The notes under the pieces are model-generated. The model was not told where the DNA came from and did not search any database. It saw only the letters and a list, made by a program, of their open reading frames with translations. From an uncultured Caulobacteraceae bacterium (GTDB taxonomy: Bacteria > Pseudomonadota > Alphaproteobacteria > Caulobacterales > Caulobacteraceae): 64,000 nt of DNA. The DNA lies in the NCBI GenBank assembly GCA_903872075.1, contig CAIQJF010000040.1, positions 1-64,000 on the forward strand. Reading direction: 5' to 3'. Of the stretch, positions 1-64,000 are shown in pieces. The number at the start of each line of letters is the position of its first letter. Position 1 is the first letter of the stretch. A program made the position numbers and the translations under genes.

Positions 1-1684
1 GATCGCCATTGACCGTGGCGTTGGCCGTCCCGGCCGCGCCCGCGCCGCCGATACCGGTCAAGGTCCCGCCGCCGGAGCCGCCGAAGCCGGCCGCCGCGCC
101 GCTCAGGATCGGGGCGCCCTTCAGGTTGAGATTGGCCAGGCCCGCCGCGCCCGCCGCGCCATTGGCGACGCCGGTGACGATCGACCCGCCGCTGCCGCCG
201 ATTGCGGTCTCATTGCCGTGGATCGCGGCGCTGTGGGCCAGGGCCAGGGAGTCATCCACCGTCATCGTCGCCGTGGCCGCGCCCGCCGCGCCCGCCAGGC
301 CGCCGTCGCTCTGGCCGCCGGAGCCGCCGCGCGCCGTCTGTGACAGGGTCAGATCGCCGCCCGCCGTCGTGCCCGCCGCGGCGTTGGTCACCGTGCTGGC
401 CGCGCCGGCCCCGCCGTTGGCGCCCGCCGCGCCCGCGCCGCCGTTGCCGCCCGACTGCGTCACGCTGGCCGAGGAGACCCCGGCCGAACTGGCCGTCACG
501 ACCGCCGTGGCCTTGCCGGCTGCGCCGGCCTTACCGGCCTGGCCCACGCCAAAGGCGCCGCCGCCGGAGCCGCCCGCGCCGGACGAACTGATCGCCACCG
601 TCGTGCCGCTGCCGGTCAAGGTCGATGTGCCCGCCGCCGCCGCGCCGCCGGCGCCCGCCGAACCCGAGCCGCCCGATCCGCCGCTGGCCTGCAGGCTGGC
701 GGTCAAGGCCCCGGCCGCGATCAGGGTCCCGGTCGCCGTGGCCCCGCCGCCCGCCGCGCCGGTCGCGCCGCTGCCGCCCGAGCCGGCGAACGCATTCTCC
801 GAAACCTGCAGCGACCCGGCCGAGGTCAGGATGCCCCCCACCGTCGCCAGCCCGCCGGCCGCGCCGGTGGCCCCGGCCCCGCCGCCGCCCTGGCCGCCCA
901 CGGCCGAAAGGTTCACCACCAGCGAGGCGCTGGTCAGATCGTTGAGGGTGATGCGCGAGCTGCCCAGGCCGCCCACGCCGGCCAGGGCGCCCGTGGCGCC
1001 GCCGCCGGCCCCGCCCACCGCGCTCTGCGTCAGCGACAGGGCCCCGCCGTTGGTCGCGCCGGTCGCCGCGTTGAAAGCGCTCGATCCCGCCCCGGCCCCG
1101 CCATTGGCGCCGGTGAATCCCGTGCCGCCGGCCCCGCCGGTCTGGCTCACTGAGGCCTGAACTCCCACGCCCAGCGCCAGGCTCGTGGCCTTGCTGGTCA
1201 CCGCCGAGGTCCCGCCCGCGCCGGCTGTGGCGCCCGCGCCGAACGCCGCGCCGCCGGACCCGCCGCGGCCCTGGCCGATCGCCTGGGTCGCGCCGCTGGC
1301 GTTCAGCCCCGTGGCGTGCGCCCCGGCCGAGCCGCCGGCCCCTCCGTTGCCGCCGATCCCGGGCAGGGAGCCCGCCCCGCCCGCCCCGCCATTGCCGCCG
1401 GTGGAGATCGCCGAGGCGAACGTCGCCGGCACCGAGCTCAAGCTCACCGAAGACGTGGCGTTGGTCAGGCCGCCGGCCCCGCCCGCGCCCCCCGACCCGC
1501 CGGGTCCGCCCGCGCCCCCGGCCCCGCCGGTGGCCCCCACAAACGTCACCGCCAGGCGCGGATCGGTGGGGGCGCTGAACGAAAACGCCACGGGCGGCGC
1601 CACGCCGCCCGCGCCGCCGGCCTCGCCGGGCAGCACGCCATTTGCGCCGTTGAGACCGGGGGATCCGCTGATAAAGACGTCCAT
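1..1684 (-). CDS. Glycine-rich repeat surface-type protein (partial, N-terminal part)
   Basis: The minus strand reads open from ATG at 1684 to the window edge, giving at least 561 residues, and it continues outside the window. An AGAGGA ribosome-binding site lies about 8 nt upstream. The protein begins MDVFISGSPGLNGANG and has no hydrophobic signal peptide. Almost all of it is GG-A/S/T repeats such as GGAGGAGG and GGSGGSGSAGAGG, spaced by short S/T/A/V-rich segments. Such composition is typical of PE-PGRS-like or beta-strand-repeat surface proteins. The lack of a Sec signal would fit type I secretion, but no RTX nonapeptide or secretion domain is inside the window, so this is inference. The proline-rich reading on the opposite strand is its antisense shadow. 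Confidence 0.75.
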   Translation of the reverse strand, partial: MDVFISGSPGLNGANGVLPGEAGGAGGVAPPVAFSFSAPTDPRLAVTFVGATGGAGGAGGPGGSGGAGGAGGLTNATSSVSLSSVPATFASAISTGGNGGAGGAGSLPGIGGNGGAGGSAGAHATGLNASGATQAIGQGRGGSGGAAFGAGATAGAGGTSAVTSKATSLALGVGVQASVSQTGGAGGTGFTGANGGAGAGSSAFNAATGATNGGALSLTQSAVGGAGGGATGALAGVGGLGSSRITLNDLTSASLVVNLSAVGGQGGGGAGATGAAGGLATVGGILTSAGSLQVSENAFAGSGGSGATGAAGGGATATGTLIAAGALTASLQASGGSGGSGSAGAGGAAAAGTSTLTGSGTTVAISSSGAGGSGGGAFGVGQAGKAGAAGKATAVVTASSAGVSSASVTQSGGNGGAGAAGANGGAGAASTVTNAAAGTTAGGDLTLSQTARGGSGGQSDGGLAGAAGAATATMTVDDSLALAHSAAIHGNETAIGGSGGSIVTGVANGAAGAAGLANLNLKGAPILSGAAAGFGGSGGGTLTGIGGAGAAGTANATVNGD

Positions 1685-2474
1685 GGCTGAGGCTTCCTCT
1701 GAGAAGACTTGGGTGATCGCGCAGACAACAACGGCCCGCGGCCGCGACTATTCCGTCGACGGGGTGGGTGTTTCTGGAGACGCGGGCGGCGGCGGTGACT
1801 TGGCGGGGCGCGGATCGGGATCAGATGAGATGTTCAACCGCGCACGACCCGCAAAAGGACCAAGACAGCGCGCCGCCACCACGCACGGGGGGTTGATGGC
1901 GGTTAGGGGGGGGAAAGGTTCAAAGGGGGAGTTGGCGGGCGGCCTTCGGCCACGCCGGTCAGCTCTGCGTCGGCAACGGCGTGGCCGAGAGGCAGGTGAC
2001 CATCATCTGGGAAGAGGCCTGGGTATCGCGTCTAGGAATACGAGGTCGTGGGCGGACCGGTGCTGAACTACTCGGCCTTCATACGGGCGTATCAGAATTT
2101 GCCGGTGGTGGCCCCGCGGCGGAACTGACGGCTTCAAAGCGGCTGTCCACGGCACACTCGAAGCGTGCCGGACGGCTGGGAGTCTGCGCCCATAGTGCGC
2201 TGATGGCTCGAACGGGCCTGAACGTTTAGCGGTTTCCGAAACGGGTGCCGGTCGTGACCAGCCCATCGCCATCTATCGGCTCATGGGCGGCGCTCAACCG
2301 GTGCGTCCGAGGGTCTGGACGCAGGAGGTCATCGACCGATTTCATCGCTCTTCTGACCTAACTGATCCTATCTGGAAGATCGCTACTCGCTTCATCGCGG
2401 AGCCACAAATCCGATGCGTTTCACCTCGCGAAGCACTCATTGACTTGCATATTGCAATATTAGAACATTCGCTC
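1685..2474. other. Intergenic stretch without a supportable gene
   Basis: About 790 bases separate the glycine-rich gene from the next coding region. It presumably holds the promoter of the minus-strand glycine-rich gene. No reading frame has convincing codon use plus a ribosome-binding site. A short plus-strand frame around 2038-2130 reads like a protein end (EYEVVGGPVLNYSAFIRAYQ, then NLPVVAPRRN and stop) and may be a decayed gene fragment. No tRNA or clear terminator was seen. Confidence 0.4.
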
Positions 2475-3350
2475 ATGTCCCCCGCCGGCCCCGACATCGC
2501 CGACATCGACGCCGCCATCGCTCGCGGCGAATGGTGGGCGCGGCTGTTCGAAGAGCTGTCCGATCAGGGGCTGCAACGCGCCCAGGAACTGCCCTTGTCG
2601 GGCGGCGCAGGTCTGGACAAGGTGGTCCGCGAGGCGGAGCGGATCTTCCGCGCCGTGCGCCTGGCGGTGGTCGCCGCCATGCGGCTGGGTCAGATCCTGG
2701 CCGGCCTGGCCGACCTGCGCAATCGCTCCGCCGCCGACCTCGCCGCCGCGCGGGCCCGCGCCCGGGCCAAGGCCGAGGAAGACGACGCCGTGCGCGAACG
2801 CCGCGCCGAGACGGCGCAGGCCCGCCGCGCAGCGCGCGATGTGCGTGAGACCGAGATCGACCGGACGGAGACGGACGGCGCCGAACGCGACGCGCCAGAA
2901 GGCGAGTTTGGTCCCAAGGCCGAACATCGCGATCGCGATCCCCTGGTTGAGGCGCTGGACAAGCGCCTCGCCGCCGTCGATCCCGCCATCGTCGACTTCG
3001 ACGATCTGCAACTGCGCGAGACCGTGCTGCGCATCTGCGCCGATCTCGGCATCACCCCCGACTGGAACCGCTGGGAAGCCGGCCAATGGGCGACGCCCGA
3101 TCCAACCGATGCGCCCCGCCCGCCCGCCGCCGCGCGCGGCGCGTCGATTCCGCCGCGCGGTTGCGATCGAACGATTGAAGTCGTCGACCAGAACGGTCGA
3201 GATCCACCTCACCATCGTGAGCGAAGACCTGTGGGGCGAGTCACCCACGACCTGATGGAGCTGGGAGCGCGATACTCGGCCTTACCGGACGCGGACACGC
3301 GCGGCGCCGACGAAATTCTCGGCTATGACGAGAACGGCCTGCCGACGTGA
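2475..3350 (+). CDS. Hypothetical protein with Ala/Arg-rich helical core and a VapB-like tail
   Basis: This frame encodes 291 residues from ATG 2475. An upstream in-frame start at 2283 exists, but the residues it adds look unlike coding sequence. The N-terminal part (DIADIDAAIARGEWWARLFEELSDQG) and the middle (AERIFRAVRLAVVAAMRLGQIL, then a charged Ala/Arg/Glu helix) resemble uncharacterised alphaproteobacterial proteins carrying a D-W-x-x-W motif; here ITPDWNRWEAGQW lies near residue 196. After that point the sequence changes character, and the last 31 residues match the end of an Rv0623-type VapB antitoxin. I infer that the gene is a chimera or has lost its native end by rearrangement. No function can be assigned. 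Confidence 0.5.
   Translation: MSPAGPDIADIDAAIARGEWWARLFEELSDQGLQRAQELPLSGGAGLDKVVREAERIFRAVRLAVVAAMRLGQILAGLADLRNRSAADLAAARARARAKAEEDDAVRERRAETAQARRAARDVRETEIDRTETDGAERDAPEGEFGPKAEHRDRDPLVEALDKRLAAVDPAIVDFDDLQLRETVLRICADLGITPDWNRWEAGQWATPDPTDAPRPPAAARGASIPPRGCDRTIEVVDQNGRDPPHHRERRPVGRVTHDLMELGARYSALPDADTRGADEILGYDENGLPT
3255..3350 (+). pseudogene. VapB (Rv0623-like) antitoxin C-terminal remnant
   Basis: The residues SALPDADTRGADEILGYDEN then GLPT match the conserved end of Rv0623/VapB-type antitoxins (LPxLDTRxxDEILGYDExGLP). No ribbon-helix-helix N-terminus (usually MAxxIRDPExxxLARELA) is seen upstream, and no VapC PIN domain follows: the next frame stops within about 17 codons. It is therefore a fragment of a toxin-antitoxin module, now in frame with the preceding hypothetical gene. 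Confidence 0.6.
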
Positions 3351-3414
3351 TCGCCAAGGACGGCGCGGCCGGCGACGCGTCGGAAGATCAGAGACAGTGA
3401 GTAAGGAGCCCGCG

Positions 3415-3633
3415 ATGAAGGATGAGTACGACTTCACGGGCGCGACGCGCGGCAAGTTCCATCGTCCGGAAGCCGAGATGGTCCCGCCGGCCCGCCTCGA
3501 TGCCACTGGCCTTGTCCCGGTTGCGCAGGCCATCGCCAACGCCCAGGCGCTGGCCCGGCAGCACACGGCGGACGTGCCGGAGACCTCCGTCGACGCCTTC
3601 CTGGCGAACCGCCGCGCGGACAGTGGTGAGTGA
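3415..3633 (+). CDS. Small conserved protein with EYDF...RGKF motif
   Basis: A 72-residue protein starts at ATG 3415, seven bases after a good AAGGAG site. It opens MKDEYDFTGATRGKFHRPEA, the motif found at the N-terminus of many small uncharacterised, often toxin-antitoxin-linked bacterial proteins (MKxEYDFSxGxRGKFYRP). The rest is short and mostly helical (QAIANAQALARQ). It lies just downstream of the VapB remnant, so it could be part of a decayed addiction module, but no partner toxin is visible. About 108 noncoding bases separate it from ychF. Confidence 0.55.
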   Translation: MKDEYDFTGATRGKFHRPEAEMVPPARLDATGLVPVAQAIANAQALARQHTADVPETSVDAFLANRRADSGE

Positions 3634-3741
3634 CGGCGGTCGTCCGCGCCGCCCGCCCCCTTCGCCAGACTGCCCCCGCGTGCTAGGTCGCCCCCGGCCG
3701 CGACGCGCCGGCCGTCTTGCATCGGAAGTCTTGAAGCTCTC

Positions 3742-4839
3742 ATGGCCCTGAAAGTCGCCATCGTCGGTCTGCCCAATGTGGGCAAGTCGACCCTGTTCAA
3801 CGCCCTCACCCAGACGGCCGCGGCCCAGGCCGCCAACTATCCGTTCTGCACCATCGAACCCAATGTGGGCGAGGTGGCGGTCCCCGAGCCGCGGCTCGAC
3901 GAGCTGGCCCGCGTGGCCGGGTCCAAGGAGATCATCCCCGCCCGCATCACCTTCGTCGATATCGCCGGCCTGGTGCGCGGCGCCGCCCAGGGCGAGGGCC
4001 TGGGCAATCAGTTCCTGGCCAATATCCGTGACTGCGACGCCGTGGCTTTCGTGGCCCGCTGTTTCGTCGACACCGACATCACCCATGTCGAGGGCCGCAT
4101 CGACCCCATCGACGATCTCGACATCATCGAGACCGAACTGATGATCGCCGACCTGGAGAGCCTGGAAAAGCGCGTCACCGGCCTCGAAAAGCGCGCCAAG
4201 GGCGGCGACAAGGACAGCCAGGACGCCCTGCGCCTGATCAACATGGCCCTCATCCCCCTGCGCGCCGGCCGCCCGGCCCGGGTGGTCGAGGTGGCCGAGG
4301 ACGACAAACGCGCCTGGCGCATGCTCCAGCTGCTCACCTCCAAGCCCGCCCTCTATGTCTGCAATGTCGACGAGGGCGCCGCCGGCGAGGGCAACGAATA
4401 TTCCGCCCTGGTCGAGGCCCGCGCCAAGGCCGACGGCGCCAACAGCGTCGTCATCTCCGCCCAGATCGAGAGCGAGATCGCCATGCTCGATCCCGCCGAG
4501 CGCGCCGAGTTCCTCGAGACCCTGGGCCTGCACGAGCCCGGATTGAACCGCCTGATCCGCGAAGCCTATTCACTGCTGGGCCTGCGCACCTATTTCACCG
4601 CCGGACCCAAGGAGGCCCGGGCCTGGACCATCCCCGTGGGCGCCACCGGCCCCCAGGCCGCCGGGGTCATCCACACCGACTTCGAAAAGGGCTTCATCCG
4701 CGCCGAAACCATCGCCTTCGAGGACTATGTCCACCTGAACGGCGAGGCCGGCGCGCGGGACGCCGGAAAACTTCGTTCCGAGGGCAAGGAATATATTGTG
4801 AAAGACGGTGACGTGATGAACTTTCGCTTCAACGTCTGA
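3742..4839 (+). CDS. ychF: Redox-regulated ATPase/GTPase YchF (OLA1 family)
   Basis: The 365-residue product has the usual YchF length and order. The P-loop GLPNVGKST lies at residues 9-17, switch II DIAGLVRGAAQGEGLGNQFL at about 75-95, a coiled-coil insertion (ETELMIADLESLEKRVTGLE) follows, and then NVDE as the G4-like motif that allows ATP use in this family. A TGS domain ends the protein (YFTAGPKEARAW, then EYIVKDGDVMNFRF). YchF binds ribosomes and modulates translation and stress tolerance in the cytoplasm. The gene stands at the head of a plus-strand run, 12 bases before the first dienelactone hydrolase, so co-transcription is possible. Assignment is secure. Confidence 0.97.
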   Translation: MALKVAIVGLPNVGKSTLFNALTQTAAAQAANYPFCTIEPNVGEVAVPEPRLDELARVAGSKEIIPARITFVDIAGLVRGAAQGEGLGNQFLANIRDCDAVAFVARCFVDTDITHVEGRIDPIDDLDIIETELMIADLESLEKRVTGLEKRAKGGDKDSQDALRLINMALIPLRAGRPARVVEVAEDDKRAWRMLQLLTSKPALYVCNVDEGAAGEGNEYSALVEARAKADGANSVVISAQIESEIAMLDPAERAEFLETLGLHEPGLNRLIREAYSLLGLRTYFTAGPKEARAWTIPVGATGPQAAGVIHTDFEKGFIRAETIAFEDYVHLNGEAGARDAGKLRSEGKEYIVKDGDVMNFRFNV

Positions 4840-4851
4840 CGCGAGGTCATC

Positions 4852-5526
4852 ATGGGCGACATCATCGGCATTCAGAGCGACGCCGAGGACAAGTTCTCCT
4901 TCGACGCCTACCACGCTTCGCCACAGGGCGAGCGCCTGGGCGGGGTGATCGTCCTGCAGGAGATCTTCGGCCTCGACGAACATGTCCGCCGCGATGTCGA
5001 TCGCTGGGCCCTCATGGGCTACGAGGCCATCGCCCCCTCCCTGTTCGATCGTCGCGAGGCCGGATTCATCGCCGGCCATGACCCCGACGGCCTCGCCGCC
5101 GGCATCGCCCACGCCCGCGCCACGCCTCTGGACCAGGCCCTGGCCGACATCGGCGCGGTGCGAAAGGTGCTGATCGAACGGGGCAAGGTCTGTGTGGTGG
5201 GCTATTGTTACGGCGGCTCGCTGGCTTGGTTGGCGGCCTGCCAGATGCACGGCCTCGCCGCCGCCTCCAGCTATTACGGCAGCCTGGTCCAGGCCAACGC
5301 CGCCCTGGAACCCAAGTGCCCGGTGATCGTCCACCTCGGCCGGCTCGACACGGGCATCCCCGCCGACGACGTCAAGGCGGCCGTCCAGGGGCATCATCCG
5401 GATGTGCCGGTCTATATCTATGACGACGCCGGCCACGGCTTCAACAACGAGGACCCGGCCCGCTTCCACGCCGAAAGCGCCTTCCTCGCCCGTCAACGCA
5501 CGCTCGATCTCTTCGCCTCGGCCTAG
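4852..5526 (+). CDS. Dienelactone hydrolase family protein (copy 1)
   Basis: A 224-residue alpha/beta hydrolase of the DLH family (PF01738). Visible family features are the N-terminal VIVLQEIFGLDEHVRR segment, the nucleophile elbow VVGYCYGGS with Cys as nucleophile, the acid in RLDTGIPADD and the catalytic His in DDAGHGFNNE. The family opens lactone rings such as dienelactone in chlorocatechol breakdown, but many members have other ester or lactone substrates, and no other catechol genes are near. It is followed after 3 bases by a homologous second copy, suggesting a tandem duplication inside one operon (4852-8219). Confidence 0.88.
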   Translation: MGDIIGIQSDAEDKFSFDAYHASPQGERLGGVIVLQEIFGLDEHVRRDVDRWALMGYEAIAPSLFDRREAGFIAGHDPDGLAAGIAHARATPLDQALADIGAVRKVLIERGKVCVVGYCYGGSLAWLAACQMHGLAAASSYYGSLVQANAALEPKCPVIVHLGRLDTGIPADDVKAAVQGHHPDVPVYIYDDAGHGFNNEDPARFHAESAFLARQRTLDLFASA

Positions 5527-5529
5527 GGC

Positions 5530-6207
5530 GTGCCCACCCTCCGCCTCACCAGCCCCCGCGACGGCTTCGTCTTCTCCGCCTATCACGCCGCCCCGGACGA
5601 CGCCCGCCGCGGCGGCCTCGTGCTGATCCAGGAGATCTTCGGGGTCACCGACCATATCCGCGAACTGGCCGACGGTTACGCCGCCGCCGGCTATGAGGTC
5701 ATCGCCCCCAGCTTCTACGACCGCCGCGCCCCCGGCTTCGCCACGGGCTACGATCCCGACGGCATCGCCAAAGGCCGCGCCCTCTCCGAGGAAACCCCCT
5801 GGGACGAGGTGGCCGCCGATCTCCAGGCCGCCATCGACGCCCTGAAGCCTCCCGTCTTCGCCGTCGGCTACTGCTGGGGCGGCACGGCCGCCTGGCTGGC
5901 CGCCTGCCGCTGCACCGGCCTGGCCGCGTCCAGCGCCTTCTACGGCCGCCGCATCCCCGAACTGCTGACCGAGACGCCCAAGGTTCCGATCATCCTCCAC
6001 TTCGGCCGCACCGACCCCACCATCCCGCCGGAAACCGTCGAGGCTATCGGCGAGGCGTATCCGGACATCCCGATCCACGTCTATGACGCCGGCCACGGCT
6101 TCGTCTCCGACCGCCGCGCCGACTACCGCCCCGACGCCGCGCGCCTGGCCCGCCTGCGCACCCTGCAGCTCTTCACCCGCAACAGCGGCATGCGCGTGGA
6201 AGCCTGA
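5530..6207 (+). CDS. Dienelactone hydrolase family protein (copy 2)
   Basis: This 225-residue paralog of the preceding gene begins at GTG 5530. It keeps the LIQEIFGVTDHIREL segment, the nucleophile Cys in AVGYCWGGTAAW, the acid region GRTDPTIPPE and the His in YDAGHGFVSD. The two copies have diverged clearly, so they may act on different lactones or esters. The gene is tightly spaced with its neighbours (3 bases upstream, 2 bases to the NTF2-like gene), which supports one transcript. Confidence 0.87.
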   Translation: MPTLRLTSPRDGFVFSAYHAAPDDARRGGLVLIQEIFGVTDHIRELADGYAAAGYEVIAPSFYDRRAPGFATGYDPDGIAKGRALSEETPWDEVAADLQAAIDALKPPVFAVGYCWGGTAAWLAACRCTGLAASSAFYGRRIPELLTETPKVPIILHFGRTDPTIPPETVEAIGEAYPDIPIHVYDAGHGFVSDRRADYRPDAARLARLRTLQLFTRNSGMRVEA

Positions 6208-6209
6208 AG

Positions 6210-6608
6210 ATGAGCGCCGAAACCGACGCGGCGGCCGCCGCGGCCCTGGCCGTGGTCGAGGCCTATATGACCGCCTTCAACGCCCAGGATCTCGAGGCCT
6301 TCACCGCCCAGATCCACTTCCCGCATGTCTCCTTCGGCCCTGGCGCCCCGGTGGTCACGCCCGAAGGCGGCGTCATCCCCGCCTTCCACGCCGTCGGCCC
6401 CGGCTCCGACTGGAGCCACTCCACCCTTGAGCAGGCGCAGGTGATCCAGGCCGATGCGGACAAGGTCCATCTCACCTGCCGCGTCACCCGCCACCGCCTT
6501 GGCGGCGGGATCATCGGGACCTATGACGTTCTCTATGTGATCGCGCGCGAGAACGGCCGCTGGGGCATGAAGGCTCTGTCCGGCCTGCGCGCGCCGGCGC
6601 AAGGATAG
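6210..6608 (+). CDS. NTF2-like / SnoaL-type small protein
   Basis: A 132-residue cone-shaped NTF2-like fold is suggested by the helix VVEAYMTAFNAQDLEAFTAQ followed by alternating beta strands ending in GRWGMKALSGLRAP. Family members are small ligand-binding pockets, isomerases or structural partners; no catalytic residue can be fixed here. It has a recognisable paralog in this window on the minus strand at 18952-19335, sharing the MTAFNAxDLxAF, (S/D)WxHSxxE and ENGxWGxKA patterns. It sits inside the hydrolase/dioxygenase operon, so a role beside the phytanoyl-CoA dioxygenase-like enzyme is plausible but inferred. Confidence 0.75.
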   Translation: MSAETDAAAAAALAVVEAYMTAFNAQDLEAFTAQIHFPHVSFGPGAPVVTPEGGVIPAFHAVGPGSDWSHSTLEQAQVIQADADKVHLTCRVTRHRLGGGIIGTYDVLYVIARENGRWGMKALSGLRAPAQG

Positions 6609-6624
6609 GCGAGGGGAGAGGCGC

Positions 6625-7458
6625 ATGGCCGGATTGACCGACGCGGAAAAGGAACAGTTCCGCAAGCTGGGCTATGTGATCCGCCCGGGCATGATCGATC
6701 CGGCCCGGACCGCCGCCGTGGCCGCCGAGATCGATACCTGGGTCGAGACCGAGCCGCGCTTCGACGGCCGTAACATCGCCCGCTATGATCGCCTGTGCGA
6801 TCTGATCGTCGATCCCGAGACCTTGGCCATCACCGACGATGTCATGGGCGGGGAAGCCTTCACCTTCCACCACTGCCACGCCGCCCGCCACGACCCTGGC
6901 CTGCCCGGCATCGCCTGGCATCACGACTACGAACAGATCCCCCAGACCAACCGCAGCCATGTGCAGCTGCATGTGCTGCACTATCTCGACGGCCTGAATG
7001 GCACGGTGGGCGATCTGCTGCTGCTGCCCAAGAGCCACCGGGCCGTCATGCGCCGCGACGCCCTGGCCTTCCTCGGCGATCAGGAGATTCCCGGCACGTT
7101 GGTGCTCAACGACATCCCACCGGGAACCGTCGTCTTCGCCCATTCGGCCCTGGTTCACGCCCGCCGCGCCCAGCCGGGCGGCGGGGACCGCAAGCGCTAT
7201 TTCATCGACATCGCCTTCATGCAGGCCGGGGTCCAATGGCCCTCCTACGGCCGCGAGGGCTGGCGCGACACGATCCAGGCCATGGATGCCAAGCTGCACG
7301 ATCCGGCCCGCCCGCGCCTCTTCGATGAGACCGCCTTCTTCGACATCGCCGACGCCGTGGCCCGGGTGAAGGGCGCCACCGGCAGCCTCGCCATGCGCCT
7401 GCCCGAGCCCGTCGGGGCGGAGCGCCCGGTCTCCGGCGCCATCCCGATCGTCCAGTGA
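6625..7458 (+). CDS. Phytanoyl-CoA dioxygenase family protein (PhyH)
   Basis: The 277-residue product matches the Fe(II)/2-oxoglutarate oxygenase family PhyH. The start FRKLGYVIRPGMID is typical. The metal-binding HxD is in IAWHHDYEQIP near residue 96, the distal His is in AHSALVHARRAQPG, and the oxoglutarate-binding Arg is probably in DRKRYFIDIAF. Such enzymes hydroxylate or otherwise oxidise diverse small molecules; the substrate is unknown. The gene ends with GTGA, whose GTG begins the next SDR gene, so translation of the pair is probably coupled. Confidence 0.85.
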   Translation: MAGLTDAEKEQFRKLGYVIRPGMIDPARTAAVAAEIDTWVETEPRFDGRNIARYDRLCDLIVDPETLAITDDVMGGEAFTFHHCHAARHDPGLPGIAWHHDYEQIPQTNRSHVQLHVLHYLDGLNGTVGDLLLLPKSHRAVMRRDALAFLGDQEIPGTLVLNDIPPGTVVFAHSALVHARRAQPGGGDRKRYFIDIAFMQAGVQWPSYGREGWRDTIQAMDAKLHDPARPRLFDETAFFDIADAVARVKGATGSLAMRLPEPVGAERPVSGAIPIVQ

Positions 7459-8219
7459 GCGCCCTTTTCGACCTCACCGGCAGGATCGCCCTGGTCACCG
7501 GCTCCTCGCGCGGGATCGGCCTGGCCCTGGCCCGCGGTCTTGGCCACGCCGGCGCCAAGGTCATCGTCAACGCCCGCTCCGCCGAGGCCGCCGAGGCCGC
7601 CGCCGCCGCCCTCGCCGCCGAGGGGATCGCCACGGTCGCCCGCGCCTTCGACGTCACCGACCGCCAGGCCGTGGTCGACGCCATCTCCTGGTGCGAGGCC
7701 GAGATCGGCCCCATCGACATCCTGGTGAACAACGCCGGCATCCAGCATCGCGAGCCTCTGCTGGAGATCGACGAGGCCGACTGGCGCCGGGTGATGGACA
7801 TCAATCTCGACGCCGTGTTCCGGGTCGGGCGCGAGGTTGCCCGCTACATGGTCCCGCGCGGCCGGGGCAAGATCGTCAATATCGCCTCCCTGCTCACCGC
7901 CGCCGCCCGGCCCACCGTCGCCCCCTACGCCACGGCCAAGGGGGCGGTTAAGATGCTCACCCAGGCCATGTGCGTGGAGTGGGCGCCGCTGGGCCTGCAG
8001 GTGAACGCCATCGGCCCCGGCTTCTTCAAGACCGATCTCAACGTCGCCCTGGCCGCCAATGAAGAGTTCGACACCTGGCTGCGCCGCCGCACCCCGGCCG
8101 GCCGCTGGGGCGAGGTGGAGGAACTGGTGGGCGCGGCGGTATTCCTGGCCTCCGACGCGGCCGGATTCGTCAACGGCCATGTCCTCTATGTGGACGGCGG
8201 CCTGCTGGCGGGGCTCTGA
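7455..8219 (+). CDS. SDR family oxidoreductase (gluconate 5-dehydrogenase-like)
   Basis: A 254-residue classical short-chain dehydrogenase. The cofactor motif TGSSRGIGLALARGL lies near residues 15-29, followed by NNAG, a catalytic Ser in NIASLLTAA, the YxxxK pair in YATAKGAVKMLTQ and the C-terminal VNGHVLYVDGGLLAGL. The IQHREPLLEIDEADWRRVMDINL pattern is close to gluconate 5-dehydrogenase-type SDRs, but the substrate is not certain. The start GTG 7455 overlaps the stop of the PhyH-like gene by 4 bases. It is the last gene of the plus-strand operon. Confidence 0.88.
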   Translation: MSALFDLTGRIALVTGSSRGIGLALARGLGHAGAKVIVNARSAEAAEAAAAALAAEGIATVARAFDVTDRQAVVDAISWCEAEIGPIDILVNNAGIQHREPLLEIDEADWRRVMDINLDAVFRVGREVARYMVPRGRGKIVNIASLLTAAARPTVAPYATAKGAVKMLTQAMCVEWAPLGLQVNAIGPGFFKTDLNVALAANEEFDTWLRRRTPAGRWGEVEELVGAAVFLASDAAGFVNGHVLYVDGGLLAGL

Positions 8220-8229
8220 GCCCCGCGCC

Positions 8230-8679
8230 TCAGGCCGGCGGCCCCTTCTCCAGCCCGCGCACCAGGATCGACTGAGCCACGAGCAGGCCCAGGCCCGCCC
8301 CGAAGCCGGAGAACGCCCCGGCGGGGGAGACCCCGCCGCCGGCCAGGTGGTGAACCTGCCAGAAAATCAGCCCGGCCACGACGATCAGCAGACCCAGGCC
8401 CACCAGGACCGAGATCACGCTCTGGCCGAAGCCCGTCTGGTAGCTCAGCAGCAGATGCCGCCGCACCGCCTTGCGCGCCGCCGGCACCGTCAGGCTCGCC
8501 ACCAGGACGGCGATCAGATAGCCGCCGGGAAACAGCAGGGTCAGGTTGGCCTTGAACCCATTCGCGCCGGGCAGCACATGCCAGGCGTCCACCGCCACGG
8601 CCGCATAGACCAGCAGACCCGTGGCCAGGACGCTGTCCTGCATGCTGCGGAAGATTCCCCAGGGCGATTTGTCAGCCAT
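8230..8679 (-). CDS. Small integral membrane protein, function unknown
   Basis: This 149-residue protein starts at ATG 8679; a GTG three codons upstream is an alternative. Hydrophobic segments are visible around SVLATGLLVYAAVAVDA, LLFPGGYLIAVLVASL, SVISVLVGLGLLIVVAGLIF and FSGFGAGLGLLVAQSILV, so about four membrane helices are likely, with an Arg/Lys-rich loop (PAARKAVRRHLL) between. No known family is recognised. It converges with the upstream SDR gene and is followed, on its 5' side, by a repeat-filled gap. Confidence 0.65.
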   Translation of the reverse strand: MADKSPWGIFRSMQDSVLATGLLVYAAVAVDAWHVLPGANGFKANLTLLFPGGYLIAVLVASLTVPAARKAVRRHLLLSYQTGFGQSVISVLVGLGLLIVVAGLIFWQVHHLAGGGVSPAGAFSGFGAGLGLLVAQSILVRGLEKGPPA

Positions 8680-8699
8680 CGTTCTCACTCACACTCTGA

Positions 8700-8938
8700 A
8701 GCGCCCCCTCCGGCGCTCCGCGCCACCTCCCCCGCTCCGCAGGGGAGGAGGACCCAACTCCTCCCCCGTTCACGGGGGAGGTGGCCGAGAAGCGGACGGA
8801 GGGGGCGCTCAGGCCAATCCCCCAATCCCCTCCAAACCCACCCATCTCTCCTCCCCCGCTTCGCAGGGTAGGAGTTCGGCTCTCCTCCCCCGTTCACGGG
8901 GGAGGTGTCACCGAAGGTGACGGAGGGGGCGCTCAGCC
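8700..8938. repeat. GC-rich extragenic palindromic repeat cluster
   Basis: The gap between the membrane protein and apt is filled with related GC-rich units. Two nearly identical direct copies (about 8757-8815 and 8880-8938) carry the hairpin core CTCCCCCGTTCACGGGGGAG followed by GGTG and ending GACGGAGGGGGCGCTCA. An inverted relative occupies about 8700-8755 and a shorter one (CCTCCCCCGCTTCGCAGGG) about 8850-8870. The pattern is that of a dispersed extragenic palindrome rather than a gene. Possible roles are mRNA end structure or protein binding; none can be shown here. Confidence 0.8.
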
Positions 8939-8942
8939 CCCC

Positions 8943-9470
8943 CTAATGCCCCTCGAAACTCACCAGGGTCGAGACCTTCACCCCCGCCGCCCGCAGACGG
9001 TCGGCGCCGCCCAGTTCCGGCAGGTCGATGACGAAAGCCGCGGCCACGATCTCCGCCCCGGCCTGGGTGAGGAGGTCGATCGCCGCCAGGGCCGTGCCGC
9101 CGGTGGCGATCAGGTCGTCGACCAGCACCACCTTCTCGCCGGGATGGACCGCGTCCAGGTGCATCTCGATGATGTCGGTGCCGTACTCTAGGGCATATTC
9201 CACCGCCCGGGTCTTGTGCGGCAGCTTGCCCTTCTTGCGCAGGGGGATGAAGCCGGCCGAGAGCTGGTGCGCGACGGCCCCGCCCAGGATGAAGCCGCGC
9301 GCCTCGATCCCCGCCACCTTGTCGAGCTTCAGCCCCGCGAAGGGCTGCACCAGCTCGTCCACCGACCGGCGGAAGGCCTTGGCGTCGGCCAGCAGGGTGG
9401 TGATGTCGCGGAACATGATCCCCGCCTTGGGATAGTCCGGGATCGTCCGAATGGAATCGCGCAGGTTCAT
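8943..9470 (-). CDS. apt: Adenine phosphoribosyltransferase
   Basis: The 175-residue product has the standard Apt length and sequence: [18 protein letters not shown] at the start, the [10 protein letters not shown] segment, [10 protein letters not shown] in the flexible loop and the PRPP-binding [13 protein letters not shown] near residue 125. It converts adenine plus PRPP to AMP in the cytoplasm. The gene lies on the same strand as mtnP at 10320-11210; MtnP releases adenine from methylthioadenosine, so the two genes make a short adenine-salvage neighbourhood. Confidence 0.97.
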
Positions 9471-9512
9471 GTGGGGGTCCAGCTGTCTGAGCCCCGGGGT
9501 CTAAGCCAGAGG

Positions 9513-9548
9513 GAGCCCGGCGCGAAGCCGAAAGCCGCGCCTGGGCTC
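9513..9548 (-). terminator. Stem-loop after the mtnP-hydrolase operon
   Basis: Arms GAGCCC-g-GCGCG and CGCGC-ct-GGGCTC pair across an 11-base loop, just downstream of the hydrolase stop at 9566 on the minus strand. No T-run follows, so it may be a processing or weak termination hairpin. Confidence 0.4.
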
Positions 9549-9565
9549 AGGTTTTGCCTGCGATC

Positions 9566-10330
9566 CTAGTCCAGGAACGCCAGAAGCGCCGCGGCCGTGG
9601 CCTCGGGCGCCTCCACCGCCGGCAGATGGCCGCAGCCGGGCAGGACGCGGAACGCCAGACCCTTGGCCGCCGTGGCCAGCCGGCGGCCCTGCTCCAGGGT
9701 GTGGATCCGGTCGTGCTCGCCCCACAGGATCAGGGCGTGGGCCACCACCTCCCGGTCCGGCGCCGGCCCCAGGGCGCAGCGGCGCGCCAGGGTGACGATG
9801 GCGTTGTTGGCCTGGCAGGCGGCGACAAATCGGTCGGTGAGGATCGCCGGATCGGCGACCATCTGCGTCAGGCGCTCGCGGCTGAACAGGACGGAGGGCT
9901 TGCCGCCGGTGACGCCGGCGCCCGGCCGCACCCGGGCCAGGACCTGCTCGACCAGGCCGGGCAGGAACCCGCCATTGATCATCACCAGGCCGCGGGTGCG
10001 GTAGTGGTGGGCCCCGCCATAGGCCCGGGCCAGGGACGCCCCGAAATCGGTCCCCACCAGGATCACATCCTCCAGGCTCAGAGCCGTCCGGACGCTATCC
10101 AGCCATTGGACCAGGGCCAGCCAGTTCGGCCGCTTCAGCGCCGCGCTCCGGCCGAAGCCGGGCAGGTCGGGGGCGATGACGTCATAACGCTCGGCCAGGC
10201 GATCCCACAGTCCCGACCAATGCAGCTCCGCATCGCCCATGCCGCCGTGCAGCAGGATCAGGGGGCGTCCGGCGCCGCCGCGCCAGCAGCGCACCGCCCC
10301 GGTCGGCAGGGTCAGGATCTCAGATCGCAT
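9566..10330 (-). CDS. Alpha/beta hydrolase with Asp at the nucleophile position
   Basis: A 254-residue alpha/beta hydrolase: oxyanion region LILLHGGMGDAELHW, strand and loop IAPDLPGFGRSAAL, nucleophile elbow ILVGTDFGASLARAYGG, acid region LWGEHDRIHTLEQG and catalytic His in LPGCGHLPAVEAP. The elbow is G-T-D-F-G, so the nucleophile appears to be Asp rather than Ser. Asp is used by haloalkane dehalogenases and epoxide hydrolases, which usually have DWG. The start overlaps the mtnP stop by 11 bases, indicating co-transcription with adenine salvage, but a functional link is not evident. Confidence 0.82.
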   Translation of the reverse strand: MRSEILTLPTGAVRCWRGGAGRPLILLHGGMGDAELHWSGLWDRLAERYDVIAPDLPGFGRSAALKRPNWLALVQWLDSVRTALSLEDVILVGTDFGASLARAYGGAHHYRTRGLVMINGGFLPGLVEQVLARVRPGAGVTGGKPSVLFSRERLTQMVADPAILTDRFVAACQANNAIVTLARRCALGPAPDREVVAHALILWGEHDRIHTLEQGRRLATAAKGLAFRVLPGCGHLPAVEAPEATAAALLAFLD

Positions 10331-11210
10331 GGGCCGGTCTCCCTACGCCGAGGGCCCGGCCGGCCACCGCCGCCAGTTTGTCGATCATCGCCCGATCGCG
10401 GGCCTCGGGGGCGGTGATCAGGGCGAAGTCCAGGCAGCTGTCGATGGGGGAGGCCTCACGATGGTCGGGAAGAGCCCGGGCAAGATGGGCGATCAGGTTG
10501 CGGGCCAGTCCGGCGTTGGCCGCCAGCACCGCCTGGATGTGAGACACTTCCACCGGCGCCACCGCCTCCCGCCAACAATCGTAGTCGGTCACCATGGCCA
10601 CTGAAGCGTAGGGCAGTTCCGCCTCCCGCGCCAGCTTGGCCTCCGGCATGTTGGTCATGCCGATCACATCGCAGCCCCACGACCGGTAGAGCGCACTCTC
10701 CGCCTCGGTGGAAAACTGCGGGCCCTCCATGGCCAGATAGCAGCCGCCCTCGACGATCCGCGCGCCGGCGGCGCGGCCGGCGGCCAGGGCCAGGGCGGAC
10801 AGGCGCGGGCAGACCGGATGGGCCATGGAGACGTGCGCCACCAGCCCTGGGCCGAAGAAGCTCTTCTCGCGGGCGAAGGTGCGGTCGATGAACTGATCCA
10901 CCACCACGAAGTCGCCGGGCGCCAGGGACTCGCGCAGCGATCCCACGGCCGAGAGCGAGAGGATGTCGGTGCAGCCGGCCCGCTTGAGGATGTCGATATT
11001 GGCGCGGGCGTTGACCGCGCTCGGCGGCAGGCGGTGGCCGCGTCCATGGCGGGGCAGGAACACCAGGGTGACGGCGCCGAGACGGCCCGTCAGCACCTCA
11101 TCTGAGGGCTCGCCGAAGGCGCTCTCGATGCGGACCCACCGGGGATGCTCCAGACCCTCGATGTCATAGAGCCCCGATCCCCCGATCACGCCGAGGACCC
11201 AAGATGTCAT
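10320..11210 (-). CDS. mtnP: S-methyl-5'-thioadenosine phosphorylase
   Basis: The product of 296 residues starts at ATG 11210, preceded by a GGAG site 8 bases away; a longer in-frame extension to 11306 lacks support. MTAP/PNP features are LGVIGGSGLYDIEGLE at the N-terminus, the phosphate region FLPRHGRGHRLPPSAVNARA, EGGCYLAMEGPQFSTEAES, and the purine/ribose part GMTNMPEAKLAREAELPYAS and VTDYDCW. It phosphorolyses methylthioadenosine to adenine and methylthioribose-1-phosphate, feeding methionine and adenine salvage (compare apt nearby). It is divergent from the exported protein at 11327. Confidence 0.93.
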   Translation of the reverse strand: MTSWVLGVIGGSGLYDIEGLEHPRWVRIESAFGEPSDEVLTGRLGAVTLVFLPRHGRGHRLPPSAVNARANIDILKRAGCTDILSLSAVGSLRESLAPGDFVVVDQFIDRTFAREKSFFGPGLVAHVSMAHPVCPRLSALALAAGRAAGARIVEGGCYLAMEGPQFSTEAESALYRSWGCDVIGMTNMPEAKLAREAELPYASVAMVTDYDCWREAVAPVEVSHIQAVLAANAGLARNLIAHLARALPDHREASPIDSCLDFALITAPEARDRAMIDKLAAVAGRALGVGRPAHAI

Positions 11211-11326
11211 GCGCTCGTCTCCAACTTCGGGGGCTATATGGCGGCAATTCAGCCGGTTGGCCATTGCGCATCGGCCATGACCGGAAGAATACGACGGGGC
11301 CGTCAAGAGGGGCGAAGTCGCGCGAA

Positions 11327-12142
11327 ATGTTGAGCAATTGGTCCAGGCTCGCCCGGCCCGGCGTCGTCGCCGCGGCCCTGCTGGCCGCCGTCGCGGCCGG
11401 CGCCGCGCGGGCCGGCGAGACGCGCTGCTGGATCGACCACGGCGCCCTGGTGGTCCCGGCGGCCTTCGGCGACATCGCCGGTGATTTCATCCTCGATCTG
11501 GCGGCGCCGGGCGGTCTGCTGCACGTCACGCGCGCCGGCATGGCCGGTCATGAGGAGCCTGCGGTGACCGCGCCGCTCCGCCTGGCCGGGGCGACCTTTC
11601 CGGCCGTCACCTTGACCGTCGCCGATCTCGACGCCCGGACCCGGCCCTTCGGGACCGTGATCAATGGCGTCATCGGCGCCGACGCGCTGAGAGCCTATGT
11701 GGTCGAGCTCAATCCCGACCCGTGCCGTCTTCGCCTCGTTCCAGCGGCTCCCGCGCGGGCGCCGGCGCGGGGCGCGCTGAGGCTCACCGTGACGGCGCTG
11801 AACGGGCGGCCCACCGTCCAGGCGAGCGTCACTGACGGCGTGCGGATCCGCGCGGGCGGCTTCGCCCTGGGCACCGGCGCGTGGGAGAGCACCGTGGTGA
11901 AGGCCCGGCTGGCCCGTCCCGCGCCCACAGCGTCAGGACCTGTCCCGCCGTCCTCCCGGCTGCGGGGGGTGGAAGTGGCGGGGACGTTGTTCGAGCAGGT
12001 TCCGGCCCGTCCCGACGCCCAGGCGCCCGGTTCTGACGATGCGGCGCTCGGCGTGATCGGCCTGTCGGTCTGGAGCCACTGGCGGCTGCGCCTGGATCAG
12101 ACGAACGGCGTTCTGGACCTGACTCCCGCCCAAAGAAAATGA
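11327..12142 (+). CDS. Exported protein with degenerate retropepsin-like region
   Basis: Starting at ATG 11327 gives 271 residues with a clear Sec signal peptide (MLSNWSRLARPGVVAAALLA, cut near AARA-GET). The mature part has strand patterns such as GDFILDLAAPGGLLHVT and GTVINGVIGADALRAYVVEL, reminiscent of bacterial retropepsin-like proteins, but the usual D-T/S-G active site is replaced by LDLAAPGG, so protease activity is doubtful. A second half (GGFALGTGAWEST to ALGVIGLSVW) may repeat the fold, ending in LRLDQTNGVLDL. The upstream start at 11204 would overlap mtnP and is not preferred. The gene converges with petC. Function unknown. Confidence 0.6.
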   Translation: MLSNWSRLARPGVVAAALLAAVAAGAARAGETRCWIDHGALVVPAAFGDIAGDFILDLAAPGGLLHVTRAGMAGHEEPAVTAPLRLAGATFPAVTLTVADLDARTRPFGTVINGVIGADALRAYVVELNPDPCRLRLVPAAPARAPARGALRLTVTALNGRPTVQASVTDGVRIRAGGFALGTGAWESTVVKARLARPAPTASGPVPPSSRLRGVEVAGTLFEQVPARPDAQAPGSDDAALGVIGLSVWSHWRLRLDQTNGVLDLTPAQRK

Positions 12143-12161
12143 CCCGGGGCGGAACCCCGGG
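12136..12161 (-). terminator. Probable terminator of petABC
   Basis: A perfect 7-bp stem CCCGGGG/CCCCGGG (12143-12149 with 12155-12161) lies 37 bases past the petC stop. On the minus strand it is followed by TCATTTTCTTT, a T-rich tract as in intrinsic terminators. It also separates petC from the convergent exported-protein gene. Confidence 0.65.
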
Positions 12162-12197
12162 CCATTCTGTATTTCCAGTCGTGGAGGGCGGCGCCGG

Positions 12198-13052
12198 TCA
12201 GTGACCGACGTTGCGCCACACCTGCCGGTAGCTGCCGTACAGCAGGCCGGAGAGGATGAAGAGGAAGATGATGACCGACAGGCCCATCTTCTTGCGCTCT
12301 TCCATTTTGGGGTCCGAGGCCCATTGCAGGAAGGCGGAGATGTCCTTGGCTTCCTGATCGACGGAGGCCTTGGTGCCGTCGTCATAGGTCACCCGGTCGG
12401 CGATCAGCGGCGGGGGCATGGCGATGAAGCCGCCCACGGGGGTCTTGTGCGGGTTGCCCTTGTAGTAGGAGCTGACGTCGCCGTTCATCCACGGATCGTA
12501 GTACTTGCCATCGGGCACCGTCAGGCCGGCCGGAGAGTCGGTCCCGTCGCCGGTGACCACCGAATAGACATAGCGCGCGCCGCCTTCGCGGGCCGCCACC
12601 AGCAGAGACATGTCCGGCGGCGCCGCGCCGCCGTTGGCCGCGCGGGCGGCGGCGGTGTTGGCGAAGGGCGGCACGAAATAGTCCGCCGGGGTGCCCGGAC
12701 GCTTGATGGCGTCGCCGCTGTCGCTGTCGATATCGGCGACCTGATAATCCTTGGCGATCGCCTTCACGACCGGATTATCGTTCGGGTTGGGGTACTTGGG
12801 GTTCCAGAACGGACCGCCCGGGTCGCCCAGGTTACGGAAGGCGATCATGCTCAGCGAGTGGCAGGACGAGCAGACTTCCTTGTAGACCTTGAAGCCGCGC
12901 TGCAGCTGGGCCTGGTCGTACTGACCGAAGGGACCCTCGAACGACCAGTGGACGTCCTTCAGAGGGGCCTGGGTGCTCGCGGCCTGGGCTGCCGGAGCGC
13001 CCATGCCGAGAAGTCCCGCGAGCGTCGCCGCGGCGAGGAGTTTGCGCAGCAT
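12198..13052 (-). CDS. petC: Cytochrome c1 of the bc1 complex
   Basis: The 284-residue product begins at ATG 13052 with a signal peptide (MLRKLLAAATLAGLLGMGAP...AQA). The heme c site is CSSCH at about residues 61-65 and the sixth ligand Met is in GGFIAMPPPLIADRV. A single C-terminal anchor (MGLSVIIFLFILSGLLYGSY) fixes it to the inner membrane with the heme domain in the periplasm. It passes electrons from the Rieske centre to a soluble or membrane cytochrome c. It is the last gene of petABC, 5 bases after petB. Confidence 0.96.
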   Translation of the reverse strand: MLRKLLAAATLAGLLGMGAPAAQAASTQAPLKDVHWSFEGPFGQYDQAQLQRGFKVYKEVCSSCHSLSMIAFRNLGDPGGPFWNPKYPNPNDNPVVKAIAKDYQVADIDSDSGDAIKRPGTPADYFVPPFANTAAARAANGGAAPPDMSLLVAAREGGARYVYSVVTGDGTDSPAGLTVPDGKYYDPWMNGDVSSYYKGNPHKTPVGGFIAMPPPLIADRVTYDDGTKASVDQEAKDISAFLQWASDPKMEERKKMGLSVIIFLFILSGLLYGSYRQVWRNVGH

Positions 13053-13057
13053 CGATC

Positions 13058-14380
13058 TCAACCCTTCGTTTCGGGAGCGGCCGCGGCGCCAGCCGGCGCG
13101 CCGGCCGGGTGCGACAGCACGGGCGTGTACAGGGAGTCCGGCACCGGCAGCGGCGTCTCGGTGAGACCGAGGACCGGGGTGATGACCAGGAAGTAGGCGA
13201 AATAGTAGAGCGCCGAGATGCGGCTCAGCCAGGTGACGCTGTTGATGTCGTAGTCGATCAGCACCGGGCCTTCGAAGCCGTGGATGATCTGGCCATCCGG
13301 CTCCTGACCGCCGCACCAGCCCAGGGCCGCGCAGGCGACGACCCAGAAGAAGAAGAAGGTGCGATAGGTCGGGCGGTAGCGCATGGAGCGCACCTTGGAG
13401 GTGTCCAGCCACGGCAGGGCGAAGAGCACGCCGAGCGCGCCGGCCAGGGCGACGACGCCCAGCAGCTTGTCCGGCACCGCCCGCAGGATGGCGTAGAACG
13501 GCAGCAGGTACCATTCCGGCACGATGTGGGCGGGGGTCTGCAGCGGGTTGGCGGCGACCGAGTTGTCCACCTTACCCATGGCTTCGGGCAGATAGAACAC
13601 GAACACCGCGAACATGATCATGAAGACCGAAATCGCGAACAGGTCCTTCACCGTATAGAACGGATGGAAGGGAAGGGTGTCGGACTTGCTCTTCACTTCC
13701 ACGCCGGTGGGATTGGCGTTGCCCGGCACGTGCAGAGCCCAGATGTGCAGCGCCACCACGGCGGCGATCACGAAGGGCAGCAGGTAGTGCAGGGAGAAGA
13801 AGCGGTTCAGGGTCGGGGAGTCCACCGCATAACCGCCCCAGAGCAGGGTGGTGATGGTGTCGCCGACCACCGGAATGGCGCCGAGCACGTTGGTGATGAC
13901 CTTGGCGGCCCAGAAGCTCATCTGACCCCAGGGCAGGACGTAGCCCATGAAGGCCGTCACAACCATGAGGAAGTAGATCACGCAGCCGAGCAGCCAGAGC
14001 ACTTCGCGCGGCGCCTTGTAGGAGCCGTAGTAGAGGCCGCGAAGGATGTGCAGGTAGACGGCCAGGAAGAACATCGAGGCGCCGTTGGCGTGCAGCCCGC
14101 GGATCAGCCAGCCGTAGTTCACATCGCGCATGATGCCGCGGTTGACGGAGATGAAAGCCCCCGCGCCGCTGGTGTCATAGTGCATGGCCAGAACGATGCC
14201 GGTCACGATCTGCACGACCAGGCAGAAGGCCAGGATGCCGCCGAAGGTGTACCAGTAGTTCAGGTTGCGGGGCGTCGGGAACGACATGAGGTCGGCGCCG
14301 AAGCGGATGATCGGCAGGCGCGAATCGAGCCAGCGCTCGATGGCGGTGCCGGGCTTGTAGGTGCTGGGATGGTCACTCAT
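13058..14380 (-). CDS. petB: Cytochrome b of the bc1 complex
   Basis: A 440-residue polytopic protein with family hallmarks: [20 protein letters not shown], the heme-ligand pattern [14 protein letters not shown] and [35 protein letters not shown] with its Qo-site region, and the [16 protein letters not shown] motif (PEWY, Qo site). It oxidises ubiquinol and carries electrons across the membrane to the Qi site. It contains the fused b6/subunit IV arrangement expected in proteobacteria. Only 6 bases separate it from petA and 5 from petC. Confidence 0.97.
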
Positions 14381-14386
14381 CGCGGT

Positions 14387-14938
14387 CTAGCCAATCTTCA
14401 CTTTGGTGGCGCTGAGGAATGAATACTCCGGCAGTTCGAGGTTCTTCGGGGCCGGACCCTTCCGGATGCGCGCCGAGGTGTCGTACTGCGAACCGTGGCA
14501 GGGGCAGAGCCAGCCGCCGTATTCGCCCTGGGCGAAGGTGGGCACGCAGCCGAGGTGGGTGCAGCTGGCCAGGACGATCAGCCATTCCTCATGACCGGCC
14601 TTCACCCGCGACGCGTCGGTCGCCGGATCCTTCATCGAAGCCGTGTCGTCGGCCTTGGCCGTGGCGATTTCCTTGGGCGTGCGGTGACGGATGAACACCG
14701 GCTGCTTGCGCCAGGAGATCGTCACCTGCTGTCCCAGGGCGACCTTGCTCAGGTCGTACTCCAGGGAGGCCAGGGCCCGCGTGTCGGCGGCGGGGTTCAG
14801 CTGATCGATCAGCGGCCAGGCCACGGCGGCGATGCCGCCTATGGCCGCGGCGCCCGCGGCAATGTGAATGAAATCGCGGCGACCGGGATCGGCGGGGCCG
14901 TCCGTTTCGGGCGCCGTATGCGCTAGGCTGTCTGCCAC
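14387..14938 (-). CDS. petA: Ubiquinol-cytochrome c reductase Rieske iron-sulfur subunit
   Basis: From GTG 14938 the product is 183 residues, matching family length; an ATG at 14977 would add 13 residues. A Tat-like start (DPGRRDFIHIAAGAAAIGG) doubles as membrane anchor. The 2Fe-2S ligands are in CTHLGC and CPCHGSQYD, with the intervening disulphide cysteines. It takes the first electron from ubiquinol and passes it to cytochrome c1. A GAGGA motif lies 11 bases before the GTG. It heads the petABC operon and is divergent from trmL; the 93 bases between hold both promoters. Confidence 0.94.
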   Translation of the reverse strand: MADSLAHTAPETDGPADPGRRDFIHIAAGAAAIGGIAAVAWPLIDQLNPAADTRALASLEYDLSKVALGQQVTISWRKQPVFIRHRTPKEIATAKADDTASMKDPATDASRVKAGHEEWLIVLASCTHLGCVPTFAQGEYGGWLCPCHGSQYDTSARIRKGPAPKNLELPEYSFLSATKVKIG

Positions 14939-15031
14939 CTTGAAACTAATCCTCGTTTGGTTGGGAGCCCGCACCATAGCGGGCAGCCCATGGGCCACCA
15001 CGACGGTCTCTCTATAGGGGTTCCGCTTAGA

Positions 15032-15484
15032 ATGCGTCTTGCGCTTTTTCAACCAGACATTCCGCAAAACGTTGGTGCGGCCATCCGGTTATCGGCTTGC
15101 CTCAATGTCGGGCTCGACGTGATCGAGCCCTGCGCCTTCCCGTTGAACGACCGTTCGCTCAAGCGCGCGGCCCTCGACTACGGCCCGATCGCGCACATGA
15201 CGCGGCACGATTCCTGGGAGGCTTTCCTGACCACGCTCGTGCCGGGCGCGCGCCTGATCCTGCTCACCACCAAGGGGGACACGCGCTTTCCCGATCTCGA
15301 ATTCCGCCCCGACGACGTCATCCTGATGGGCAAGGAGACCGCCGGCGCGCCGCCGGAAGTTCACGCCGCCGCCGCCATCCGGCTGCGGATTCCCATCTCC
15401 CCCGCCGCGCGGTCTCTGAACGTCGTCACCGCAGCCACACTGGCGCTTGGCGAGGGCCTGCGGCAAAACAGGGCGTTCCCCTGA
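15032..15484 (+). CDS. trmL: tRNA (cytidine/uridine-2'-O-)-methyltransferase TrmL
   Basis: The 150-residue product starts at ATG 15032 (MRLALFQPDIPQNVGAAIRL), a near-perfect TrmL N-terminus; longer upstream starts would run into petA control DNA. SPOUT knot motifs are visible: NVGAAIRLSACLN, DDVILMGKETAGAPPEV and the C-terminal IPISPAARSLNVVTAATLAL, where the S-L-N-V loop binds SAM. It 2'-O-methylates the wobble base 34 of tRNA-Leu species. hemF follows after 18 bases. Confidence 0.93.
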   Translation: MRLALFQPDIPQNVGAAIRLSACLNVGLDVIEPCAFPLNDRSLKRAALDYGPIAHMTRHDSWEAFLTTLVPGARLILLTTKGDTRFPDLEFRPDDVILMGKETAGAPPEVHAAAAIRLRIPISPAARSLNVVTAATLALGEGLRQNRAFP

Positions 15485-15502
15485 TTTGGACGTCCGGAGC
15501 CC

Positions 15503-16378
15503 ATGACAGACAAAGCCCATTTCGATGCGACGCGCGTGACCCGGGCGCGGGCCTGGTTCGATTCCCTGCGCGATTCCCTGGTCGCCGCCTTCCACGCCCT
15601 CGAGGACGCGGCGCCGGCCGATCTCTATCCGGGCGAGCCCGGACGGTTCGAACTCAAGCCCTGGGTGCGCGAAGCCGGCGGCGGCGGGGTGATGGGATTC
15701 CTGCACGGGCGCCTGTTCGAGAAGGTCGGTCTGCACATCAGCGAGGTGCACGGGACCTTTACCCCCGAAATGGCCGCCAGCATGCCGGGCGCCAAGGACG
15801 ATCCCCGATTCGTCGCCACCGGCGTCAGCCTGATCGCCCACATGGTCAATCCTCGCGTGCCGGCGGTGCATATGAACACCCGCTACCTGGCCACCACCAG
15901 CGGCTGGTTCGGCGGCGGCGCCGACCTGACGCCGCTGCTCGACTATCAGCGCCAGCAGGATTTCCCGGACGCCATCGCCTTCCACGCGGCCATGAAGGGC
16001 GCCTGCGATCCGCACCACCCCGACTGGCACGCCAAATACAAGGAAGAGTGCGACCACTATTTCTTCCTGCCCCACCGCAACGAGCCGCGGGGCATCGGCG
16101 GTATCTTCTACGATCGTCACGACAGCGGCGACTGGGAGCGGGACTTCGCCTTCACCCAGGACGTGGGCCGCGCCCTCCTGGGCGTCTATCCGCGCATCGT
16201 GCGGGACCGCATGGCCGAGCCCTGGACCGAGGCCGAGCGCGAGGAACAGCTGATCCGCCGCGGCCGCTATGTGGAGTTCAACCTGCTCTACGATCGCGGC
16301 ACGATGTTCGGCCTCAAGACCGGCGGCAATATCGAGTCGATCCTCTCCTCCATGCCCCCGCAGGTGAAGTGGCCCTAG
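15503..16378 (+). CDS. hemF: Oxygen-dependent coproporphyrinogen III oxidase
   Basis: The 291-residue product has the complete HemF signature: [38 protein letters not shown] (metal/substrate His), the [16 protein letters not shown] region, [18 protein letters not shown] and the end [20 protein letters not shown]. It converts coproporphyrinogen III to protoporphyrinogen IX using O2, an aerobic heme step that fits the nearby cytochrome bc1 genes. It probably shares a transcript with trmL. Its TAG stop overlaps the stop of the convergent acyltransferase gene (shared CTAG at 16375-16378). Confidence 0.97.
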
Positions 16379-17433
16379 GCCGGCGCGCCACCGCCCCTCG
16401 AGCGGAGTCGCCGCAGCAGTGGCTTCTCGATGAAGGCCCTGCCAGCCAGACCGGCGGCGGTGGAGGCCGCCAGCGACACGGCCACGAACAGCGTGGGGTT
16501 CGTCCAGCCCAGCGTGTGGGCGACGATGGCCGTTGCCGGAAGGTGCAGCAGATAGATGGCGTAGGAGGCGTCCCCCAGCGCCGATGAGGCCCTGCGAACC
16601 CATGCCGGCAGGCGCAGGCTGACCCCGCCGGTCTCCAGGCAGACCGCCCCCGCGACGGTGAGGAGGGCCGGGACGCCCCACAGCAGCGGTCGCCAGAGTT
16701 CTGTGAAGGCGTGGGTCACGTCCTCCGCGATCCAGACGCCCAGGGCGGCGGCGAGCATGACGCCTCCCCAGAGGGGTCCGGGCTGGCGGCGACGCTCCAC
16801 AAGAAAGCCCAGGCCCGCCCCGGCGGCGAACTGCAGGAGCATGGGGTTGGCCCCGAGGTAGTAGAACGGCTCCGCACAGAGAAACCCGAAGGCCGTGACG
16901 CTCGCCAGGGCGCCGGCGACGATCCGCCCGCGCCAGGCGCGGGGGCAGGCCAGGGCGCCGGCGAAGATCAGGTAGAACAGGGCCTCATAGTCGAGGGTCC
17001 AGCCCGGCGGCAGGGTCGGAAACGGCAGGCCGCGCGGATCGAGATGGGGGATGAAGGCCAGTGACAGGGCCAGATGCGTCCAGCCGGGCCGCACCTCGGG
17101 CAGGAAGGCCGGCCAGACGAGCGCGACGCCGAGCACGCCCAGCGTCGCCAGCCAGTAGAGCGGCGCCACCCGCGTCAGACGCCGCCACAGGAAGTCGCCG
17201 GGGTCCACATCCCGCCCGGCGGTGACGTGCCACATGATGAAGCCGCTGATCACGAAGAACACGTCGACCCCGGCCCGGCCGACCTCGAAGCCGCCGTCGG
17301 CCCACTGCAGGGCGTGATAGGTCGCCACCGCCAGGGCGGCGAGGGCGCGCAGGGCCTGGACCGACACCAGCACCGGCGGCGGTGACGCGCTTGCGCGTGC
17401 CGCTTTGCCGTCGGAGGCCCTATATTGGTTCAT
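16375..17433 (-). CDS. Acyltransferase family 3 membrane protein
   Basis: From ATG 17433 the product is 352 residues with about ten membrane helices. Family features (PF01757) are [20 protein letters not shown] with the conserved His, [35 protein letters not shown] and the late [19 protein letters not shown]. Such proteins O-acylate sugars of exopolysaccharide, lipopolysaccharide or other surface glycans at the inner membrane. Alternative starts exist: the in-frame ATG at 17436, or a GTG near 17370 just before the conserved LRAL block. Its 5' end meets the start of the divergent gene with no gap. Confidence 0.85.
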
Positions 17434-17434
17434 C

Positions 17435-18931
17435 ATGTCCGACTGGCCCTCGATTCCCCGCCGCCTGCTTCTCAGCCTCGCCGGCGCCGGCGCGGGACTG
17501 GCCGCCGCCCCCCGCGCCGCCTTCGCCCAGGGCGAGGGACCGGCGGCCGCGCCGGGGACCGCTTCCCCATCGGCCATCTGGACCCCCTTCTTCAAGGGCC
17601 AGCGCATCTGGGCCTATGCCGACCGCCAGAGCGTCCGACCCGGCGAGCGCTTCAGCATCATGGCCGCGGGCGGGCCCGGTCAGCCGCCGCGCAAGGCGCG
17701 ACTGGAGGTGTTCCGCATCGGCGCCGAGGCGCCGGTGAAGGTGTGGACCAGCGACTTCGCCGATATCCGCTACCGCGGCGCGACCATGAGCGGCGCCGCC
17801 ATCGGCCCGGGCTGGCCCCCGACCTTCGCCGACATCGACACCTCGACCTGGGCGCCTGGCTGCTACTACGCCGATATCGTCGAGCAGACGACGGCGACCC
17901 GGGACGTGAAGGCGGCGTTCTGGATCGTCACCAATCCCAAGCGCGCGGGCGCGGTGCTCGTGCGCCTGGGGACCAACACCTATCAGGCCTACAACACTTG
18001 GGGTGGCCACAGCCTCTACCCCAACGACGATGACGAAAGCCGCGGCCTGCTGGTCTCCTTCGACCGCCCCACGCCCCCCAGCGTGTTCGAATACGACGTC
18101 TTCCTGATCGCCTGGCTGGAGTCCCTGGCCCCTTCGCTGGGCGGGGTGGACTATGCCGGCAATTTCGACGTCCACACCGATCCCACCCTGATCGAGCGCT
18201 ACCTCCTGGTGATCACCGGTTCGCACGATGAATACTGGAGCGGCGAGGAGATGGACGCCTTCCGCCGGCGCATCTTCAAGCTCGGCCGCAACACCGCTTT
18301 CCTGGGCGCCGACGCCGCCTACTGCCAGATCCGCTACGGCGATCTGAACCGCGCGCCGGGCGCGCCGGATCTCGGCCGCCAGCTCATCTGCTACAAGACC
18401 AGCGTCGACCCGATCCTGACCCGGGCCGGGAAGGCCGATCCCCGGCGTCTGGCGACCAACAATTTCCGCACCGGGGCCCGCCGGCCCGAGACCATGCTCA
18501 TGGGCGGCGCGTTCCAGAACTTCTTCGACGCCGACAGCCCCCAGAGGCCGCCGTACAAGGTCGTCGGCGACCATCCGCTGTTCGCCGGAACCGGCTGGAA
18601 GGCCGGCGACGTGGCCGCCGAGGTCGTGGGCTATGAGTGGGACAACCGCGATCCGCTCGGCGACGGCAAGCGCCTGTGGGACGCGGCCAAGTCCCTCGAT
18701 CCCGCGCTCGATCCCGCCGCGGTGACGGTTCTGATGCGCGGCGAGCCGGTGGGTCAGGACGGCCGTCCGGGCCTCGCCGAGGCGACCCTGTTCCGGTCAT
18801 CCGCCGGCGCCCGCGTCTTCAACGCCGGCTCGGTGCGGTGGGTCTGGGGGCTGGGCAAGGACGGCTTCGCCAGTCCCGCCTTCCGCCGTTTCAACGAGAA
18901 CCTGGTCCGCAGCCTGATCGCGGGAGGCTGA
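17435..18931 (+). CDS. Exported N,N-dimethylformamidase beta-subunit-like protein
   Basis: The 498-residue product starts at ATG 17435 with a twin-Arg-like leader (SIPRRLLLSLAGAGAGLAAA, cut near AFAQ). The mature region matches the C-terminal domain of dimethylformamidase large subunits: an Ig-like strand part (SVRPGERFSIMAAGG), then NTYQAYNTWGGHSLY, SFDRPTPPSVFEYDVFLIAWLE, the ITGSHDEYWSGEEMDAFRRR block and FNAGSVRWVWGLGKDG. True DMFase is a cytoplasmic iron amidohydrolase with a small alpha subunit; none is present here and this one carries an export signal, so its substrate is open. Its start codon overlaps that of the divergent acyltransferase. Confidence 0.8.
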   Translation: MSDWPSIPRRLLLSLAGAGAGLAAAPRAAFAQGEGPAAAPGTASPSAIWTPFFKGQRIWAYADRQSVRPGERFSIMAAGGPGQPPRKARLEVFRIGAEAPVKVWTSDFADIRYRGATMSGAAIGPGWPPTFADIDTSTWAPGCYYADIVEQTTATRDVKAAFWIVTNPKRAGAVLVRLGTNTYQAYNTWGGHSLYPNDDDESRGLLVSFDRPTPPSVFEYDVFLIAWLESLAPSLGGVDYAGNFDVHTDPTLIERYLLVITGSHDEYWSGEEMDAFRRRIFKLGRNTAFLGADAAYCQIRYGDLNRAPGAPDLGRQLICYKTSVDPILTRAGKADPRRLATNNFRTGARRPETMLMGGAFQNFFDADSPQRPPYKVVGDHPLFAGTGWKAGDVAAEVVGYEWDNRDPLGDGKRLWDAAKSLDPALDPAAVTVLMRGEPVGQDGRPGLAEATLFRSSAGARVFNAGSVRWVWGLGKDGFASPAFRRFNENLVRSLIAGG

Positions 18932-18951
18932 CGCCCCCTCCGGCGCGACGC

Positions 18952-19335
18952 TTAAGGCGCGTAGCTGCTGCGGGCCTTGATGCCCCAGTGGCCGTTCTCG
19001 CGGGTGACCACATAGATTGAGTTGAAACCGCCGATGACGCTGTCGTCGGCGCGGTAGCGCGTAAAGCGCGTGTCGAAATGCACCTTGTCGGGGCCGGCGT
19101 GGATCACGTCGCGCCGTTCCCAGGCCGAGTGGCCCCAGTCCGCCAGCGGGCCGGTCTCGAACATCGCCGGCTGGTGGTGGCCCCGTTCGATCAGGGTCAG
19201 TGTTCCTGAGGCCAGGCGCACGCTTGGAAAGTTGAAGGTGGCCTCGAAGGCCGGAAGATCGCGGGCGTTAAAGGCCGTCATGAAGTCGTCGAGACAGCGG
19301 ATCGCCGCGGCGATTTCAGCGATATGTTCAGTCAT
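18952..19335 (-). CDS. NTF2-like small protein (paralog of 6210-6608)
   Basis: The 127-residue product begins at ATG 19335 with a GGGAGG site upstream. It has the helix CLDDFMTAFNARDLPAFEAT and a strand-rich C-terminus ending VVTRENGHWGIKARSSYAP, the pattern of the NTF2/SnoaL fold. It resembles the NTF2-like protein at 6210 in several blocks (MTAFNARDL, DWGHSAWE, ENGHWGIKA). The pocket residues do not identify a substrate. It lies alone, convergent with the dimethylformamidase-like gene. Confidence 0.72.
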   Translation of the reverse strand: MTEHIAEIAAAIRCLDDFMTAFNARDLPAFEATFNFPSVRLASGTLTLIERGHHQPAMFETGPLADWGHSAWERRDVIHAGPDKVHFDTRFTRYRADDSVIGGFNSIYVVTRENGHWGIKARSSYAP

Positions 19336-19489
19336 CGAACCTTTGTTCCTCCCATCCGCCCCCGATGACCCGGCTTTCCGGTGTCACCGCTCAAGCAAAT
19401 ACCGGAACTCGGCCAAATGAGCAGCCGATTCCGCCAAGTCACGACGATTCGCCGCCTCAAACGGCGATTCTAACGCAAAAATAATGACG

Positions 19490-19607
19490 AGGCGTATTGA
19501 CGCGACGACCCGCGGGCAACGCATCATGTGTTGACCGCGGGTATCCCCCCCGTTCTCGCGGCATAACTGGCCCGGCGGAGTTCTCGTTTCGCCGGGCCTC
19601 CTTTTTC
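19490..19607 (+). ncRNA. Candidate small RNA
   Basis: A plus-strand intrinsic terminator at 19569-19605 sits between two minus-strand genes, so no coding gene can account for it. Just upstream, about 19507-19541, is a long hairpin with arms ACCCGCGG-G-CAAC and GTTG-A-CCGCGGGT, followed by a run of C residues in single strand. Together they give a transcript of roughly 120 bases with two stem-loops and a C-rich linker. An AT-rich AAAATAATG lies near 19483-19491 as a possible -10, and GGAAC at 19404 is a possible stress-sigma -35, but the promoter is unclear. No credible peptide is encoded. Confidence 0.4.
19569..19605 (+). terminator. Intrinsic terminator
   Basis: Perfect 9-bp stem GGCCCGGCG/CGCCGGGCC (19569-19577 with 19590-19598), 12-base loop, then TCCTTTTT. 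The T-run is on the plus strand only, so it terminates plus-strand transcription, although both flanking genes are on the minus strand. Confidence 0.8.
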
Positions 19608-19695
19608 CAACCTGACACAATGAGCAAGGCCGCCGAGGGTAATCGGCGAACTCCGTGCGCCGGCGTGTCGGAAAAGTCACAGAGCGCGCCGGAGG

Positions 19696-21510
19696 TCAGA
19701 CCCCTAGGGTGACCGCATGCAGGCGCGCATAGGCCCCGCCCGACTCCACCAGTTCCGCATGGCGGCCTTGCTCCACGACCCTCCCTGAGTCGAACACCAG
19801 GATCCGGTCGGCGCCGCGGATCGTCGACAGGCGATGGGCGATGACGACCGTGGTGCGTCCGGCCATCAGTTCCTCCGTCGCCGCCTGGACCTGAACCTCG
19901 GTCTCCACGTCAAGCGAGGAGGTGGCCTCGTCCAGCACCAGGATCGGCGTGTCGGCCAGGAAGGCGCGCGCCAGGGCCACCCGCTGACGCTCGCCGCCCG
20001 ACAGTTTCACCCCGCGCTCGCCCACCAGGGTGTCGTAGCCCTTGGGCAGGGCCGTGATGAAGTCGTGAGCCCGGGCGTGGCGGGCCGCTTCGACGATGGC
20101 GTCCTGGCTGGCGTCCGGCCGGCCATAGGCGATGTTCTCGGCGATGGTGCGGTGGAACAGGGCCGGATCCTGGGGCACCACGGCGATCGCCCGGCGCAGG
20201 CTGCCCTGGGTGACGGCGGCGATGTCCTGGCCGTCGATGAGAATCCGGCCCCCGTTCAGGTCGTAGAGCCGCTGCATCAGCTTCACGAAGGTCGACTTGC
20301 CCGAGCCCGTGGGGCCGACCAGGGCCAACCGCTCCTTCGGGGCGATGCGCAGGTTGAAATGGTCGTAGAGCGGCGCGGCGGCCGCCTTGTACCGGAAGGT
20401 GACGTCCTCGAAGACGATCCCGCCCGGACCCGGAACGAAGTCCGGGCCGCCGGGCTTGTCGGCTACCTGCGGGGCGGTCCGGGCGTAGCGGGCCACGTCC
20501 TCCACATCGGCCAGACCCCGCTGCGCCATGCGGATATTGTCGCCCATGTTGCGCAGGTAGCCGTTCATGACCCCGTAGGTGGTGATCACGAAGGCCACGT
20601 CGCCGGCGCTCGCCCGGCCCTGCGACCAGCGCAGGACCAGCAGACCGGTCAGGCCGGCCTGGAGAAGGCCCAGCATCAGGTTCTGGATCAGCCAGACATC
20701 GGTGTAGCGCGTCCAGTTGACGATGGTGGCGGCCCGCCAGTCCTCGGTGACCCGGGCGATTCGCGACTCCTCCCGCGCCTCGGCCCCGAAACTCTTTACC
20801 GTCGGGTTCGATCCCAGGGAGTCGGCCAGGGCGCCGCCGATGCGCGAATCCATCGCCACGGCGCGCAGGTTGATCTTGCGCACATAGAGGTTGGTGATTC
20901 CCACGGTCGCGCCGATGTAGGCGGCCACCATCACCAGGGAGAACGTCCCGATCAGCGGCCAGCGCACAATCATCTGGGCCGAGAGCCCCACCAGGATCAG
21001 CAGGGCCGGACCGATCCAGATCACCACCGAATCGGCCACCACGTCATAGCCCCACATGGCCCGGGAGAGCCGCCGCACCGTGGCCCCGGCGAAGGTGTCG
21101 GCATGCCAGTCGGCGGAAAAGCCCTGCACCCGCCGGAAGCCTTCGTCGGTCATCTCCCGCATGGTGCGGGTAGAGAGCGGGTTCCAGAACCGCATGGCGG
21201 TGTTGCGGATCAGTCCTACCGAGACGCCGATGGCGACATAGACGCTCCAGGCCCGCCAGGTGACGGCCGCGTGCGCCGGGCCGGCCACGGCGGCGTCCAC
21301 CAGAGCTCTGGCGGCCTGGGGCACCAGCATCTCGATGCCGATGGAGACCAGGGTCAGGACGAGCGTGCCGGCCAGCAGCCAGGGACGCCGGCGCCAATAG
21401 CCGCCGATGAACGCCAGAATCTGGCCGTTGGTGAGGACCCGCGCCCGGGCGACCTCGTCGTCGTCATACTGGTCCATGTCGCCGCGCCCGATCCCCTCGG
21501 TCGCTCCCAT
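19696..21510 (-). CDS. ABC transporter, fused permease/ATPase (exporter type)
   Basis: The product from ATG 21510 has 604 residues (ATG 21477 is also possible). The N-terminal half is a six-helix exporter domain ([19 protein letters not shown], then [15 protein letters not shown] and others). The ATPase half has Walker [11 protein letters not shown]-loop [12 protein letters not shown], signature [15 protein letters not shown], Walker [13 protein letters not shown] and the H-loop VIAHRLSTI. It is a homodimeric half-transporter of the MsbA/lipid and multidrug exporter group; cargo is unknown. The gene is divergent from ubiA with a 68-base gap. Confidence 0.93.
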
Positions 21511-21578
21511 AACCCGCTTTTTATGCGATAGAGACTCCGCCCTGGCGATTTGCGCCGCCGCAACCGAGCCTTTCGCGC

Positions 21579-22574
21579 GTGACCGCACCGCTTCCCGACG
21601 CCGCCCCGGCCAACTGGGTCGACCGACTCGCCCCCGCGGCGCTGCGGCCGTGGCTACGGCTGGCCCGCCTGGACCGGCCGACGGGCATCTGGCTGCTGAT
21701 GATCCCGGGCTGGCAGGGCATCGCCTTGGCCGCCGCCGCCCACGGCGCCCTGCCGGACGTGGGCCTGCTGATCCGCTTCGCCCTGGGCTCGCTGCTGATG
21801 CGGGCCGCCGGCTGCGCCTTCAATGACATCGTCGACAGGGATTTCGACGCCAGGGTCAGCCGCACGGCCCTTCGGCCGATCCCCGCCGGCCAGATCTCGG
21901 TGCGTCAGGCCTGGGTCTTCGTCGTGGCCTGTGCGCTCGCCAGCCTGGCGATCCTGCTCAGCCTCAACCTGCTTTGCCTTTATCTGGGCGTCGCCTCGCT
22001 TGGCCTGGTCGCTGCCTATCCCTTCATGAAGCGCATCACCTGGTGGCCGCAGGCGTGGCTGGGTCTGACGTTCAACTGGGGCGCCCTGATGGGGTTTGCC
22101 GCCGCGCTTGGCGGGCCCTCTACCGCCATGACCGCCGCCATTGTGGCCGGCGCCGGCCTTGCCGGAACAAGCCTCTCCGTTCTGCCGCAGATTCTGCCGT
22201 GGCCTCCGGTGCTGCTCTATGTCGCCGCGGTGTTCTGGACCCTGGGCTACGACACCATCTACGCGGTCCAGGACATGGAGGACGACGCCCTGATCGGCGT
22301 AAAATCCTCGGCCCGGCGCCTGGGCGCCCATGCGCCGCGCGCGGTGACAGCTTTCTACGCCATCAGCCTCGCCTTCGCCCTGCTGGCCGGCTGGGCCTCC
22401 GGCCTGGGCGCGCGGTTCACCGCCGCCGTCATCCCCGTCGCGCTGCACCTGGCCTGGCAGGCCAGCCGACTGCGCCTGGACGATCCGTCCCGGGCCCTGA
22501 CCCTGTTCAAGTCCAACACCTGGACGGGGCTGCTGCTGTTCGCCGCCCTCGTGATTGGCGGCTCGCGGGGCTGA
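21579..22574 (+). CDS. ubiA: 4-hydroxybenzoate polyprenyltransferase
   Basis: The 331-residue product starts at GTG 21579. It is a polytopic UbiA prenyltransferase with both Asp-rich motifs: NDIVDRDFDARV in the first half and DTIYAVQDMEDDALIGVKSS in the second. The first Asp motif follows the conserved RAAGCAF segment, and LARLDRPTGIWLLMIPGWQG marks the N-terminal helix. It attaches the polyprenyl tail to 4-hydroxybenzoate, the committed membrane step of ubiquinone synthesis, which serves the bc1 complex encoded nearby. It ends 3 bases before the stop of the convergent outer-membrane protein. Confidence 0.95.
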   Translation: MTAPLPDAAPANWVDRLAPAALRPWLRLARLDRPTGIWLLMIPGWQGIALAAAAHGALPDVGLLIRFALGSLLMRAAGCAFNDIVDRDFDARVSRTALRPIPAGQISVRQAWVFVVACALASLAILLSLNLLCLYLGVASLGLVAAYPFMKRITWWPQAWLGLTFNWGALMGFAAALGGPSTAMTAAIVAGAGLAGTSLSVLPQILPWPPVLLYVAAVFWTLGYDTIYAVQDMEDDALIGVKSSARRLGAHAPRAVTAFYAISLAFALLAGWASGLGARFTAAVIPVALHLAWQASRLRLDDPSRALTLFKSNTWTGLLLFAALVIGGSRG

Positions 22575-22577
22575 GCG

Positions 22578-23339
22578 TCAGAAGGTGCTCTGCAGGCCGA
22601 CGTAGTAGGAAAAGGCGTTCGATCGCGCGTTCTGCAGGCCCCGGCCGGCCGAGATCAGCAGGTGATAGCGCGCGGTGATGTCGTAGATCAGGCCGAGATT
22701 GAAGCCGGCCGAATCCCGGCCGTCCGTTTCGTCCGCGGTCTGGTAGAATAGCTCGCCCGCCACGCTCAGACGGGGGGCGACCCGCCGCTGCAGCAGCCAA
22801 CCCGCGAACCAGTAGTCGCGATTACCGACTCCCGGGTTGATCCAGTATCCGCCGCCGCCGTAGGTGGTCCACGCCCCGAAATCCCGCTGGATCCACAACG
22901 GCAGGAAGGCGCGCAGGTGGCCGTCGCCGAGACCCTCCTGACACTTGCCTGTTGGAACCTCCAAAAGCGGAAACACGGCCGCCTGCCATCCCCCGGTCGC
23001 CGGACTTGCGTTGAGCAGCCGGTACTTCGCGCCCAGTTCCAGATCGCCTGGACCCGTTTTGAATGGTCCGCCTTTGGGATCGTCGAAGGTCAGCGGCGCG
23101 ATCAGGTGGAGCTGCAGATTGGGCGCCGCGCCATAGTTGATCTCGACGCCGGCGAGGGTCCCGGTCCGGTCCTCGTCGCCGTCCACGCGGGTCGAGAAGC
23201 CGTAGACCTCCCAATGTCCCGGATCGACGGGAACGGGGTCGTCGGTGGCGAACGGAGGGCCGGCGCAGGCTGGCCACGGGGCGGCGGAGGCCGCCAGAAC
23301 GACAGCGGTCAAAGTCCCGATCAGGCGGGACCTGATCAA
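22578..23339 (-). CDS. Outer-membrane beta-barrel protein (transporter-like, PF13557 type)
   Basis: A 253-residue exported protein with a signal peptide (LIGTLTAVVLAASAAPWPAC, cut near ACAG). The mature start GPPFATDDPVPVDPGHWEVY is typical of the MetA-pathway phenol-degradation/transporter barrels. Alternating amphipathic strands continue (LQLHLIAPLTF, DLELGAKYRLL, YWFAGWLLQRRVAP) and it ends in the aromatic terminus YYVGLQSTF expected of an outer-membrane barrel. Members are thought to pass hydrophobic molecules, but few are tested. The gene is the last before the accessory island. Confidence 0.72.
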   Translation of the reverse strand: MIRSRLIGTLTAVVLAASAAPWPACAGPPFATDDPVPVDPGHWEVYGFSTRVDGDEDRTGTLAGVEINYGAAPNLQLHLIAPLTFDDPKGGPFKTGPGDLELGAKYRLLNASPATGGWQAAVFPLLEVPTGKCQEGLGDGHLRAFLPLWIQRDFGAWTTYGGGGYWINPGVGNRDYWFAGWLLQRRVAPRLSVAGELFYQTADETDGRDSAGFNLGLIYDITARYHLLISAGRGLQNARSNAFSYYVGLQSTF

Positions 23340-23460
23340 TTTCCCGCGTCCTGCAACGCGAACACTCCGGGGGAACGGGCTCGCATCGCGCGACCGTGCT
23401 CCTGGCTAAATCCTGGCGCCCCCACCGGCAGTCGCCATGACCTGGGTCAATTCGGTTGGA

Positions 23461-24282
23461 TCAGGCGCGCGCCCAGGTGAGGGCCTCCGGCGAGGCGGCC
23501 CAGCGGATGGCGTTCTCGATGAGGCGCCGGTAGTTGGGATCGTCGTAGGTCGTCGGCCCATCGCCGGGTTGCAGATATACCAGCGGGCTCTTTCGCGCCT
23601 TCTTGGTCCAGCCGACCAGGTTCGAGCCGTCCGCGTGGGCCCAGCCGTCATTGGCGAACATCCTGCCGTTCACGGCCAGGCTCGCCGAATAGAACCCGTC
23701 CCGGGTGAACGCCGCGTCGGAGCCGAGCAAGGGGTAGATAAGGTCCTCGAACACTTCGCTCAGATAAATCTCGTCCGTCAGCGGGAAGCTGGCCGGCAGG
23801 CCAGCGACCACCGCATGGGTGGGATCGACCACCGAGACGGTGTGCGCCACGTCATGCCGATACCCGGAATCCGGCCGGTCGGCGCCCCGCAGCGGCCCCG
23901 GCCGATACAGAAACCGTCCGCCGAGCAGTTCGGCGTATTCCGGCCACGCCGGCCAGCCGGCGATGGCGTGATGCAGGGCGACCACCCCCTTGCCCTGGTC
24001 GAGCAGGGCCAGCAGCCCGTCCTTGAAGGCGGGATCCGGCTTTACGTAACCTGGCCGCTCCGGCGCGGCGAAGTCGAGGCCCGGCATGTCGTAGAGGACG
24101 AGGGCGTCGAAACCCCTCATGCCGTCGGGGTTCATCAACCGCTGGACCGCCGGCTGTTCCACCAGGGTGCAGGCGATGCCCGGCAGGGTGTCGAACATCG
24201 CCATGAAGGGATCGCGCAGATAGGGGTGGCCCTTGGCCGCCACCAGCACGTTCAGCGGTTCGCCGTAGCGGATGGCGGGCAT
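23461..24282 (-). CDS. ThuA-like domain protein (copy 1)
   Basis: The 273-residue product starts at ATG 24282 with GGGAGGGGG upstream. It has the class I glutamine-amidotransferase-like fold of ThuA (PF06283): PLNVLVAAKGHPYLRDPF, FDALVLYDMPG, the GKGVVALHHAIAGWPAWPEY block and GGRFLYRPG, then DPTHAVVAGLPASFPLTDEI with LSEVFEDL. ThuA is linked to trehalose/disaccharide catabolism in rhizobia, but most members are uncharacterised. It is the last gene of a nine-gene minus-strand operon (30516 to 23461), 10 bases after the MDR reductase. A second ThuA-like gene lies at 51125. Confidence 0.8.
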   Translation of the reverse strand: MPAIRYGEPLNVLVAAKGHPYLRDPFMAMFDTLPGIACTLVEQPAVQRLMNPDGMRGFDALVLYDMPGLDFAAPERPGYVKPDPAFKDGLLALLDQGKGVVALHHAIAGWPAWPEYAELLGGRFLYRPGPLRGADRPDSGYRHDVAHTVSVVDPTHAVVAGLPASFPLTDEIYLSEVFEDLIYPLLGSDAAFTRDGFYSASLAVNGRMFANDGWAHADGSNLVGWTKKARKSPLVYLQPGDGPTTYDDPNYRRLIENAIRWAASPEALTWARA

Positions 24283-24292
24283 GGCCCCCTCC

Positions 24293-25294
24293 CTAGAGTT
24301 TGAGCAGCTGCTTGCCGAAGTTCTCGCCCAGGAACAGCCGGCGCAGGGTCAGGGGCGCGTTCTCCAGGCCATGCTGGATGTCTTCCTTGTAGCGAAGCTT
24401 GCCGGCGCGGATCCATTCCACCAGCCGCGCGCGCGCCCAGGGGAATTCGGCGGCGAAGTCGCTGAGGATGAAGCCCTCCATGGAGGCGCGCTTGAAGATC
24501 AGGTTGAAGTAGTTCTCAGGACCCGCCGGCATCTTGCCGAGCTCGTAGCGCGAGATGCCGCCGCAGACGACCACCCGGGCGTGCATGGCCAGCTGGGCCA
24601 GCAGGGTGTTGAGGGCCGGTCCGCCGACATTGTCCCACAGCACGTCGATGCCGCCCGGCGCCGCGGCCAGGGCCTGATCGCGAATGTCGCCGCTCTTGTA
24701 GTCGATGGCCGCGTCGAAGCCGAGTTCGTCGATCAGCCAGGCGCACTTGGCCGCGCCCCCGGCCACGCCCACGACCCGGCAACCAGCGAGCTTGGCGATC
24801 TGGCCCACCACCGAGCCGGTGGCCCCTGCCGCGCCGGTCACCACCACGGTGTCGCCGGCGAACGGCTTGCCGATCTTGTTGAGGCCGAAGAAGGCGGTGA
24901 GGCCCGTGGTGCCCAGAACGCCGAGGTTGGCGCTGAGCAGATCGTCGTCGGCGACCTTCAGCAGTTCCTTGGCGGGCAGGGTGGCGTAGTCCTGCCAACG
25001 GACCATGCCGGTGACCTTGTCGCCGGGCGCGAGGCCGGGGGCGTTGGAGGCGATGACCTCGCCCAGGCCGCCGCCGCGCATGACCTCGCCGATCTCGGTG
25101 GGGGCGACATAGCCGCCGATGTTCTCCATCCAGCCCTTCTGGGCCGGATCGAAGGCCAGCCAGAGGTTCTTGATCAGGACCTCACCCTCGCCGGGCTGAC
25201 GAACCGGGGTTTCCACCAGCTTGAAGTCGTCGTCGATGAGGCTGCGGCCGTTCGGCCGGCCGTTGATCAGCCACTGGCGATTGGTCAGGGTCAT
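24293..25294 (-). CDS. NADP-dependent oxidoreductase, zinc-free MDR family
   Basis: The 333-residue product matches the leukotriene-B4-dehydrogenase/CurA branch of the medium-chain reductases: NRQWLINGRPNGRSLIDDDF at the start, then KGWMENIGGYVAPTEIGEVM, the Rossmann motif VVTGAAGATGSVVGQIAKL and the end TLRRLFLGENFGKQLLKL. No zinc ligands are present. These enzymes reduce alpha,beta-unsaturated ketones or aldehydes with NADPH in the cytoplasm. Within the operon it could saturate an enone made by upstream oxygenation, which is inference. Confidence 0.9.
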   Translation of the reverse strand: MTLTNRQWLINGRPNGRSLIDDDFKLVETPVRQPGEGEVLIKNLWLAFDPAQKGWMENIGGYVAPTEIGEVMRGGGLGEVIASNAPGLAPGDKVTGMVRWQDYATLPAKELLKVADDDLLSANLGVLGTTGLTAFFGLNKIGKPFAGDTVVVTGAAGATGSVVGQIAKLAGCRVVGVAGGAAKCAWLIDELGFDAAIDYKSGDIRDQALAAAPGGIDVLWDNVGGPALNTLLAQLAMHARVVVCGGISRYELGKMPAGPENYFNLIFKRASMEGFILSDFAAEFPWARARLVEWIRAGKLRYKEDIQHGLENAPLTLRRLFLGENFGKQLLKL

Positions 25295-25374
25295 AGGGAG
25301 TCAGGTCCTTGGGTCTTGAAGCCCGGCCGGATGGGACGGGCGCGCGGCCTAAGCGGCCGCCTGTGGGATTGGAG

Positions 25375-25914
25375 TCAGCCGAGCTTGCGGAACGGATCGG
25401 AGCCGTCCCAGTCGCGGGCCGCCTCGCGCATCATGGCGAAGAGGCCGCGGGTGTTCGGGCCGGGCTGCAGGATCTCGACGATGGTTCCGGGGCCGCCGCC
25501 TGTGTCCACATAGATAACCTCGCCGCCGCCGGCGACCTGACCCTCCTGGGCCACGACGGCGCCGGCCGCCGCGCAGACCGCGCGGGCGTGGGCGATGTCA
25601 TCGACCAGGATGCAGACGTGCTGCAGGCCCTCATGACCGGCGTCGCGCCAGGCCTTGTAGATCGAGGGGGCGTCATTGTGCTGCCGGATCAGCTCGATCT
25701 GCATGTCGCCCCAGTAGCCGAGCGCCATGGAGAAGTGCACATCCGACGGAACGCCGCGATATTTGCAGTCGATCAGACGGACATCGTCGATGGCGAAGAA
25801 CGGGCCGGCGCCCATGGTCTCGATCCAGAACTTCAGCGCGGCGTCGAAATCGGCCGGCACATAGGCCAGCTGCATGATCTCGCCGAGGTCCGTGATCTGG
25901 GGAGCGCGCGTCAT
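25375..25914 (-). CDS. VOC-family protein (glyoxalase/dioxygenase fold)
   Basis: The 179-residue product has two VOC modules: MQLAYVPADFDAALKFWIET with GPFFAIDDV, and LQHVCILVDDIAHARAVCA with IVEILQPGPNTRGLFAMM. Candidate metal ligands are the His in LQHVCI and the Glu in IVEIL, together with the QIELIRQH segment. The family covers glyoxalases, extradiol dioxygenases and epimerases, and this sequence does not decide between them. Its start ATG overlaps the Rieske oxygenase stop by 4 bases, so translation is likely coupled and the two probably act in one pathway. Confidence 0.82.
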   Translation of the reverse strand: MTRAPQITDLGEIMQLAYVPADFDAALKFWIETMGAGPFFAIDDVRLIDCKYRGVPSDVHFSMALGYWGDMQIELIRQHNDAPSIYKAWRDAGHEGLQHVCILVDDIAHARAVCAAAGAVVAQEGQVAGGGEVIYVDTGGGPGTIVEILQPGPNTRGLFAMMREAARDWDGSDPFRKLG

Positions 25915-27158
25915 TCGGCGGCCTCGCGAAGCGGGGATTGAGCGGGGGTGACGGCGGGCAGAGGCAGGCCGATGGCCTCGGCCAGGGTCTTGTGGACGTT
26001 CTGCAGGCTGATTTCCTGGCGGCCGTAGATCACGGTGGCGCCGGCGGGCATGGCCAGCATGTTCCGATAGCCCTCGGCCGAGACCACATAGTCCTCGGTG
26101 GTCACCACATGGGCTGTGGCGTCGAACGCCGCGTCGACCTCCTGGCGATGCGCCTCGTCACGCACCCCGCCGGGGGCGTAGACGGCCTTGTGGGTCACGG
26201 TCTCGCCGGGGCTTTCGCCCGGGAAATGGCGGAAGGTCGTGTAGTAGCGCTTCCCCGGCGAGACCGCGCCGGCGAACAGGATGGTGTTGGGGAAAATGTA
26301 GTGGATGCCGCCGAGCGCGTCGTCGACGCCCCACTGGTCTTCCGGCATATCGACCCAGGCCTCAAGTTCCCGCCCGACGAACAAGACCCGGTGATGGGGC
26401 CCGAACTGGTCGTAGACGGTGATGTCGCTGCGAAAATAGGGGGCCAGGGTCTGCTTGTGCAGGGCCGCGAAGTGGTACCCCTCGCCGTAGGTGTCCAGGG
26501 CGTATTTCCAGTTCGACGCCACGGGCAGGACGCCGTCCTTCACCCGCTCGGCTTTGTCGAGTTCCAACAACTCAAGCTGCGGGCCGAAATCGCCCAGGTG
26601 CGTGTCGAGATCCATGGTCGAGCCGGGCGTCGCCTGGACGAAGACAAGACCGTAGCGCTCCTCGGCCGGGACCGCGATCAGGTGATCGCTGTCGCCCAGG
26701 GCGCTGGCGCCGCAGGCGTCGGTGAACCGCTCGGCCTCGGGGACGGCGGCCAGGCGGCCGTCGTTGGCGTAGGACCAGCCGTGGAACCAGCAGGTGAACA
26801 GATTGGCCTTGCCCGCCGGTTCGCGCGCCAGCCGCGCGCCCCTGTGCAGACAGGCGTTGAGGAAGGCGCGGACCTGGCCGTCCCGGCTTCGCACCACGAC
26901 GATGGGCACGCCCGTCTCGTCGAAGGTGCGGTACTGGCCTGGCTCCCGGATGTCGCTGGAGAGGCAGGCCACGACCGGGGTCTCGCGGAACAGTTTCTGG
27001 CGCTCCACCGCATGCCGCGCCGGGTCGGTATAGACCGACACGGCGTTGCGCATGGCGGAGTCGGCCAGATCGCTCGTGCCGCTGCGGATATGCTCCACGA
27101 TCCGCCGCCCCAGGCCCAGGCGGGTCTGGTGCAGGCGGTCGGCGAAGGTCTCGGTCAT
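25911..27158 (-). CDS. Rieske-type ring-hydroxylating oxygenase, alpha subunit
   Basis: The 415-residue product has the N-terminal Rieske domain with ligands in CLHRGARLAREPAGKAN and FTCWFHGWSYANDG (C-x-H, C-x2-H), and a C-terminal catalytic domain with the mononuclear-iron segment YALDTYGEGYHFAALHKQTL (D/E-x-x-H-x4-H). It would insert oxygen into an aromatic or other hydrophobic substrate, or demethylate it. No ferredoxin, reductase or beta subunit gene is in the window, so electrons must come from elsewhere. It sits in the minus-strand operon between E1 beta and the VOC protein. Confidence 0.9.
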   Translation of the reverse strand: MTETFADRLHQTRLGLGRRIVEHIRSGTSDLADSAMRNAVSVYTDPARHAVERQKLFRETPVVACLSSDIREPGQYRTFDETGVPIVVVRSRDGQVRAFLNACLHRGARLAREPAGKANLFTCWFHGWSYANDGRLAAVPEAERFTDACGASALGDSDHLIAVPAEERYGLVFVQATPGSTMDLDTHLGDFGPQLELLELDKAERVKDGVLPVASNWKYALDTYGEGYHFAALHKQTLAPYFRSDITVYDQFGPHHRVLFVGRELEAWVDMPEDQWGVDDALGGIHYIFPNTILFAGAVSPGKRYYTTFRHFPGESPGETVTHKAVYAPGGVRDEAHRQEVDAAFDATAHVVTTEDYVVSAEGYRNMLAMPAGATVIYGRQEISLQNVHKTLAEAIGLPLPAVTPAQSPLREAAE

Positions 27159-27188
27159 GAGGTCACGCTCCGGTCGGGCAGGCGGCGC

Positions 27189-28199
27189 CTAGCTATAGGC
27201 CAGGACCGCCCGCGCCGCTTCCTCGATCCGGCGCGGGTTCGGCATGAACTCGTCCTCCAGGTTCGGGGCGAAGGGCACCGGCGTATGCGGGCAGGTGACC
27301 TTGCCGATCGGGGCTTTGAGCGAACGGAAGCCCTTGTCGGCCACCAGGGACGAGATGTCGGCGGCGAGACCGCAGCGCGGCGGGCTCTCGTCGATCACCA
27401 CCAGACGGCCGGTCTTGGCGACGCTTTCGAGGATCGTGTCCTCGTCCAGCGGCGAGGTGGTGCGGGGGTCGATCACCTCGACGCTGATGCCTTCCGCGGC
27501 CAGGGTGTTGGCCACGGCCAGGGCGCGGGGCACCATGGCCCCGAAGGCCACGAACGTCAGGTCCTTGCCTTCGCGGACGATGTTCGCCTCGCCGAACGGG
27601 ATCCGATAGGCCTCGTCGGGAACCTCGCCCTCCATGTCGTAGAGGACCTTGGATTCCATGAAGATCACCGGGTCGTCGTCGCGGATGGCGCTGATCAGCA
27701 GGCCCTTGGCGTCATAGGGATTGGCCGGCATCACCACCTTCAGGCCCGGCACCATGGTGAACAGGGGGTGCAGGGTCTGGCTGTGCTGGGCGCCGCCCCG
27801 GAAGCCGGCGCCGATGGCGGTGCGGATGACCATGGGCGTCTTGGCCTTGCCGCCGAACATGTAACGGAATTTCGCGGCCTGATTGTAGATCTGGTCGAAG
27901 CAGACGCCGACGAAGTCCACGAACATGATCTCGGCCACGGGCCGCATGCCGGTGACCGCCGCGCCCGAGGCCGCGCCGATGATGGCGCTCTCGCTGATCG
28001 GGGTGTCCAGAACCCGGGTCGGTCCGAACTCCTTGTAGAGGCCGCCGGTGAGCCCGAAGACCCCGCCGACGCCGCCGGTCTCGCCCGAGGCGCCGTGGCC
28101 GCCGGCCACGTCCTCGCCCAGCACGATCACGTTCGGATCGCGGCGCATTTCCTGGCGGAGGGCGTCATTGATCGCCTGACGATAAGATTTCTTTGCCAT
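27189..28199 (-). CDS. TPP-dependent dehydrogenase E1 component, beta subunit
   Basis: The 336-residue product matches the beta chain of 2-oxoacid/acetoin dehydrogenase E1: YRQAINDALRQEMRRDPNVI, LGEDVAGG, RVLDTPISESAIIGAASGAA, the GGKAKTPMVIRTAIGAGFRG region and QHSQTLHPLFTMVPGLKVV. It pairs with the alpha chain encoded immediately upstream (1-base gap) to form an alpha2beta2 thiamine-pyrophosphate enzyme. No lipoyl E2 or E3 gene accompanies it here, unlike a complete aco or bkd operon, so its partner or reaction is uncertain. Confidence 0.9.
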   Translation of the reverse strand: MAKKSYRQAINDALRQEMRRDPNVIVLGEDVAGGHGASGETGGVGGVFGLTGGLYKEFGPTRVLDTPISESAIIGAASGAAVTGMRPVAEIMFVDFVGVCFDQIYNQAAKFRYMFGGKAKTPMVIRTAIGAGFRGGAQHSQTLHPLFTMVPGLKVVMPANPYDAKGLLISAIRDDDPVIFMESKVLYDMEGEVPDEAYRIPFGEANIVREGKDLTFVAFGAMVPRALAVANTLAAEGISVEVIDPRTTSPLDEDTILESVAKTGRLVVIDESPPRCGLAADISSLVADKGFRSLKAPIGKVTCPHTPVPFAPNLEDEFMPNPRRIEEAARAVLAYS

Positions 28200-28200
28200 T

Positions 28201-29166
28201 TTAGTACCTTACGTAGACGTCTTTTTCGAGGGTGGAGAGGCTGGGGCGGTTGGCGGCCATGCCGACCTGCACCGCGTCCTCGACCTCGGCGAGCACTTCC
28301 TGTTCGATCGCATCCAGATCGGCGTGCTCGAGCAGCGCCGCCTCCGTCACCGCGTTGCGGAAACGGGGGATCGGATCGTTCGCCTTGGCCTTGGCCACCT
28401 CCTCCGGGAGGCGATAGGCCTGGGGGTCGCCGACGAAGTGGCCGGTGAAGCGCGAGCAGACGATCTCCAGGGCGTAGGGGCCTTCGTTGGCCCGGCCGCG
28501 CTCCAGCGCCCTGCCCATGGCCTCGCGCACCGCGAAGAAGTCCGACCCATCCACAACCTCGCCGGGCATGCCGAAGCTCTTGGCGCGTTCGACGATCGAC
28601 GGACCGCCCACGGCGTAGCTGGAGGCGGTGTGCTCGCCATAGCCGTTGTTTTCGAACACGAAGATCGCCGGAACCTTGAGCACCACGGCCATGTTCAGGG
28701 CCTCGAAGGTCGTGCCCTGGTTCGAGGCGCCGTCGCCGGAGAAGGCCACGGCCACCTTGCCGGTGCCCTTGAGCTTCTGGGTCAGGGCCGCGCCCACGGC
28801 GATGGGCGGCGAGCCGCCGACGATGGCGTTGGCGCCCAGCATGCCCTTGGACATGTCGGCGATGTGCATGGAGCCGCCCTTGCCGCCGCACAGACCGCCT
28901 TCCTTGCCCATGATCTCCAGCATCATGCCGTGCACGTCACAGCCCTTGGCGATGCAATGGCCGTGACCGCGGTGGGTCGAGCCGATGTAGTCATCGTTGG
29001 AAAGGTCGAAGCAGACGCCCACGCCCGACGCTTCCTGCCCCAGATAGACGTGGGCGAAGCCGGGGATGTTTCCCTGGGCGAATTCCTTGACCACACGTTC
29101 TTCGAACGTGCGGATCGTGAACATGCTGCGATAGGCCCGTTTGAGGTCGTCTCGGCTCAGCTGCAT
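28201..29166 (-). CDS. TPP-dependent dehydrogenase E1 component, alpha subunit
   Basis: Start ATG 29166 is supported by an AGGAG site 8 bases upstream and gives 321 residues; a longer in-frame extension to 29241 is not favoured. Family motifs are YRSMFTIRTFEERVV, GFAHVYLGQEASGVGV, STHRGHGHCIAKGCD, the GGKGGSMHIAD segment and the TPP-binding GDGASNQGTTFEALNMA ending with FVFENNGYGEHT. It is most like acetoin/2-oxoacid dehydrogenase E1 alpha. It decarboxylates or cleaves an oxo-acid or diketone with TPP. Its place between SDR genes and a Rieske oxygenase suggests a late step of a catabolic route. Confidence 0.9.
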   Translation of the reverse strand: MQLSRDDLKRAYRSMFTIRTFEERVVKEFAQGNIPGFAHVYLGQEASGVGVCFDLSNDDYIGSTHRGHGHCIAKGCDVHGMMLEIMGKEGGLCGGKGGSMHIADMSKGMLGANAIVGGSPPIAVGAALTQKLKGTGKVAVAFSGDGASNQGTTFEALNMAVVLKVPAIFVFENNGYGEHTASSYAVGGPSIVERAKSFGMPGEVVDGSDFFAVREAMGRALERGRANEGPYALEIVCSRFTGHFVGDPQAYRLPEEVAKAKANDPIPRFRNAVTEAALLEHADLDAIEQEVLAEVEDAVQVGMAANRPSLSTLEKDVYVRY

Positions 29167-29191
29167 GAAGAGGCTCCTGTGGGTGAAGGGG

Positions 29192-29959
29192 TCAGTCGGC
29201 GCCGCGCCCGCCGTCAACGGTGAGTTCAATACCGGTGACATGGGCGGAGTCGTCGCCGAGGAGGAAGAGGATGGCGTCGGCCATGTAGCGGGGCAGGCCG
29301 ATGATCTTCAAAGGCGTGTCGGCCGCGAAGGCGTCCTGCAGCGCCTGATCGTCGCCGAACTGTCCGGTGATCATGGGGGTCCAGATCACGCCGGGATGGA
29401 GGGAGTTGACCCGCACCTTCGGGGTCATGGTCGCGCCCTCGAGGGCGGCGGTCTTGGTCAGGCCGGTGACCGCGCCCTTGGTGGCGCAATAGGCGGTGGC
29501 CCCCGGGAAGCCGACCTGGCCCATGAGCGAGGAGACCATGACGATGGCGCCTGGTGATCCGGTGCGGGCGATGGCCTCGAAGCCGAGCTTCACGCCGAGG
29601 AACGCGCCCTGGACATTGATGTCGTAGATGTCCTGGAAATCAGCTTCGGTGGTCTCGGCCAGGGGCTTCACGAAGAAGGCGCCGGCATTGTTCACCACGC
29701 CATAGACGCCGCCCAGCTCGGTCTCGGTCCGGCGGACGACCTCGCGCCAGTCGGCTTCGCGCGCGATGTCGTGAGGGATGAAGATGGCGGTTCCCCCCTC
29801 GGCGGCGATCTCGGCGACGACCGCGGCGCCATCGTCGCGGTTACGGCCTGTGCAGGCGACCTTCGCGCCTTCGCGGGCGAGCAGGCGGGCGGTCTCGCGG
29901 CCGATGCCCTTGGTGGCGCCGGTGACGATGACCACGCGGTCCTGAAGCGCCCCGCTCAT
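29192..29959 (-). CDS. SDR family oxidoreductase
   Basis: The 255-residue classical SDR has TGATKGIGRETARLLAREG near residues 14-32, NNAG in GVVNNAGAFFV, catalytic Ser in MVSSLMGQVG, YxxxK in AYCATKGAVTGLTKT and the end VTGIELTVDGGRGAD. It should oxidise an alcohol or reduce a ketone with NAD(P). Its start overlaps the stop of the preceding degenerate SDR-like gene by 4 bases, so the two products are made together and could form a heterodimer or heterotetramer (inference). Confidence 0.9.
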   Translation of the reverse strand: MSGALQDRVVIVTGATKGIGRETARLLAREGAKVACTGRNRDDGAAVVAEIAAEGGTAIFIPHDIAREADWREVVRRTETELGGVYGVVNNAGAFFVKPLAETTEADFQDIYDINVQGAFLGVKLGFEAIARTGSPGAIVMVSSLMGQVGFPGATAYCATKGAVTGLTKTAALEGATMTPKVRVNSLHPGVIWTPMITGQFGDDQALQDAFAADTPLKIIGLPRYMADAILFLLGDDSAHVTGIELTVDGGRGAD

Positions 29960-30516
29960 GCCGCCATCCGCCCGTCGTCGACGACGACGTCCGCCCCAGT
30001 CATGAAGTGCGATCGTTCGGAGACGGCGAAGGCCACGCTGGCGGCCACATCGACGGGTGCGGGCCCCTCGCCCAGCGGTCCGCCGCCGGCGCCGGGCAGG
30101 ATCACATTGACGCGGATGCCTTCGGCGCCGAGTTCCAGGGCCGCGGATTTGGCGAGCAGGCGAAGGCCTTGCTGCAGGCCGTCAAACGACCTGTTCGCGC
30201 CCGCTGGGGGGGCGAGGACCACAACCGCACCGCCGCCGCCCTTGGCGCGGATGGCGGCCACGCCTGACTGCAGGGCGACGAACGCCGCCTTCAGCTGGCC
30301 GCCCATGTGGGCGGAAAAGTCGGCGGTCGAGGTTCCGGCGAAACTCTGGGCCTTGGCTTCGGCGAGAATGATCAGGGCGTCGAGGGCCGCGGCGGCGGTC
30401 AGGTCGTCGGCGAGGGCGAAGCCTTCGGCCGCGAGGCGGAGAGCGACCGCCTCACGCAGGGCCGGATCGCCGCCGGAGATAGCCGCCAGGCGCACGGGCG
30501 TCGCGGTGTCTTGCAT
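29956..30516 (-). CDS. Degenerate SDR-like protein (probable pseudoenzyme)
   Basis: The 186-residue product clearly descends from SDRs (LRLLAKSAALELGAEGIRVN, then ILPGAGGGP and the terminal MTGADVVVDDG). However, the cofactor loop reads ISGGDPALREAVALRLAAEG without the third Gly, the catalytic Ser block is VVVLAPPAGAN, and the YxxxK site is replaced by FDGLQ. The part between the first strand and the NNAG region is shortened. The frame is intact and it heads the nine-gene operon, so it looks maintained rather than a dead gene. It may be a structural partner of the next SDR. A related palindrome/-35 sequence lies about 95 bases upstream. Confidence 0.75.
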   Translation of the reverse strand: MQDTATPVRLAAISGGDPALREAVALRLAAEGFALADDLTAAAALDALIILAEAKAQSFAGTSTADFSAHMGGQLKAAFVALQSGVAAIRAKGGGGAVVVLAPPAGANRSFDGLQQGLRLLAKSAALELGAEGIRVNVILPGAGGGPLGEGPAPVDVAASVAFAVSERSHFMTGADVVVDDGRMAA

Positions 30517-30610
30517 GATCGGCCGGCCCTCCCTGGTCTTGTGGCGGGGCGTCCGAACGCCTCCGTTTGATCGTCTGTCAGGTCCGGGCAGTGATCGGTT
30601 TTGGACCCAG

Positions 30611-30632
30611 AAAAGTCAAGCGTGCCGGTTTA
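30611..30632 (-). promoter_or_regulatory. Possible operator/-35 element of the nine-gene operon
   Basis: Read on the minus strand this is AACCGGCACGCTTGACTTTT, matching 17 of 20 bases with the element in front of the second TonB-receptor gene (36768-36787). It contains TTGACT, a possible -35 box, oriented towards the operon that starts at 30516. Whether it is an operator or part of a promoter cannot be decided from sequence. Confidence 0.4.
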
Positions 30633-30678
30633 AGGCGGGAGAGGTGGTTTTGCCCGACCGGCGACCGCTTCCCGGGGC

Positions 30679-31968
30679 CTAGTCTCCGGACAGCGCCTTC
30701 GACTCATTGGCCACATAGCCGAAGATGCCCTTGGCCATCAGCGAGGTCTCCCGCTCGCGGCGGGCCTGGAACACTTCGGCCCTGACCTGGTGGACGCGGC
30801 TGTCCGTCGGCGCGGCCAGGGCCGCGAGTTCAGCCAGGTGGCAGGCGAGGCGTGGGTCGGCGCCCGAAAGCTCCAGCGCCCGTTCGGCCAGCCTCAGGGC
30901 GCCGCCGGCCAGGTCGGCCAGTTCGGTGGCCAGGGCGCTGTCGCGGGCGGGTTTCAGATTGGCCGGATTGCCGTCCCACCAGCCGCCGTAGAGGCGCCAG
31001 ATGTTACGAATGACGAACTCGGGCTCGTCGTACATCGGCCGAAGATAGGGTTTCTCCAGAACCGCCGGATCGATGGTCACCGAATGGATGATGTCGTTCA
31101 GGCGCGCGCCCTGGTTCATCATCGCCAGGGTCTCGCCCACAAGGTGGTCGAGGGCGTCGGCGACCTGCTCCAGCACGGTCCTGATCCGCGCCGCGCCGCC
31201 GATCGGCAGGCCGTGCGCCGGTAGGAACAGTTCCGCCCCCTGGGCGGCCATGTCGCGCATGGCGCGGGCCCACTCCACCGGATAGCGCTGTACCTTCTGC
31301 GGATTGCCGGCGTTGGGGAAGTTCCAGATGAAGAAGTCCCCGGCGCAGATCGCCTTGTGGCGGGGGATCCAGGACCAGGTGTGATCGTCGGTCTCGCCCT
31401 TGGCGTGGCGAAGGTCGATCTCGAGCCCGCCGGCGCTGAGGCCCATGGTGTCGGCATAGGTGGTGTCGGGCTTGGGCGAGGAGGGCGGCAGGAACCGGTC
31501 GCCGCCGTCCAGGCCGTAGCCTGCGCGGCGAAACTGGCCGAACTGGCGCTCGTTGATGATGCGGTTGTAGCCGTCGGTCAGGTCGTAGCGGTCGAAGCGC
31601 TTGGCGACGTTGTCATGGCCCGCGACCCGCGGCCGGGGGTGACCGCGGTCCTCCGCATCGGCGATGAAGGCGCCGCAGCCGCCCACATGGTCGATGTGGC
31701 CGTGGGTGTAGACGATCGTATTGAACCGGTCCTGCCGCCAGCGCCGGATCTCCTCCACCACGCGCGCGCCGCCCAGATGGTTGGAGGTGTCGAAGGCCAC
31801 CAGGCCGTCGTCGGTCTCGAACAGCACGCAGTGCGAGAAGGCCTCCACCATGGCCACGCCGTCGCCGATCTCGGAAAGCTGGTGATTGATCCGGTTGATC
31901 GGGCCGACTCCGGCGGCGTCCATCTTCCCGTCGATGATCGCCTCGGACATCGCCAGCAGATCGGCCAT
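30679..31968 (-). CDS. Alkylsulfatase-like metallo-beta-lactamase-fold hydrolase
   Basis: The 429-residue product has a metallo-beta-lactamase domain with THGHIDHVGG at residues 88-97, the later ligands in LRHAKGETDDHTW and CAGDFFIWNFPNAGN, and LPAHGLPIGG, followed by an alkyl-sulfatase dimerisation segment (EKPYLRPMYDEPEFVIRNIW then RLYGGWWDGNPANLKP). It resembles type III (SdsA1-like) alkyl sulfatases, which hydrolyse primary alkyl sulfates through two zinc ions. No clear signal peptide is present, so it is probably cytoplasmic. An AGGAGG site precedes ATG 31968. It lies downstream of a TonB receptor on the same strand but beyond strong stem-loops. Confidence 0.83.
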   Translation of the reverse strand: MADLLAMSEAIIDGKMDAAGVGPINRINHQLSEIGDGVAMVEAFSHCVLFETDDGLVAFDTSNHLGGARVVEEIRRWRQDRFNTIVYTHGHIDHVGGCGAFIADAEDRGHPRPRVAGHDNVAKRFDRYDLTDGYNRIINERQFGQFRRAGYGLDGGDRFLPPSSPKPDTTYADTMGLSAGGLEIDLRHAKGETDDHTWSWIPRHKAICAGDFFIWNFPNAGNPQKVQRYPVEWARAMRDMAAQGAELFLPAHGLPIGGAARIRTVLEQVADALDHLVGETLAMMNQGARLNDIIHSVTIDPAVLEKPYLRPMYDEPEFVIRNIWRLYGGWWDGNPANLKPARDSALATELADLAGGALRLAERALELSGADPRLACHLAELAALAAPTDSRVHQVRAEVFQARRERETSLMAKGIFGYVANESKALSGD

Positions 31969-32074
31969 GGGGTCCTCCTGGGAATCCGTCCGTCTTCGCC
32001 CTTGATTTCACAACCGTTCGGCGATCCGGGGCAAGGGTCCAGTTGTCGCGGCGCGCTGCGCCGCACGCGAAAGA

Positions 32075-32146
32075 CCCGGCCGGCGTGTCCGCCGACCGGG
32101 CCCGGAAGTCGTCGCGTCGAACCGGCGAGCCGCGGGGGCTCGCCGG
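32075..32146 (-). terminator. Two stem-loops ending the TonB-receptor transcript
   Basis: The first, 10 bases past the receptor stop, is a perfect 10-bp stem CCGGCGAGCC/GGCTCGCCGG with a 5-base loop (32122-32146). The second (32075-32100) has 11-bp arms with one mismatch and is followed on the minus strand by TCTTTC. The second is the more terminator-like. Confidence 0.6.
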
Positions 32147-32155
32147 GCCGGTGTC

Positions 32156-34576
32156 TTAGAAGTGGACCTGGAACTCGCCGACCACGGTGCGCGGGTCGCC
32201 CCAGCCGTGGAAGAAGACGCTGGCCAGGGTGTTGGAATAGTAGACCTGGTTGGTCAGGTTCTTCGCCGAGACGATGAACTTGTACCGGCTCCAGGCATAG
32301 CTAGCCGACAGGTCCAGCAGGCCGAAGGACGGCTGATAGTCCGGTTGCCCGGCGAGGTAGCCGAAGACGTATTTGTCGGACCACTTGTAGCCGATGTTCA
32401 GGTCCAGGGTGCCGGGGCCCACCTCGCGCACATAGTCGCCGCGCAGGGTGAAGTTCCATTCCGGCACGCGCTCCAGGGTCTGGCCGGTCAGATCTTCAAC
32501 CGAGCCGGGGGCGCCGGCCTGGTTGCCCGGGCCGATGGCCGATTCCACGCCGGCCACCTTGCCGTTGGTGATCTTGGCGGTTTCCCAACCCACGACGCTG
32601 GACAGGGTCAGGCCGCGGACTTGTTCGGGCCGGTAGCTGAATTCGCCCTCGACGCCCTTGATCTCCACGTTGGGGATATTGACCACATAGGTGTTGGTGC
32701 CCGGGCCGTAGCCGGGGGTGATCACCACCTGACCGGCCTGGTGATTGTGGTCTTCGTTGATGAAGCCCGACAGGTTCACCGTCAGCTGGTTGTGGAAGAA
32801 GGTGTTCTTCGACCCGATCTCGTAGGAGGTGTCGGTTTCCGGATCGAAGGTCGAGTAGTTGGCCTTCGGATTGGCCGGATCGTAGTTGTGCGAGGTGGGC
32901 ACCTGTTCCGACAGGGTCGACCGGGGCGACAGGCCGCCGGAGCGGAAGCCGATCGAACGGTCGAAGTAGATCAGGTTGTTGTCGGTCAGCTTGTAGTCGA
33001 CGGTGAACTTGCTGACGACCTTGCTGGCCTTCTTCTCGCCGGTGAACGGCGCCAGGGTCGGGATGCCCGGTCCCGGAGCCGGTCCCACGCCCGGAATGTA
33101 CAGCAGGTTGTAGGCCTGGTGGAACGTGGTGTCCTCGTCGATGTAGCGGAAGCCGCCGCTGATGTGCAGGCGGTCGGTCACGTTGACGATCAGGTTGCCG
33201 AACACCGCCTTGGATTCGGTGACATCGCCCGAGATCTGGTTGGTGAGCACGGCGTTCACCGGCACGCCGGGGACGCCGGTGCGGGTCAGCTGCACGGCCG
33301 AGATATCGTCGTGGAAGTAGTAGAAGCCCAACAGCGCCTTGGCGCGGCTGCCGAAGTCGTGGTTGATCTTCAGCTCTTCGGAGAACTGGTCATACTTCTG
33401 CGGACGCGAGGTGTGCAGGAAGCCCAGGAAGGGGTTGGCCAGCACGTTACAGGTCTTGCCACCGAGCTTGGAAACGCCGCAGCCGCCGTCGAAGTCCTGC
33501 TCGGTGTTGTCGTTTTCCTTCAGGAACGCCGTGGTTGACGTGATCTGACCCAGCGGCGAATCCCAGTTCATGTTCAGGCTGTAGATTTGCGAGGTCAGGT
33601 TGTTGCGGTCGGCGTAGTCGTTGGCCACCTGCCAGGGGCCGATCGGAACGGTCTGACCAGGGATATAGGCCGATCCATACTGGTTATAGGACACCAGCGG
33701 CGCGTTGGGATTGCCGGTGAGCGCGACCAGCAGGTAGGGGCCGAAGATCTTGGCGTCGAGGGCGTCGCCCTGCGACACGGGGGTCCCCTCGCCGTTCTGG
33801 TGGGTCAGGGTCAGGCCGAGGTTGACCTCGAACTTCGGCGTCACGTTCCAGTCGAACTGCAGATTGCCGGTGGTCAGCTCGTTGCGGCCATAGGCCTTGT
33901 CGCCGGTGTAGAGATTGTTGAGGAAGCCGTCGCGCTGCTGATGCGAGGCGGAGACTTTCAGACCGGCGGTGTCGCCGATCGGCGCGTTCATCACCGCCTT
34001 TTCGACGTTCTGGTTGTAGTTGCCGTAGCCGACGTCCAGGTCCAGGCCCCACTTCCGGGTGGGCTTGGTGCGGTGGATGTTGATCACGCCGCCGATCGAG
34101 TTGCGGCCATAGAAGATGCCGGACGGACCGCGGTCGACTTCCACCGAAGACACGTCGAAGGGATCGACCAACTGGCCGAAGTTGGTGCCGATCACCACGT
34201 CGTCGATGATCAGTTCCACCGCCGGGTTCTGGCCCTTCTCCACGTCGGAGTAGCCGAGGCCGCGCACATAGATGGCCGAGGTGCCGGGACCGGCGCCGCT
34301 GCGGCCGATCTCGACGTTGGGGGCGAAGCCGCTGAGGTCTTCCAGGGTGCGCGGCTTGAGGGTCTCAAGCTGCTTGGCGTTCACGGCGGTGATCGCCGAG
34401 GGCACGTCCTGCAGCTTTTCCGCCACGCGGCGGGCGGTGACGATGACTTCGTCGACCTTGGTGCTGGAGGTCGCGGCCGCGGCCGTGGCGGCGGAGGCGA
34501 CGGCCGGTATGGCGCCGGCGAGCGCGAGGGCGGAACCGGCGAGGAGAATCGTCCGGAGCGGGGTCGTCGTCTTCAA
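32156..34576 (-). CDS. TonB-dependent outer-membrane receptor (copy 1)
   Basis: I place the start at TTG 34576 because GGAGGG lies 7 bases before it; the ATG at 34597 lies upstream of that site. The product is 806 residues. It has a signal peptide (TILLAGSALALAGAIPAVAS), a TonB box-like KVDEVIVTARR, a plug domain (LQDVPSAITAVNAKQLETLK to RGPSGIFYGRNSIGGVINI) and a 22-strand barrel ending VVGEFQVHF with terminal Phe. It imports a bulky substrate using TonB energy. It is a close paralog of the receptor at 36857. A partial palindrome lies at 34654-34673 upstream. Confidence 0.92.
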   Translation of the reverse strand: MKTTTPLRTILLAGSALALAGAIPAVASAATAAAATSSTKVDEVIVTARRVAEKLQDVPSAITAVNAKQLETLKPRTLEDLSGFAPNVEIGRSGAGPGTSAIYVRGLGYSDVEKGQNPAVELIIDDVVIGTNFGQLVDPFDVSSVEVDRGPSGIFYGRNSIGGVINIHRTKPTRKWGLDLDVGYGNYNQNVEKAVMNAPIGDTAGLKVSASHQQRDGFLNNLYTGDKAYGRNELTTGNLQFDWNVTPKFEVNLGLTLTHQNGEGTPVSQGDALDAKIFGPYLLVALTGNPNAPLVSYNQYGSAYIPGQTVPIGPWQVANDYADRNNLTSQIYSLNMNWDSPLGQITSTTAFLKENDNTEQDFDGGCGVSKLGGKTCNVLANPFLGFLHTSRPQKYDQFSEELKINHDFGSRAKALLGFYYFHDDISAVQLTRTGVPGVPVNAVLTNQISGDVTESKAVFGNLIVNVTDRLHISGGFRYIDEDTTFHQAYNLLYIPGVGPAPGPGIPTLAPFTGEKKASKVVSKFTVDYKLTDNNLIYFDRSIGFRSGGLSPRSTLSEQVPTSHNYDPANPKANYSTFDPETDTSYEIGSKNTFFHNQLTVNLSGFINEDHNHQAGQVVITPGYGPGTNTYVVNIPNVEIKGVEGEFSYRPEQVRGLTLSSVVGWETAKITNGKVAGVESAIGPGNQAGAPGSVEDLTGQTLERVPEWNFTLRGDYVREVGPGTLDLNIGYKWSDKYVFGYLAGQPDYQPSFGLLDLSASYAWSRYKFIVSAKNLTNQVYYSNTLASVFFHGWGDPRTVVGEFQVHF

Positions 34577-34731
34577 AGGGGTTTCCCTCCATGTCATGGC
34601 CCGCGCGTTCAGCGCGTAGCGGTGTAGCGGTGCGGAGGGGGGCAATGACCTTGGCCCGACAGGCCGTCAATATGGCCGGGAAGAGATGCCTCGAGCGTGA
34701 CTCTGGCGCCACGCTTGCCGGCCTGGGCCGA

Positions 34732-35301
34732 TCAGGCGGCTTCGGCTGGATGGAACGGGCACCAGTCTTCCCGCTGGACCAGATCCAGCACGAAGGCCGC
34801 CTTGTTCAGGCCGCCGAGCACCGCCCCGACGATGGACAGCTCGACGATATCGCCGTCGGTGAAATGGGCCTTCAACGCCGCATAGAGCTCCGGCGTCAGC
34901 CGGCCGCCCATGTTGGTCAGCGCCATCTCGTCCGCCAGAGCCAGGACGGCGCGCTCCGCCGGTTTGAAGTCCGCCTCGGCGTCGCCGCCGATGGCCTGGA
35001 TCTGCGCGTCGGTGAAGCCGGCGGCCTTGGCCCCCGCCTCATTGTTACGGTTGCAGAACCAGCAGCCATGCGCCTTCGACAGCCGCAGGCGCAGGAGTTC
35101 CTTGTAGCGAAGCGGCACGTCGCCCTGAAAGAACAGGCCCTGGTAGAAATGGTTGAAGAAGAAGTCGCTGGCCTTGGGCGAATTGGCGAACACCTCGATG
35201 ATCGTCGCATCCCCGGTCAGGGCGATCGCCCCGGCCCGGGCGGCCTTGTGCGCCTCGGTCATGGCGGTTTCTGGCACGCGCTGCATGAGCGTATCGGTCA
35301 C
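34732..35301 (-). CDS. AhpD/carboxymuconolactone decarboxylase family protein
   Basis: From GTG 35301 (GGGAGAAG upstream) the product has 189 residues. The family core is YKELLRLRLSKAHGCWFCNRNNEAGAKA, where the CxxC pair and following helices are typical of AhpD-like proteins, then GLNKAAFVLDLVQREDWCPF at the end. Members act as thiol peroxidase partners or gamma-carboxymuconolactone decarboxylases; the CxxC favours a redox role. It is divergent from the first P450 gene across 92 bases, and precedes the TonB receptor by 155 bases on the same strand. Confidence 0.82.
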   Translation of the reverse strand: MTDTLMQRVPETAMTEAHKAARAGAIALTGDATIIEVFANSPKASDFFFNHFYQGLFFQGDVPLRYKELLRLRLSKAHGCWFCNRNNEAGAKAAGFTDAQIQAIGGDAEADFKPAERAVLALADEMALTNMGGRLTPELYAALKAHFTDGDIVELSIVGAVLGGLNKAAFVLDLVQREDWCPFHPAEAA

Positions 35302-35393
35302 TGGACTTCTCCCTGTTCTTTGCGGACAGGCGAGGCTAGGTCTGTTCAAAAGTCAACGCCGTCCAGCCGTGACGGGGTGTCTGGAGGATGGAC

Positions 35394-36650
35394 ATGTCGC
35401 AGCAGCCCCTGTCGGCGATCGATTTCTTCGATCCGATCTTTCTGCAGGATCCCTATCCGGCCTACAGCCGGTTGCGTGTGGAGGCGCCGGTCTATCGCGA
35501 TCCGCGCACCAATATCGTCTTCATCTCGACCCATGAGCTGATCAACGAGGTCAATCGCCAGCCGGCGGTCTTTTCCAACAGTTTCGCCGAGGCGCTGCGC
35601 GGCGGCGCTGGCGGCGGCGAGATGGACCCCGAGGAACTGGCCATCGTCAGCCAGGGCCTGCCGCCGGTGAACACCATGCTGACCGCCGATCCGCCGGTGC
35701 ACACCCGCTACCGCAAGCTCGGCGCCAAGGCCTTCACCTTCAAGCGGGTGGAGCAGATGGGCGCCTACATCGCGCAGGTGACGGACAGCCTGATCGACGG
35801 TTTCGCGGCCGACGGCCGCTGCGAGTTCAAGACCCAGTTCGCCGACTTGCTGCCCATGACCGTGATCGCCGACGCCCTGGGCGTGCCGCGCGCCGACATG
35901 CCGAGCTTCAAGCGCTGGTCGGACGGCTTCATCACCCAGCTGTCCGGTGTCGCCACCCGCGACGAACGCCTCGACGCCGCGCGGCGGATCGTGGAGTTCC
36001 AGCACTATTTCGTCGACATGATCGAGGAGAAGCGCGTCCGCCCCACCGACGACATCATCTCCGATCTCGTCCACGCCGATCTGTCGGAGGAGGGCGATCC
36101 CCGTAAGATGACCCATGCGGAGCTGATTTCCATGCTCCAGCAGATCCTGGTCGCCGGCAACGAGACCACGGCTCATTCGATCACCGCCGGCATGTACTAC
36201 CTGCTCACCAAGCCGGGCCTGCTGGACGACCTGATCGCCGATCCGGAAATGACGCCCGGGTTCATAGAAGAGACCCTTCGCTACCTGGCGCCGGTCAACA
36301 ACATGTGGCGGCTGGTGAAACAGGACACGCAGCTTGGCGGTCATTCGCTGAAGGCGGGCGAGATCCTGCTGGTCAGGTACGGTTCGGCCAATCGCGACGA
36401 GGCGCATTTTCCCGATGCCGACCGGTTCGATCCGCGCCGCGAGAACGCCCGCGAGCACCTGTCCTTCGGGGCCGGCATCCACACCTGCATCGGCGCCATG
36501 CTGGCCCGAAAGGAGATGGTCACCGCCTTCCCGATCCTGCTGCGCCGCCTGAAGCACCCGCGCTTGCAGGCCGGCCAGGGCGAGATGCGCTACAGCCCCA
36601 ACGTGCTGCTGCGCGGCGTGCTGTCGCTGGACATCGCTTTCGACGCCTGA
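35394..36650 (+). CDS. Cytochrome P450 (copy 1)
   Basis: The start is ATG 35394, 6 bases after GGAGG; the ATG at 35388 touches that site. The 418-residue product is a soluble bacterial P450: I-helix VAGNETTAHS, ExxR in EETLRYLAPVNNMWR, and the heme loop LSFGAGIHTCIGAMLAR with Cys365 as the axial ligand. It would hydroxylate a hydrophobic substrate using ferredoxin electrons, but no ferredoxin or reductase gene is in the window. It is closely related along its whole length to the second P450 at 40331. The shared start pattern FDPxxLxDPYPxYxRLRxEAPV suggests the same subfamily. Confidence 0.93.
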   Translation: MSQQPLSAIDFFDPIFLQDPYPAYSRLRVEAPVYRDPRTNIVFISTHELINEVNRQPAVFSNSFAEALRGGAGGGEMDPEELAIVSQGLPPVNTMLTADPPVHTRYRKLGAKAFTFKRVEQMGAYIAQVTDSLIDGFAADGRCEFKTQFADLLPMTVIADALGVPRADMPSFKRWSDGFITQLSGVATRDERLDAARRIVEFQHYFVDMIEEKRVRPTDDIISDLVHADLSEEGDPRKMTHAELISMLQQILVAGNETTAHSITAGMYYLLTKPGLLDDLIADPEMTPGFIEETLRYLAPVNNMWRLVKQDTQLGGHSLKAGEILLVRYGSANRDEAHFPDADRFDPRRENAREHLSFGAGIHTCIGAMLARKEMVTAFPILLRRLKHPRLQAGQGEMRYSPNVLLRGVLSLDIAFDA

Positions 36651-36767
36651 CGGGGCGCCGTTGACCGGTAGTGCGGCGGAAGCTGGCGACACGGCGCGTG
36701 CGTTGATTGCCCATTTCCACGCGGTGACTGCCACATTTACCCGAAAAAACCGGCGGGACCCGAACCA

Positions 36768-36787
36768 AACCCGCAAGCTTGACTTTC
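36768..36787 (+). promoter_or_regulatory. Possible operator/-35 element before TonB receptor 2
   Basis: AACCCGCAAGCTTGACTTTC has a perfect CAAGCTTG core and contains TTGACT. It resembles the element at 30611-30632 and the left half of the TetR-gene operator at 52700-52719 (8 of 10 bases). It lies about 70 bases before the GTG start at 36857. Confidence 0.4.
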
Positions 36788-36856
36788 TGATTTAAGCCTT
36801 CAGTCTCGTCATCCGGTAAATCGAGCGCGAAGCGCCGCCAAAAACCGGAGGAAACC

Positions 36857-39250
36857 GTGTCGAATACAGCACGCCTGCGCATTGCGCTTTTTGCCGGGTC
36901 GGCGATCACTCTGGCCGCGGGTTTTCCCGCCTTCGCCGCCCAGGCGGCGAGCGACAAGGACAAGGCTGCCGGCGCCAACCGGGTCGAGGAGGTGGTTGTC
37001 ACCACCCGCAGGTCTTCGGAGAAGCTGCAGGATGTTGCGGTGGCCGTGACCGCCGTGACCAGCGCCCAGATCGAGGCGTTGAAACCCAGGACCCTGCTGG
37101 ACTTCGCCGGCGAGGCGCCGAACGTGCTGATCGGTCTGAACACGGCGGGATCGGGCGCGTCGGCCATCTTCATTCGCGGTCTGGGCTACGCCGACATTGA
37201 AAAGGGCCAGAATCCGGTCGTCGGCCTGCTGATCGATGATGTCGTGATCGGCACCAGCACCGCCCAGCTGATCGACGCATTCGACATCCAGCAGGTCGAG
37301 ATCGACCGTGGCCCGCAAGGCATATTCTACGGCAAGAACACCACTGGCGGGGCGATCAGTATTCATCGCAGCCGGCCGACCCACCAGTGGGGCCTGAGCG
37401 TTGACGCCGCGATCGGCGACTACGGGCAGCATCAGGGCCGCATAATCGCCAATGCGCCGGTCGGCTCCAACGCAGGCCTGAAGATCGGCTATTCGTTCCG
37501 CGAACGCGGCGGTTTCGACTACAATGTCTATACCAAGAAACCGTACGGCCGTGACGCCCTGGGAACAGCGAACATCGAGTTCGACTGGAAGCCCACGTCC
37601 AACCTGGACATATTGGCAAGCGCCGATTTCACGCATGAATACGGTGAGGGCACGCCGGTAACGATGGGCGACCCCGCCTTCGCTGCAAAGAACGGGGCCG
37701 ACTACGCCGCCGGGAAGAACTTCCTGGGCGTGCCTATTCTCTTCAACAACGTCGGATCACCTTATATCCCTGGCGTAACCGTGCCGCTCGGCGTGCGCCA
37801 GTCGGCGGCCGCCTTCCCCGACCGCAACCAGCTGTCGCAGCAGCGCTACAGCCTGAATATGGTCTGGGACACGCCCTATGGGCAACTGACCTCGATCACC
37901 GCCTTCATCAAGCAGAACGACGCCACGGACCAGGATTTCGACGGCAGCTGCTTTGCCTACAACGCCCCGCCCGGAAGGGCGCCGTGCAATGTGATCGGCA
38001 ATCCGTCGTTGGGTGGGCTTTATCTGCATACCTCCAGACCGCAGAAATACGACCAGTTCACGGAAGAATTGCGTTTCAGCCACGACTTCGGCAAGCGGGC
38101 CAAGCTCATGGTTGGGGCGTACTATTTCCATCATGACATCGCGGCGGTACAGCTGACGCGGCTCGGCCTTCCGTTCCTCGCCTACGATCAGGTCTGGACC
38201 AACCAGATATCCGGGGAATCAAATCACAGCATCTCTGTGTTTGGGAACCTTGACTACAATGTCACGGACCGGCTGAAACTGTCGGCGGGCATACGTTACA
38301 TCGATGAGTCCACGTCATATCATAACGCCTACAACAATCTATTCTTCAATATACCGCTGATCAACGTGCATGATCACGCCTCCTGGTCCAAACCCATCAC
38401 GCGGTTCGCCATCGAATATAAGGTGACAGACGAAAACCTGCTGTATTTCACCGTATCGGAAGGGTTCCGCTCGGGTGGCTTCTCACCGCGCGGCACACTG
38501 TCTGAGGGTCAGCCCACGTCGACCAACTATACCCCGGGTGCGGACTATCTCGCGTTCAACCCCGAGACGGACCGCGCATTTGAAGTTGGATCGAAGAACC
38601 GGTTCTTCGATAATCAACTGACCCTGAACCTGGTCGGATTCTACACATTGGATGACGGGAGCCAGGCCGGGAGCGTTGTTCAGACGGGTAGCTATGGGCC
38701 GGGCACCAACACCTATATCGTCAATCTGCCGCAAATTAAGATCTATGGGGTCGAACTCGAATCTTCCTTGCGGCCGCAGTCTGTCCCCGGCCTGACCCTG
38801 GCGTTCTCCGGCGGCTATGAGCACGGCACGCCCCCCACGGGGAGTCTTCCCGGGATCTACTTTCCCATCGGGCCGGGCGGCCAGGCGGGAGCGCCAGGAT
38901 CGGTCTACCCCGTGGTCGCCGGCGCCTTCGCCAATGCCCCGCCCTGGAACTTCCAGATCAGCGGCGACTACAGCCACCCGCTTGGCCCTGGGGTCGTCGA
39001 CTTCAGCGTCCGCTATCACTGGACCGACAAATATATCATCGGCGGGTTGGGCGCGCCCTATTACGACTACGAAAATGCCTATGGGCTCGTGGATGCGTCC
39101 ATTTCCTACGCCTGGAAGAACTACAAGCTGACGGTGTCAGGGAAGAACCTCGGAAACGCGCTCTACCTGTCCAACACCCTGGCGGCCGTGGATTTCCAGG
39201 GTTGGGGCGATCCGCGCACTTTCCTGGTGGAGCTCCAGGCCAAGTTCTAG
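36857..39250 (+). CDS. TonB-dependent outer-membrane receptor (copy 2)
   Basis: The 797-residue product starts at GTG 36857 after GGAGGAAACC. It has a signal peptide (LRIALFAGSAITLAAGFPAF), the box-like RVEEVVVTTRRSSEKLQDV, the plug up to DRGPQGIFYGKNTTGGAISI and a barrel ending FLVELQAKF. It parallels copy 1 at 32156 throughout (GLGYxDxEKGQNP, DDVVIGT, HTSRPQKYDQF, GFRSGGxSPR, WGDPRTxxxEQ-like end) and probably has a related ligand. Its middle and 3' parts use more A/T-ending codons than the neighbours, hinting at a separate origin. Confidence 0.92.
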   Translation: MSNTARLRIALFAGSAITLAAGFPAFAAQAASDKDKAAGANRVEEVVVTTRRSSEKLQDVAVAVTAVTSAQIEALKPRTLLDFAGEAPNVLIGLNTAGSGASAIFIRGLGYADIEKGQNPVVGLLIDDVVIGTSTAQLIDAFDIQQVEIDRGPQGIFYGKNTTGGAISIHRSRPTHQWGLSVDAAIGDYGQHQGRIIANAPVGSNAGLKIGYSFRERGGFDYNVYTKKPYGRDALGTANIEFDWKPTSNLDILASADFTHEYGEGTPVTMGDPAFAAKNGADYAAGKNFLGVPILFNNVGSPYIPGVTVPLGVRQSAAAFPDRNQLSQQRYSLNMVWDTPYGQLTSITAFIKQNDATDQDFDGSCFAYNAPPGRAPCNVIGNPSLGGLYLHTSRPQKYDQFTEELRFSHDFGKRAKLMVGAYYFHHDIAAVQLTRLGLPFLAYDQVWTNQISGESNHSISVFGNLDYNVTDRLKLSAGIRYIDESTSYHNAYNNLFFNIPLINVHDHASWSKPITRFAIEYKVTDENLLYFTVSEGFRSGGFSPRGTLSEGQPTSTNYTPGADYLAFNPETDRAFEVGSKNRFFDNQLTLNLVGFYTLDDGSQAGSVVQTGSYGPGTNTYIVNLPQIKIYGVELESSLRPQSVPGLTLAFSGGYEHGTPPTGSLPGIYFPIGPGGQAGAPGSVYPVVAGAFANAPPWNFQISGDYSHPLGPGVVDFSVRYHWTDKYIIGGLGAPYYDYENAYGLVDASISYAWKNYKLTVSGKNLGNALYLSNTLAAVDFQGWGDPRTFLVELQAKF

Positions 39251-39385
39251 CCGGCGGCCTCGGGACGAAGCCGTCGGCGCCGCTACGGACGCGTGACGCT
39301 ACGTGAATTTTCGTCGCTCACGTGACGTCCTGGTCCGGGGCATGGCCGTCGCGGCGCGCGGCGTCGTACGACGTCGTCGCCTGTA

Positions 39386-39407
39386 AAACAGACAGGCCTG
39401 TTTGTTT
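39386..39407. promoter_or_regulatory. Palindromic operator, probable TetR-family site
   Basis: AACAGACAGGCCTGTTTGTT (39387-39406) is an inverted repeat with 11-base arms and one mismatch when extended by one base each side. It lies about 120-140 bases before the SDR-P450-TetR run. It shares 16 of 20 bases with the palindrome before the second TetR gene (52700-52719), so the same or paralogous regulators probably bind both. Confidence 0.6.
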
Positions 39408-39526
39408 AAATCGGCAATGGCCGTTTCAAGCAGGCCGGTTGTTGGCTGCGTGCGCTGTGGCTATGGTCGCTGTCGAAAGACGGTCGCAAAGAGACCGCGT
39501 TGAATTCAAAGGCGAGCAGGTCGGGT

Positions 39527-40306
39527 ATGGCGGATTCCGGGGGCATGAGTTCCAAAGTTGTGTTGATTTCGGGCGGCGCCAGCGGCATCGGCGCGGCGGC
39601 GGCGCGGATTTTCGCCGGCCGGGGGGCCAAGGTGGCGATCGGCGACATTCAGGTGGAGAAGGGCGCGGCCCTGGCGGCCGACCTGGGCGACAGCGCCATC
39701 TTCGTTCGCCTCGACGTCACCAGTGAGGCCAGCTGGCGCGAGGCGCTCGTCGAGACCCTGACCGCCTTCGGGGCGCTCACCACGGTGGTCAACTCGGCCG
39801 GCGTGTCGATTCCGGCGAGCATCGAGGATGAGACCCTGGACGGCTTTCACCGCACGATGGCGATCAATCTCGATGGCACCTTCCTGGGCTGCAAGATCGC
39901 GGTGGAGGCGCTCAAGGGCGGCAAGGGCGGCGCCATCGTCAATATCGCCTCGACCCTGGGCGCGCGCAGCGGCGCGATCTTTCCCGCCTATTCGTCGTCC
40001 AAAGCCGGCGTGCGGCTGCTGACCCGGTCGGTGGCGCTGCACTGCGCGGAACAGGGCTACGACATCCGTTGCAACGCGGTCCTGCCGGGCGCCATCCACA
40101 CCGAGATGGTCGAAGGTTATATCGCCGCGGGCGAGGCGGCCGGCGGTTCCCGCGAGGACGTAATTTCCGGTTTCGCCTCCGTTCACCCCCTCAAGCGCCT
40201 GGGCCGCCCCGAGGAGGCCGCCGCGGCGGTGGTGTTCCTGGCGTCCGACGAGGCCGGCTACATCACCGGTGCGGATCTGCCGGTCGATGGCGGCTATCTG
40301 GCCTGA
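39527..40306 (+). CDS. SDR family oxidoreductase
   Basis: From ATG 39527 the product is 259 residues (ATG 39545 is an alternative start). Classical SDR motifs: SGGASGIGAAAARIFAGRG, NSAGVSIPAS in place of NNAG, catalytic Ser in NIASTLGARSG, YxxxK in YSSSKAGVRLLTRS and the end GADLPVDGGYLA. It is likely a 3-hydroxy or ring-alcohol dehydrogenase acting after P450 oxidation. A TetR-type palindrome lies upstream, and P450 copy 2 follows after 24 bases, so SDR-P450-TetR (39527-42357) forms one operon. Confidence 0.9.
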   Translation: MADSGGMSSKVVLISGGASGIGAAAARIFAGRGAKVAIGDIQVEKGAALAADLGDSAIFVRLDVTSEASWREALVETLTAFGALTTVVNSAGVSIPASIEDETLDGFHRTMAINLDGTFLGCKIAVEALKGGKGGAIVNIASTLGARSGAIFPAYSSSKAGVRLLTRSVALHCAEQGYDIRCNAVLPGAIHTEMVEGYIAAGEAAGGSREDVISGFASVHPLKRLGRPEEAAAAVVFLASDEAGYITGADLPVDGGYLA

Positions 40307-40330
40307 CCCTTAACGCAAGGATTGTTTCCC

Positions 40331-41623
40331 ATGGCTCACGATGACGCCGCCGCGGCGCCGACCCTCGACATCGCCCGTTGCCCCCTGGCCGAGATCAACG
40401 CCTTTGATCCCGCCATCCTCAACGATCCCTATCCCTACTATCGCCGGTTGCGCAGCGAGGCGCCGGTGTTCCGGGATCCGAAGACCGGCATCGTCTCCGT
40501 CTCGACCTATGACCTGATCATGGAGGTCAACCGCCAGCCGTCGGTGTTTTCCAACGCCTTCGGTGAAGCGCTCCGGTCGGGGTCGACCGGGACCATGGAT
40601 CCTGAGGAAATGGCGATCATGAAGGACGGGATCGCGGTGGTGGACACCATGCTCACCGCCGATCCGCCAGCGCACACGCGCTATCGCAAGCTGTCGGCCA
40701 AGGCCTTCACCCATAAGCGCGTCGAACAGATGGGCGCCTATGTGGCCAAGGTCACCAACGACCTCATCGACAGCTTCGTCGATCAGGGGGCCTGCGAGTT
40801 CAAATCGGCCTTCGCCAACCACCTGCCGATGATCGTCATCGCTGACTCCCTGGGCGTGCCGCGGTCCGACATGGACCGGTTCCACCGCTGGTCGGACGCT
40901 TTCGTGGTCCAGCTCGGCGGCGTTTCAGACCGCGAGACACGGCTTGAGGCCGCCCGGCGGATCGTCGAGTTCCAGCGTTATTTCATCGACCGCATCGAGG
41001 AAAAGCGGGCCAATCCCACCGAGGACGTGATCTCCGACCTCGTCCATGCCACCCTGGCGGAAGAGGGCGACGCCCGGACGATGGACTATTCCGAGTTGCT
41101 GTCGATTCTCCAGCAGCTGCTGGTGGCCGGCAACGAGACCACCGCCCACACCCTGACCGCCGGCCTCTATTATCTCACCGCCGATCCTGCTCTGCGGGCG
41201 CGGGTGGCGGCCGATCCCGAGCTGATTCCCAGCTTCGTTGAGGAGACCCTGCGGCTGCTGACGCCGAGCCACAATATGTGGCGCGTGGTGAAGCAGGACG
41301 CAGAGATCGGCGGCTTCCCGGTGAAGAAGGGCGAGATCATGCTGGTCCGCTATGGCTCCGGCAACCGGGACGAGAGCCATTTCCCGCACCCCGACGATTT
41401 CGATCCGGCCCGCCCGGACGCTCGGGAACATCTGGCCTTCGGCGCGGGAATCCACACCTGCATCGGTGCGCAGCTGGCCCGCAAGGAGATGGTCACGGCC
41501 TTCCCGATCATTCTCGACCGGCTGAAGAACCCGCGCTTCCCCGCCGGTCGCAACGCCTTCCGCTACAGCCCCAACATGCTCCTCCGCGGCGTGGCCGAAC
41601 TGCACATCGAGTTCGACCGGTAA
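40331..41623 (+). CDS. Cytochrome P450 (copy 2)
   Basis: ATG 40331 follows AAGGA by about 9 bases and gives 430 residues. Key features are VAGNETTAHTLTAGLYYL in the I helix, EETLRLLTPSHNMWR with ExxR, and AFGAGIHTCIGAQLARKEM with Cys377 as heme ligand. It is a clear paralog of P450 copy 1 at 35394: both share RYRKLxAKAFTxKRVEQMGAY and VxNDxI/DxLI patterns across their whole length. Redox partners are absent locally. The TetR gene starts 2 bases after its stop, so regulator and oxygenase are co-expressed. Confidence 0.93.
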   Translation: MAHDDAAAAPTLDIARCPLAEINAFDPAILNDPYPYYRRLRSEAPVFRDPKTGIVSVSTYDLIMEVNRQPSVFSNAFGEALRSGSTGTMDPEEMAIMKDGIAVVDTMLTADPPAHTRYRKLSAKAFTHKRVEQMGAYVAKVTNDLIDSFVDQGACEFKSAFANHLPMIVIADSLGVPRSDMDRFHRWSDAFVVQLGGVSDRETRLEAARRIVEFQRYFIDRIEEKRANPTEDVISDLVHATLAEEGDARTMDYSELLSILQQLLVAGNETTAHTLTAGLYYLTADPALRARVAADPELIPSFVEETLRLLTPSHNMWRVVKQDAEIGGFPVKKGEIMLVRYGSGNRDESHFPHPDDFDPARPDAREHLAFGAGIHTCIGAQLARKEMVTAFPIILDRLKNPRFPAGRNAFRYSPNMLLRGVAELHIEFDR

Positions 41624-41625
41624 CG

Positions 41626-42357
41626 ATGGCGCCTTTGACGTCGCCCCGGGGTGTCGACGATGCGCAGGCGGACGACTTCGACCGCCTGCTGGCGAGGTTC
41701 GAGCCCGAGGGGCTCGGGCCGGAAGGGCCCGGCTGGCAGCAGCGCAAGAGCGCCCAGACCCGGATCGGCATCCTGGAAGCGGCGATCGACTGTCTGGCGA
41801 CTCATGGCTACGCGCGCACAACCACCCAGCTGATCGCCGAAACCGCCGAAATCTCCCGTGGCGCCATGCTGCATCACTATCCCACCAAGGGCGCGCTGAT
41901 CTCGGCGATCATCGCCTACTGCTTCTACAAGCGCATGCAGATGCTCGCCGAAGGCGTGCGCAACATCAGCGAACTGCAGCGGATCCAGGAATTCGCCGGG
42001 CTCGAGATTCTGTGGCGCAGCTTCTTCACCCGGGAGCATCGCGCCTATCTTGAGCTCAACATCGCCGCGCGAACCGACACGGAGGTCCGCGACAGCTTCG
42101 CGCCGCAGGCCCGGCGGTTCACCGAGGTCTGGCGGCAGGAGGGTATCCGGATCTTCCCCGAATGGGCCGGCGAACAGGCGCGCCTGGCGCGGGCCAGCGA
42201 CCTCGTCGAGGCTGTGCTTGAGGGGCTCTCGCTCAACCACGACGCCTGGGATTCTCCGGCCCGCATATCCCGGGTGAGGACGTTCCTGCGTCAGATGGTG
42301 GGGCAGATCTACGCCGGGGTCCTCGACTTTTCCGAGCCTGGAGGCGGTCCCGCCTGA
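41626..42357 (+). CDS. TetR family transcriptional regulator (copy 1)
   Basis: The 243-residue product begins at ATG 41626. Its N-terminal helix-turn-helix is RIGILEAAIDCLATHGYART, continuing TTQLIAETAEISRGAMLHHY and PTKGALISAI, the standard TetR DNA-binding domain with a 40-residue leader. The C-terminal ligand domain is unassigned. It is strongly similar to the TetR at 52834, including the shared WQQRKSxQTRIxILEAAIDCL and ISRGAMLHHYxTK. It probably senses a pathway intermediate and binds palindromes such as those at 39387 and 52700 (inference). Confidence 0.92.
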   Translation: MAPLTSPRGVDDAQADDFDRLLARFEPEGLGPEGPGWQQRKSAQTRIGILEAAIDCLATHGYARTTTQLIAETAEISRGAMLHHYPTKGALISAIIAYCFYKRMQMLAEGVRNISELQRIQEFAGLEILWRSFFTREHRAYLELNIAARTDTEVRDSFAPQARRFTEVWRQEGIRIFPEWAGEQARLARASDLVEAVLEGLSLNHDAWDSPARISRVRTFLRQMVGQIYAGVLDFSEPGGGPA

Positions 42358-42426
42358 TCGCGGCTTGGCGGCCCCGGCATTTCTCGCTAATTCTCGCGGG
42401 AACACAGGGCGGGGAGCCTCAGCACG

Positions 42427-43245
42427 ATGGACGTTCATGGATGGTGGAGCGCCGCGGCGCCCCTGGTGACCGCCGTGGTTTTCAAGGTCGTTGGCGCGGT
42501 CATACTTTATATGGTCGGCCGCTGGCTGATCCAGATGGCGGTCGGGCTGCTCTCGCGCGTGCTCACGGCCCGCAACTTCGACGCCACCCTGCAACGCTAC
42601 ATCGCCAATATCCTGGGCGTTGCCCTGAACATCGTGCTGGTCGTCGCCATCCTTGGCTACTTCGGCGTGGAAACCACCAGCTTCGCCGCCCTGCTCGCGG
42701 GCCTCGGCCTGGCGATCGGCGCGGCCTGGTCGGGCCTGCTGGCCAATTTCGCCGCCGGCGCGTTCCTGATCATCTTCCGGCCGTACAAGGTCGGCGACTA
42801 TGTCGTGGCCGGCGGGATCGAAGGCACGGTCGCCGAGATCGGCCTGTTCAACACCACGCTTCTGACCCCCGACAACGTCACCACCATTGTCGGAAATTCC
42901 AAGGTCTCCAGCGACACGATCAAGAATTTCAGCGCCCATTCCTACCGCCGCGTCGACCGCACGGCGCAACTGGCCTTCGGCGTCGACGCGCTTGACGCCA
43001 TCGCGCGGCTGAAGCCCGCCCTGGCCGCCATCCCCAATGTGGTGGCCGATCCCGCGCCGGACGTGGAGATCTTCGACTTCAACGCCCTGGGCACGGTCCT
43101 GGCCGTGCGCCCCTACTGCCACACCGACCACTACTGGCAGGTCTATTTCGACACCAATAAGCTCATCGCAGCCACCTTCGGCGCGGCGGGCTATCCCGCG
43201 CCGTTCATTGTGCAGGAGCATCGGCCCGGTCCGGCGGTGGTCTGA
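42427..43245 (+). CDS. Small-conductance mechanosensitive channel (MscS family)
   Basis: The 272-residue product has three N-terminal membrane helices and the MscS pore/beta domain: NIVLVVAILGYFGVETTSFA, then LLAGLGLAIGAAWSGLLANFAAG as pore-lining TM3, and FRPYKVGDYVVAGGIEGTVAEIGLFNT as the beta domain, followed by PDNVTTIVGNSKVSSDTIKN. The length is close to E. coli MscS. It releases solutes on osmotic downshift. It sits between the TetR gene and the MFS gene on the same strand; a palindromic stem-loop follows, so it may end its transcript. Confidence 0.93.
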   Translation: MDVHGWWSAAAPLVTAVVFKVVGAVILYMVGRWLIQMAVGLLSRVLTARNFDATLQRYIANILGVALNIVLVVAILGYFGVETTSFAALLAGLGLAIGAAWSGLLANFAAGAFLIIFRPYKVGDYVVAGGIEGTVAEIGLFNTTLLTPDNVTTIVGNSKVSSDTIKNFSAHSYRRVDRTAQLAFGVDALDAIARLKPALAAIPNVVADPAPDVEIFDFNALGTVLAVRPYCHTDHYWQVYFDTNKLIAATFGAAGYPAPFIVQEHRPGPAVV

Positions 43246-43251
43246 GTCCCG

Positions 43252-43271
43252 CGCCGGGGCGCGCCCCGGCG
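43252..43271 (+). terminator. Stem-loop after the mscS-like gene
   Basis: CGCCGGGGCGCGCCCCGGCG is a perfect 20-base palindrome (8-bp stem, 4-base loop) 7 bases after the channel gene stop, followed by ATTTC. It probably acts as a terminator or 3' end structure. Confidence 0.5.
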
Positions 43272-43357
43272 ATTTCAAAACCGCGTTGCGAAATTCGGCG
43301 ATTGCCAACCTCTCGCAAAAGCATCACTCTCGCTGAAAACAAGCAGGGAGGCTTTTT

Positions 43358-44752
43358 ATGGCGCGGGAGGGGCCGGACTATCGGCTGGTCATCTTCCTAG
43401 TTGGGTTGACCCAACTGATCGTGACCACGGATTTCTCGATCATCGCCGTCGCCCTGCCGTCCATCGGACGCCAGCTCCACGTGCCGCCCGAGATGCTGTC
43501 CTGGGTGATTTCGGCCGCCGCCCTGACCGGCGGCGGGTTTCTCATTCTCGCCGGCCGCGCGGCCGACATCCTGGGCCAGCGCCTGTGCCTGCTGATCGGC
43601 CTGACCTTGTTCGGGCTGGGCTCCGTGGTCTCGGCCCTCTCGCCGGATTTCACCGTGCTGATCGCGGCGCGCGCTTTCCAGGGCCTCGGCGGGGCCATTC
43701 TCCAGCCGGCCAACTTTTCCCTGATCAACACCCTGGTGCCGGAGGGCGCGCCGCGCCGCCAGGCCATGGGCGTGTTCGGGATCATGCAAGGTCTGTCCCT
43801 GATCATCGGCCTGATGATCGGCGGGGTGCTCACCACCCATCTCGGCTGGCGCAGCGTCTTCCTGCTCAATCCGCCGATCGCCGCCCTGGCCATCGCCATC
43901 ACCCTGAAGGCTGTCCCGCGCAAGGCTCTGGCCGCCACGGACCGCAGCATAGACTGGGCGGGCGCTGTCCTGATCATGACCGGCATGGCGCTGGTGCTCA
44001 CAGCGGTGTCGATGATGGGCCATGAGGGCTGGACCGCGACGCGGCCCTTGACCTTGCTGGCGGGGGGGCTTGTCGCCTTCGCCCTGTTCTTCGTGGCCGA
44101 GGGACGCGTCCGCGCGCCGCTGGCGCCGCTGTCCATGTTCGGGCGCCGCAACTTCACGGTCGCCAACCTGATCCTGCTGCTGCATCTCGCCGGGGTCGGC
44201 GGCGTCTTCGTTCTTCTCAACGTCTATATGCAGACCGGCCTGAAAATGTCGGCCATGGAGTCGGGACTGGGCATGATGCCCTACGCCCTGGCCGTGATGG
44301 CGTCCGGCCAGGCCATGGCGCCGATCATGGCGCGGCTGCCGCATCGCGTGATCGTGTTCGGCGCCTTCGGGCTCTATGGCCTGGGTCTCGCGCTCCTGGC
44401 CGTGCTCAGCCTTGAACCCAATTATTGGCTGGCCATCGCCCTGGGGTCGGTGGCCATCGGGTTGGGCGCGACCACGGCGTTCATGGCCCTGATGGCCGAC
44501 GCTACATCCGACATTCCCGCGCTCCAGCAGGGGGCCGCCTCGGCCGTCCTGATCACCGCCCAGCAGATCGGCGTGCCCCTGGGCGCCAGCGTGGCCCTGT
44601 CGGTCCTGGGCCTGTCGGGATGCGCGGGCCTGGGGGCGTTCAAGGACGCCTATATGGTCCTGGCGGTCGCCGTCGGCGCAGGCCTTGTCCTGGCGGTCTT
44701 GACCCTTCGGCCGACCCCGGTCTCCCCTGAAGTCTCCTTCGTTCACAGCTAA
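43358..44752 (+). CDS. MFS transporter, EmrB/QacA-like drug:H+ antiporter
   Basis: The 464-residue product starts at ATG 43358, 7 bases after GGGAGG. It has the 14-helix antiporter pattern: TTDFSIIAVALPSIGRQL (DHA2 motif), GRAADILGQRLCLLIGL, the RAFQGLGGAILQPANFSLIN segment and GGVLTTHLGWRSVFLLNPP. It would export a hydrophobic compound from the inner membrane. In the island it may expel pathway intermediates or an antibiotic-like substrate. The acyl-CoA synthetase gene follows after 17 bases. Confidence 0.92.
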   Translation: MAREGPDYRLVIFLVGLTQLIVTTDFSIIAVALPSIGRQLHVPPEMLSWVISAAALTGGGFLILAGRAADILGQRLCLLIGLTLFGLGSVVSALSPDFTVLIAARAFQGLGGAILQPANFSLINTLVPEGAPRRQAMGVFGIMQGLSLIIGLMIGGVLTTHLGWRSVFLLNPPIAALAIAITLKAVPRKALAATDRSIDWAGAVLIMTGMALVLTAVSMMGHEGWTATRPLTLLAGGLVAFALFFVAEGRVRAPLAPLSMFGRRNFTVANLILLLHLAGVGGVFVLLNVYMQTGLKMSAMESGLGMMPYALAVMASGQAMAPIMARLPHRVIVFGAFGLYGLGLALLAVLSLEPNYWLAIALGSVAIGLGATTAFMALMADATSDIPALQQGAASAVLITAQQIGVPLGASVALSVLGLSGCAGLGAFKDAYMVLAVAVGAGLVLAVLTLRPTPVSPEVSFVHS

Positions 44753-44769
44753 ACGGAACCGTCGCGTCT

Positions 44770-46314
44770 ATGTCCCTTGCCGCCGCCGCCAAGGCGAAAT
44801 CCCAACCCAATGAGCTGGCTCTCGCCGATGAGCAGGGCCCGATTTCCTGGGCCGAGCTCGACACGATCCTGAACCGGGCGACAAACGCCCTGCTCGCCGC
44901 CGGTCTGGCGGAGGGTCAGCGCATCGGCGTGTTCGCCAACAACAGCGCCGAGACCGTGCTCGCCTATCTGGCCGGCCTGCATGCGGGAATTTCCTCGATA
45001 CCGATCAACTTCCATCTGACGGCCGAGGAAGTAGCCTACATCCTCACCGATGCGCAGGCGGGGCTGCTGTTCGTCGGCCCGGAAACGGCCGAGGTCGGAG
45101 TCGAGGCGGCGAAGCTGGCCGGCGTGCCGATCGTCATCGGCTGGCGTACGGAGGCCGCCGGCGTTCGGCCCTGGCTTGCGTTCGTAGCGTCGGGCCCGGA
45201 TGTCGAGCCGCCGATCACCCAGGCGCCCCGGCCCTATCTGCACTACACCTCCGGCACCACCGGCCGGCCGAAGGGCGCAGTGACGCCGCCGACCATGTTC
45301 CCCGCCGCGGACAATGTGGCCGACTTCTTTCAGGCCCTGCGCGACCAGGTCGCTCTTGCGGCGCCTGGCCCTGGCCTGGCCGTCGGGCCGCTCTATCACA
45401 CCGGTCCGCTCGGCTCGACGCGGCAGCTGGGCGGCGGCAAGCCCCTGGTGACCCTGCGACGCTTCGATCCGGAGACGGTTCTGGCGACGATCGAACGCTA
45501 CAGGATCACCAGCGTCCTGATGGTGCCGACCCACTTCCAGCGACTCCTGGCCCTGCCGGTCGAAGTCCGCGCCAAATACGATGTCTCGAGCCTTGTGGCG
45601 GTCCCGCACACCGGCGCCGCGTGTCCGCGCGACGTGAAGCGGGCGATGATCGAGTGGTTCGGGCCGGTGCTGATGGAGGCCTATGGCGGCACCGAGTCCG
45701 GCACCACCAACATGATCTCCTCCGAGGAGTGGCTCCAGAAGCCGGGCTCTGTGGGTAAGACCCTGCCCCCCTTCGAGTTGCTGGTGATCGGCGAGGATGG
45801 CGAGGAAGTGCCCCAGGGCGGTGTCGGCCAGCTCTATTTCCGCGACACCACCGGCCGCGGGATCATCTACCACAACGATCCCGCCAAGACGGCCGCCGCG
45901 CACCTGCGCCCCGGAGTCTTCACCCTGGGCGAGGTCGGCTATGTGGACGAGGACGGCTATGTGTTCATCACCGACCGGGTAAGCGACATGATCGTCAGCG
46001 GCGGGGTGAACATCTACCCGGCCGAGGCCGAGCAGGTGCTGATCCGCCATCCCGAGGTTGTGGACGTGGCCGTGATCGGCGCCCCGAACGAGACCATGGG
46101 CGAGGAGGTCAAGGCCCTGATCATGGCCAAGGATCCGGCCAATCCGCCGACCCATGCCGAGCTCGACGCCTTCGCCAGGCAGCATCTGGCCGGGTTCAAG
46201 TGCCCCCGGTCCTATGATGTGGTGGCCGATCTCGGGCGCAACGCCATGGGCAAGGTCAATAAGCGCAACCTGCGGCGGCCCTATTGGCCCACAGAGCGCA
46301 CCATCGGCGGCTGA
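44770..46314 (+). CDS. Acyl-CoA synthetase (AMP-dependent ligase, ANL family)
   Basis: The 514-residue product contains the ANL motifs: P-loop YTSGTTGRPKGAVTPPTMF, the MEAYGGTESGTTNMISSEEW acceptor region, the Asp in GEVGYVDEDGYVFITDR, the hinge DMIVSGGVNIYPAEAEQVL and catalytic Lys in NAMGKVNKRNLR. It activates a carboxylate as acyl-adenylate then acyl-CoA in the cytoplasm. The acyl specificity is not readable. It immediately precedes four tandem NmrA-like genes and probably shares their transcript, so a CoA-bound intermediate may be linked to those reductases (inference). Confidence 0.93.
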   Translation: MSLAAAAKAKSQPNELALADEQGPISWAELDTILNRATNALLAAGLAEGQRIGVFANNSAETVLAYLAGLHAGISSIPINFHLTAEEVAYILTDAQAGLLFVGPETAEVGVEAAKLAGVPIVIGWRTEAAGVRPWLAFVASGPDVEPPITQAPRPYLHYTSGTTGRPKGAVTPPTMFPAADNVADFFQALRDQVALAAPGPGLAVGPLYHTGPLGSTRQLGGGKPLVTLRRFDPETVLATIERYRITSVLMVPTHFQRLLALPVEVRAKYDVSSLVAVPHTGAACPRDVKRAMIEWFGPVLMEAYGGTESGTTNMISSEEWLQKPGSVGKTLPPFELLVIGEDGEEVPQGGVGQLYFRDTTGRGIIYHNDPAKTAAAHLRPGVFTLGEVGYVDEDGYVFITDRVSDMIVSGGVNIYPAEAEQVLIRHPEVVDVAVIGAPNETMGEEVKALIMAKDPANPPTHAELDAFARQHLAGFKCPRSYDVVADLGRNAMGKVNKRNLRRPYWPTERTIGG

Positions 46315-46363
46315 CCGACGGATCGTTCGGGACTCAATAAGAAGACACGGGGAGAGACGCGGT

Positions 46364-47296
46364 ATGGCTTTGGTGGCGGTGTTCGGCGCGAGCGGCCGGC
46401 AGGGGCTGGCGCAGGTGCGGCAGCTGAAGGCGGCGGGACATGAGGTGCGGGCGATCTCCCGCCGCGCCGATCCGTTCTATGGCGAGGACTTCGGCAAGGT
46501 CGAGGTCGTGCCCGCCGATCTCTACGACGAGGACTCCTGCGTCGAAGCGCTGCAGGGCGCCGACGCGGCCTTCTACACCCATCCGCTGCGCGCCCGTGAA
46601 GACCGGGTCGAACTCGTGGCCCGCGTCGGCCGCGCCGGTTATCGCGCCGGGGTCAAGCGGGTTGTGTGGAACACCTCAAGCTGGATTCCGGACAAGGCCG
46701 GAGACCATTTCACCTATGCCAACAACACCAAGGGCATCAACGCCCTGTGGCGGACGGGCGTGGGGGCGACGGTGTTCGGCTCGGTGCTGTTCATGGACAA
46801 TCTGCTGACCAACTGGGCCTTCCCGTTCATCGTCAACGAGGGCCGCTACGTCTATCCGCACAAGCCGGATCTGGAGTGCAGCTGGATCAGCCTCGACGAC
46901 GTGGCCAAGTTCATGATCGCGTCCATCGACCGGCCCGATCTGGAGGGCGCCTGGCTCAACATCGGCGGTCCCCAGATTCTGAAGCCCACCGAAGTCTCGG
47001 CCATGCTGACCAAGGCCGTGGGACGCAACATCAAATACGATCCCAGCACCCCGCAGCAGTTCGGCAAGCACCTGGCCGACGCCTTCGGCGACGAGATGAG
47101 CGACGCCGAGCGGGCCGTGATCGAGCCCTCCATCGCCGCCTTCTATGAGTACAACAACAACAGCCCCATGAAGCCGTTCAAGGTGGACATGGGCCCGGTG
47201 CTGGAGCGGATCCCTATCGAGCTCGAGACCATGGAGCAGTGGGCCGCCCGCCAGGAATGGCGCCTCTCCAACAAGCCACGCCCCCCGGCCGGGTGA
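46364..47296 (+). CDS. NmrA-like NAD(P)-binding protein, tandem copy 1
   Basis: The 310-residue product has the NmrA/atypical-SDR nucleotide motif VFGASGRQGLAQVRQLKAAG at residues 5-24, then GHEVRAISRRADPFYGEDFG where Arg residues follow strand 2, and a substrate domain with VWNTSSWIPDKAG, LFMDNLLTNWAFPF and WISLDDVAKFMIASIDRPDL. No YxxxK catalytic pair is obvious, as in many NmrA-like proteins, so it may be a sensor or a reductase. It is the first of four exactly equal-length copies. Its C-terminus RLSNKPRPPAG is shared by all. The start ATG 46364 follows GGGGAG. Confidence 0.85.
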   Translation: MALVAVFGASGRQGLAQVRQLKAAGHEVRAISRRADPFYGEDFGKVEVVPADLYDEDSCVEALQGADAAFYTHPLRAREDRVELVARVGRAGYRAGVKRVVWNTSSWIPDKAGDHFTYANNTKGINALWRTGVGATVFGSVLFMDNLLTNWAFPFIVNEGRYVYPHKPDLECSWISLDDVAKFMIASIDRPDLEGAWLNIGGPQILKPTEVSAMLTKAVGRNIKYDPSTPQQFGKHLADAFGDEMSDAERAVIEPSIAAFYEYNNNSPMKPFKVDMGPVLERIPIELETMEQWAARQEWRLSNKPRPPAG

Positions 47297-47338
47297 GACC
47301 GGTGAACGTCGTGACTCGGACCTAGGGGACGCTCAGAC

Positions 47339-48271
47339 ATGGCTCTGGTGGTGGTTTTCGGTGCGGCCGGTCGGCAGGGCATCGCACAGGCGCGGCAGCT
47401 CAAGGCTGCCGGCCATGCGGTCCGCGCGATTGCGCGCCGCCCCGATCCCTTCCTGGGCGAGGATCTCGGCGAGGTCGAGATCGTGGCGGCCGACGTCTAC
47501 GATGAGGACTCCTGCGTGCGCGCCATGCAGGGGGCTGACGCGGTCTTTTACACCCACCCGGTCCGCGCGCTGGTGGACAGGGTGCAGGCGGTGACCACCA
47601 TCGGCCGCGCCGCGGTCAGGGCCGGCGTCGGGCGGGTGGTCTGGAACGTCTCTGAGTGGATTCCGGACAAGGCCGGCGATCCCTTCACCTATGGCGCCAA
47701 TACGGTGGCCTTGAACGCGCTATGGCGGACGGGCGCCCCCGCCACCGCATTCGGCTCAGTGCTGTTCATGGACAATCTGCTGACCAACTGGGCTTTCCCG
47801 TTCCTCGTCAATGAGGGGCGCTACGTCTATGCGCACCATCCCGATCTGGAGTGCAGCTGGATCAGCCTGGATGACGTCGCGAAATTCATGATCGCCGCCA
47901 TCGACCGGCCCGATCTGGAAGGCGCCTGGCTGAACATCGGCGGTCCGGAAATTCTCAAGCCGCCGCAAGTGGTCCGGATCCTGTCGGACGCCATGGGGCG
48001 GCCGATCAAATATGACCCCAGCACGCCGGCTCAGTTCGGCCGGAATCTCGCCAACGCCTTCGGCGAGGAGATTCCCGAAGCCGACAAGCAAGGTCTCGCG
48101 GAGACCATCGGGCGCTTCTACGAATTCAACAACACGACCCCGCTCAAACCCTTCCGGGTGAACATGGCGCCGGTGCTGGAGCGCATCCCCATCGAACTGG
48201 AGACCATGGCCCAATGGGCCGCGCGGCAGGAGTGGCGGATCACCAATAAACCTCGACCGCCGGCCGGCTGA
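47339..48271 (+). CDS. NmrA-like NAD(P)-binding protein, tandem copy 2
   Basis: The second 310-residue copy begins 42 bases after the first. It has VVFGAAGRQGIAQARQLKAA, then RAIARRPDPFLGEDLGEVEI, VVWNVSEWIPDKAGDPFTYG, LFMDNLLTNWAFPFLVNEGR and EWRITNKPRPPAG at the end. It is the most divergent in the N-terminal arm and around residues 215-265 (RPIKYDPSTPAQFGRNLANA), where ligand contacts would be expected, so it may bind a different ligand from copies 1 and 3. GGGGAC precedes the ATG. Confidence 0.85.
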   Translation: MALVVVFGAAGRQGIAQARQLKAAGHAVRAIARRPDPFLGEDLGEVEIVAADVYDEDSCVRAMQGADAVFYTHPVRALVDRVQAVTTIGRAAVRAGVGRVVWNVSEWIPDKAGDPFTYGANTVALNALWRTGAPATAFGSVLFMDNLLTNWAFPFLVNEGRYVYAHHPDLECSWISLDDVAKFMIAAIDRPDLEGAWLNIGGPEILKPPQVVRILSDAMGRPIKYDPSTPAQFGRNLANAFGEEIPEADKQGLAETIGRFYEFNNTTPLKPFRVNMAPVLERIPIELETMAQWAARQEWRITNKPRPPAG

Positions 48272-48329
48272 GGCCGCGGCGACCGAGACGACAGACTTCA
48301 ACGAAACAACAGACTGGGAGACAGGAACG

Positions 48330-49262
48330 ATGGCTTTGGTGGCGGTGTTCGGCGCGAGCGGCCGGCAGGGATTGGCGCAGGTGCGCCAACTGAAGGCGGC
48401 GGGACATGAGGTGCGGGCGATCTCCCGCCGCGCCGATCCGTTCTATGGCGAGGATTTCGGCGAGGTCGAGGTGGTTGCGGCCGACATCTACGATGAGGAT
48501 TCCTGCGTCGCGGCCCTGGAAGGCGCCGACGCGGCCTTCTACACCCACCCCCTGCGCGCCCGCGTCGACCGGGTGCAGGCGGTGACGACCGTCGGACGGG
48601 CCGGCAAGCGGGCCAATCTGAAGCGCGTGGTGTGGAACACCTCGGGCTGGATCCCCGACAAAGCCGGCGATCCCTTCACCTACGGCAGCAACACCGTGGC
48701 CATCAATGCGCTCTGGCGCACCGGCGTGCCCGCGACCGTGTTCGGCTCGGTGCTGTTCATGGACAATCTGCTGACCAACTGGGCCTTCCCCTTCATCGTC
48801 AACGAGGGCCGCTACGTCTATCCGCACAAGCCGGACCTGGAGTGCAGCTGGATCAGCCTCGACGACGTGGCCAAGTTCATGATCGCGTCCATCGACCGCC
48901 CCGACCTCGAAGGCGCCTGGATGAACATCGGCGGACCGGAAATCCTGCAGCCTCAGACCGTCGCCAAGCACCTCACGGACGCGGTCGGCCGGGAAATCAA
49001 ATACGATCCCAGCACCCCCGCTCAGTTCGGCCGCCACCTGGCGGACGCCTTCGGCGATGAGATCAGCGACGCCGAGAAGGAGGTGCTCGCCAAGGGCATC
49101 GGCGCTTTCTACGAGTACAACAACGCCAGCCCCCTCAAGCCCTTCCGGGTCGACATGGGACCGGTGCTGGAGCGTATTCCAATCGAGCTCGAAACCTTCG
49201 CCGACTGGTCGAAGCGCCAGGAATGGCGCCTGACCAACAAGCCCCGCCCGCCGGCCGGCTGA
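48330..49262 (+). CDS. NmrA-like NAD(P)-binding protein, tandem copy 3
   Basis: The third 310-residue copy follows after 58 bases. Its start region (MALVAVFGASGRQGLAQVRQ) and FYGEDFGEVEVVAADIYDED are almost the same as copy 1, so these two are probably the most recent duplication, although copy 2 now lies between them. The substrate-side block carries VVWNTSGWIPDKAGDPFTYG and LFMDNLLTNWAFPFIVNEGR. The C-terminus is DWSKRQEWRLTNKPRPPAG. GGGAGACAGG precedes the ATG. Function as for the others: an NAD(P)-binding reductase or sensor, unassigned. Confidence 0.85.
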   Translation: MALVAVFGASGRQGLAQVRQLKAAGHEVRAISRRADPFYGEDFGEVEVVAADIYDEDSCVAALEGADAAFYTHPLRARVDRVQAVTTVGRAGKRANLKRVVWNTSGWIPDKAGDPFTYGSNTVAINALWRTGVPATVFGSVLFMDNLLTNWAFPFIVNEGRYVYPHKPDLECSWISLDDVAKFMIASIDRPDLEGAWMNIGGPEILQPQTVAKHLTDAVGREIKYDPSTPAQFGRHLADAFGDEISDAEKEVLAKGIGAFYEYNNASPLKPFRVDMGPVLERIPIELETFADWSKRQEWRLTNKPRPPAG

Positions 49263-49311
49263 GCCTCCAGACCTTCAAGATCAAAGACACACGGAAAAAG
49301 GGAAGACAACG

Positions 49312-50244
49312 ATGGCCTTGGTGGCGGTGTTCGGGGCGGCGGGACGGCAGGGTCTCGCCCAGATCCGGCAATTGAAGCGGGCGGGGCATCAGGTGCGGGC
49401 GATCTCGCGCCGCGCCGACCCCTTCTATGGCGAGGATTTCGGCGAGGTGGAAATCCGCCCCGCCGACCTGCGGGATATCGAGTCGGTGGTCGCGGCCATG
49501 GAGGGCGCCGACGCGGCGTTCTACACCCATCCCCTGAAAGCCCCGGTCAGTCTGATCGAGGGGGTCACCGTCATTGGCCAGGCCGCGGTGCGGGCCGGGC
49601 TCAAGCGGGTGGTGTGGAACACCTCCAGCTGGATCCCGGACCGGCCCGGCGATGCGTTCAGCTACGCCGGCAATACCGCCGGGCTCAACGCCCTGTTCCG
49701 CACCGGGGCGCCGGCCACGGTGTTCGGCTCGGTCCTGTTCATGGACAATCTGCTGACCAACTGGGCCTTCCCGTTCATCGTCGGCGAGGGCCGCTACGTC
49801 TATCCCCACAAGCCGACCATGCAGGCCAGCTGGATCAGCCTGGACGACGTGGCCAAGTTCATGATCGCGGCCATCGACCGGCCGGATCTGGAAGGCGCCT
49901 GGCTCAACATCGGCGGTCCGGAAGTGCTCTATCCGCCGCAGGTGGCCGAGCTTCTGTCCGAGGCTGTGGGCCGGCCGATCAAATACGATCCCAGCACGCC
50001 CAAACAGTTCGCCAAGAACCTGTGCGACGCCTTCGGCGATGAGATGTCGGCGGAAGAGCGGGCGGTGACCGAGCCCTTCATCGAGGCCTTCTACAACTAC
50101 AACAACGACACCCCCCTGACGCCGTTCAAGGTCGACATGGGGCCGGTGCTGGAGCGCATCCCGATCGAACTGGAGACCATGCGCGACTGGGCCAAGCGCC
50201 AGGACTGGCGCCTGACCAACAAGCCGCGCCCGCCGGCGGGGTAA
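49312..50244 (+). CDS. NmrA-like NAD(P)-binding protein, tandem copy 4
   Basis: The fourth 310-residue copy follows after 49 bases and closes the array. It keeps VFGAAGRQGLAQIRQLKRAG, VVWNTSSWIPDRPGDAFSYA, LFMDNLLTNWAFPFIVGEGR and the terminal RLTNKPRPPAG, but differs in the segment DLRDIESVVAAMEGADAAFY and in KPTMQASWISLDD, where the other copies have a DLECSWISLDD pattern. The conserved Cys of the other copies is therefore lost here. About 190 AT-richer bases follow before the PEP-CTERM gene. Confidence 0.85.
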   Translation: MALVAVFGAAGRQGLAQIRQLKRAGHQVRAISRRADPFYGEDFGEVEIRPADLRDIESVVAAMEGADAAFYTHPLKAPVSLIEGVTVIGQAAVRAGLKRVVWNTSSWIPDRPGDAFSYAGNTAGLNALFRTGAPATVFGSVLFMDNLLTNWAFPFIVGEGRYVYPHKPTMQASWISLDDVAKFMIAAIDRPDLEGAWLNIGGPEVLYPPQVAELLSEAVGRPIKYDPSTPKQFAKNLCDAFGDEMSAEERAVTEPFIEAFYNYNNDTPLTPFKVDMGPVLERIPIELETMRDWAKRQDWRLTNKPRPPAG

Positions 50245-50435
50245 GCAGCCGGGTGATCCAGGCCCACAAGCGCTTGCGAATAACTCTCAATATATATCAT
50301 GTCGAAGATGTAACGGAAAGGTGATGGACTTTTAAATTGCGGCGTCTTCCGGACTCTGCCGTGTCATGTTCAAATAATGGCGTGGGGGGTTCAATCGCGG
50401 AACGATAAGTTCCCGGGCAATTGGACCTTAGACAG

Positions 50436-51050
50436 ATGAGCAAGAATTGGCTATCAACGGCTTTGGCCGGGATATCGTCCGCGATCGCCCTGGGCGTCCC
50501 GATCACTTCGGCGTACGCAACCAGTAACTTCATTGGCTATCTGGATGTCGACGTGGGCGCTGGCGTCGCTCACGTGGCGCTCTACTCGGACAAGAGAATT
50601 TCCGATGCTGGACCGATTGACATAACCTCGATCTGGGGAAATTTCCGAGAGATTGGCACGGGCGGCAAACCGGATACGTATTTTACCTCCCTTACATTAG
50701 ACCCAGCGAATAGTGGACCATTCGGGGATCTGTCATCGGGAGATGGTCCCACTGACAACAAAATACTTAGTCCAAGTACTCTGATTGCAAATCCGACAGC
50801 TGCACACCTTACAACTGGTGGATTTATATTTTCTTATTCCGTCGATCCGAACGATAGCTATCAACTCTACTATGCTGGGGGATCTTACCAGGGGTGCTGG
50901 AGTGTCGGCGGCGACTGCGCTCCTCGAAACGTGATCTTCAGCGTTCCAGAGCCATCAACCTGGACGCTCATGTTCTTCGGCATTGGCGGTGTCGGGGCGG
51001 CGTCGCGTTTTTCGCGGCGGCGTGGAAGGGTCGGCCTTGAGCGCGCCTGA
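50436..51050 (+). CDS. PEP-CTERM sorting-domain exported protein
   Basis: The 204-residue product starts at ATG 50436 with a signal peptide (WLSTALAGISSAIALGVPIT, cut near SAYA). The C-terminus is the PEP-CTERM signal VPEPSTWTLMFFGIGGVGAA followed by SRFSRRR, which exosortase/EpsH systems recognise and cleave to attach or release proteins at the surface. The mature part is Gly/Ser/Asp/Thr-rich with predicted beta strands and two Cys in QGCWSVGGDC. Its codon use is markedly more AT-rich than all neighbours, suggesting transfer. No exosortase gene is in the window. Ribosome-binding site is weak. Confidence 0.82.
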   Translation: MSKNWLSTALAGISSAIALGVPITSAYATSNFIGYLDVDVGAGVAHVALYSDKRISDAGPIDITSIWGNFREIGTGGKPDTYFTSLTLDPANSGPFGDLSSGDGPTDNKILSPSTLIANPTAAHLTTGGFIFSYSVDPNDSYQLYYAGGSYQGCWSVGGDCAPRNVIFSVPEPSTWTLMFFGIGGVGAASRFSRRRGRVGLERA

Positions 51051-51062
51051 CAGGCGTTGGTG

Positions 51063-51131
51063 ACCGTCCCGCCGGGGCGGGACGGTGCAACCTCGGGGTC
51101 GAGCCGGCCTGAGCTGACTTCAGCTCAGGCC
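51063..51131. terminator. Two perfect palindromes between convergent genes
   Basis: Arms ACCGTCCCGCC/GGCGGGACGGT (51063-51086) and GGCCTGAGCTGA/TCAGCTCAGGCC (51106-51131, 2-base loop) lie between the PEP-CTERM gene and the convergent ThuA-like gene; the second overlaps the ThuA stop. They are probably a bidirectional termination zone, though T-runs are absent. Confidence 0.55.
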
Positions 51132-51898
51132 GCAGCGGCGGCCTTGGCGATCGCGGGCTCCTTGGTCCACTCCAGGCCCCGGCGCAGCAGATCGTAGAAC
51201 ACCGGCAGGGCCCAGGAGCCCGGTTCCGGCACCGGATAGAACTCCATCAACGGCAGCATGTCGTAGTGGCCGCGGCAGTGGCCGAGGGTGAGATAGAGCA
51301 CCTCGCCCGCGCCGACCGGATGCAGATAGAACACCGGGTGCTTCGCCTTGGGCCAGGTGTGTTCGATGAAGCCGGTGGCCTCACCCTCGAACTCGGTCTC
51401 CAGCAGCACGTGGCGCTCGCCATGCAGGTCGGAAAGATAGAGCTCGTCCGTGGCTTCGAAGGGCTCGACGCCCTTGACCAACGGGTGGTCGGGATCGGCC
51501 ACTGTCACGGTGTAGGGCTGGATCGGCGGGTGGGCGATGAACTGCGAGCCCAGGGTCTCCATGAAGTGCGGCGCCCAGCGGGGAGCGTCGACGCCGGTGG
51601 CCAGGAACCGCAGGATCGAGTTGGTGCCATGCAGCGCGTACCAGCGCCCGCCCGCCTCAAGCCACGCGCGCAGCGCCTCCTGCTCGTCCAGCCGGGGCGT
51701 GACGTCGCAGGTATAGGTCACCAGGATGTCGGCGGCGCGGATGGCCTCGAGGTTGGAATAGTCCTCGAACACCCGCACCCGCACCCGGTCGTCCTCGGCC
51801 AGAAGCTTGAGGAGTTCCAGGCGGGCGTGGTCGATGTCGTGATACTTCCCGCCGGCGACGAGGACGGCGTTGATGCGTTTGCGCGAGGGGTCGGACAT
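51125..51898 (-). CDS. ThuA-like domain protein (copy 2)
   Basis: The 257-residue product starts at ATG 51898. It has NAVLVAGGKYHDIDHARLEL, LVTYTCDVTPRLDEQEALRA, the GGRWYALHGTNSILRF block, then DPDHPLVKGVEPFEATDELY, and VFYLHPVGAGEVLYLTLGHC with GHYD: the ThuA/GATase-like pattern including ALHG and LGHCRGHYD. It resembles copy 1 (23461) only in fold motifs, so the two are distant. It lies 7 bases after an SDR on the same strand, forming a two-gene operon divergent from the second TetR gene. Confidence 0.82.
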   Translation of the reverse strand: MSDPSRKRINAVLVAGGKYHDIDHARLELLKLLAEDDRVRVRVFEDYSNLEAIRAADILVTYTCDVTPRLDEQEALRAWLEAGGRWYALHGTNSILRFLATGVDAPRWAPHFMETLGSQFIAHPPIQPYTVTVADPDHPLVKGVEPFEATDELYLSDLHGERHVLLETEFEGEATGFIEHTWPKAKHPVFYLHPVGAGEVLYLTLGHCRGHYDMLPLMEFYPVPEPGSWALPVFYDLLRRGLEWTKEPAIAKAAAAA

Positions 51899-51905
51899 GG
51901 GGCCC

Positions 51906-52667
51906 TCAGTACTGGACGCGCTTGGTGACGCCGCCGTCGATGACGACGTTGGTCCCGGTCATGAACGGGCAGGCGGGCGAGGCCATGAAGGCGATGGCCT
52001 TGGCCACTTCCTCGCCGGTGCCGAGCCGGCCCATGGGCACGGACTTGACGGTCTGCTCGTACAGCGGGGTCATGTGGGTCTTGATCATGTCCCACGATCC
52101 GCCCTGGATGAAGACCGGTCCCGGCGAGACGGTGTTGACGCGGATGCCCTTGGGGGCGAGCTGCTGGCTGAGGGCCGAGGCGTAGTTGATCACCGCCGCC
52201 TTGACGGCGTTGTAGGCCTGCGGGCCGAAGAAATCCTCCAGGGCCGCGGTCGAGGAGACCGCGACGATCGAACCGTTCTTCGACTTCTCCAGGAAGGGCA
52301 GGGCGGCCTGGACGCCGCGGAACGTGGCCAGAAGGTCCAGTTCGAAGGTGTTCTTCCATGTCTCCTCGCTGGCCGGGCCGCCGCCGGCGGAGGCAAAGGA
52401 AATGAAGATGTCGCAGCCGCCGAGGCCCTCGGCCGCCCGGGCCACCCAGGCGCCGTAGGCCGCCGCGTCGGCCATGTTCACGGATTCACCGAGCGCCTTG
52501 ACGCCCTTGGCGCTGAGCGAGGCCACGGTGGCGTCCACGCCCTCCTGACCGCGCGCGCAGATCGCCACATCGCAACCTTCGGCCGCCAGGGCCTCCGCCG
52601 TCGCGCGCCCGATACCCTTGCTCGCGCCCGCCAGAACGGCCTTAAGGCCCTTGAGACCGAGATCCAT
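51906..52667 (-). CDS. SDR family oxidoreductase
   Basis: The 253-residue product has AGASKGIGRATAEALAAEGC near residues 14-33, a modified NNAG region (ISFASAGGGPAS), catalytic Ser in AVSSTAALEDF, YxxxK in AYNAVKAAVINYASALSQ and the end TNVVIDGGVTKRVQY. The NNAG change is the pattern of 3-oxoacyl/7-alpha-HSDH-like SDRs that lost the Asn-Asn pair. It heads the SDR-ThuA operon. The strong TetR palindrome at 52692-52727 lies 25-60 bases before its start, so it is probably repressed by the adjacent TetR. Confidence 0.88.
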   Translation of the reverse strand: MDLGLKGLKAVLAGASKGIGRATAEALAAEGCDVAICARGQEGVDATVASLSAKGVKALGESVNMADAAAYGAWVARAAEGLGGCDIFISFASAGGGPASEETWKNTFELDLLATFRGVQAALPFLEKSKNGSIVAVSSTAALEDFFGPQAYNAVKAAVINYASALSQQLAPKGIRVNTVSPGPVFIQGGSWDMIKTHMTPLYEQTVKSVPMGRLGTGEEVAKAIAFMASPACPFMTGTNVVIDGGVTKRVQY

Positions 52668-52691
52668 CGCGTTTGCTCCCTGAATGATCCG

Positions 52692-52727
52692 CCGGCAAAA
52701 ACCGACAAGCTTGTTTGTTATTGCCGG
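52692..52727. promoter_or_regulatory. 36-base palindromic operator between SDR-ThuA and tetR
   Basis: The core AACCGACAAGCTTGTTTGTT (52700-52719) is centred between 52709 and 52710, and the flanks CCGGCAA (52692) and TTGCCGG (to 52727) are symmetric about the same centre. Fifteen of 18 arm bases pair. It lies in the 166-base gap between the SDR (minus) and tetR (plus), the usual position of a TetR autoregulatory operator. The core matches 16 of 20 bases at 39387. Confidence 0.72.
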
Positions 52728-52833
52728 ACTATAGGGGATGATCCACCCTCGTCTAGCCGGGCGGCGCGTGACCGCCTAAAAAAAGGCGAAGGGCCCGGCG
52801 GGGTTCGACGATCTGGCCCGAGGACGGCGATCA

Positions 52834-53505
52834 ATGGACGATATCAGCCTGCGCGTACTGGCCCAGCTGGAGCCTGAAGGCCTGGATGCCGAAGGTCAGA
52901 GCTGGCAGCAGCGCAAGAGCGTTCAGACCCGCATCACCATTCTTGAAGCGGCGATCGATTGCCTTCAGCAGCACGGTTACGGCCGCACGACCACGCAGCT
53001 GATCGCCGAGATGGCCGGCATCTCACGCGGCGCCATGCTGCATCACTACGCCACCAAACAGGATCTGATTTCGTCGGTGATCGACTACACCGTCTACAAG
53101 CGGATGGAGGTTTTCCTGGAGGGTATCCGCGCCCTGAAGGATTCGGCCCGGATCGACGAGATGGCCGGGATCGAGATCTCCTTCCAGAGCATGCTGACGC
53201 GGGAGTTCGCCGCCTATCTTGAACTGGCCATCGCGGCCCGCACAGACCCTGATCTGGCCGAGATCTTCCTGCCCAAGGCGCGGCGCTTCGATCAGACCGA
53301 GCTGGCCGAAATTATTCGCGCCTTCCCCGAATGGGCGGAAAATCCGGACGGCTACGCCCTGGCGATGGACTACGCCAACGCCGCGCTCGAGGGGCTGGTG
53401 ATCAATCGTGACATCTGGCCGGAGCGCGATCAGCGGGTGCTGTGTCATTTCGTCGGAAAGACGATCGCCATGCTGCGACGGGGCGACCTGACGGTTCCGG
53501 CCTGA
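52834..53505 (+). CDS. TetR family transcriptional regulator (copy 2)
   Basis: The 223-residue product is a TetR repressor: leader WQQRKSVQTRITILEAAIDC, HTH HGYGRTTTQLIAEMAGISRG, then AMLHHYATKQDLISSVIDYT, followed by an eight-helix ligand domain ending GKTIAMLRRGDLTVPA. It is the paralog of the TetR at 41626. It is divergent from the SDR-ThuA operon with a palindromic operator between, the classic local-regulator layout. Ligand unknown. Confidence 0.93.
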   Translation: MDDISLRVLAQLEPEGLDAEGQSWQQRKSVQTRITILEAAIDCLQQHGYGRTTTQLIAEMAGISRGAMLHHYATKQDLISSVIDYTVYKRMEVFLEGIRALKDSARIDEMAGIEISFQSMLTREFAAYLELAIAARTDPDLAEIFLPKARRFDQTELAEIIRAFPEWAENPDGYALAMDYANAALEGLVINRDIWPERDQRVLCHFVGKTIAMLRRGDLTVPA

Positions 53506-53670
53506 TCCGACGGCGCGATCGATCGGGAACCCAGGCGGGCTTCGGGCGTTCCACGGCGGCGAGAGCACGGCCACGCAGAGGTGGCCGTCGTGGTCGCCGG
53601 CGCGAGCCGCGGTGCTAGGAGCCTGTGCCGCGATCGTGGTAGGTTTAGTGGCAACGTTAAGGGGTGCCTC

Positions 53671-54363
53671 ATGAGAAAGTCTGTCCCGGTTCTTCTGGCC
53701 GGAGTCATGGCCCTGTCGGGCCTCGCTTTCGTCGCCCAGGCGGCCGAGCCCTCCGCCCAGGATTATCTTAAGGAAATCCAGACCGCCGCGGCGGGCCCGA
53801 CGCAGCCCAGCGCGAGCCCGGTGACCGGGGTGTGCGAAAACGGCGAAGCCCGCGACGAGAACGGCGCCTGCCCGGTCGTCGATGAGGCAGGGCCGCAACG
53901 TGGTTTCACCCTGTTCTCCGGCTCCATGACCAAGCCGCAGGTCGCGCCGTCGAAGCCGGCGTCCCAGACCGCGGTGGCGCGTGAGGTGCGGCCTGTCGCC
54001 GCGGCGTCAGACAGCCTGCGTTGCGGCCTGCTTTGCGACCTGAAGATCAGTTTCAAGACCGGTTCATCGGTGCTGACGCCTGACAGCGAGATCAAGCTGT
54101 CCCGGTTCGCCGATGCGTTGCGTGACGCCTCCCTGGTGCGTAAGCGCTTCGAGATCGCCGGTCACACCGACGCTTCCGGGTCCGCGGACAAGAACCGCGC
54201 CCTGTCGCAGGCGCGGGCCGAGGCCGTAAAGGCCTTCCTCGTGGCGCACGGTGTCGACACCGGACGCCTTCAGGCCAAGGGCTACGGGGCCGAGGGGCTT
54301 GCCTACCCCAATGCGCCCACCGATCCGCGCAACCGTCGGGTCGAAGCTCGGGTTTTGAACTAA
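53671..54363 (+). CDS. OmpA-family peptidoglycan-binding exported protein
   Basis: The 230-residue product starts at ATG 53671 with a signal peptide (SVPVLLAGVMALSGLAFVAQ, cut near AQAA). A linker with two Cys (CENGEARDENGACP) leads to a C-terminal OmpA domain: KISFKTGSSVLTPDSEIKLS, IAGHTDASGSADKNRALSQA, RAEAVKAFLV and GYGAEG...NRRVEARVLN. The domain binds diaminopimelate in peptidoglycan. There is no beta-barrel, so it is probably periplasmic. It precedes the TpsB/TpsA genes by 78 bases and could anchor or stabilise that secretion system at the envelope (inference). Confidence 0.88.
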   Translation: MRKSVPVLLAGVMALSGLAFVAQAAEPSAQDYLKEIQTAAAGPTQPSASPVTGVCENGEARDENGACPVVDEAGPQRGFTLFSGSMTKPQVAPSKPASQTAVAREVRPVAAASDSLRCGLLCDLKISFKTGSSVLTPDSEIKLSRFADALRDASLVRKRFEIAGHTDASGSADKNRALSQARAEAVKAFLVAHGVDTGRLQAKGYGAEGLAYPNAPTDPRNRRVEARVLN

Positions 54364-54441
54364 GACCTTGGTGCCCGCCGCCGCGAGGATTAACGCTTCC
54401 AAGCCATGGCTGGGGCGAAACGGGGTCGATCCGGGGGGACT

Positions 54442-56238
54442 ATGATTTCACCACGCGCATGGCGGGCCGGTCTGGCGGCGATCACCGCGCTTGGCGCCGT
54501 CGCGGCGGCGAGTGTCGCGCTGCCACAGACCGCGCCGCTCCCGCCCAATCTCACTATTGAGCAAAAGACACAGCAACAGTCACGCGAGTTCGTGAATCCC
54601 GCCGCCCGGACGGAACCTGTGCGGCGGCAGCGCGCGACCGACGTGTTCTCCGGTCCGGCGAAGGAAGTCTGCCAGCTCTCCGATTCCCCGACGCTGGCTT
54701 TCGATTTCCATGAAGGCGTGATCGACGACGACGCCCACATTCTCTCCGAGCGCGACAAACAGACCGCCTGGGGCGGGGCGCTGGGCCATCGCATCACCCC
54801 CCACGAACTCTGCGAAATCCGCGACCGGCTGGCCACGCGCATCTTCGCCCGCGGCGTCCTGGCGCGGGTGATCATCCCGCCACAGACCATCTCCGCCGGC
54901 ACGGTGCATTTCCGGGTCATCGCGGCCAAGATCATCTCCGTCCGTTTCGACGGCGCCGACGTCGGTCCGGCCCAGGCCAAGGCCGAGGCCTACCTCAACC
55001 ATCTGCGCCGCCGCGACCGCTTCGACCTCGACACCGCCCAGCGCTGGCTGCTGCTGGTGAACGATATCCCCGGCATTCAAGCCAACGCCAAGATCGTCCA
55101 CTCCACCACCCCCGGGGCGCCGCCGGAAGGCCTCGATCTGATCGTGTCGATCAAGCGCACGGCGATCGATGAATTCGGCCTGATCTCCAATTCGAACGCC
55201 AAGACCCTGGGCCCCTGGAGCGCCATTACCCGGGTCGATTTCAACGGTTTCACGCCGTTCGGCGAGCGCACCTCGCTGATCGCCTACAGCACCCTCGGCA
55301 ACAATCGCCAGGAAGTCGCTCAGATCATCGAGACCGCCAGGCTGGGCGACAGCGGCCTGTTCGCCCAGGCGTCCTTCGCCTGGGGTCATTCGCGACCGGG
55401 CGATGTGCTCAAGGAGCTGCACCTGACCGGCAACTCCTACGTGGGCACCCTCGAACTCGACTACCCGTTGATCCGTCTGCAGCGGCAGAATCTGGTGCTG
55501 TCGACCGGTATTGACCTCGTCAATCAGGACACGACCTTCCCCGGCGGTCAGGTTCTCGCCAACGATTCCCTGCGGATCGCGTGGCTGAAGGCGGCGGGCG
55601 GAATTGTGTGGGCCGATCAGCCGGTCATGGACAATCTGATGACGACCGCGGTCGATCTCTCCGTCGAAGGTCGCAAGGGAATTGACGCGCTGGGCGCCAG
55701 CCGGTCCGGCGGGGCGCAGGGGCTCTCACGAAGCGAGGGCCATGCGGATGCCTGGGTGGTGCGGGCGGACGGTCATGCCTCCCTGCGAATCACGCCGAAC
55801 GATCCGCGTCTGGTCCCGATCACCATCAGCGGTCACTTCCAGGGCCAATGGGCCGACCGTGTGCTGCTGGCCTATGAGGATCAGTCGATTGGCAATCTGA
55901 CCATCGGCCGCGGCTATGATCCCAACGCGGCCTCGGGCGATCGCGTCGCTTCCGGCGAATTGAAGATCGAGGTTGGTCCGATGGCGCTGAGCCGCACCGT
56001 GCGGGTGACGCCCTACGCCTTCTACGATCTGGCCTACGTCGGGTACCTGCAGTCCGGCGAGCAGGATGTGACCCTCCGCTCGCTCGGCGGCGGTCTGGAG
56101 ATTCGTTTCCCCTATGACAAACGGGGTCACAGGATCCGGTTGGACCTGGGCTACGCCAAGCCGCTGGATAGGCCCATTCCGACCGCGCAGGAGAAGCCGC
56201 ACGAGCGGTTCCTCGTCCAAATGATCATAGCTCACTGA
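54442..56238 (+). CDS. Two-partner secretion transporter, ShlB/FhaC/HecB family (TpsB)
   Basis: The 598-residue product starts at ATG 54442 after GGGGGGA. A signal peptide (LAAITALGAVAAASVALPQT) is followed by a Gln-rich N-terminal stretch, POTRA domains (ARVIIPPQTISAGTVHFRVI, then VRFDGADVG and DIPGIQANAKIVH) and a 16-strand barrel with the conserved LTIGRGYDPNAASGD segment (VRGY-like motif of the family), ending HERFLVQMIIAH. It secretes its TpsA partner across the outer membrane. The tpsA gene starts 6 bases after its stop, so they form one operon. Confidence 0.92.
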   Translation: MISPRAWRAGLAAITALGAVAAASVALPQTAPLPPNLTIEQKTQQQSREFVNPAARTEPVRRQRATDVFSGPAKEVCQLSDSPTLAFDFHEGVIDDDAHILSERDKQTAWGGALGHRITPHELCEIRDRLATRIFARGVLARVIIPPQTISAGTVHFRVIAAKIISVRFDGADVGPAQAKAEAYLNHLRRRDRFDLDTAQRWLLLVNDIPGIQANAKIVHSTTPGAPPEGLDLIVSIKRTAIDEFGLISNSNAKTLGPWSAITRVDFNGFTPFGERTSLIAYSTLGNNRQEVAQIIETARLGDSGLFAQASFAWGHSRPGDVLKELHLTGNSYVGTLELDYPLIRLQRQNLVLSTGIDLVNQDTTFPGGQVLANDSLRIAWLKAAGGIVWADQPVMDNLMTTAVDLSVEGRKGIDALGASRSGGAQGLSRSEGHADAWVVRADGHASLRITPNDPRLVPITISGHFQGQWADRVLLAYEDQSIGNLTIGRGYDPNAASGDRVASGELKIEVGPMALSRTVRVTPYAFYDLAYVGYLQSGEQDVTLRSLGGGLEIRFPYDKRGHRIRLDLGYAKPLDRPIPTAQEKPHERFLVQMIIAH

Positions 56239-56244
56239 CCGCGC

Positions 56245-59200
56245 ATGTTCCCGCTGAAGGATAGACTCATGACGTCTGCCAGCGCCGCCCGCTCCGCGGG
56301 ACGACCCCAGGACGCGTTCAAAGCCCTTCTGCTGGGCGGATCGGCTCTTTGCGGCGTCGCCCTACTGTCGCTCGGTGATGGCGCGGATGCGGCCAATATC
56401 CTGCCCACCCAGGCCGCAGTCGACCTCGCGGTGACGGGTTCGGGCAGCCTTGCCACCAAGGTGCTGTCAGGCGGCGTGGTGACGCCGGGCACGGTGACCT
56501 ACACCTCCACGGGCGCCACGGCGGCGGTGACCCTGACGTCCGCGCCCCGCACGCTGATCGACTGGACCACGTTCGAGGTGGGAACCGGTAACACGCTGAC
56601 GTTCAACTTCAGCGCCTCCACCGACATCGTGGTGAATCGCGTGCCGACCACGGTGCCGATCAATATCGACACCGGCGGCCTGGTTCAGGGCAAGGTCGGC
56701 GGTTCTCAGGGCGGGAACATCTGGTTCCTCTCCGACGCCGGGGTGTTCATCAAGGGCAGCGTGACGGCGGCGGGCGTTCTGGCCACCAACAACATCAGCG
56801 TCCTGGACCTGAGTTTGTTGCAGACCTCGCTGCCCGCCCTGAAGACCCAACTCTCCGCTTTGAGCGGCCTGATCGACCTGTCCGGCACGGTGACGGCGAG
56901 CGGGGCCGAGGTCGATCCCACCACCGGCAATATCGTGCTCAGCGGCACGCTCGACACCAGCTTCAGCGGCGCGGCCGATCTGGAGACGGTGGGCACGATC
57001 AGCCAGAGCGGCGGCGGCATCCTCGCCGCCAGCCTGACGGGCTCCTCGGCCGGCGGCGCGTCCCTGACCAAGACGAACGTCTTCGCTACGCTCGACGGAT
57101 TCACCAACACCGGCGTCGGCAACGTGTCGATCAGCGACACGCCCATCGTGTTCATGACCGTTGCCAAACCCGTGGACGCCGGATCCGGCAACACCCTGAC
57201 CCTGACGGCCAATTCCGGGGGCCTGTTTGTCAACGCCGACCTCTCGGCGGCCGGCGGCGCGGTGAGCCTGAATTCGGCGAGCACCATCCTCCAGACCTCG
57301 GGCGTGATCACGACCGGCGCTCTCAGCGGCACGTCCGCCGGCGCCGTCAGCCTGACCGACGCCAACCTGTTCGACAGCCTGGCCGGCTTCACCAACACCG
57401 GGGTCGGCGATGTCAGCGTCACCGACGCCAAGAGCACCGGCCTGACGGTGACGTCCGCGGTCGACGTTGGCGCCGGCAACAACCTCACCCTGACCACGAC
57501 CAATGGCGGCCCGTTGGCCCTCAACGCCGACCTGAGCGCGGCCACGGCGACGGTCACCTTGTCCGCCGCCGGCGCGATTACCCAGGGCGTCAGCGTCATC
57601 ACATCGTCGGATGTGACCGGCTCATCCGACGGCGGAGTCAGCCTGACAGGCGCCAATAAGTTCTCGAACTTCAAGAACTTCACCAACACCACCAGCGGCG
57701 ACGTGGTGGTGAACGACGCTCAGAATCTGACCCTCGACACGGTGGTGAACACCGTCGGGTCGATGAACTTCACCTCGACCGGCTCGGTGACATCGGTCGC
57801 CAGCTCGGCGCTGGCTCCGGGTCAAGATCTCATCGTCACCGCCGGCACCGCCGTCGACCTGAAGAAGGCCCCGGTGATCGGCCGCGACTACATCGTCACC
57901 GGCAAGACCTTCACCAACAAGACTCTGCAACCGACGTTCAGCCCGGGCCGGGACTTCACGGTCCATGCGCTGCAGACCTTCGCACTGTCCACGAACCTGA
58001 CGGCAACGCGCAATCTGACGGTCACGAGCACGGGCTCGCTGGACACCACGGGCGCCACTTTGGCGGCGACGGGCGGCACGTTGAGCCTCTCCGGCGCCAC
58101 GGCTCTGACAGTCGGCGACACCTCCGCCATATCGGGCGGGACCACCTTCGCCACCACCACTTCGGGCGACATCACCCTGACAGGCGCCGTGACCGCCACC
58201 GGCCAGCTGGTGACCCTGAATTCCGTGGGGGTTGTCGACGGAACCGCGGCGACGATCAGTTCCGCCGCGATCACGGGGACGTCGGTCGGCGGCGCGACCC
58301 TGACCGGCGCCAACAGTTTCGACAGCCTCGCGGGTTTCACCAACACCGGTGTTGGTGACGTCTCGATCAAGGACACCAAGGCGTCCGGTCTGACGGTTAC
58401 CGGCGCCGTGGACGCCGGGTCCGGCAACATCCTGACGCTCACCACGACGGCGGGCGGAACCTTGACCCTGTCCGCCGACCTGTCGGCCGCCGGCGCAGGC
58501 GCAGTGAATCTGGTGTCGGCGGGCGTCCTGTCGCAATCGACCGGTGTCATCACCACCGGTACGCTGAGCGGATCGTCCAAGGGCGGGGCGACCCTCACCG
58601 ACGCCAACAAGGTCGGGACCTTCTCGAACTTCACCAACACCACTGGCGGCGATGTGAGCTTCTCCGACGCTCAGAACCTGACCGCGGACACGATCGCCAA
58701 TGCGGTCGGCTCGATCGCGATCGCCGCCACCGGCAGCCTGGACGTGACCGGCGGTGGCGTGACGTCTGGTTTTGACCTCACGCTGAGCGCGGGCACATCG
58801 CTGACGCAGGCCGCGGGTCCGACTGTGGTCCGTGACTACACGATCACGGCGGCGACCTTCGACACCAACAGCCTGACGCCGGCCTTCACGCCCGGGCGCG
58901 ACGTCACGGTCCACGCCCTGTCGGCCCTGACCCTGGCGACCGACCTCACGGCCACCCGCAGTCTGACGGTCACCAGCACCGGCGCTCTGGACACGAGCAC
59001 CCAGACCCTCACCGCCACGGGCGGGACGCTCAGCCTCACGGGGGTTGGCGGTCTGACGGTGGGCGCCACCGTGGCGACGGCCGGGGCGACGTCGTTCACG
59101 ACGACCACCAGCGGGGCTATCGGCCTGACCGGCGCGGTTAACGCGACGGGGCAGTCGGTGACCCTGACATCGGCCGGCGCGATCAGTGAGACCCTGGCCG

Positions 59201-62200
59201 GCGCCATCACCGCCACGACCGTTCAAGGCTCGTCCGTGGGCGGCGCCAGCCTGACCAAGGCCAACGCCTTCGACACCCTGGCGGGTTTCACCAACACCGG
59301 CGTCGGGGCGGTGTCGATCACCGACGCCAAGGCGGGCGGTCTCACCGTGTCCTCCACCGTCGACGCGGGGTCAGGCAACGCCCTGACGTTGACGACCACG
59401 AGCGGCGGCGCGCTCACCCTGTCGGCGGACCTGTCGGCGGCGACCGGATCGGTGAGCCTGGTCTCGGCCGGCGCCCTGTCTCAGACCAGCGGCGTCATCA
59501 CCACGGCGGCCCTGAACGGCTCGTCGGCGGGCGGAGCGACGCTGACCGACGCCAACCTCTTCGACAGTCTCGCGGGCTTCACCAACACCGGCGCCGGCAA
59601 TCTGTCGATCAAGGACGCCAAATCGACGGGCCTGACGGTTTCCGCGGCGGTGGACGCTGGAACGGGCAACTCCCTGAATCTGACCACCACGAACGGCGGG
59701 GCCTTGGCCCTTCAGGGCGACCTCCTCGCCTCGGCCGGTTCGGTCAATCTGGCCGTATCCGGGGCCGTGTCGCAGACCTCCGGCGTCATCACCACGGCGT
59801 CCCTGACCGGGACGTCGGCCGGCGGCGCTTCGCTGACCGACAACAACCTCTTCGACACCCTGGCGGGATTCAGCAACCTCGGCGTCGGCGCGTTGTCGAT
59901 TACCGATGCCAAGGCGACCGGCCTGACGGTGAGCAGCGCGGTCCAGGCGGGTTCCGGCAACACCCTGACCCTGACCACCAAGGCCGGTGGTGATCTGACG
60001 CTTTCGGCAACTCTCGGAGCGCCGCTCGGGGCGGTGGTTCTGTCGTCGGCAGGCGCCCTGTCCCAGACGACCGGCCAGATCATCACCGCCTCGCTGTCAG
60101 GGTCTTCCACGGGCGGCGCGTCGCTCACCGGCAACAATTTCTTCGACAATCTGGCGGGTTTCACCAACAGCGGCGCGGGAAATGTCTCGGTGTCCGACGC
60201 CCAGCCGACCGGTCTTACCGTCTCAGCCGCGGTCGATGCGGGGGCGGGCGGCAACACGCTCAAGCTGACCACCAGCGGCGGCGGCATAGCCCTCTCGGCC
60301 AATGTGACGGCGACGACGGGGACGATCGATCTGGTGTCGGCGGGCGCCGTCTCGCAGTCGGCCGGCATCGTCACCGCGACCACTCTGAACGGCTCGTCCG
60401 ATGGCGGCGCGGTGCTGAGCGCGGCCAACAAGGTTGCGGCGTTCAGCAGCTTCACGAACACCACCAGCGGCGACATCGTCTTCAGCGACGCTCAGGACCT
60501 GAGCGTGAGTTCGCTCTCCAACGCGGTGGGCTCGATCAATCTGTCGTCGACCGGCAACCTCAGCCTGACCGGCGCCGCCCTCAATTCCGGCTTCGACCTG
60601 AACCTCTCGGCGGGCGCCACGCTCGACGCCGCCTCGGCGCCCACGATCGTCCGCGACTATTCGATCACGGCCACGACCTTCGCGGGCCAGAGTTTCAACC
60701 CGACCTTCAGCCCGGGCCGCGACTACACGATCAACTCGCTCGCGCCCATGACCCTGACGTCGAGCATCACGGCCACCCGCAGTCTGACTGTCACCAGCAC
60801 CGGGGCGCTCGACACCACCGGCGCGACTTTGACGGCGTCCGCCGGCGCGCTGACCCTGACGGCCGCCACCGGCCTGACCGTCAAGGACACCGTGGCCACG
60901 TCCGGGGCGACGACCTTCTCGACGACGACCAGTGGTCCGATCACCTTGACCGGCGCCGTGAGCGCCGCAGGCCAGACCGTCAACCTGACGTCGAAGGGCG
61001 CCATCGCCCAGACCGGCGGCGCCATCACGGCGTCCGCCATCGCTGGCGCGTCGGTCGGCGGCGCGACCCTCACCGGCGGGAACCAGTTCGATACCCTGGC
61101 GGGTTTCACCAATACCGGCGTCGGGAACGTCTCGATGACCGACGGCAAGTCGTCCGGCCTGACCGTCTCGTCGGCGGTGGACGCCGGAAGCGGCAACACT
61201 GTCACCCTGACCACCATCAATGGCGGGCCGCTGGCGCTGTCGGCCAATGTCACGGCCGCGTCCGGGACGATCGATCTGGTGTCGGCGGGCGCCATCTCAC
61301 AATCGACCGGCATCCTGACGGCGAGCACGTTGAATGGAGCGTCGGACGGCGGCGCGGTGCTGAGCGGGGCCAACAAGGTCGCGACCTTCAGCACCTTCAC
61401 CAACACCACCAGCGGCGATATCGTCTTCAATGACGCGCAGACTCTGACCACGAACGCGATCGCCAACGCGGTTGGGTCGATCAGTCTGTCATCGACGGGC
61501 AATCTCAGCCTGACGGGCGCCGCGCTGAATTCCGGCGTCGACCTCATCCTTTCGGCGGGCGCCACCCTCGACCTCGCGGCCGCGCCGACGATCGTCCGCG
61601 ACTATTCGATCACGGCGCTGTCCTTCACGGGCCAGAGCTTCAGTCCGAACTTCAGTCCAGGCCGCGACTACACGATCAACGCGCTCGCGCCCCTGACCCT
61701 CACCTCAAGCATTACCGCGCCGCGCAACCTGATCCTCACCTCCGTGGGAACGATCACCCAAACCGGCGGCGTGATCACGGCCGTCGGTCTCGGTGGCTCG
61801 TCCGTGGGCGGGGCGAGCCTCAACCAGGCCAATCTGTTCGACAATCTCGTCGGATTCACAAACAGCGGAGCCGGCGGCCTTTCGGTCACCGACGCCAGGG
61901 CGACAGGGCTGACCGTCACCAGCGCGGTGAACGCCGGGACCGGCGGCATTGCCCTGACCACCACCAATGGCGGTTCGCTTACCCTGTCAGCCGTTCTCGC
62001 CGCCGCCTCGGGCACGGTGAATCTGGTGTCCGCGGGTCAGTTGTCCCAGACCGCGGGCACGATCGCGGCAACCACCCTGATCGGTTCGTCGGTGGGTGGC
62101 GCGGACCTGAGCGCCGCCAACCAGTTCAACACTCTCGCGGGTTTCATCAATACCGGCGCGGGCACGGTGACCCTTACCGACGCCAAGACCACGGGCTTCA

Positions 62201-64000
62201 CGGTCAGCGCGACCGTTGACGCCGGATCGACGAACACCCTGAACCTGACCAGCACCGGCTCGGGCGGTCTCACGCTTTCGGCCAATGTGACGGCCGCGTC
62301 CGGGACAGTGAATCTCAGTTCCGGCGGCGCCACCACCCAGACCAGCGGGATCATCACCGCCTCGACGCTGACCAGCGCCACGAACGGCGCGGCCACCCTG
62401 ACCCGCGCCAATCAGGTCGCCTCGCTTGGCGCCTTCACCAACGGCGGCGCCGGAAGCCTCAGCTTCAGCGACGCGATCTCTAGCGGTTTGACCGTGTCGA
62501 CCGCGATCAACGCCGGCGCCGGCGATATCGCGCTGACGACGACGGCGGCCACCGGAACCCTGACGGTCGCGGCCAACCTCACCACCAGTACGGCGAACCA
62601 GATCAATCTGGTGTCCGCCGGGTCCCTTGCTCAGTCGGCGGGCGTCATCACCACGGGGGCCCTCACCGGATCGTCGGTCGGCGTCGCGACCCTGGCCAAG
62701 GCCAACCTGTTTGACAGCCTTGCCGGCTTTACCAACACGGGCCTTGGGGCTGTGTCGATCACCGACGCCAAGGCCTCGGGACTGACGGTCACGTCGGCGG
62801 TCGATGCGGGAACCAGCAACAGCCTGACCCTGACGACCACCAACGGCGGCCCTTTGACCCTTTCGGCCAACCTGACGGCGGTGGGCGGATCTGTCGGCCT
62901 CTCCTCGGCGGGCGCCCTGTCACAGACCGCCGGCGTGATCACGACTGCGGTGTTGAACGGCTCGTCGGCCGGCGGCGCGAACCTGTCCAAGGCCAATCAG
63001 TTCGACGCCCTGGCCGGCTTCACCAACACCGGCGTGGGTAACGTCGCGATCACCGACGCCAAGGCGACGGGCCTGACCACCAGTGGCGCGATCGACGCGG
63101 GTTCCGGCAATACCCTGACCCTGACCACGACGAACGGCGGCTCCCTGACCCTGCAGGGGAATGTGACGGCGTCCTCGGGCGCGGTGGACCTCGTCTCCGC
63201 CGGCGCGCTGACTCAATCCGGCGGCGTGATCACGACCGGCGCCCTGAGCGGTACGTCGGCCGGTGGCGCGTCCCTGACGGCGGCCAACCTGTTCGGCGCC
63301 CTGGCGGGCTTCACCAACACCGGCGTCGGCAACGTCTCGATCACAGACGCCAAGGGCTCGGGCCTGACGGTCACGTCGTCGGTCAACGCCGGGTCACTCA
63401 ACACCCTGAACCTGACCACGACCAACGGTGGTCCGATGACCCTGTCGGCCAGCCTGAGCGCGGCGGCCGGAACCATCAATCTGATCTCCGCCGGGGCCCT
63501 GTCACAGACGACGGGCGTCATCACCACGGCGACCTTGACCGGCTCCTCCGCCGGCGGCGCCTCCCTGACCCGCGCCAACCTGTTCGACACCCTGGCCCTC
63601 TTCATCAACACCGGCGTGGGCGCCGTTTCGATCACCGACGCCAAGAGCTCTGGCCTTACGGTGAGCGCCACGGTCGACGCCGGTTCGAACAATACCCTGA
63701 CCCTCACCACGACCGCTGGCGGGTCGCTGACGCTGCAAGGCAATCTCACGGCGCTGTCCGGCGCGGTGGATCTCGTGTCCGCGGGCGTCCTGACCCAGTC
63801 CTCCGGTGTTGTCACAACGGCCTCGCTCAGCGGGGCGTCGGCCGGCGGAGCCAGCCTGACGGGCGCGAACCAGTTCGACACCCTGAGTAGCTTCATCAAC
63901 GCGGGCTCGGGCGGGATTGCGGTTTCCGACGCGAAGACCTCGGGGCTGACGTTGACGGGCAACGTCACCGCGGCCTCGGGAACCGTGGCCCTGGTCTCGG
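56245..64000 (+). CDS. Giant TpsA exoprotein, filamentous-haemagglutinin-like (partial)
   Basis: The frame opens at ATG 56245 (an in-frame ATG also at 56269) and runs to the window edge with no stop: at least 2,585 residues. A signal-like segment (KALLLGGSALCGVALLSLGD, cut near ADA-ANI) is followed by a TPS domain with NRV at residues 131-133 and GGNIWFLSDAGVFIKGSVTA then AGVLATNN, as in FHA-type secretion domains. The rest is beta-helix repeats of about 97 residues carrying DxLAGFTNTGVGxVSITDAK, plus four longer modules with FSPGRDYT-like motifs. TpsB at 54442 is the expected transporter. Likely an adhesin or cell-surface fibre; toxin or other C-terminal domains would lie outside the window. 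Confidence 0.9.
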   Translation, partial: MFPLKDRLMTSASAARSAGRPQDAFKALLLGGSALCGVALLSLGDGADAANILPTQAAVDLAVTGSGSLATKVLSGGVVTPGTVTYTSTGATAAVTLTSAPRTLIDWTTFEVGTGNTLTFNFSASTDIVVNRVPTTVPINIDTGGLVQGKVGGSQGGNIWFLSDAGVFIKGSVTAAGVLATNNISVLDLSLLQTSLPALKTQLSALSGLIDLSGTVTASGAEVDPTTGNIVLSGTLDTSFSGAADLETVGTISQSGGGILAASLTGSSAGGASLTKTNVFATLDGFTNTGVGNVSISDTPIVFMTVAKPVDAGSGNTLTLTANSGGLFVNADLSAAGGAVSLNSASTILQTSGVITTGALSGTSAGAVSLTDANLFDSLAGFTNTGVGDVSVTDAKSTGLTVTSAVDVGAGNNLTLTTTNGGPLALNADLSAATATVTLSAAGAITQGVSVITSSDVTGSSDGGVSLTGANKFSNFKNFTNTTSGDVVVNDAQNLTLDTVVNTVGSMNFTSTGSVTSVASSALAPGQDLIVTAGTAVDLKKAPVIGRDYIVTGKTFTNKTLQPTFSPGRDFTVHALQTFALSTNLTATRNLTVTSTGSLDTTGATLAATGGTLSLSGATALTVGDTSAISGGTTFATTTSGDITLTGAVTATGQLVTLNSVGVVDGTAATISSAAITGTSVGGATLTGANSFDSLAGFTNTGVGDVSIKDTKASGLTVTGAVDAGSGNILTLTTTAGGTLTLSADLSAAGAGAVNLVSAGVLSQSTGVITTGTLSGSSKGGATLTDANKVGTFSNFTNTTGGDVSFSDAQNLTADTIANAVGSIAIAATGSLDVTGGGVTSGFDLTLSAGTSLTQAAGPTVVRDYTITAATFDTNSLTPAFTPGRDVTVHALSALTLATDLTATRSLTVTSTGALDTSTQTLTATGGTLSLTGVGGLTVGATVATAGATSFTTTTSGAIGLTGAVNATGQSVTLTSAGAISETLAGAITATTVQGSSVGGASLTKANAFDTLAGFTNTGVGAVSITDAKAGGLTVSSTVDAGSGNALTLTTTSGGALTLSADLSAATGSVSLVSAGALSQTSGVITTAALNGSSAGGATLTDANLFDSLAGFTNTGAGNLSIKDAKSTGLTVSAAVDAGTGNSLNLTTTNGGALALQGDLLASAGSVNLAVSGAVSQTSGVITTASLTGTSAGGASLTDNNLFDTLAGFSNLGVGALSITDAKATGLTVSSAVQAGSGNTLTLTTKAGGDLTLSATLGAPLGAVVLSSAGALSQTTGQIITASLSGSSTGGASLTGNNFFDNLAGFTNSGAGNVSVSDAQPTGLTVSAAVDAGAGGNTLKLTTSGGGIALSANVTATTGTIDLVSAGAVSQSAGIVTATTLNGSSDGGAVLSAANKVAAFSSFTNTTSGDIVFSDAQDLSVSSLSNAVGSINLSSTGNLSLTGAALNSGFDLNLSAGATLDAASAPTIVRDYSITATTFAGQSFNPTFSPGRDYTINSLAPMTLTSSITATRSLTVTSTGALDTTGATLTASAGALTLTAATGLTVKDTVATSGATTFSTTTSGPITLTGAVSAAGQTVNLTSKGAIAQTGGAITASAIAGASVGGATLTGGNQFDTLAGFTNTGVGNVSMTDGKSSGLTVSSAVDAGSGNTVTLTTINGGPLALSANVTAASGTIDLVSAGAISQSTGILTASTLNGASDGGAVLSGANKVATFSTFTNTTSGDIVFNDAQTLTTNAIANAVGSISLSSTGNLSLTGAALNSGVDLILSAGATLDLAAAPTIVRDYSITALSFTGQSFSPNFSPGRDYTINALAPLTLTSSITAPRNLILTSVGTITQTGGVITAVGLGGSSVGGASLNQANLFDNLVGFTNSGAGGLSVTDARATGLTVTSAVNAGTGGIALTTTNGGSLTLSAVLAAASGTVNLVSAGQLSQTAGTIAATTLIGSSVGGADLSAANQFNTLAGFINTGAGTVTLTDAKTTGFTVSATVDAGSTNTLNLTSTGSGGLTLSANVTAASGTVNLSSGGATTQTSGIITASTLTSATNGAATLTRANQVASLGAFTNGGAGSLSFSDAISSGLTVSTAINAGAGDIALTTTAATGTLTVAANLTTSTANQINLVSAGSLAQSAGVITTGALTGSSVGVATLAKANLFDSLAGFTNTGLGAVSITDAKASGLTVTSAVDAGTSNSLTLTTTNGGPLTLSANLTAVGGSVGLSSAGALSQTAGVITTAVLNGSSAGGANLSKANQFDALAGFTNTGVGNVAITDAKATGLTTSGAIDAGSGNTLTLTTTNGGSLTLQGNVTASSGAVDLVSAGALTQSGGVITTGALSGTSAGGASLTAANLFGALAGFTNTGVGNVSITDAKGSGLTVTSSVNAGSLNTLNLTTTNGGPMTLSASLSAAAGTINLISAGALSQTTGVITTATLTGSSAGGASLTRANLFDTLALFINTGVGAVSITDAKSSGLTVSATVDAGSNNTLTLTTTAGGSLTLQGNLTALSGAVDLVSAGVLTQSSGVVTTASLSGASAGGASLTGANQFDTLSSFINAGSGGIAVSDAKTSGLTLTGNVTAASGTVALVS
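57000..64000 (+). repeat. 291-bp in-frame tandem repeats within tpsA
   Basis: The conserved QTxGVIT block recurs at exactly 291-base steps: 59482, 59773, 60064, 60355 and again 62632, 62923, 63214, 63505, 63796. About 20 units can be recognised by the FTNTGVG-type motif. Four longer B modules (near 57620, 58580, 60400 and 61340) carry NKVxxFSxFTNTTSGD and FSPGRDYT, with spacings of 948 and 945 bases between matched pairs. B modules 3 and 4 are nearly the same at DNA level, indicating recent duplication. Confidence 0.9.

Follow-up and report, generated by a model that had tools for sequence, protein, structure and literature searches.

A tandem array of four NmrA-family genes, probably encoding NAD(P)H-dependent reductases, in an uncultured Caulobacteraceae bacterium

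KstA11, SwaQ2 and SimC7 are actinomycete secondary-metabolite proteins, and we know of no arrays of them. The titles of their structures refer to the kosinostatin pathway, doxorubicin and a polyketide ketoreductase. KstA11 (5f5l, 5f5n) and SwaQ2 (8r2j) gave the best sequence matches to the array proteins described here, and both, together with SimC7 (5l45), are among the best fold matches, at 20-26% identity. QOR2 and triphenylmethane reductase, NADP(H)-binding reductases by title, have the same fold as our model of the third array protein but differ in their substrates and are only 15-19% identical. Judged by their description and not by sequence, the PinZ pinoresinol reductases of Novosphingobium and Sphingobium appear to come closest among the described bacterial reductases of catabolic pathways. 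PinZ is likewise an NmrA-type reductase, belonging to sphingomonad catabolism; according to PMC12817470, it has GxxGxxG at residues 8-14, and it shares with our model the nearest solved folds QOR2, triphenylmethane reductase, 3e48, 5f5n and SimC7. It differs in that PMC12607616 describes a single pinZ gene coupled to pinU, which encodes a lignostilbene dioxygenase. Homologues from Erythrobacter, Porphyrobacter and Novosphingobium are about 59-66% identical to the array proteins over residues 1-303 or 1-310 and have catabolic neighbours, but they occur as one copy per locus among the best 80 of 159 relatives. The open-licence literature that we searched held neither a description of their function nor a described four-gene NmrA array.

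The array lies in a stretch of 64,000 nucleotides (the window) from a genome of 4.36 Mb in 100 contigs, 92.9% complete. The features discussed below are as follows.

23461-29959, minus strand: row of genes for a ThuA-domain protein, an MDR protein of ene-reductase type, a VOC protein, a Rieske oxygenase, E1 beta, E1 alpha and an SDR
40322-41623, plus strand: cytochrome P450, 67% identical to the P450 at 35388 (sequence)
41620-42357, plus strand: TetR-type regulator, start codon uncertain, 57% identical to the TetR at 52834 (sequence)
43358-44752, plus strand: MFS transporter, 17 bp gap to the ligase downstream (Pfam)
44770-46314, plus strand: acyl-CoA synthetase (AMP-binding), 49 bp upstream of c1 (Pfam)
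46364-47296, plus strand: copy c1, NmrA-family predicted NAD(P)H reductase of 310 aa (Pfam NmrA, sequence comparison); probable mosaic with a c3-type front and a G002-type rear (permutation, trees)
47339-48271, plus strand: copy c2, the most divergent, off at 8 of 128 near-invariant family positions (Pfam, tree, alignment)
48330-49262, plus strand: copy c3, canonical, with 0 of 128 departures; c3-type member of the c3+c4 pair (Pfam, alignment, model)
49312-50244, plus strand: copy c4, c4-type, with Ala10 and Leu81 at putatively cofactor-facing positions (Pfam, alignment)
51125-51898, minus strand: ThuA-domain protein downstream of the array, as downstream of the NmrA genes in loci L025, L027 and L030
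51906-52667, minus strand: SDR oxidoreductase
52834-53505, plus strand: TetR-type regulator

ORF analysis of the window gave four complete plus-strand frames of 310 codons each plus stop, separated by 42, 58 and 49 bp. Each is preceded by a purine-rich tract and ends in the tail KPRPPAG; coordinates, spacing and tail thus agree with the earlier note. Pairwise protein identity is 71-84%, and homology is far above chance. The length is a family trait here, because 12 of 13 other extracted copies (12 from the same genus and one from Phenylobacterium) also span 930 nt, stop codon excluded, the 13th having been taken 3 nt short. A search of the genome with c3 at E 1e-5 returned c1-c4 and one 34% relative, and no others. 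The four-in-a-row array is present in one assembly only; we think an assembly artefact improbable, because the protein sequences of the copies diverge by 16-29% and the genes around the array follow the order found on contigs from the relatives G012, G015 and G005. A plasmid origin was also considered, and no match was found in a plasmid collection at E 1e-30.

All four proteins matched PF05368 (NmrA-like) at 69-82 bits against a Pfam gathering cut-off of 27. None reached the cut-off of an NCBIfam model, the best being an ergot_EASG-type equivalog (31.8 bits vs 256.4). The AlphaFold model of c3, the one copy modelled, had a mean pLDDT of 91.3 and a pTM of 0.90. Foldseek with this model returned as its nine best rows KstA11 (two rows; E 3.3e-19), a putative epimerase (two rows), SwaQ2 (two rows, with NADP+ and doxorubicin), SimC7, QOR2 and triphenylmethane reductase, all enzymes or putative enzymes by title; TM-scores of the best folds were 0.67-0.75. 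The plant pinoresinol-lariciresinol reductase 1qyd ranked 15th. The fold does not prove catalysis, because 22 of the 50 rows listed are complex I or supercomplex entries and five, at ranks 32-50, are the fungal NmrA and HSCARG regulators and NMRAL1. SwaQ2 itself was deposited as 'NmrA family transcriptional regulator'. Together with the family name, these matches would fit c1-c4 being non-catalytic regulators or redox sensors that control the cluster, like fungal NmrA or HSCARG, as would c4-type changes at the positions thought to face the cofactor; the enzymatic titles of the nine best rows argue against it, as does the gene neighbourhood considered below.

For comparison within the family, five hits were excluded, namely four on a decayed copy in the relative G003 (two pieces, each in two loci) and L043, in which the extracted sequence contains a stop. 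Of the 89 distinct sequences left, 50 were aligned with the four window copies. G8, G14, Arg33 and Phe143-Met-Asp-Asn were invariant in the 54 rows, and G11 was kept in at least 90%. The GxxGxxG after the first strand and the two-domain fold modelled for c3 are those of an NmrA-like NAD(P)-binding fold. For the invariant Arg33 and Phe143, putative 2'-phosphate and nicotinamide roles are suggested by the residue numbers in PMC12817470, not by alignment. In every copy the residue at +4 from Tyr118 is Thr and not the Lys of YxxxK; the classical SDR catalytic pair is therefore absent.

Upstream of c1, the acyl-CoA synthetase gene is probably in the same operon, and an SDR and a mechanosensitive channel are also encoded on the plus strand. 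Two TonB receptors lie between the minus-strand row and the genes upstream of the array. The array sits in a cluster with several doubled parts, as P450, TonB (53% identical) and TetR are each paired. In 42000-53000, promoter-like sites (2 vs 1.4 expected) and terminator-like sites (11 vs 5.7 expected) gave nothing decisive, and there was no Rfam element at gathering score in 40000-56000.

We grouped neighbouring genes from 81 loci (the best 80 of the 159 relatives, and the window) by single-linkage clustering at 40% identity, with genes up to 26 kb away in the window and at most about 8 kb away elsewhere. Many of the 80 loci are on short contigs, so the counts are lower bounds. An MDR group of ene-reductase type occurred in at least 52 of the 81 loci, two Rieske oxygenase groups in at least 47 and at least 37, an AMP-ligase group and a SnoaL-like group in at least 40 each, and a TonB-like group, tentatively so named because one member is 26% identical to a TonB receptor of the window, in at least 41. 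In L068, one NmrA copy and an SDR stand between VOC and MDR in a row like that at 23461-29959; two SDRs are 42 and 44% identical to window genes of that row and the other genes 59-80%. By association with such neighbours, a catabolic role of the family is suggested. Members of a sister NmrA family (33-36% identity) adjoin a gene for a 3-ketosteroid-dehydrogenase-like flavoprotein in six of seven loci.

These surroundings bear on the regulator reading. The cluster already has two separate TetR genes, the relatives' gene lies within or adjoining catabolic genes, and the sister family adjoins the flavoprotein gene; we consider regulation by c1-c4 very unlikely. The earlier note had offered a family of sensors as one explanation, which found no support: the genes stand in an operon-like catabolic row, TetR genes are present separately, and the best folds are of enzymes or putative enzymes, although SwaQ2 was deposited as a regulator.

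As to the pathway, the nearest solved structures to the window P450 are CYP150A6 and CYP142, and the source genome encodes one KshA_C protein, with no steroid cluster evident around its gene from the ORF N-termini. Steroid catabolism is a candidate pathway, with the P450, the sister family and the KshA_C protein as clues on one side and the lack of an evident KshA_C cluster on the other. An RPE65-type gene adjoins the NmrA copy in L035. Tblastn of the window with this protein gave no match at E 1e-5, and in this respect the array differs from PinZ, as the window has no pinU-type dioxygenase gene by that search. The source genome has five RPE65-type matches, all on other contigs, the best being 78% identical (on C82). 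Lignan or stilbene catabolism, suggested by PinZ, the L035 neighbour and these five matches, is likewise a candidate.

The nearest named records to the array proteins are Caulobacteraceae MAGs. At E 1e-90, matches were found in 8 of 390 genomes of the family, the window genome counted. Six of 16 genomes of the same genus carry copies, numbering 4, 3, 3, 3, 2 and 1. A class-wide sample of 385 genomes had four with matches: the window genome, plus three genomes that carry a single copy. The family to which these three belong has matches in 7 of 10 genomes, always as one copy. Among the best 80 of the 159 relatives, 77 loci are single copy and three (L025, L026, L030) have two adjacent close copies; some records have more than one locus, e.g. 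two separate ones each in RI_43 (L031, L068) and in an Altererythrobacter MAG (L047, L090). From these genome counts and loci, four in a row are therefore known only from the window genome, and as the relatives' contigs are short, some arrays there may be cut.

A side-by-side c3+c4 pair occurs in four genomes (G012, G003, G005 and the window genome), and c4-type proteins in five, the window genome counted. In L025 (G012), L027 (G015) and L030 (G005), a Rieske oxygenase gene, identified by Pfam in L025 and by membership of the same cluster in the other two, separates the ligase gene from the first NmrA gene. In the window, c1 and c2 occupy the site of this gene, and a 60% relative of its protein is encoded on another contig of the window genome. 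Copies c1 and c2 stand beside the pair in the window genome only and are absent there in the relatives that have it. The retained pair, and the change of Arg81 to Leu in six of seven c4-type proteins, could mean that c4-type proteins, and perhaps c2, are modified subunits of a c3-type catalyst in a hetero-oligomeric enzyme. However, c4-type genes also occur on L032 (G012), L034 (G003) and L033 (G002) with no c3-type copy in the stretches examined, and we regard this arrangement as highly improbable.

We constructed a 35-row tree containing 31 of the 89 family sequences and a 22-row tree containing 18. The c4-type proteins grouped together in both (100/99, and 97/92 or better). Copy c2 fell beside c3, on a long branch, with 82/90 in the larger tree and 44/90, a low bootstrap, in the smaller; c1 joined the G002 copies and the c4-type proteins (98/96 and 85/88). 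The c3 and c4 proteins are 75% identical to each other, and each is 91% identical to its own orthologue in G012. Their dS is nevertheless not larger than that of the orthologues (0.55 vs 0.80 and 0.68). Whole-gene dS among c1, c3 and c4 is 0.54-0.55; between the window and G012 it is 0.68-0.80 for the c3 and c4 orthologues and 0.65-1.13 for seven neighbouring genes, and the array and orthologue intervals overlap.

The two types differ at 13 positions, each kept in at least six of the seven proteins of its type. Position 10 is Ala in 6/7 c4-type proteins, and in c2, vs Ser in 7/7 c3-type proteins; position 81 is Leu in 6/7 c4-type proteins vs Arg in 7/7 c3-type proteins, c1, c2 and 29/29 more distant members. 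The published NrPinZ model (PMC12817470) places Ser10 in the 2'-phosphate pocket and has Arg82, at the start of helix alpha-4, touching the nicotinamide ribose. A helix begins at residue 81 in our c3 model. Going by residue numbers and secondary structure rather than by an alignment, residues 10 and 81 would correspond to these and face the cofactor. Copies c1-c3 also have Cys59 and Cys172, both missing in c4; the loss of Cys reported in the earlier note is thus real and double, but the residues are not conserved, being Cys in 2 and 12, respectively, of 43 other family members. At 128 positions conserved in at least 90% of these 43 members, departures numbered 0 in c3, 1 in c1, 2 in c4 and 8 in c2.

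The low counts for c1 and c3, together with the complete frames and the conversion-like sharing between these two copies described below, would suit a gene-dosage explanation, in which the copies catalyse the same reaction, are kept for more enzyme and differ mostly by neutral drift. Its difficulties are the protein distance between the types (25% in the window and 29% in G012), the 13 retained differences and the eight departures of c2. We give it some weight as a minor possibility. Diversification, as put forward in the earlier note, is supported for the two types, which remain distinct in several genomes.

The N-terminal halves of c1 and c3 had been described as nearly identical. This holds for codons 1-45, and for codons 136-195, in which third-position identity in 30-codon windows is 90% and 83-93%; elsewhere it is 37-77%, and over codons 1-135 the proteins are 85% identical, so the whole half does not qualify. 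The front of c1 is 92% identical to G012 c3 vs 83% to G002, and its rear 75% vs 83%. In separate trees with the same 18 family sequences, the front lay near G012 c3 with weak support (29/83), and the rear joined the G002 copies (91/85). These patterns suggest that c1 is a mosaic whose front is of c3-type. Permutation runs were tested for six pairs in each of two ways, with P values given without correction. The longest c1-c3 shared run at all variable sites was matched in 0/5000 permutations. Restricting the test to silent sites removed the significance of this run (P 0.14), and the c2-c4 and c2-c3 runs there gave P 0.004 and P 0.02. In codons 1-45, dS is 0.16 for c1-c3 vs 0.66 between c3 and its orthologue in G012. 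Codons 136-195 weaken the case for conversion because they are slow in orthologues too (0.53 and 0.33 for the c3 and c4 pairs; 0.17-0.27 among c1, c3 and c4). We read these patterns as local gene conversion in the array, clearest in the opening codons of c1, that has left type-specific residues in place. A single tandem quadruplication, as the earlier note had it, is unsupported, since relatives have the c3/c4 pair with no c1 or c2 seen next to it, and c1 is mosaic-looking.

All four copies are under purifying selection: dN/dS is 0.16-0.35 in all pairs, with upper 95% limits of at most 0.48. The copies are thus kept intact by selection as the earlier note held, and the dN/dS and conversion analysis it had proposed gave this result together with the conversion-like c1-c3 run at all sites. 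Pseudogenisation was looked for, and all four frames are open; the relative G003 has a decayed NmrA copy with stops.

Taken together, these results make it likely, with considerable room for doubt, that c1-c4 arose by lineage-specific tandem expansion from one NmrA-family NAD(P)H-dependent reductase for the breakdown of a hydrophobic cyclic compound, which would be terpenoid-, steroid- or lignin-dimer-like. For the proteins themselves, the most likely role is NAD(P)H-dependent reduction of related intermediates, and the best reading of the sequences is an expansion comprising at least two conserved types. The genes are probably co-transcribed with those of the MFS transporter and the CoA ligase. 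Each predicted protein would reduce an intermediate (a ketone, quinone-like compound or enone) by hydride transfer; c3 would be nearest to the ancestral activity, c4-type proteins would have altered cofactor handling or an altered reaction, and c1 and c2 may broaden the substrate range. Gene conversion would re-mix parts between copies while selection holds the type-specific residues. A bolder proposal, which we regard as unlikely, is that the c4-type is a distinct NmrA subtype with a rebuilt cofactor site (Ser10 to Ala, Arg81 to Leu), and that it works with the c3-type, either as an altered subunit or by catalysing a second, coupled step; the array would then encode a combinatorial reductase with parts re-mixed by gene conversion.

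As a lineage-specific expansion, the array looks like a known kind of enzyme, diverged and partly re-mixed, and not a new kind of system. It offers a readable case, within one genus, of a catabolic enzyme gene moving from one copy to four, with stages visible in the typed pair common to relatives, the added copies, one of them mosaic-looking, and the decayed copy in a relative. The contrast between c3 and c4 lets one ask which few residues (e.g. 10, 81, 106 and 238) set cofactor or substrate choice, and the array highlights an uncharacterised reductase family that is common in catabolic neighbourhoods of Erythrobacter and Novosphingobium.

Downstream of the last of the four tandem NmrA-family genes (c4), the forward strand of the window carries the following features:

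50421-51050, + strand: open reading frame with a PEP-CTERM motif, between c4 and the gene for a ThuA-domain protein
54406-56238, + strand: ShlB/FhaC-type transporter gene, directly before the long open frame
56245-64000, + strand: long open frame that spans 2585 codons or more and continues past the window end

The long open frame had no Pfam match. It looks like one half of a two-partner secretion pair, with the transporter gene as the other.

Among relatives, the NmrA copy at L024 1501-2261 (- strand) in genome G003, which also has a pair of c3-type and c4-type genes, was truncated and decayed, with in-frame stops, and the Novosphingobium olei copy (L043 8001-8933) contained a stop within the matched stretch. 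A sister NmrA family (33-36% identical) was adjoined by a 3-ketosteroid-dehydrogenase-like flavoprotein gene at six of seven loci (L005, L011, L019, L022, L023 and L100); only L021 had no such gene beside it.

An RPE65-type (carotenoid/stilbene oxygenase) gene (L035 8991-10415, - strand) and the NmrA copy of Phenylobacterium lie in convergent orientation. Five RPE65-type matches occur in the window genome, all on contigs other than the window's, the best being 78% identical. The same genome contained 18 stretches related to Rieske oxygenases (E 1e-10), indicating that it is abundant in predicted ring-hydroxylating enzymes.
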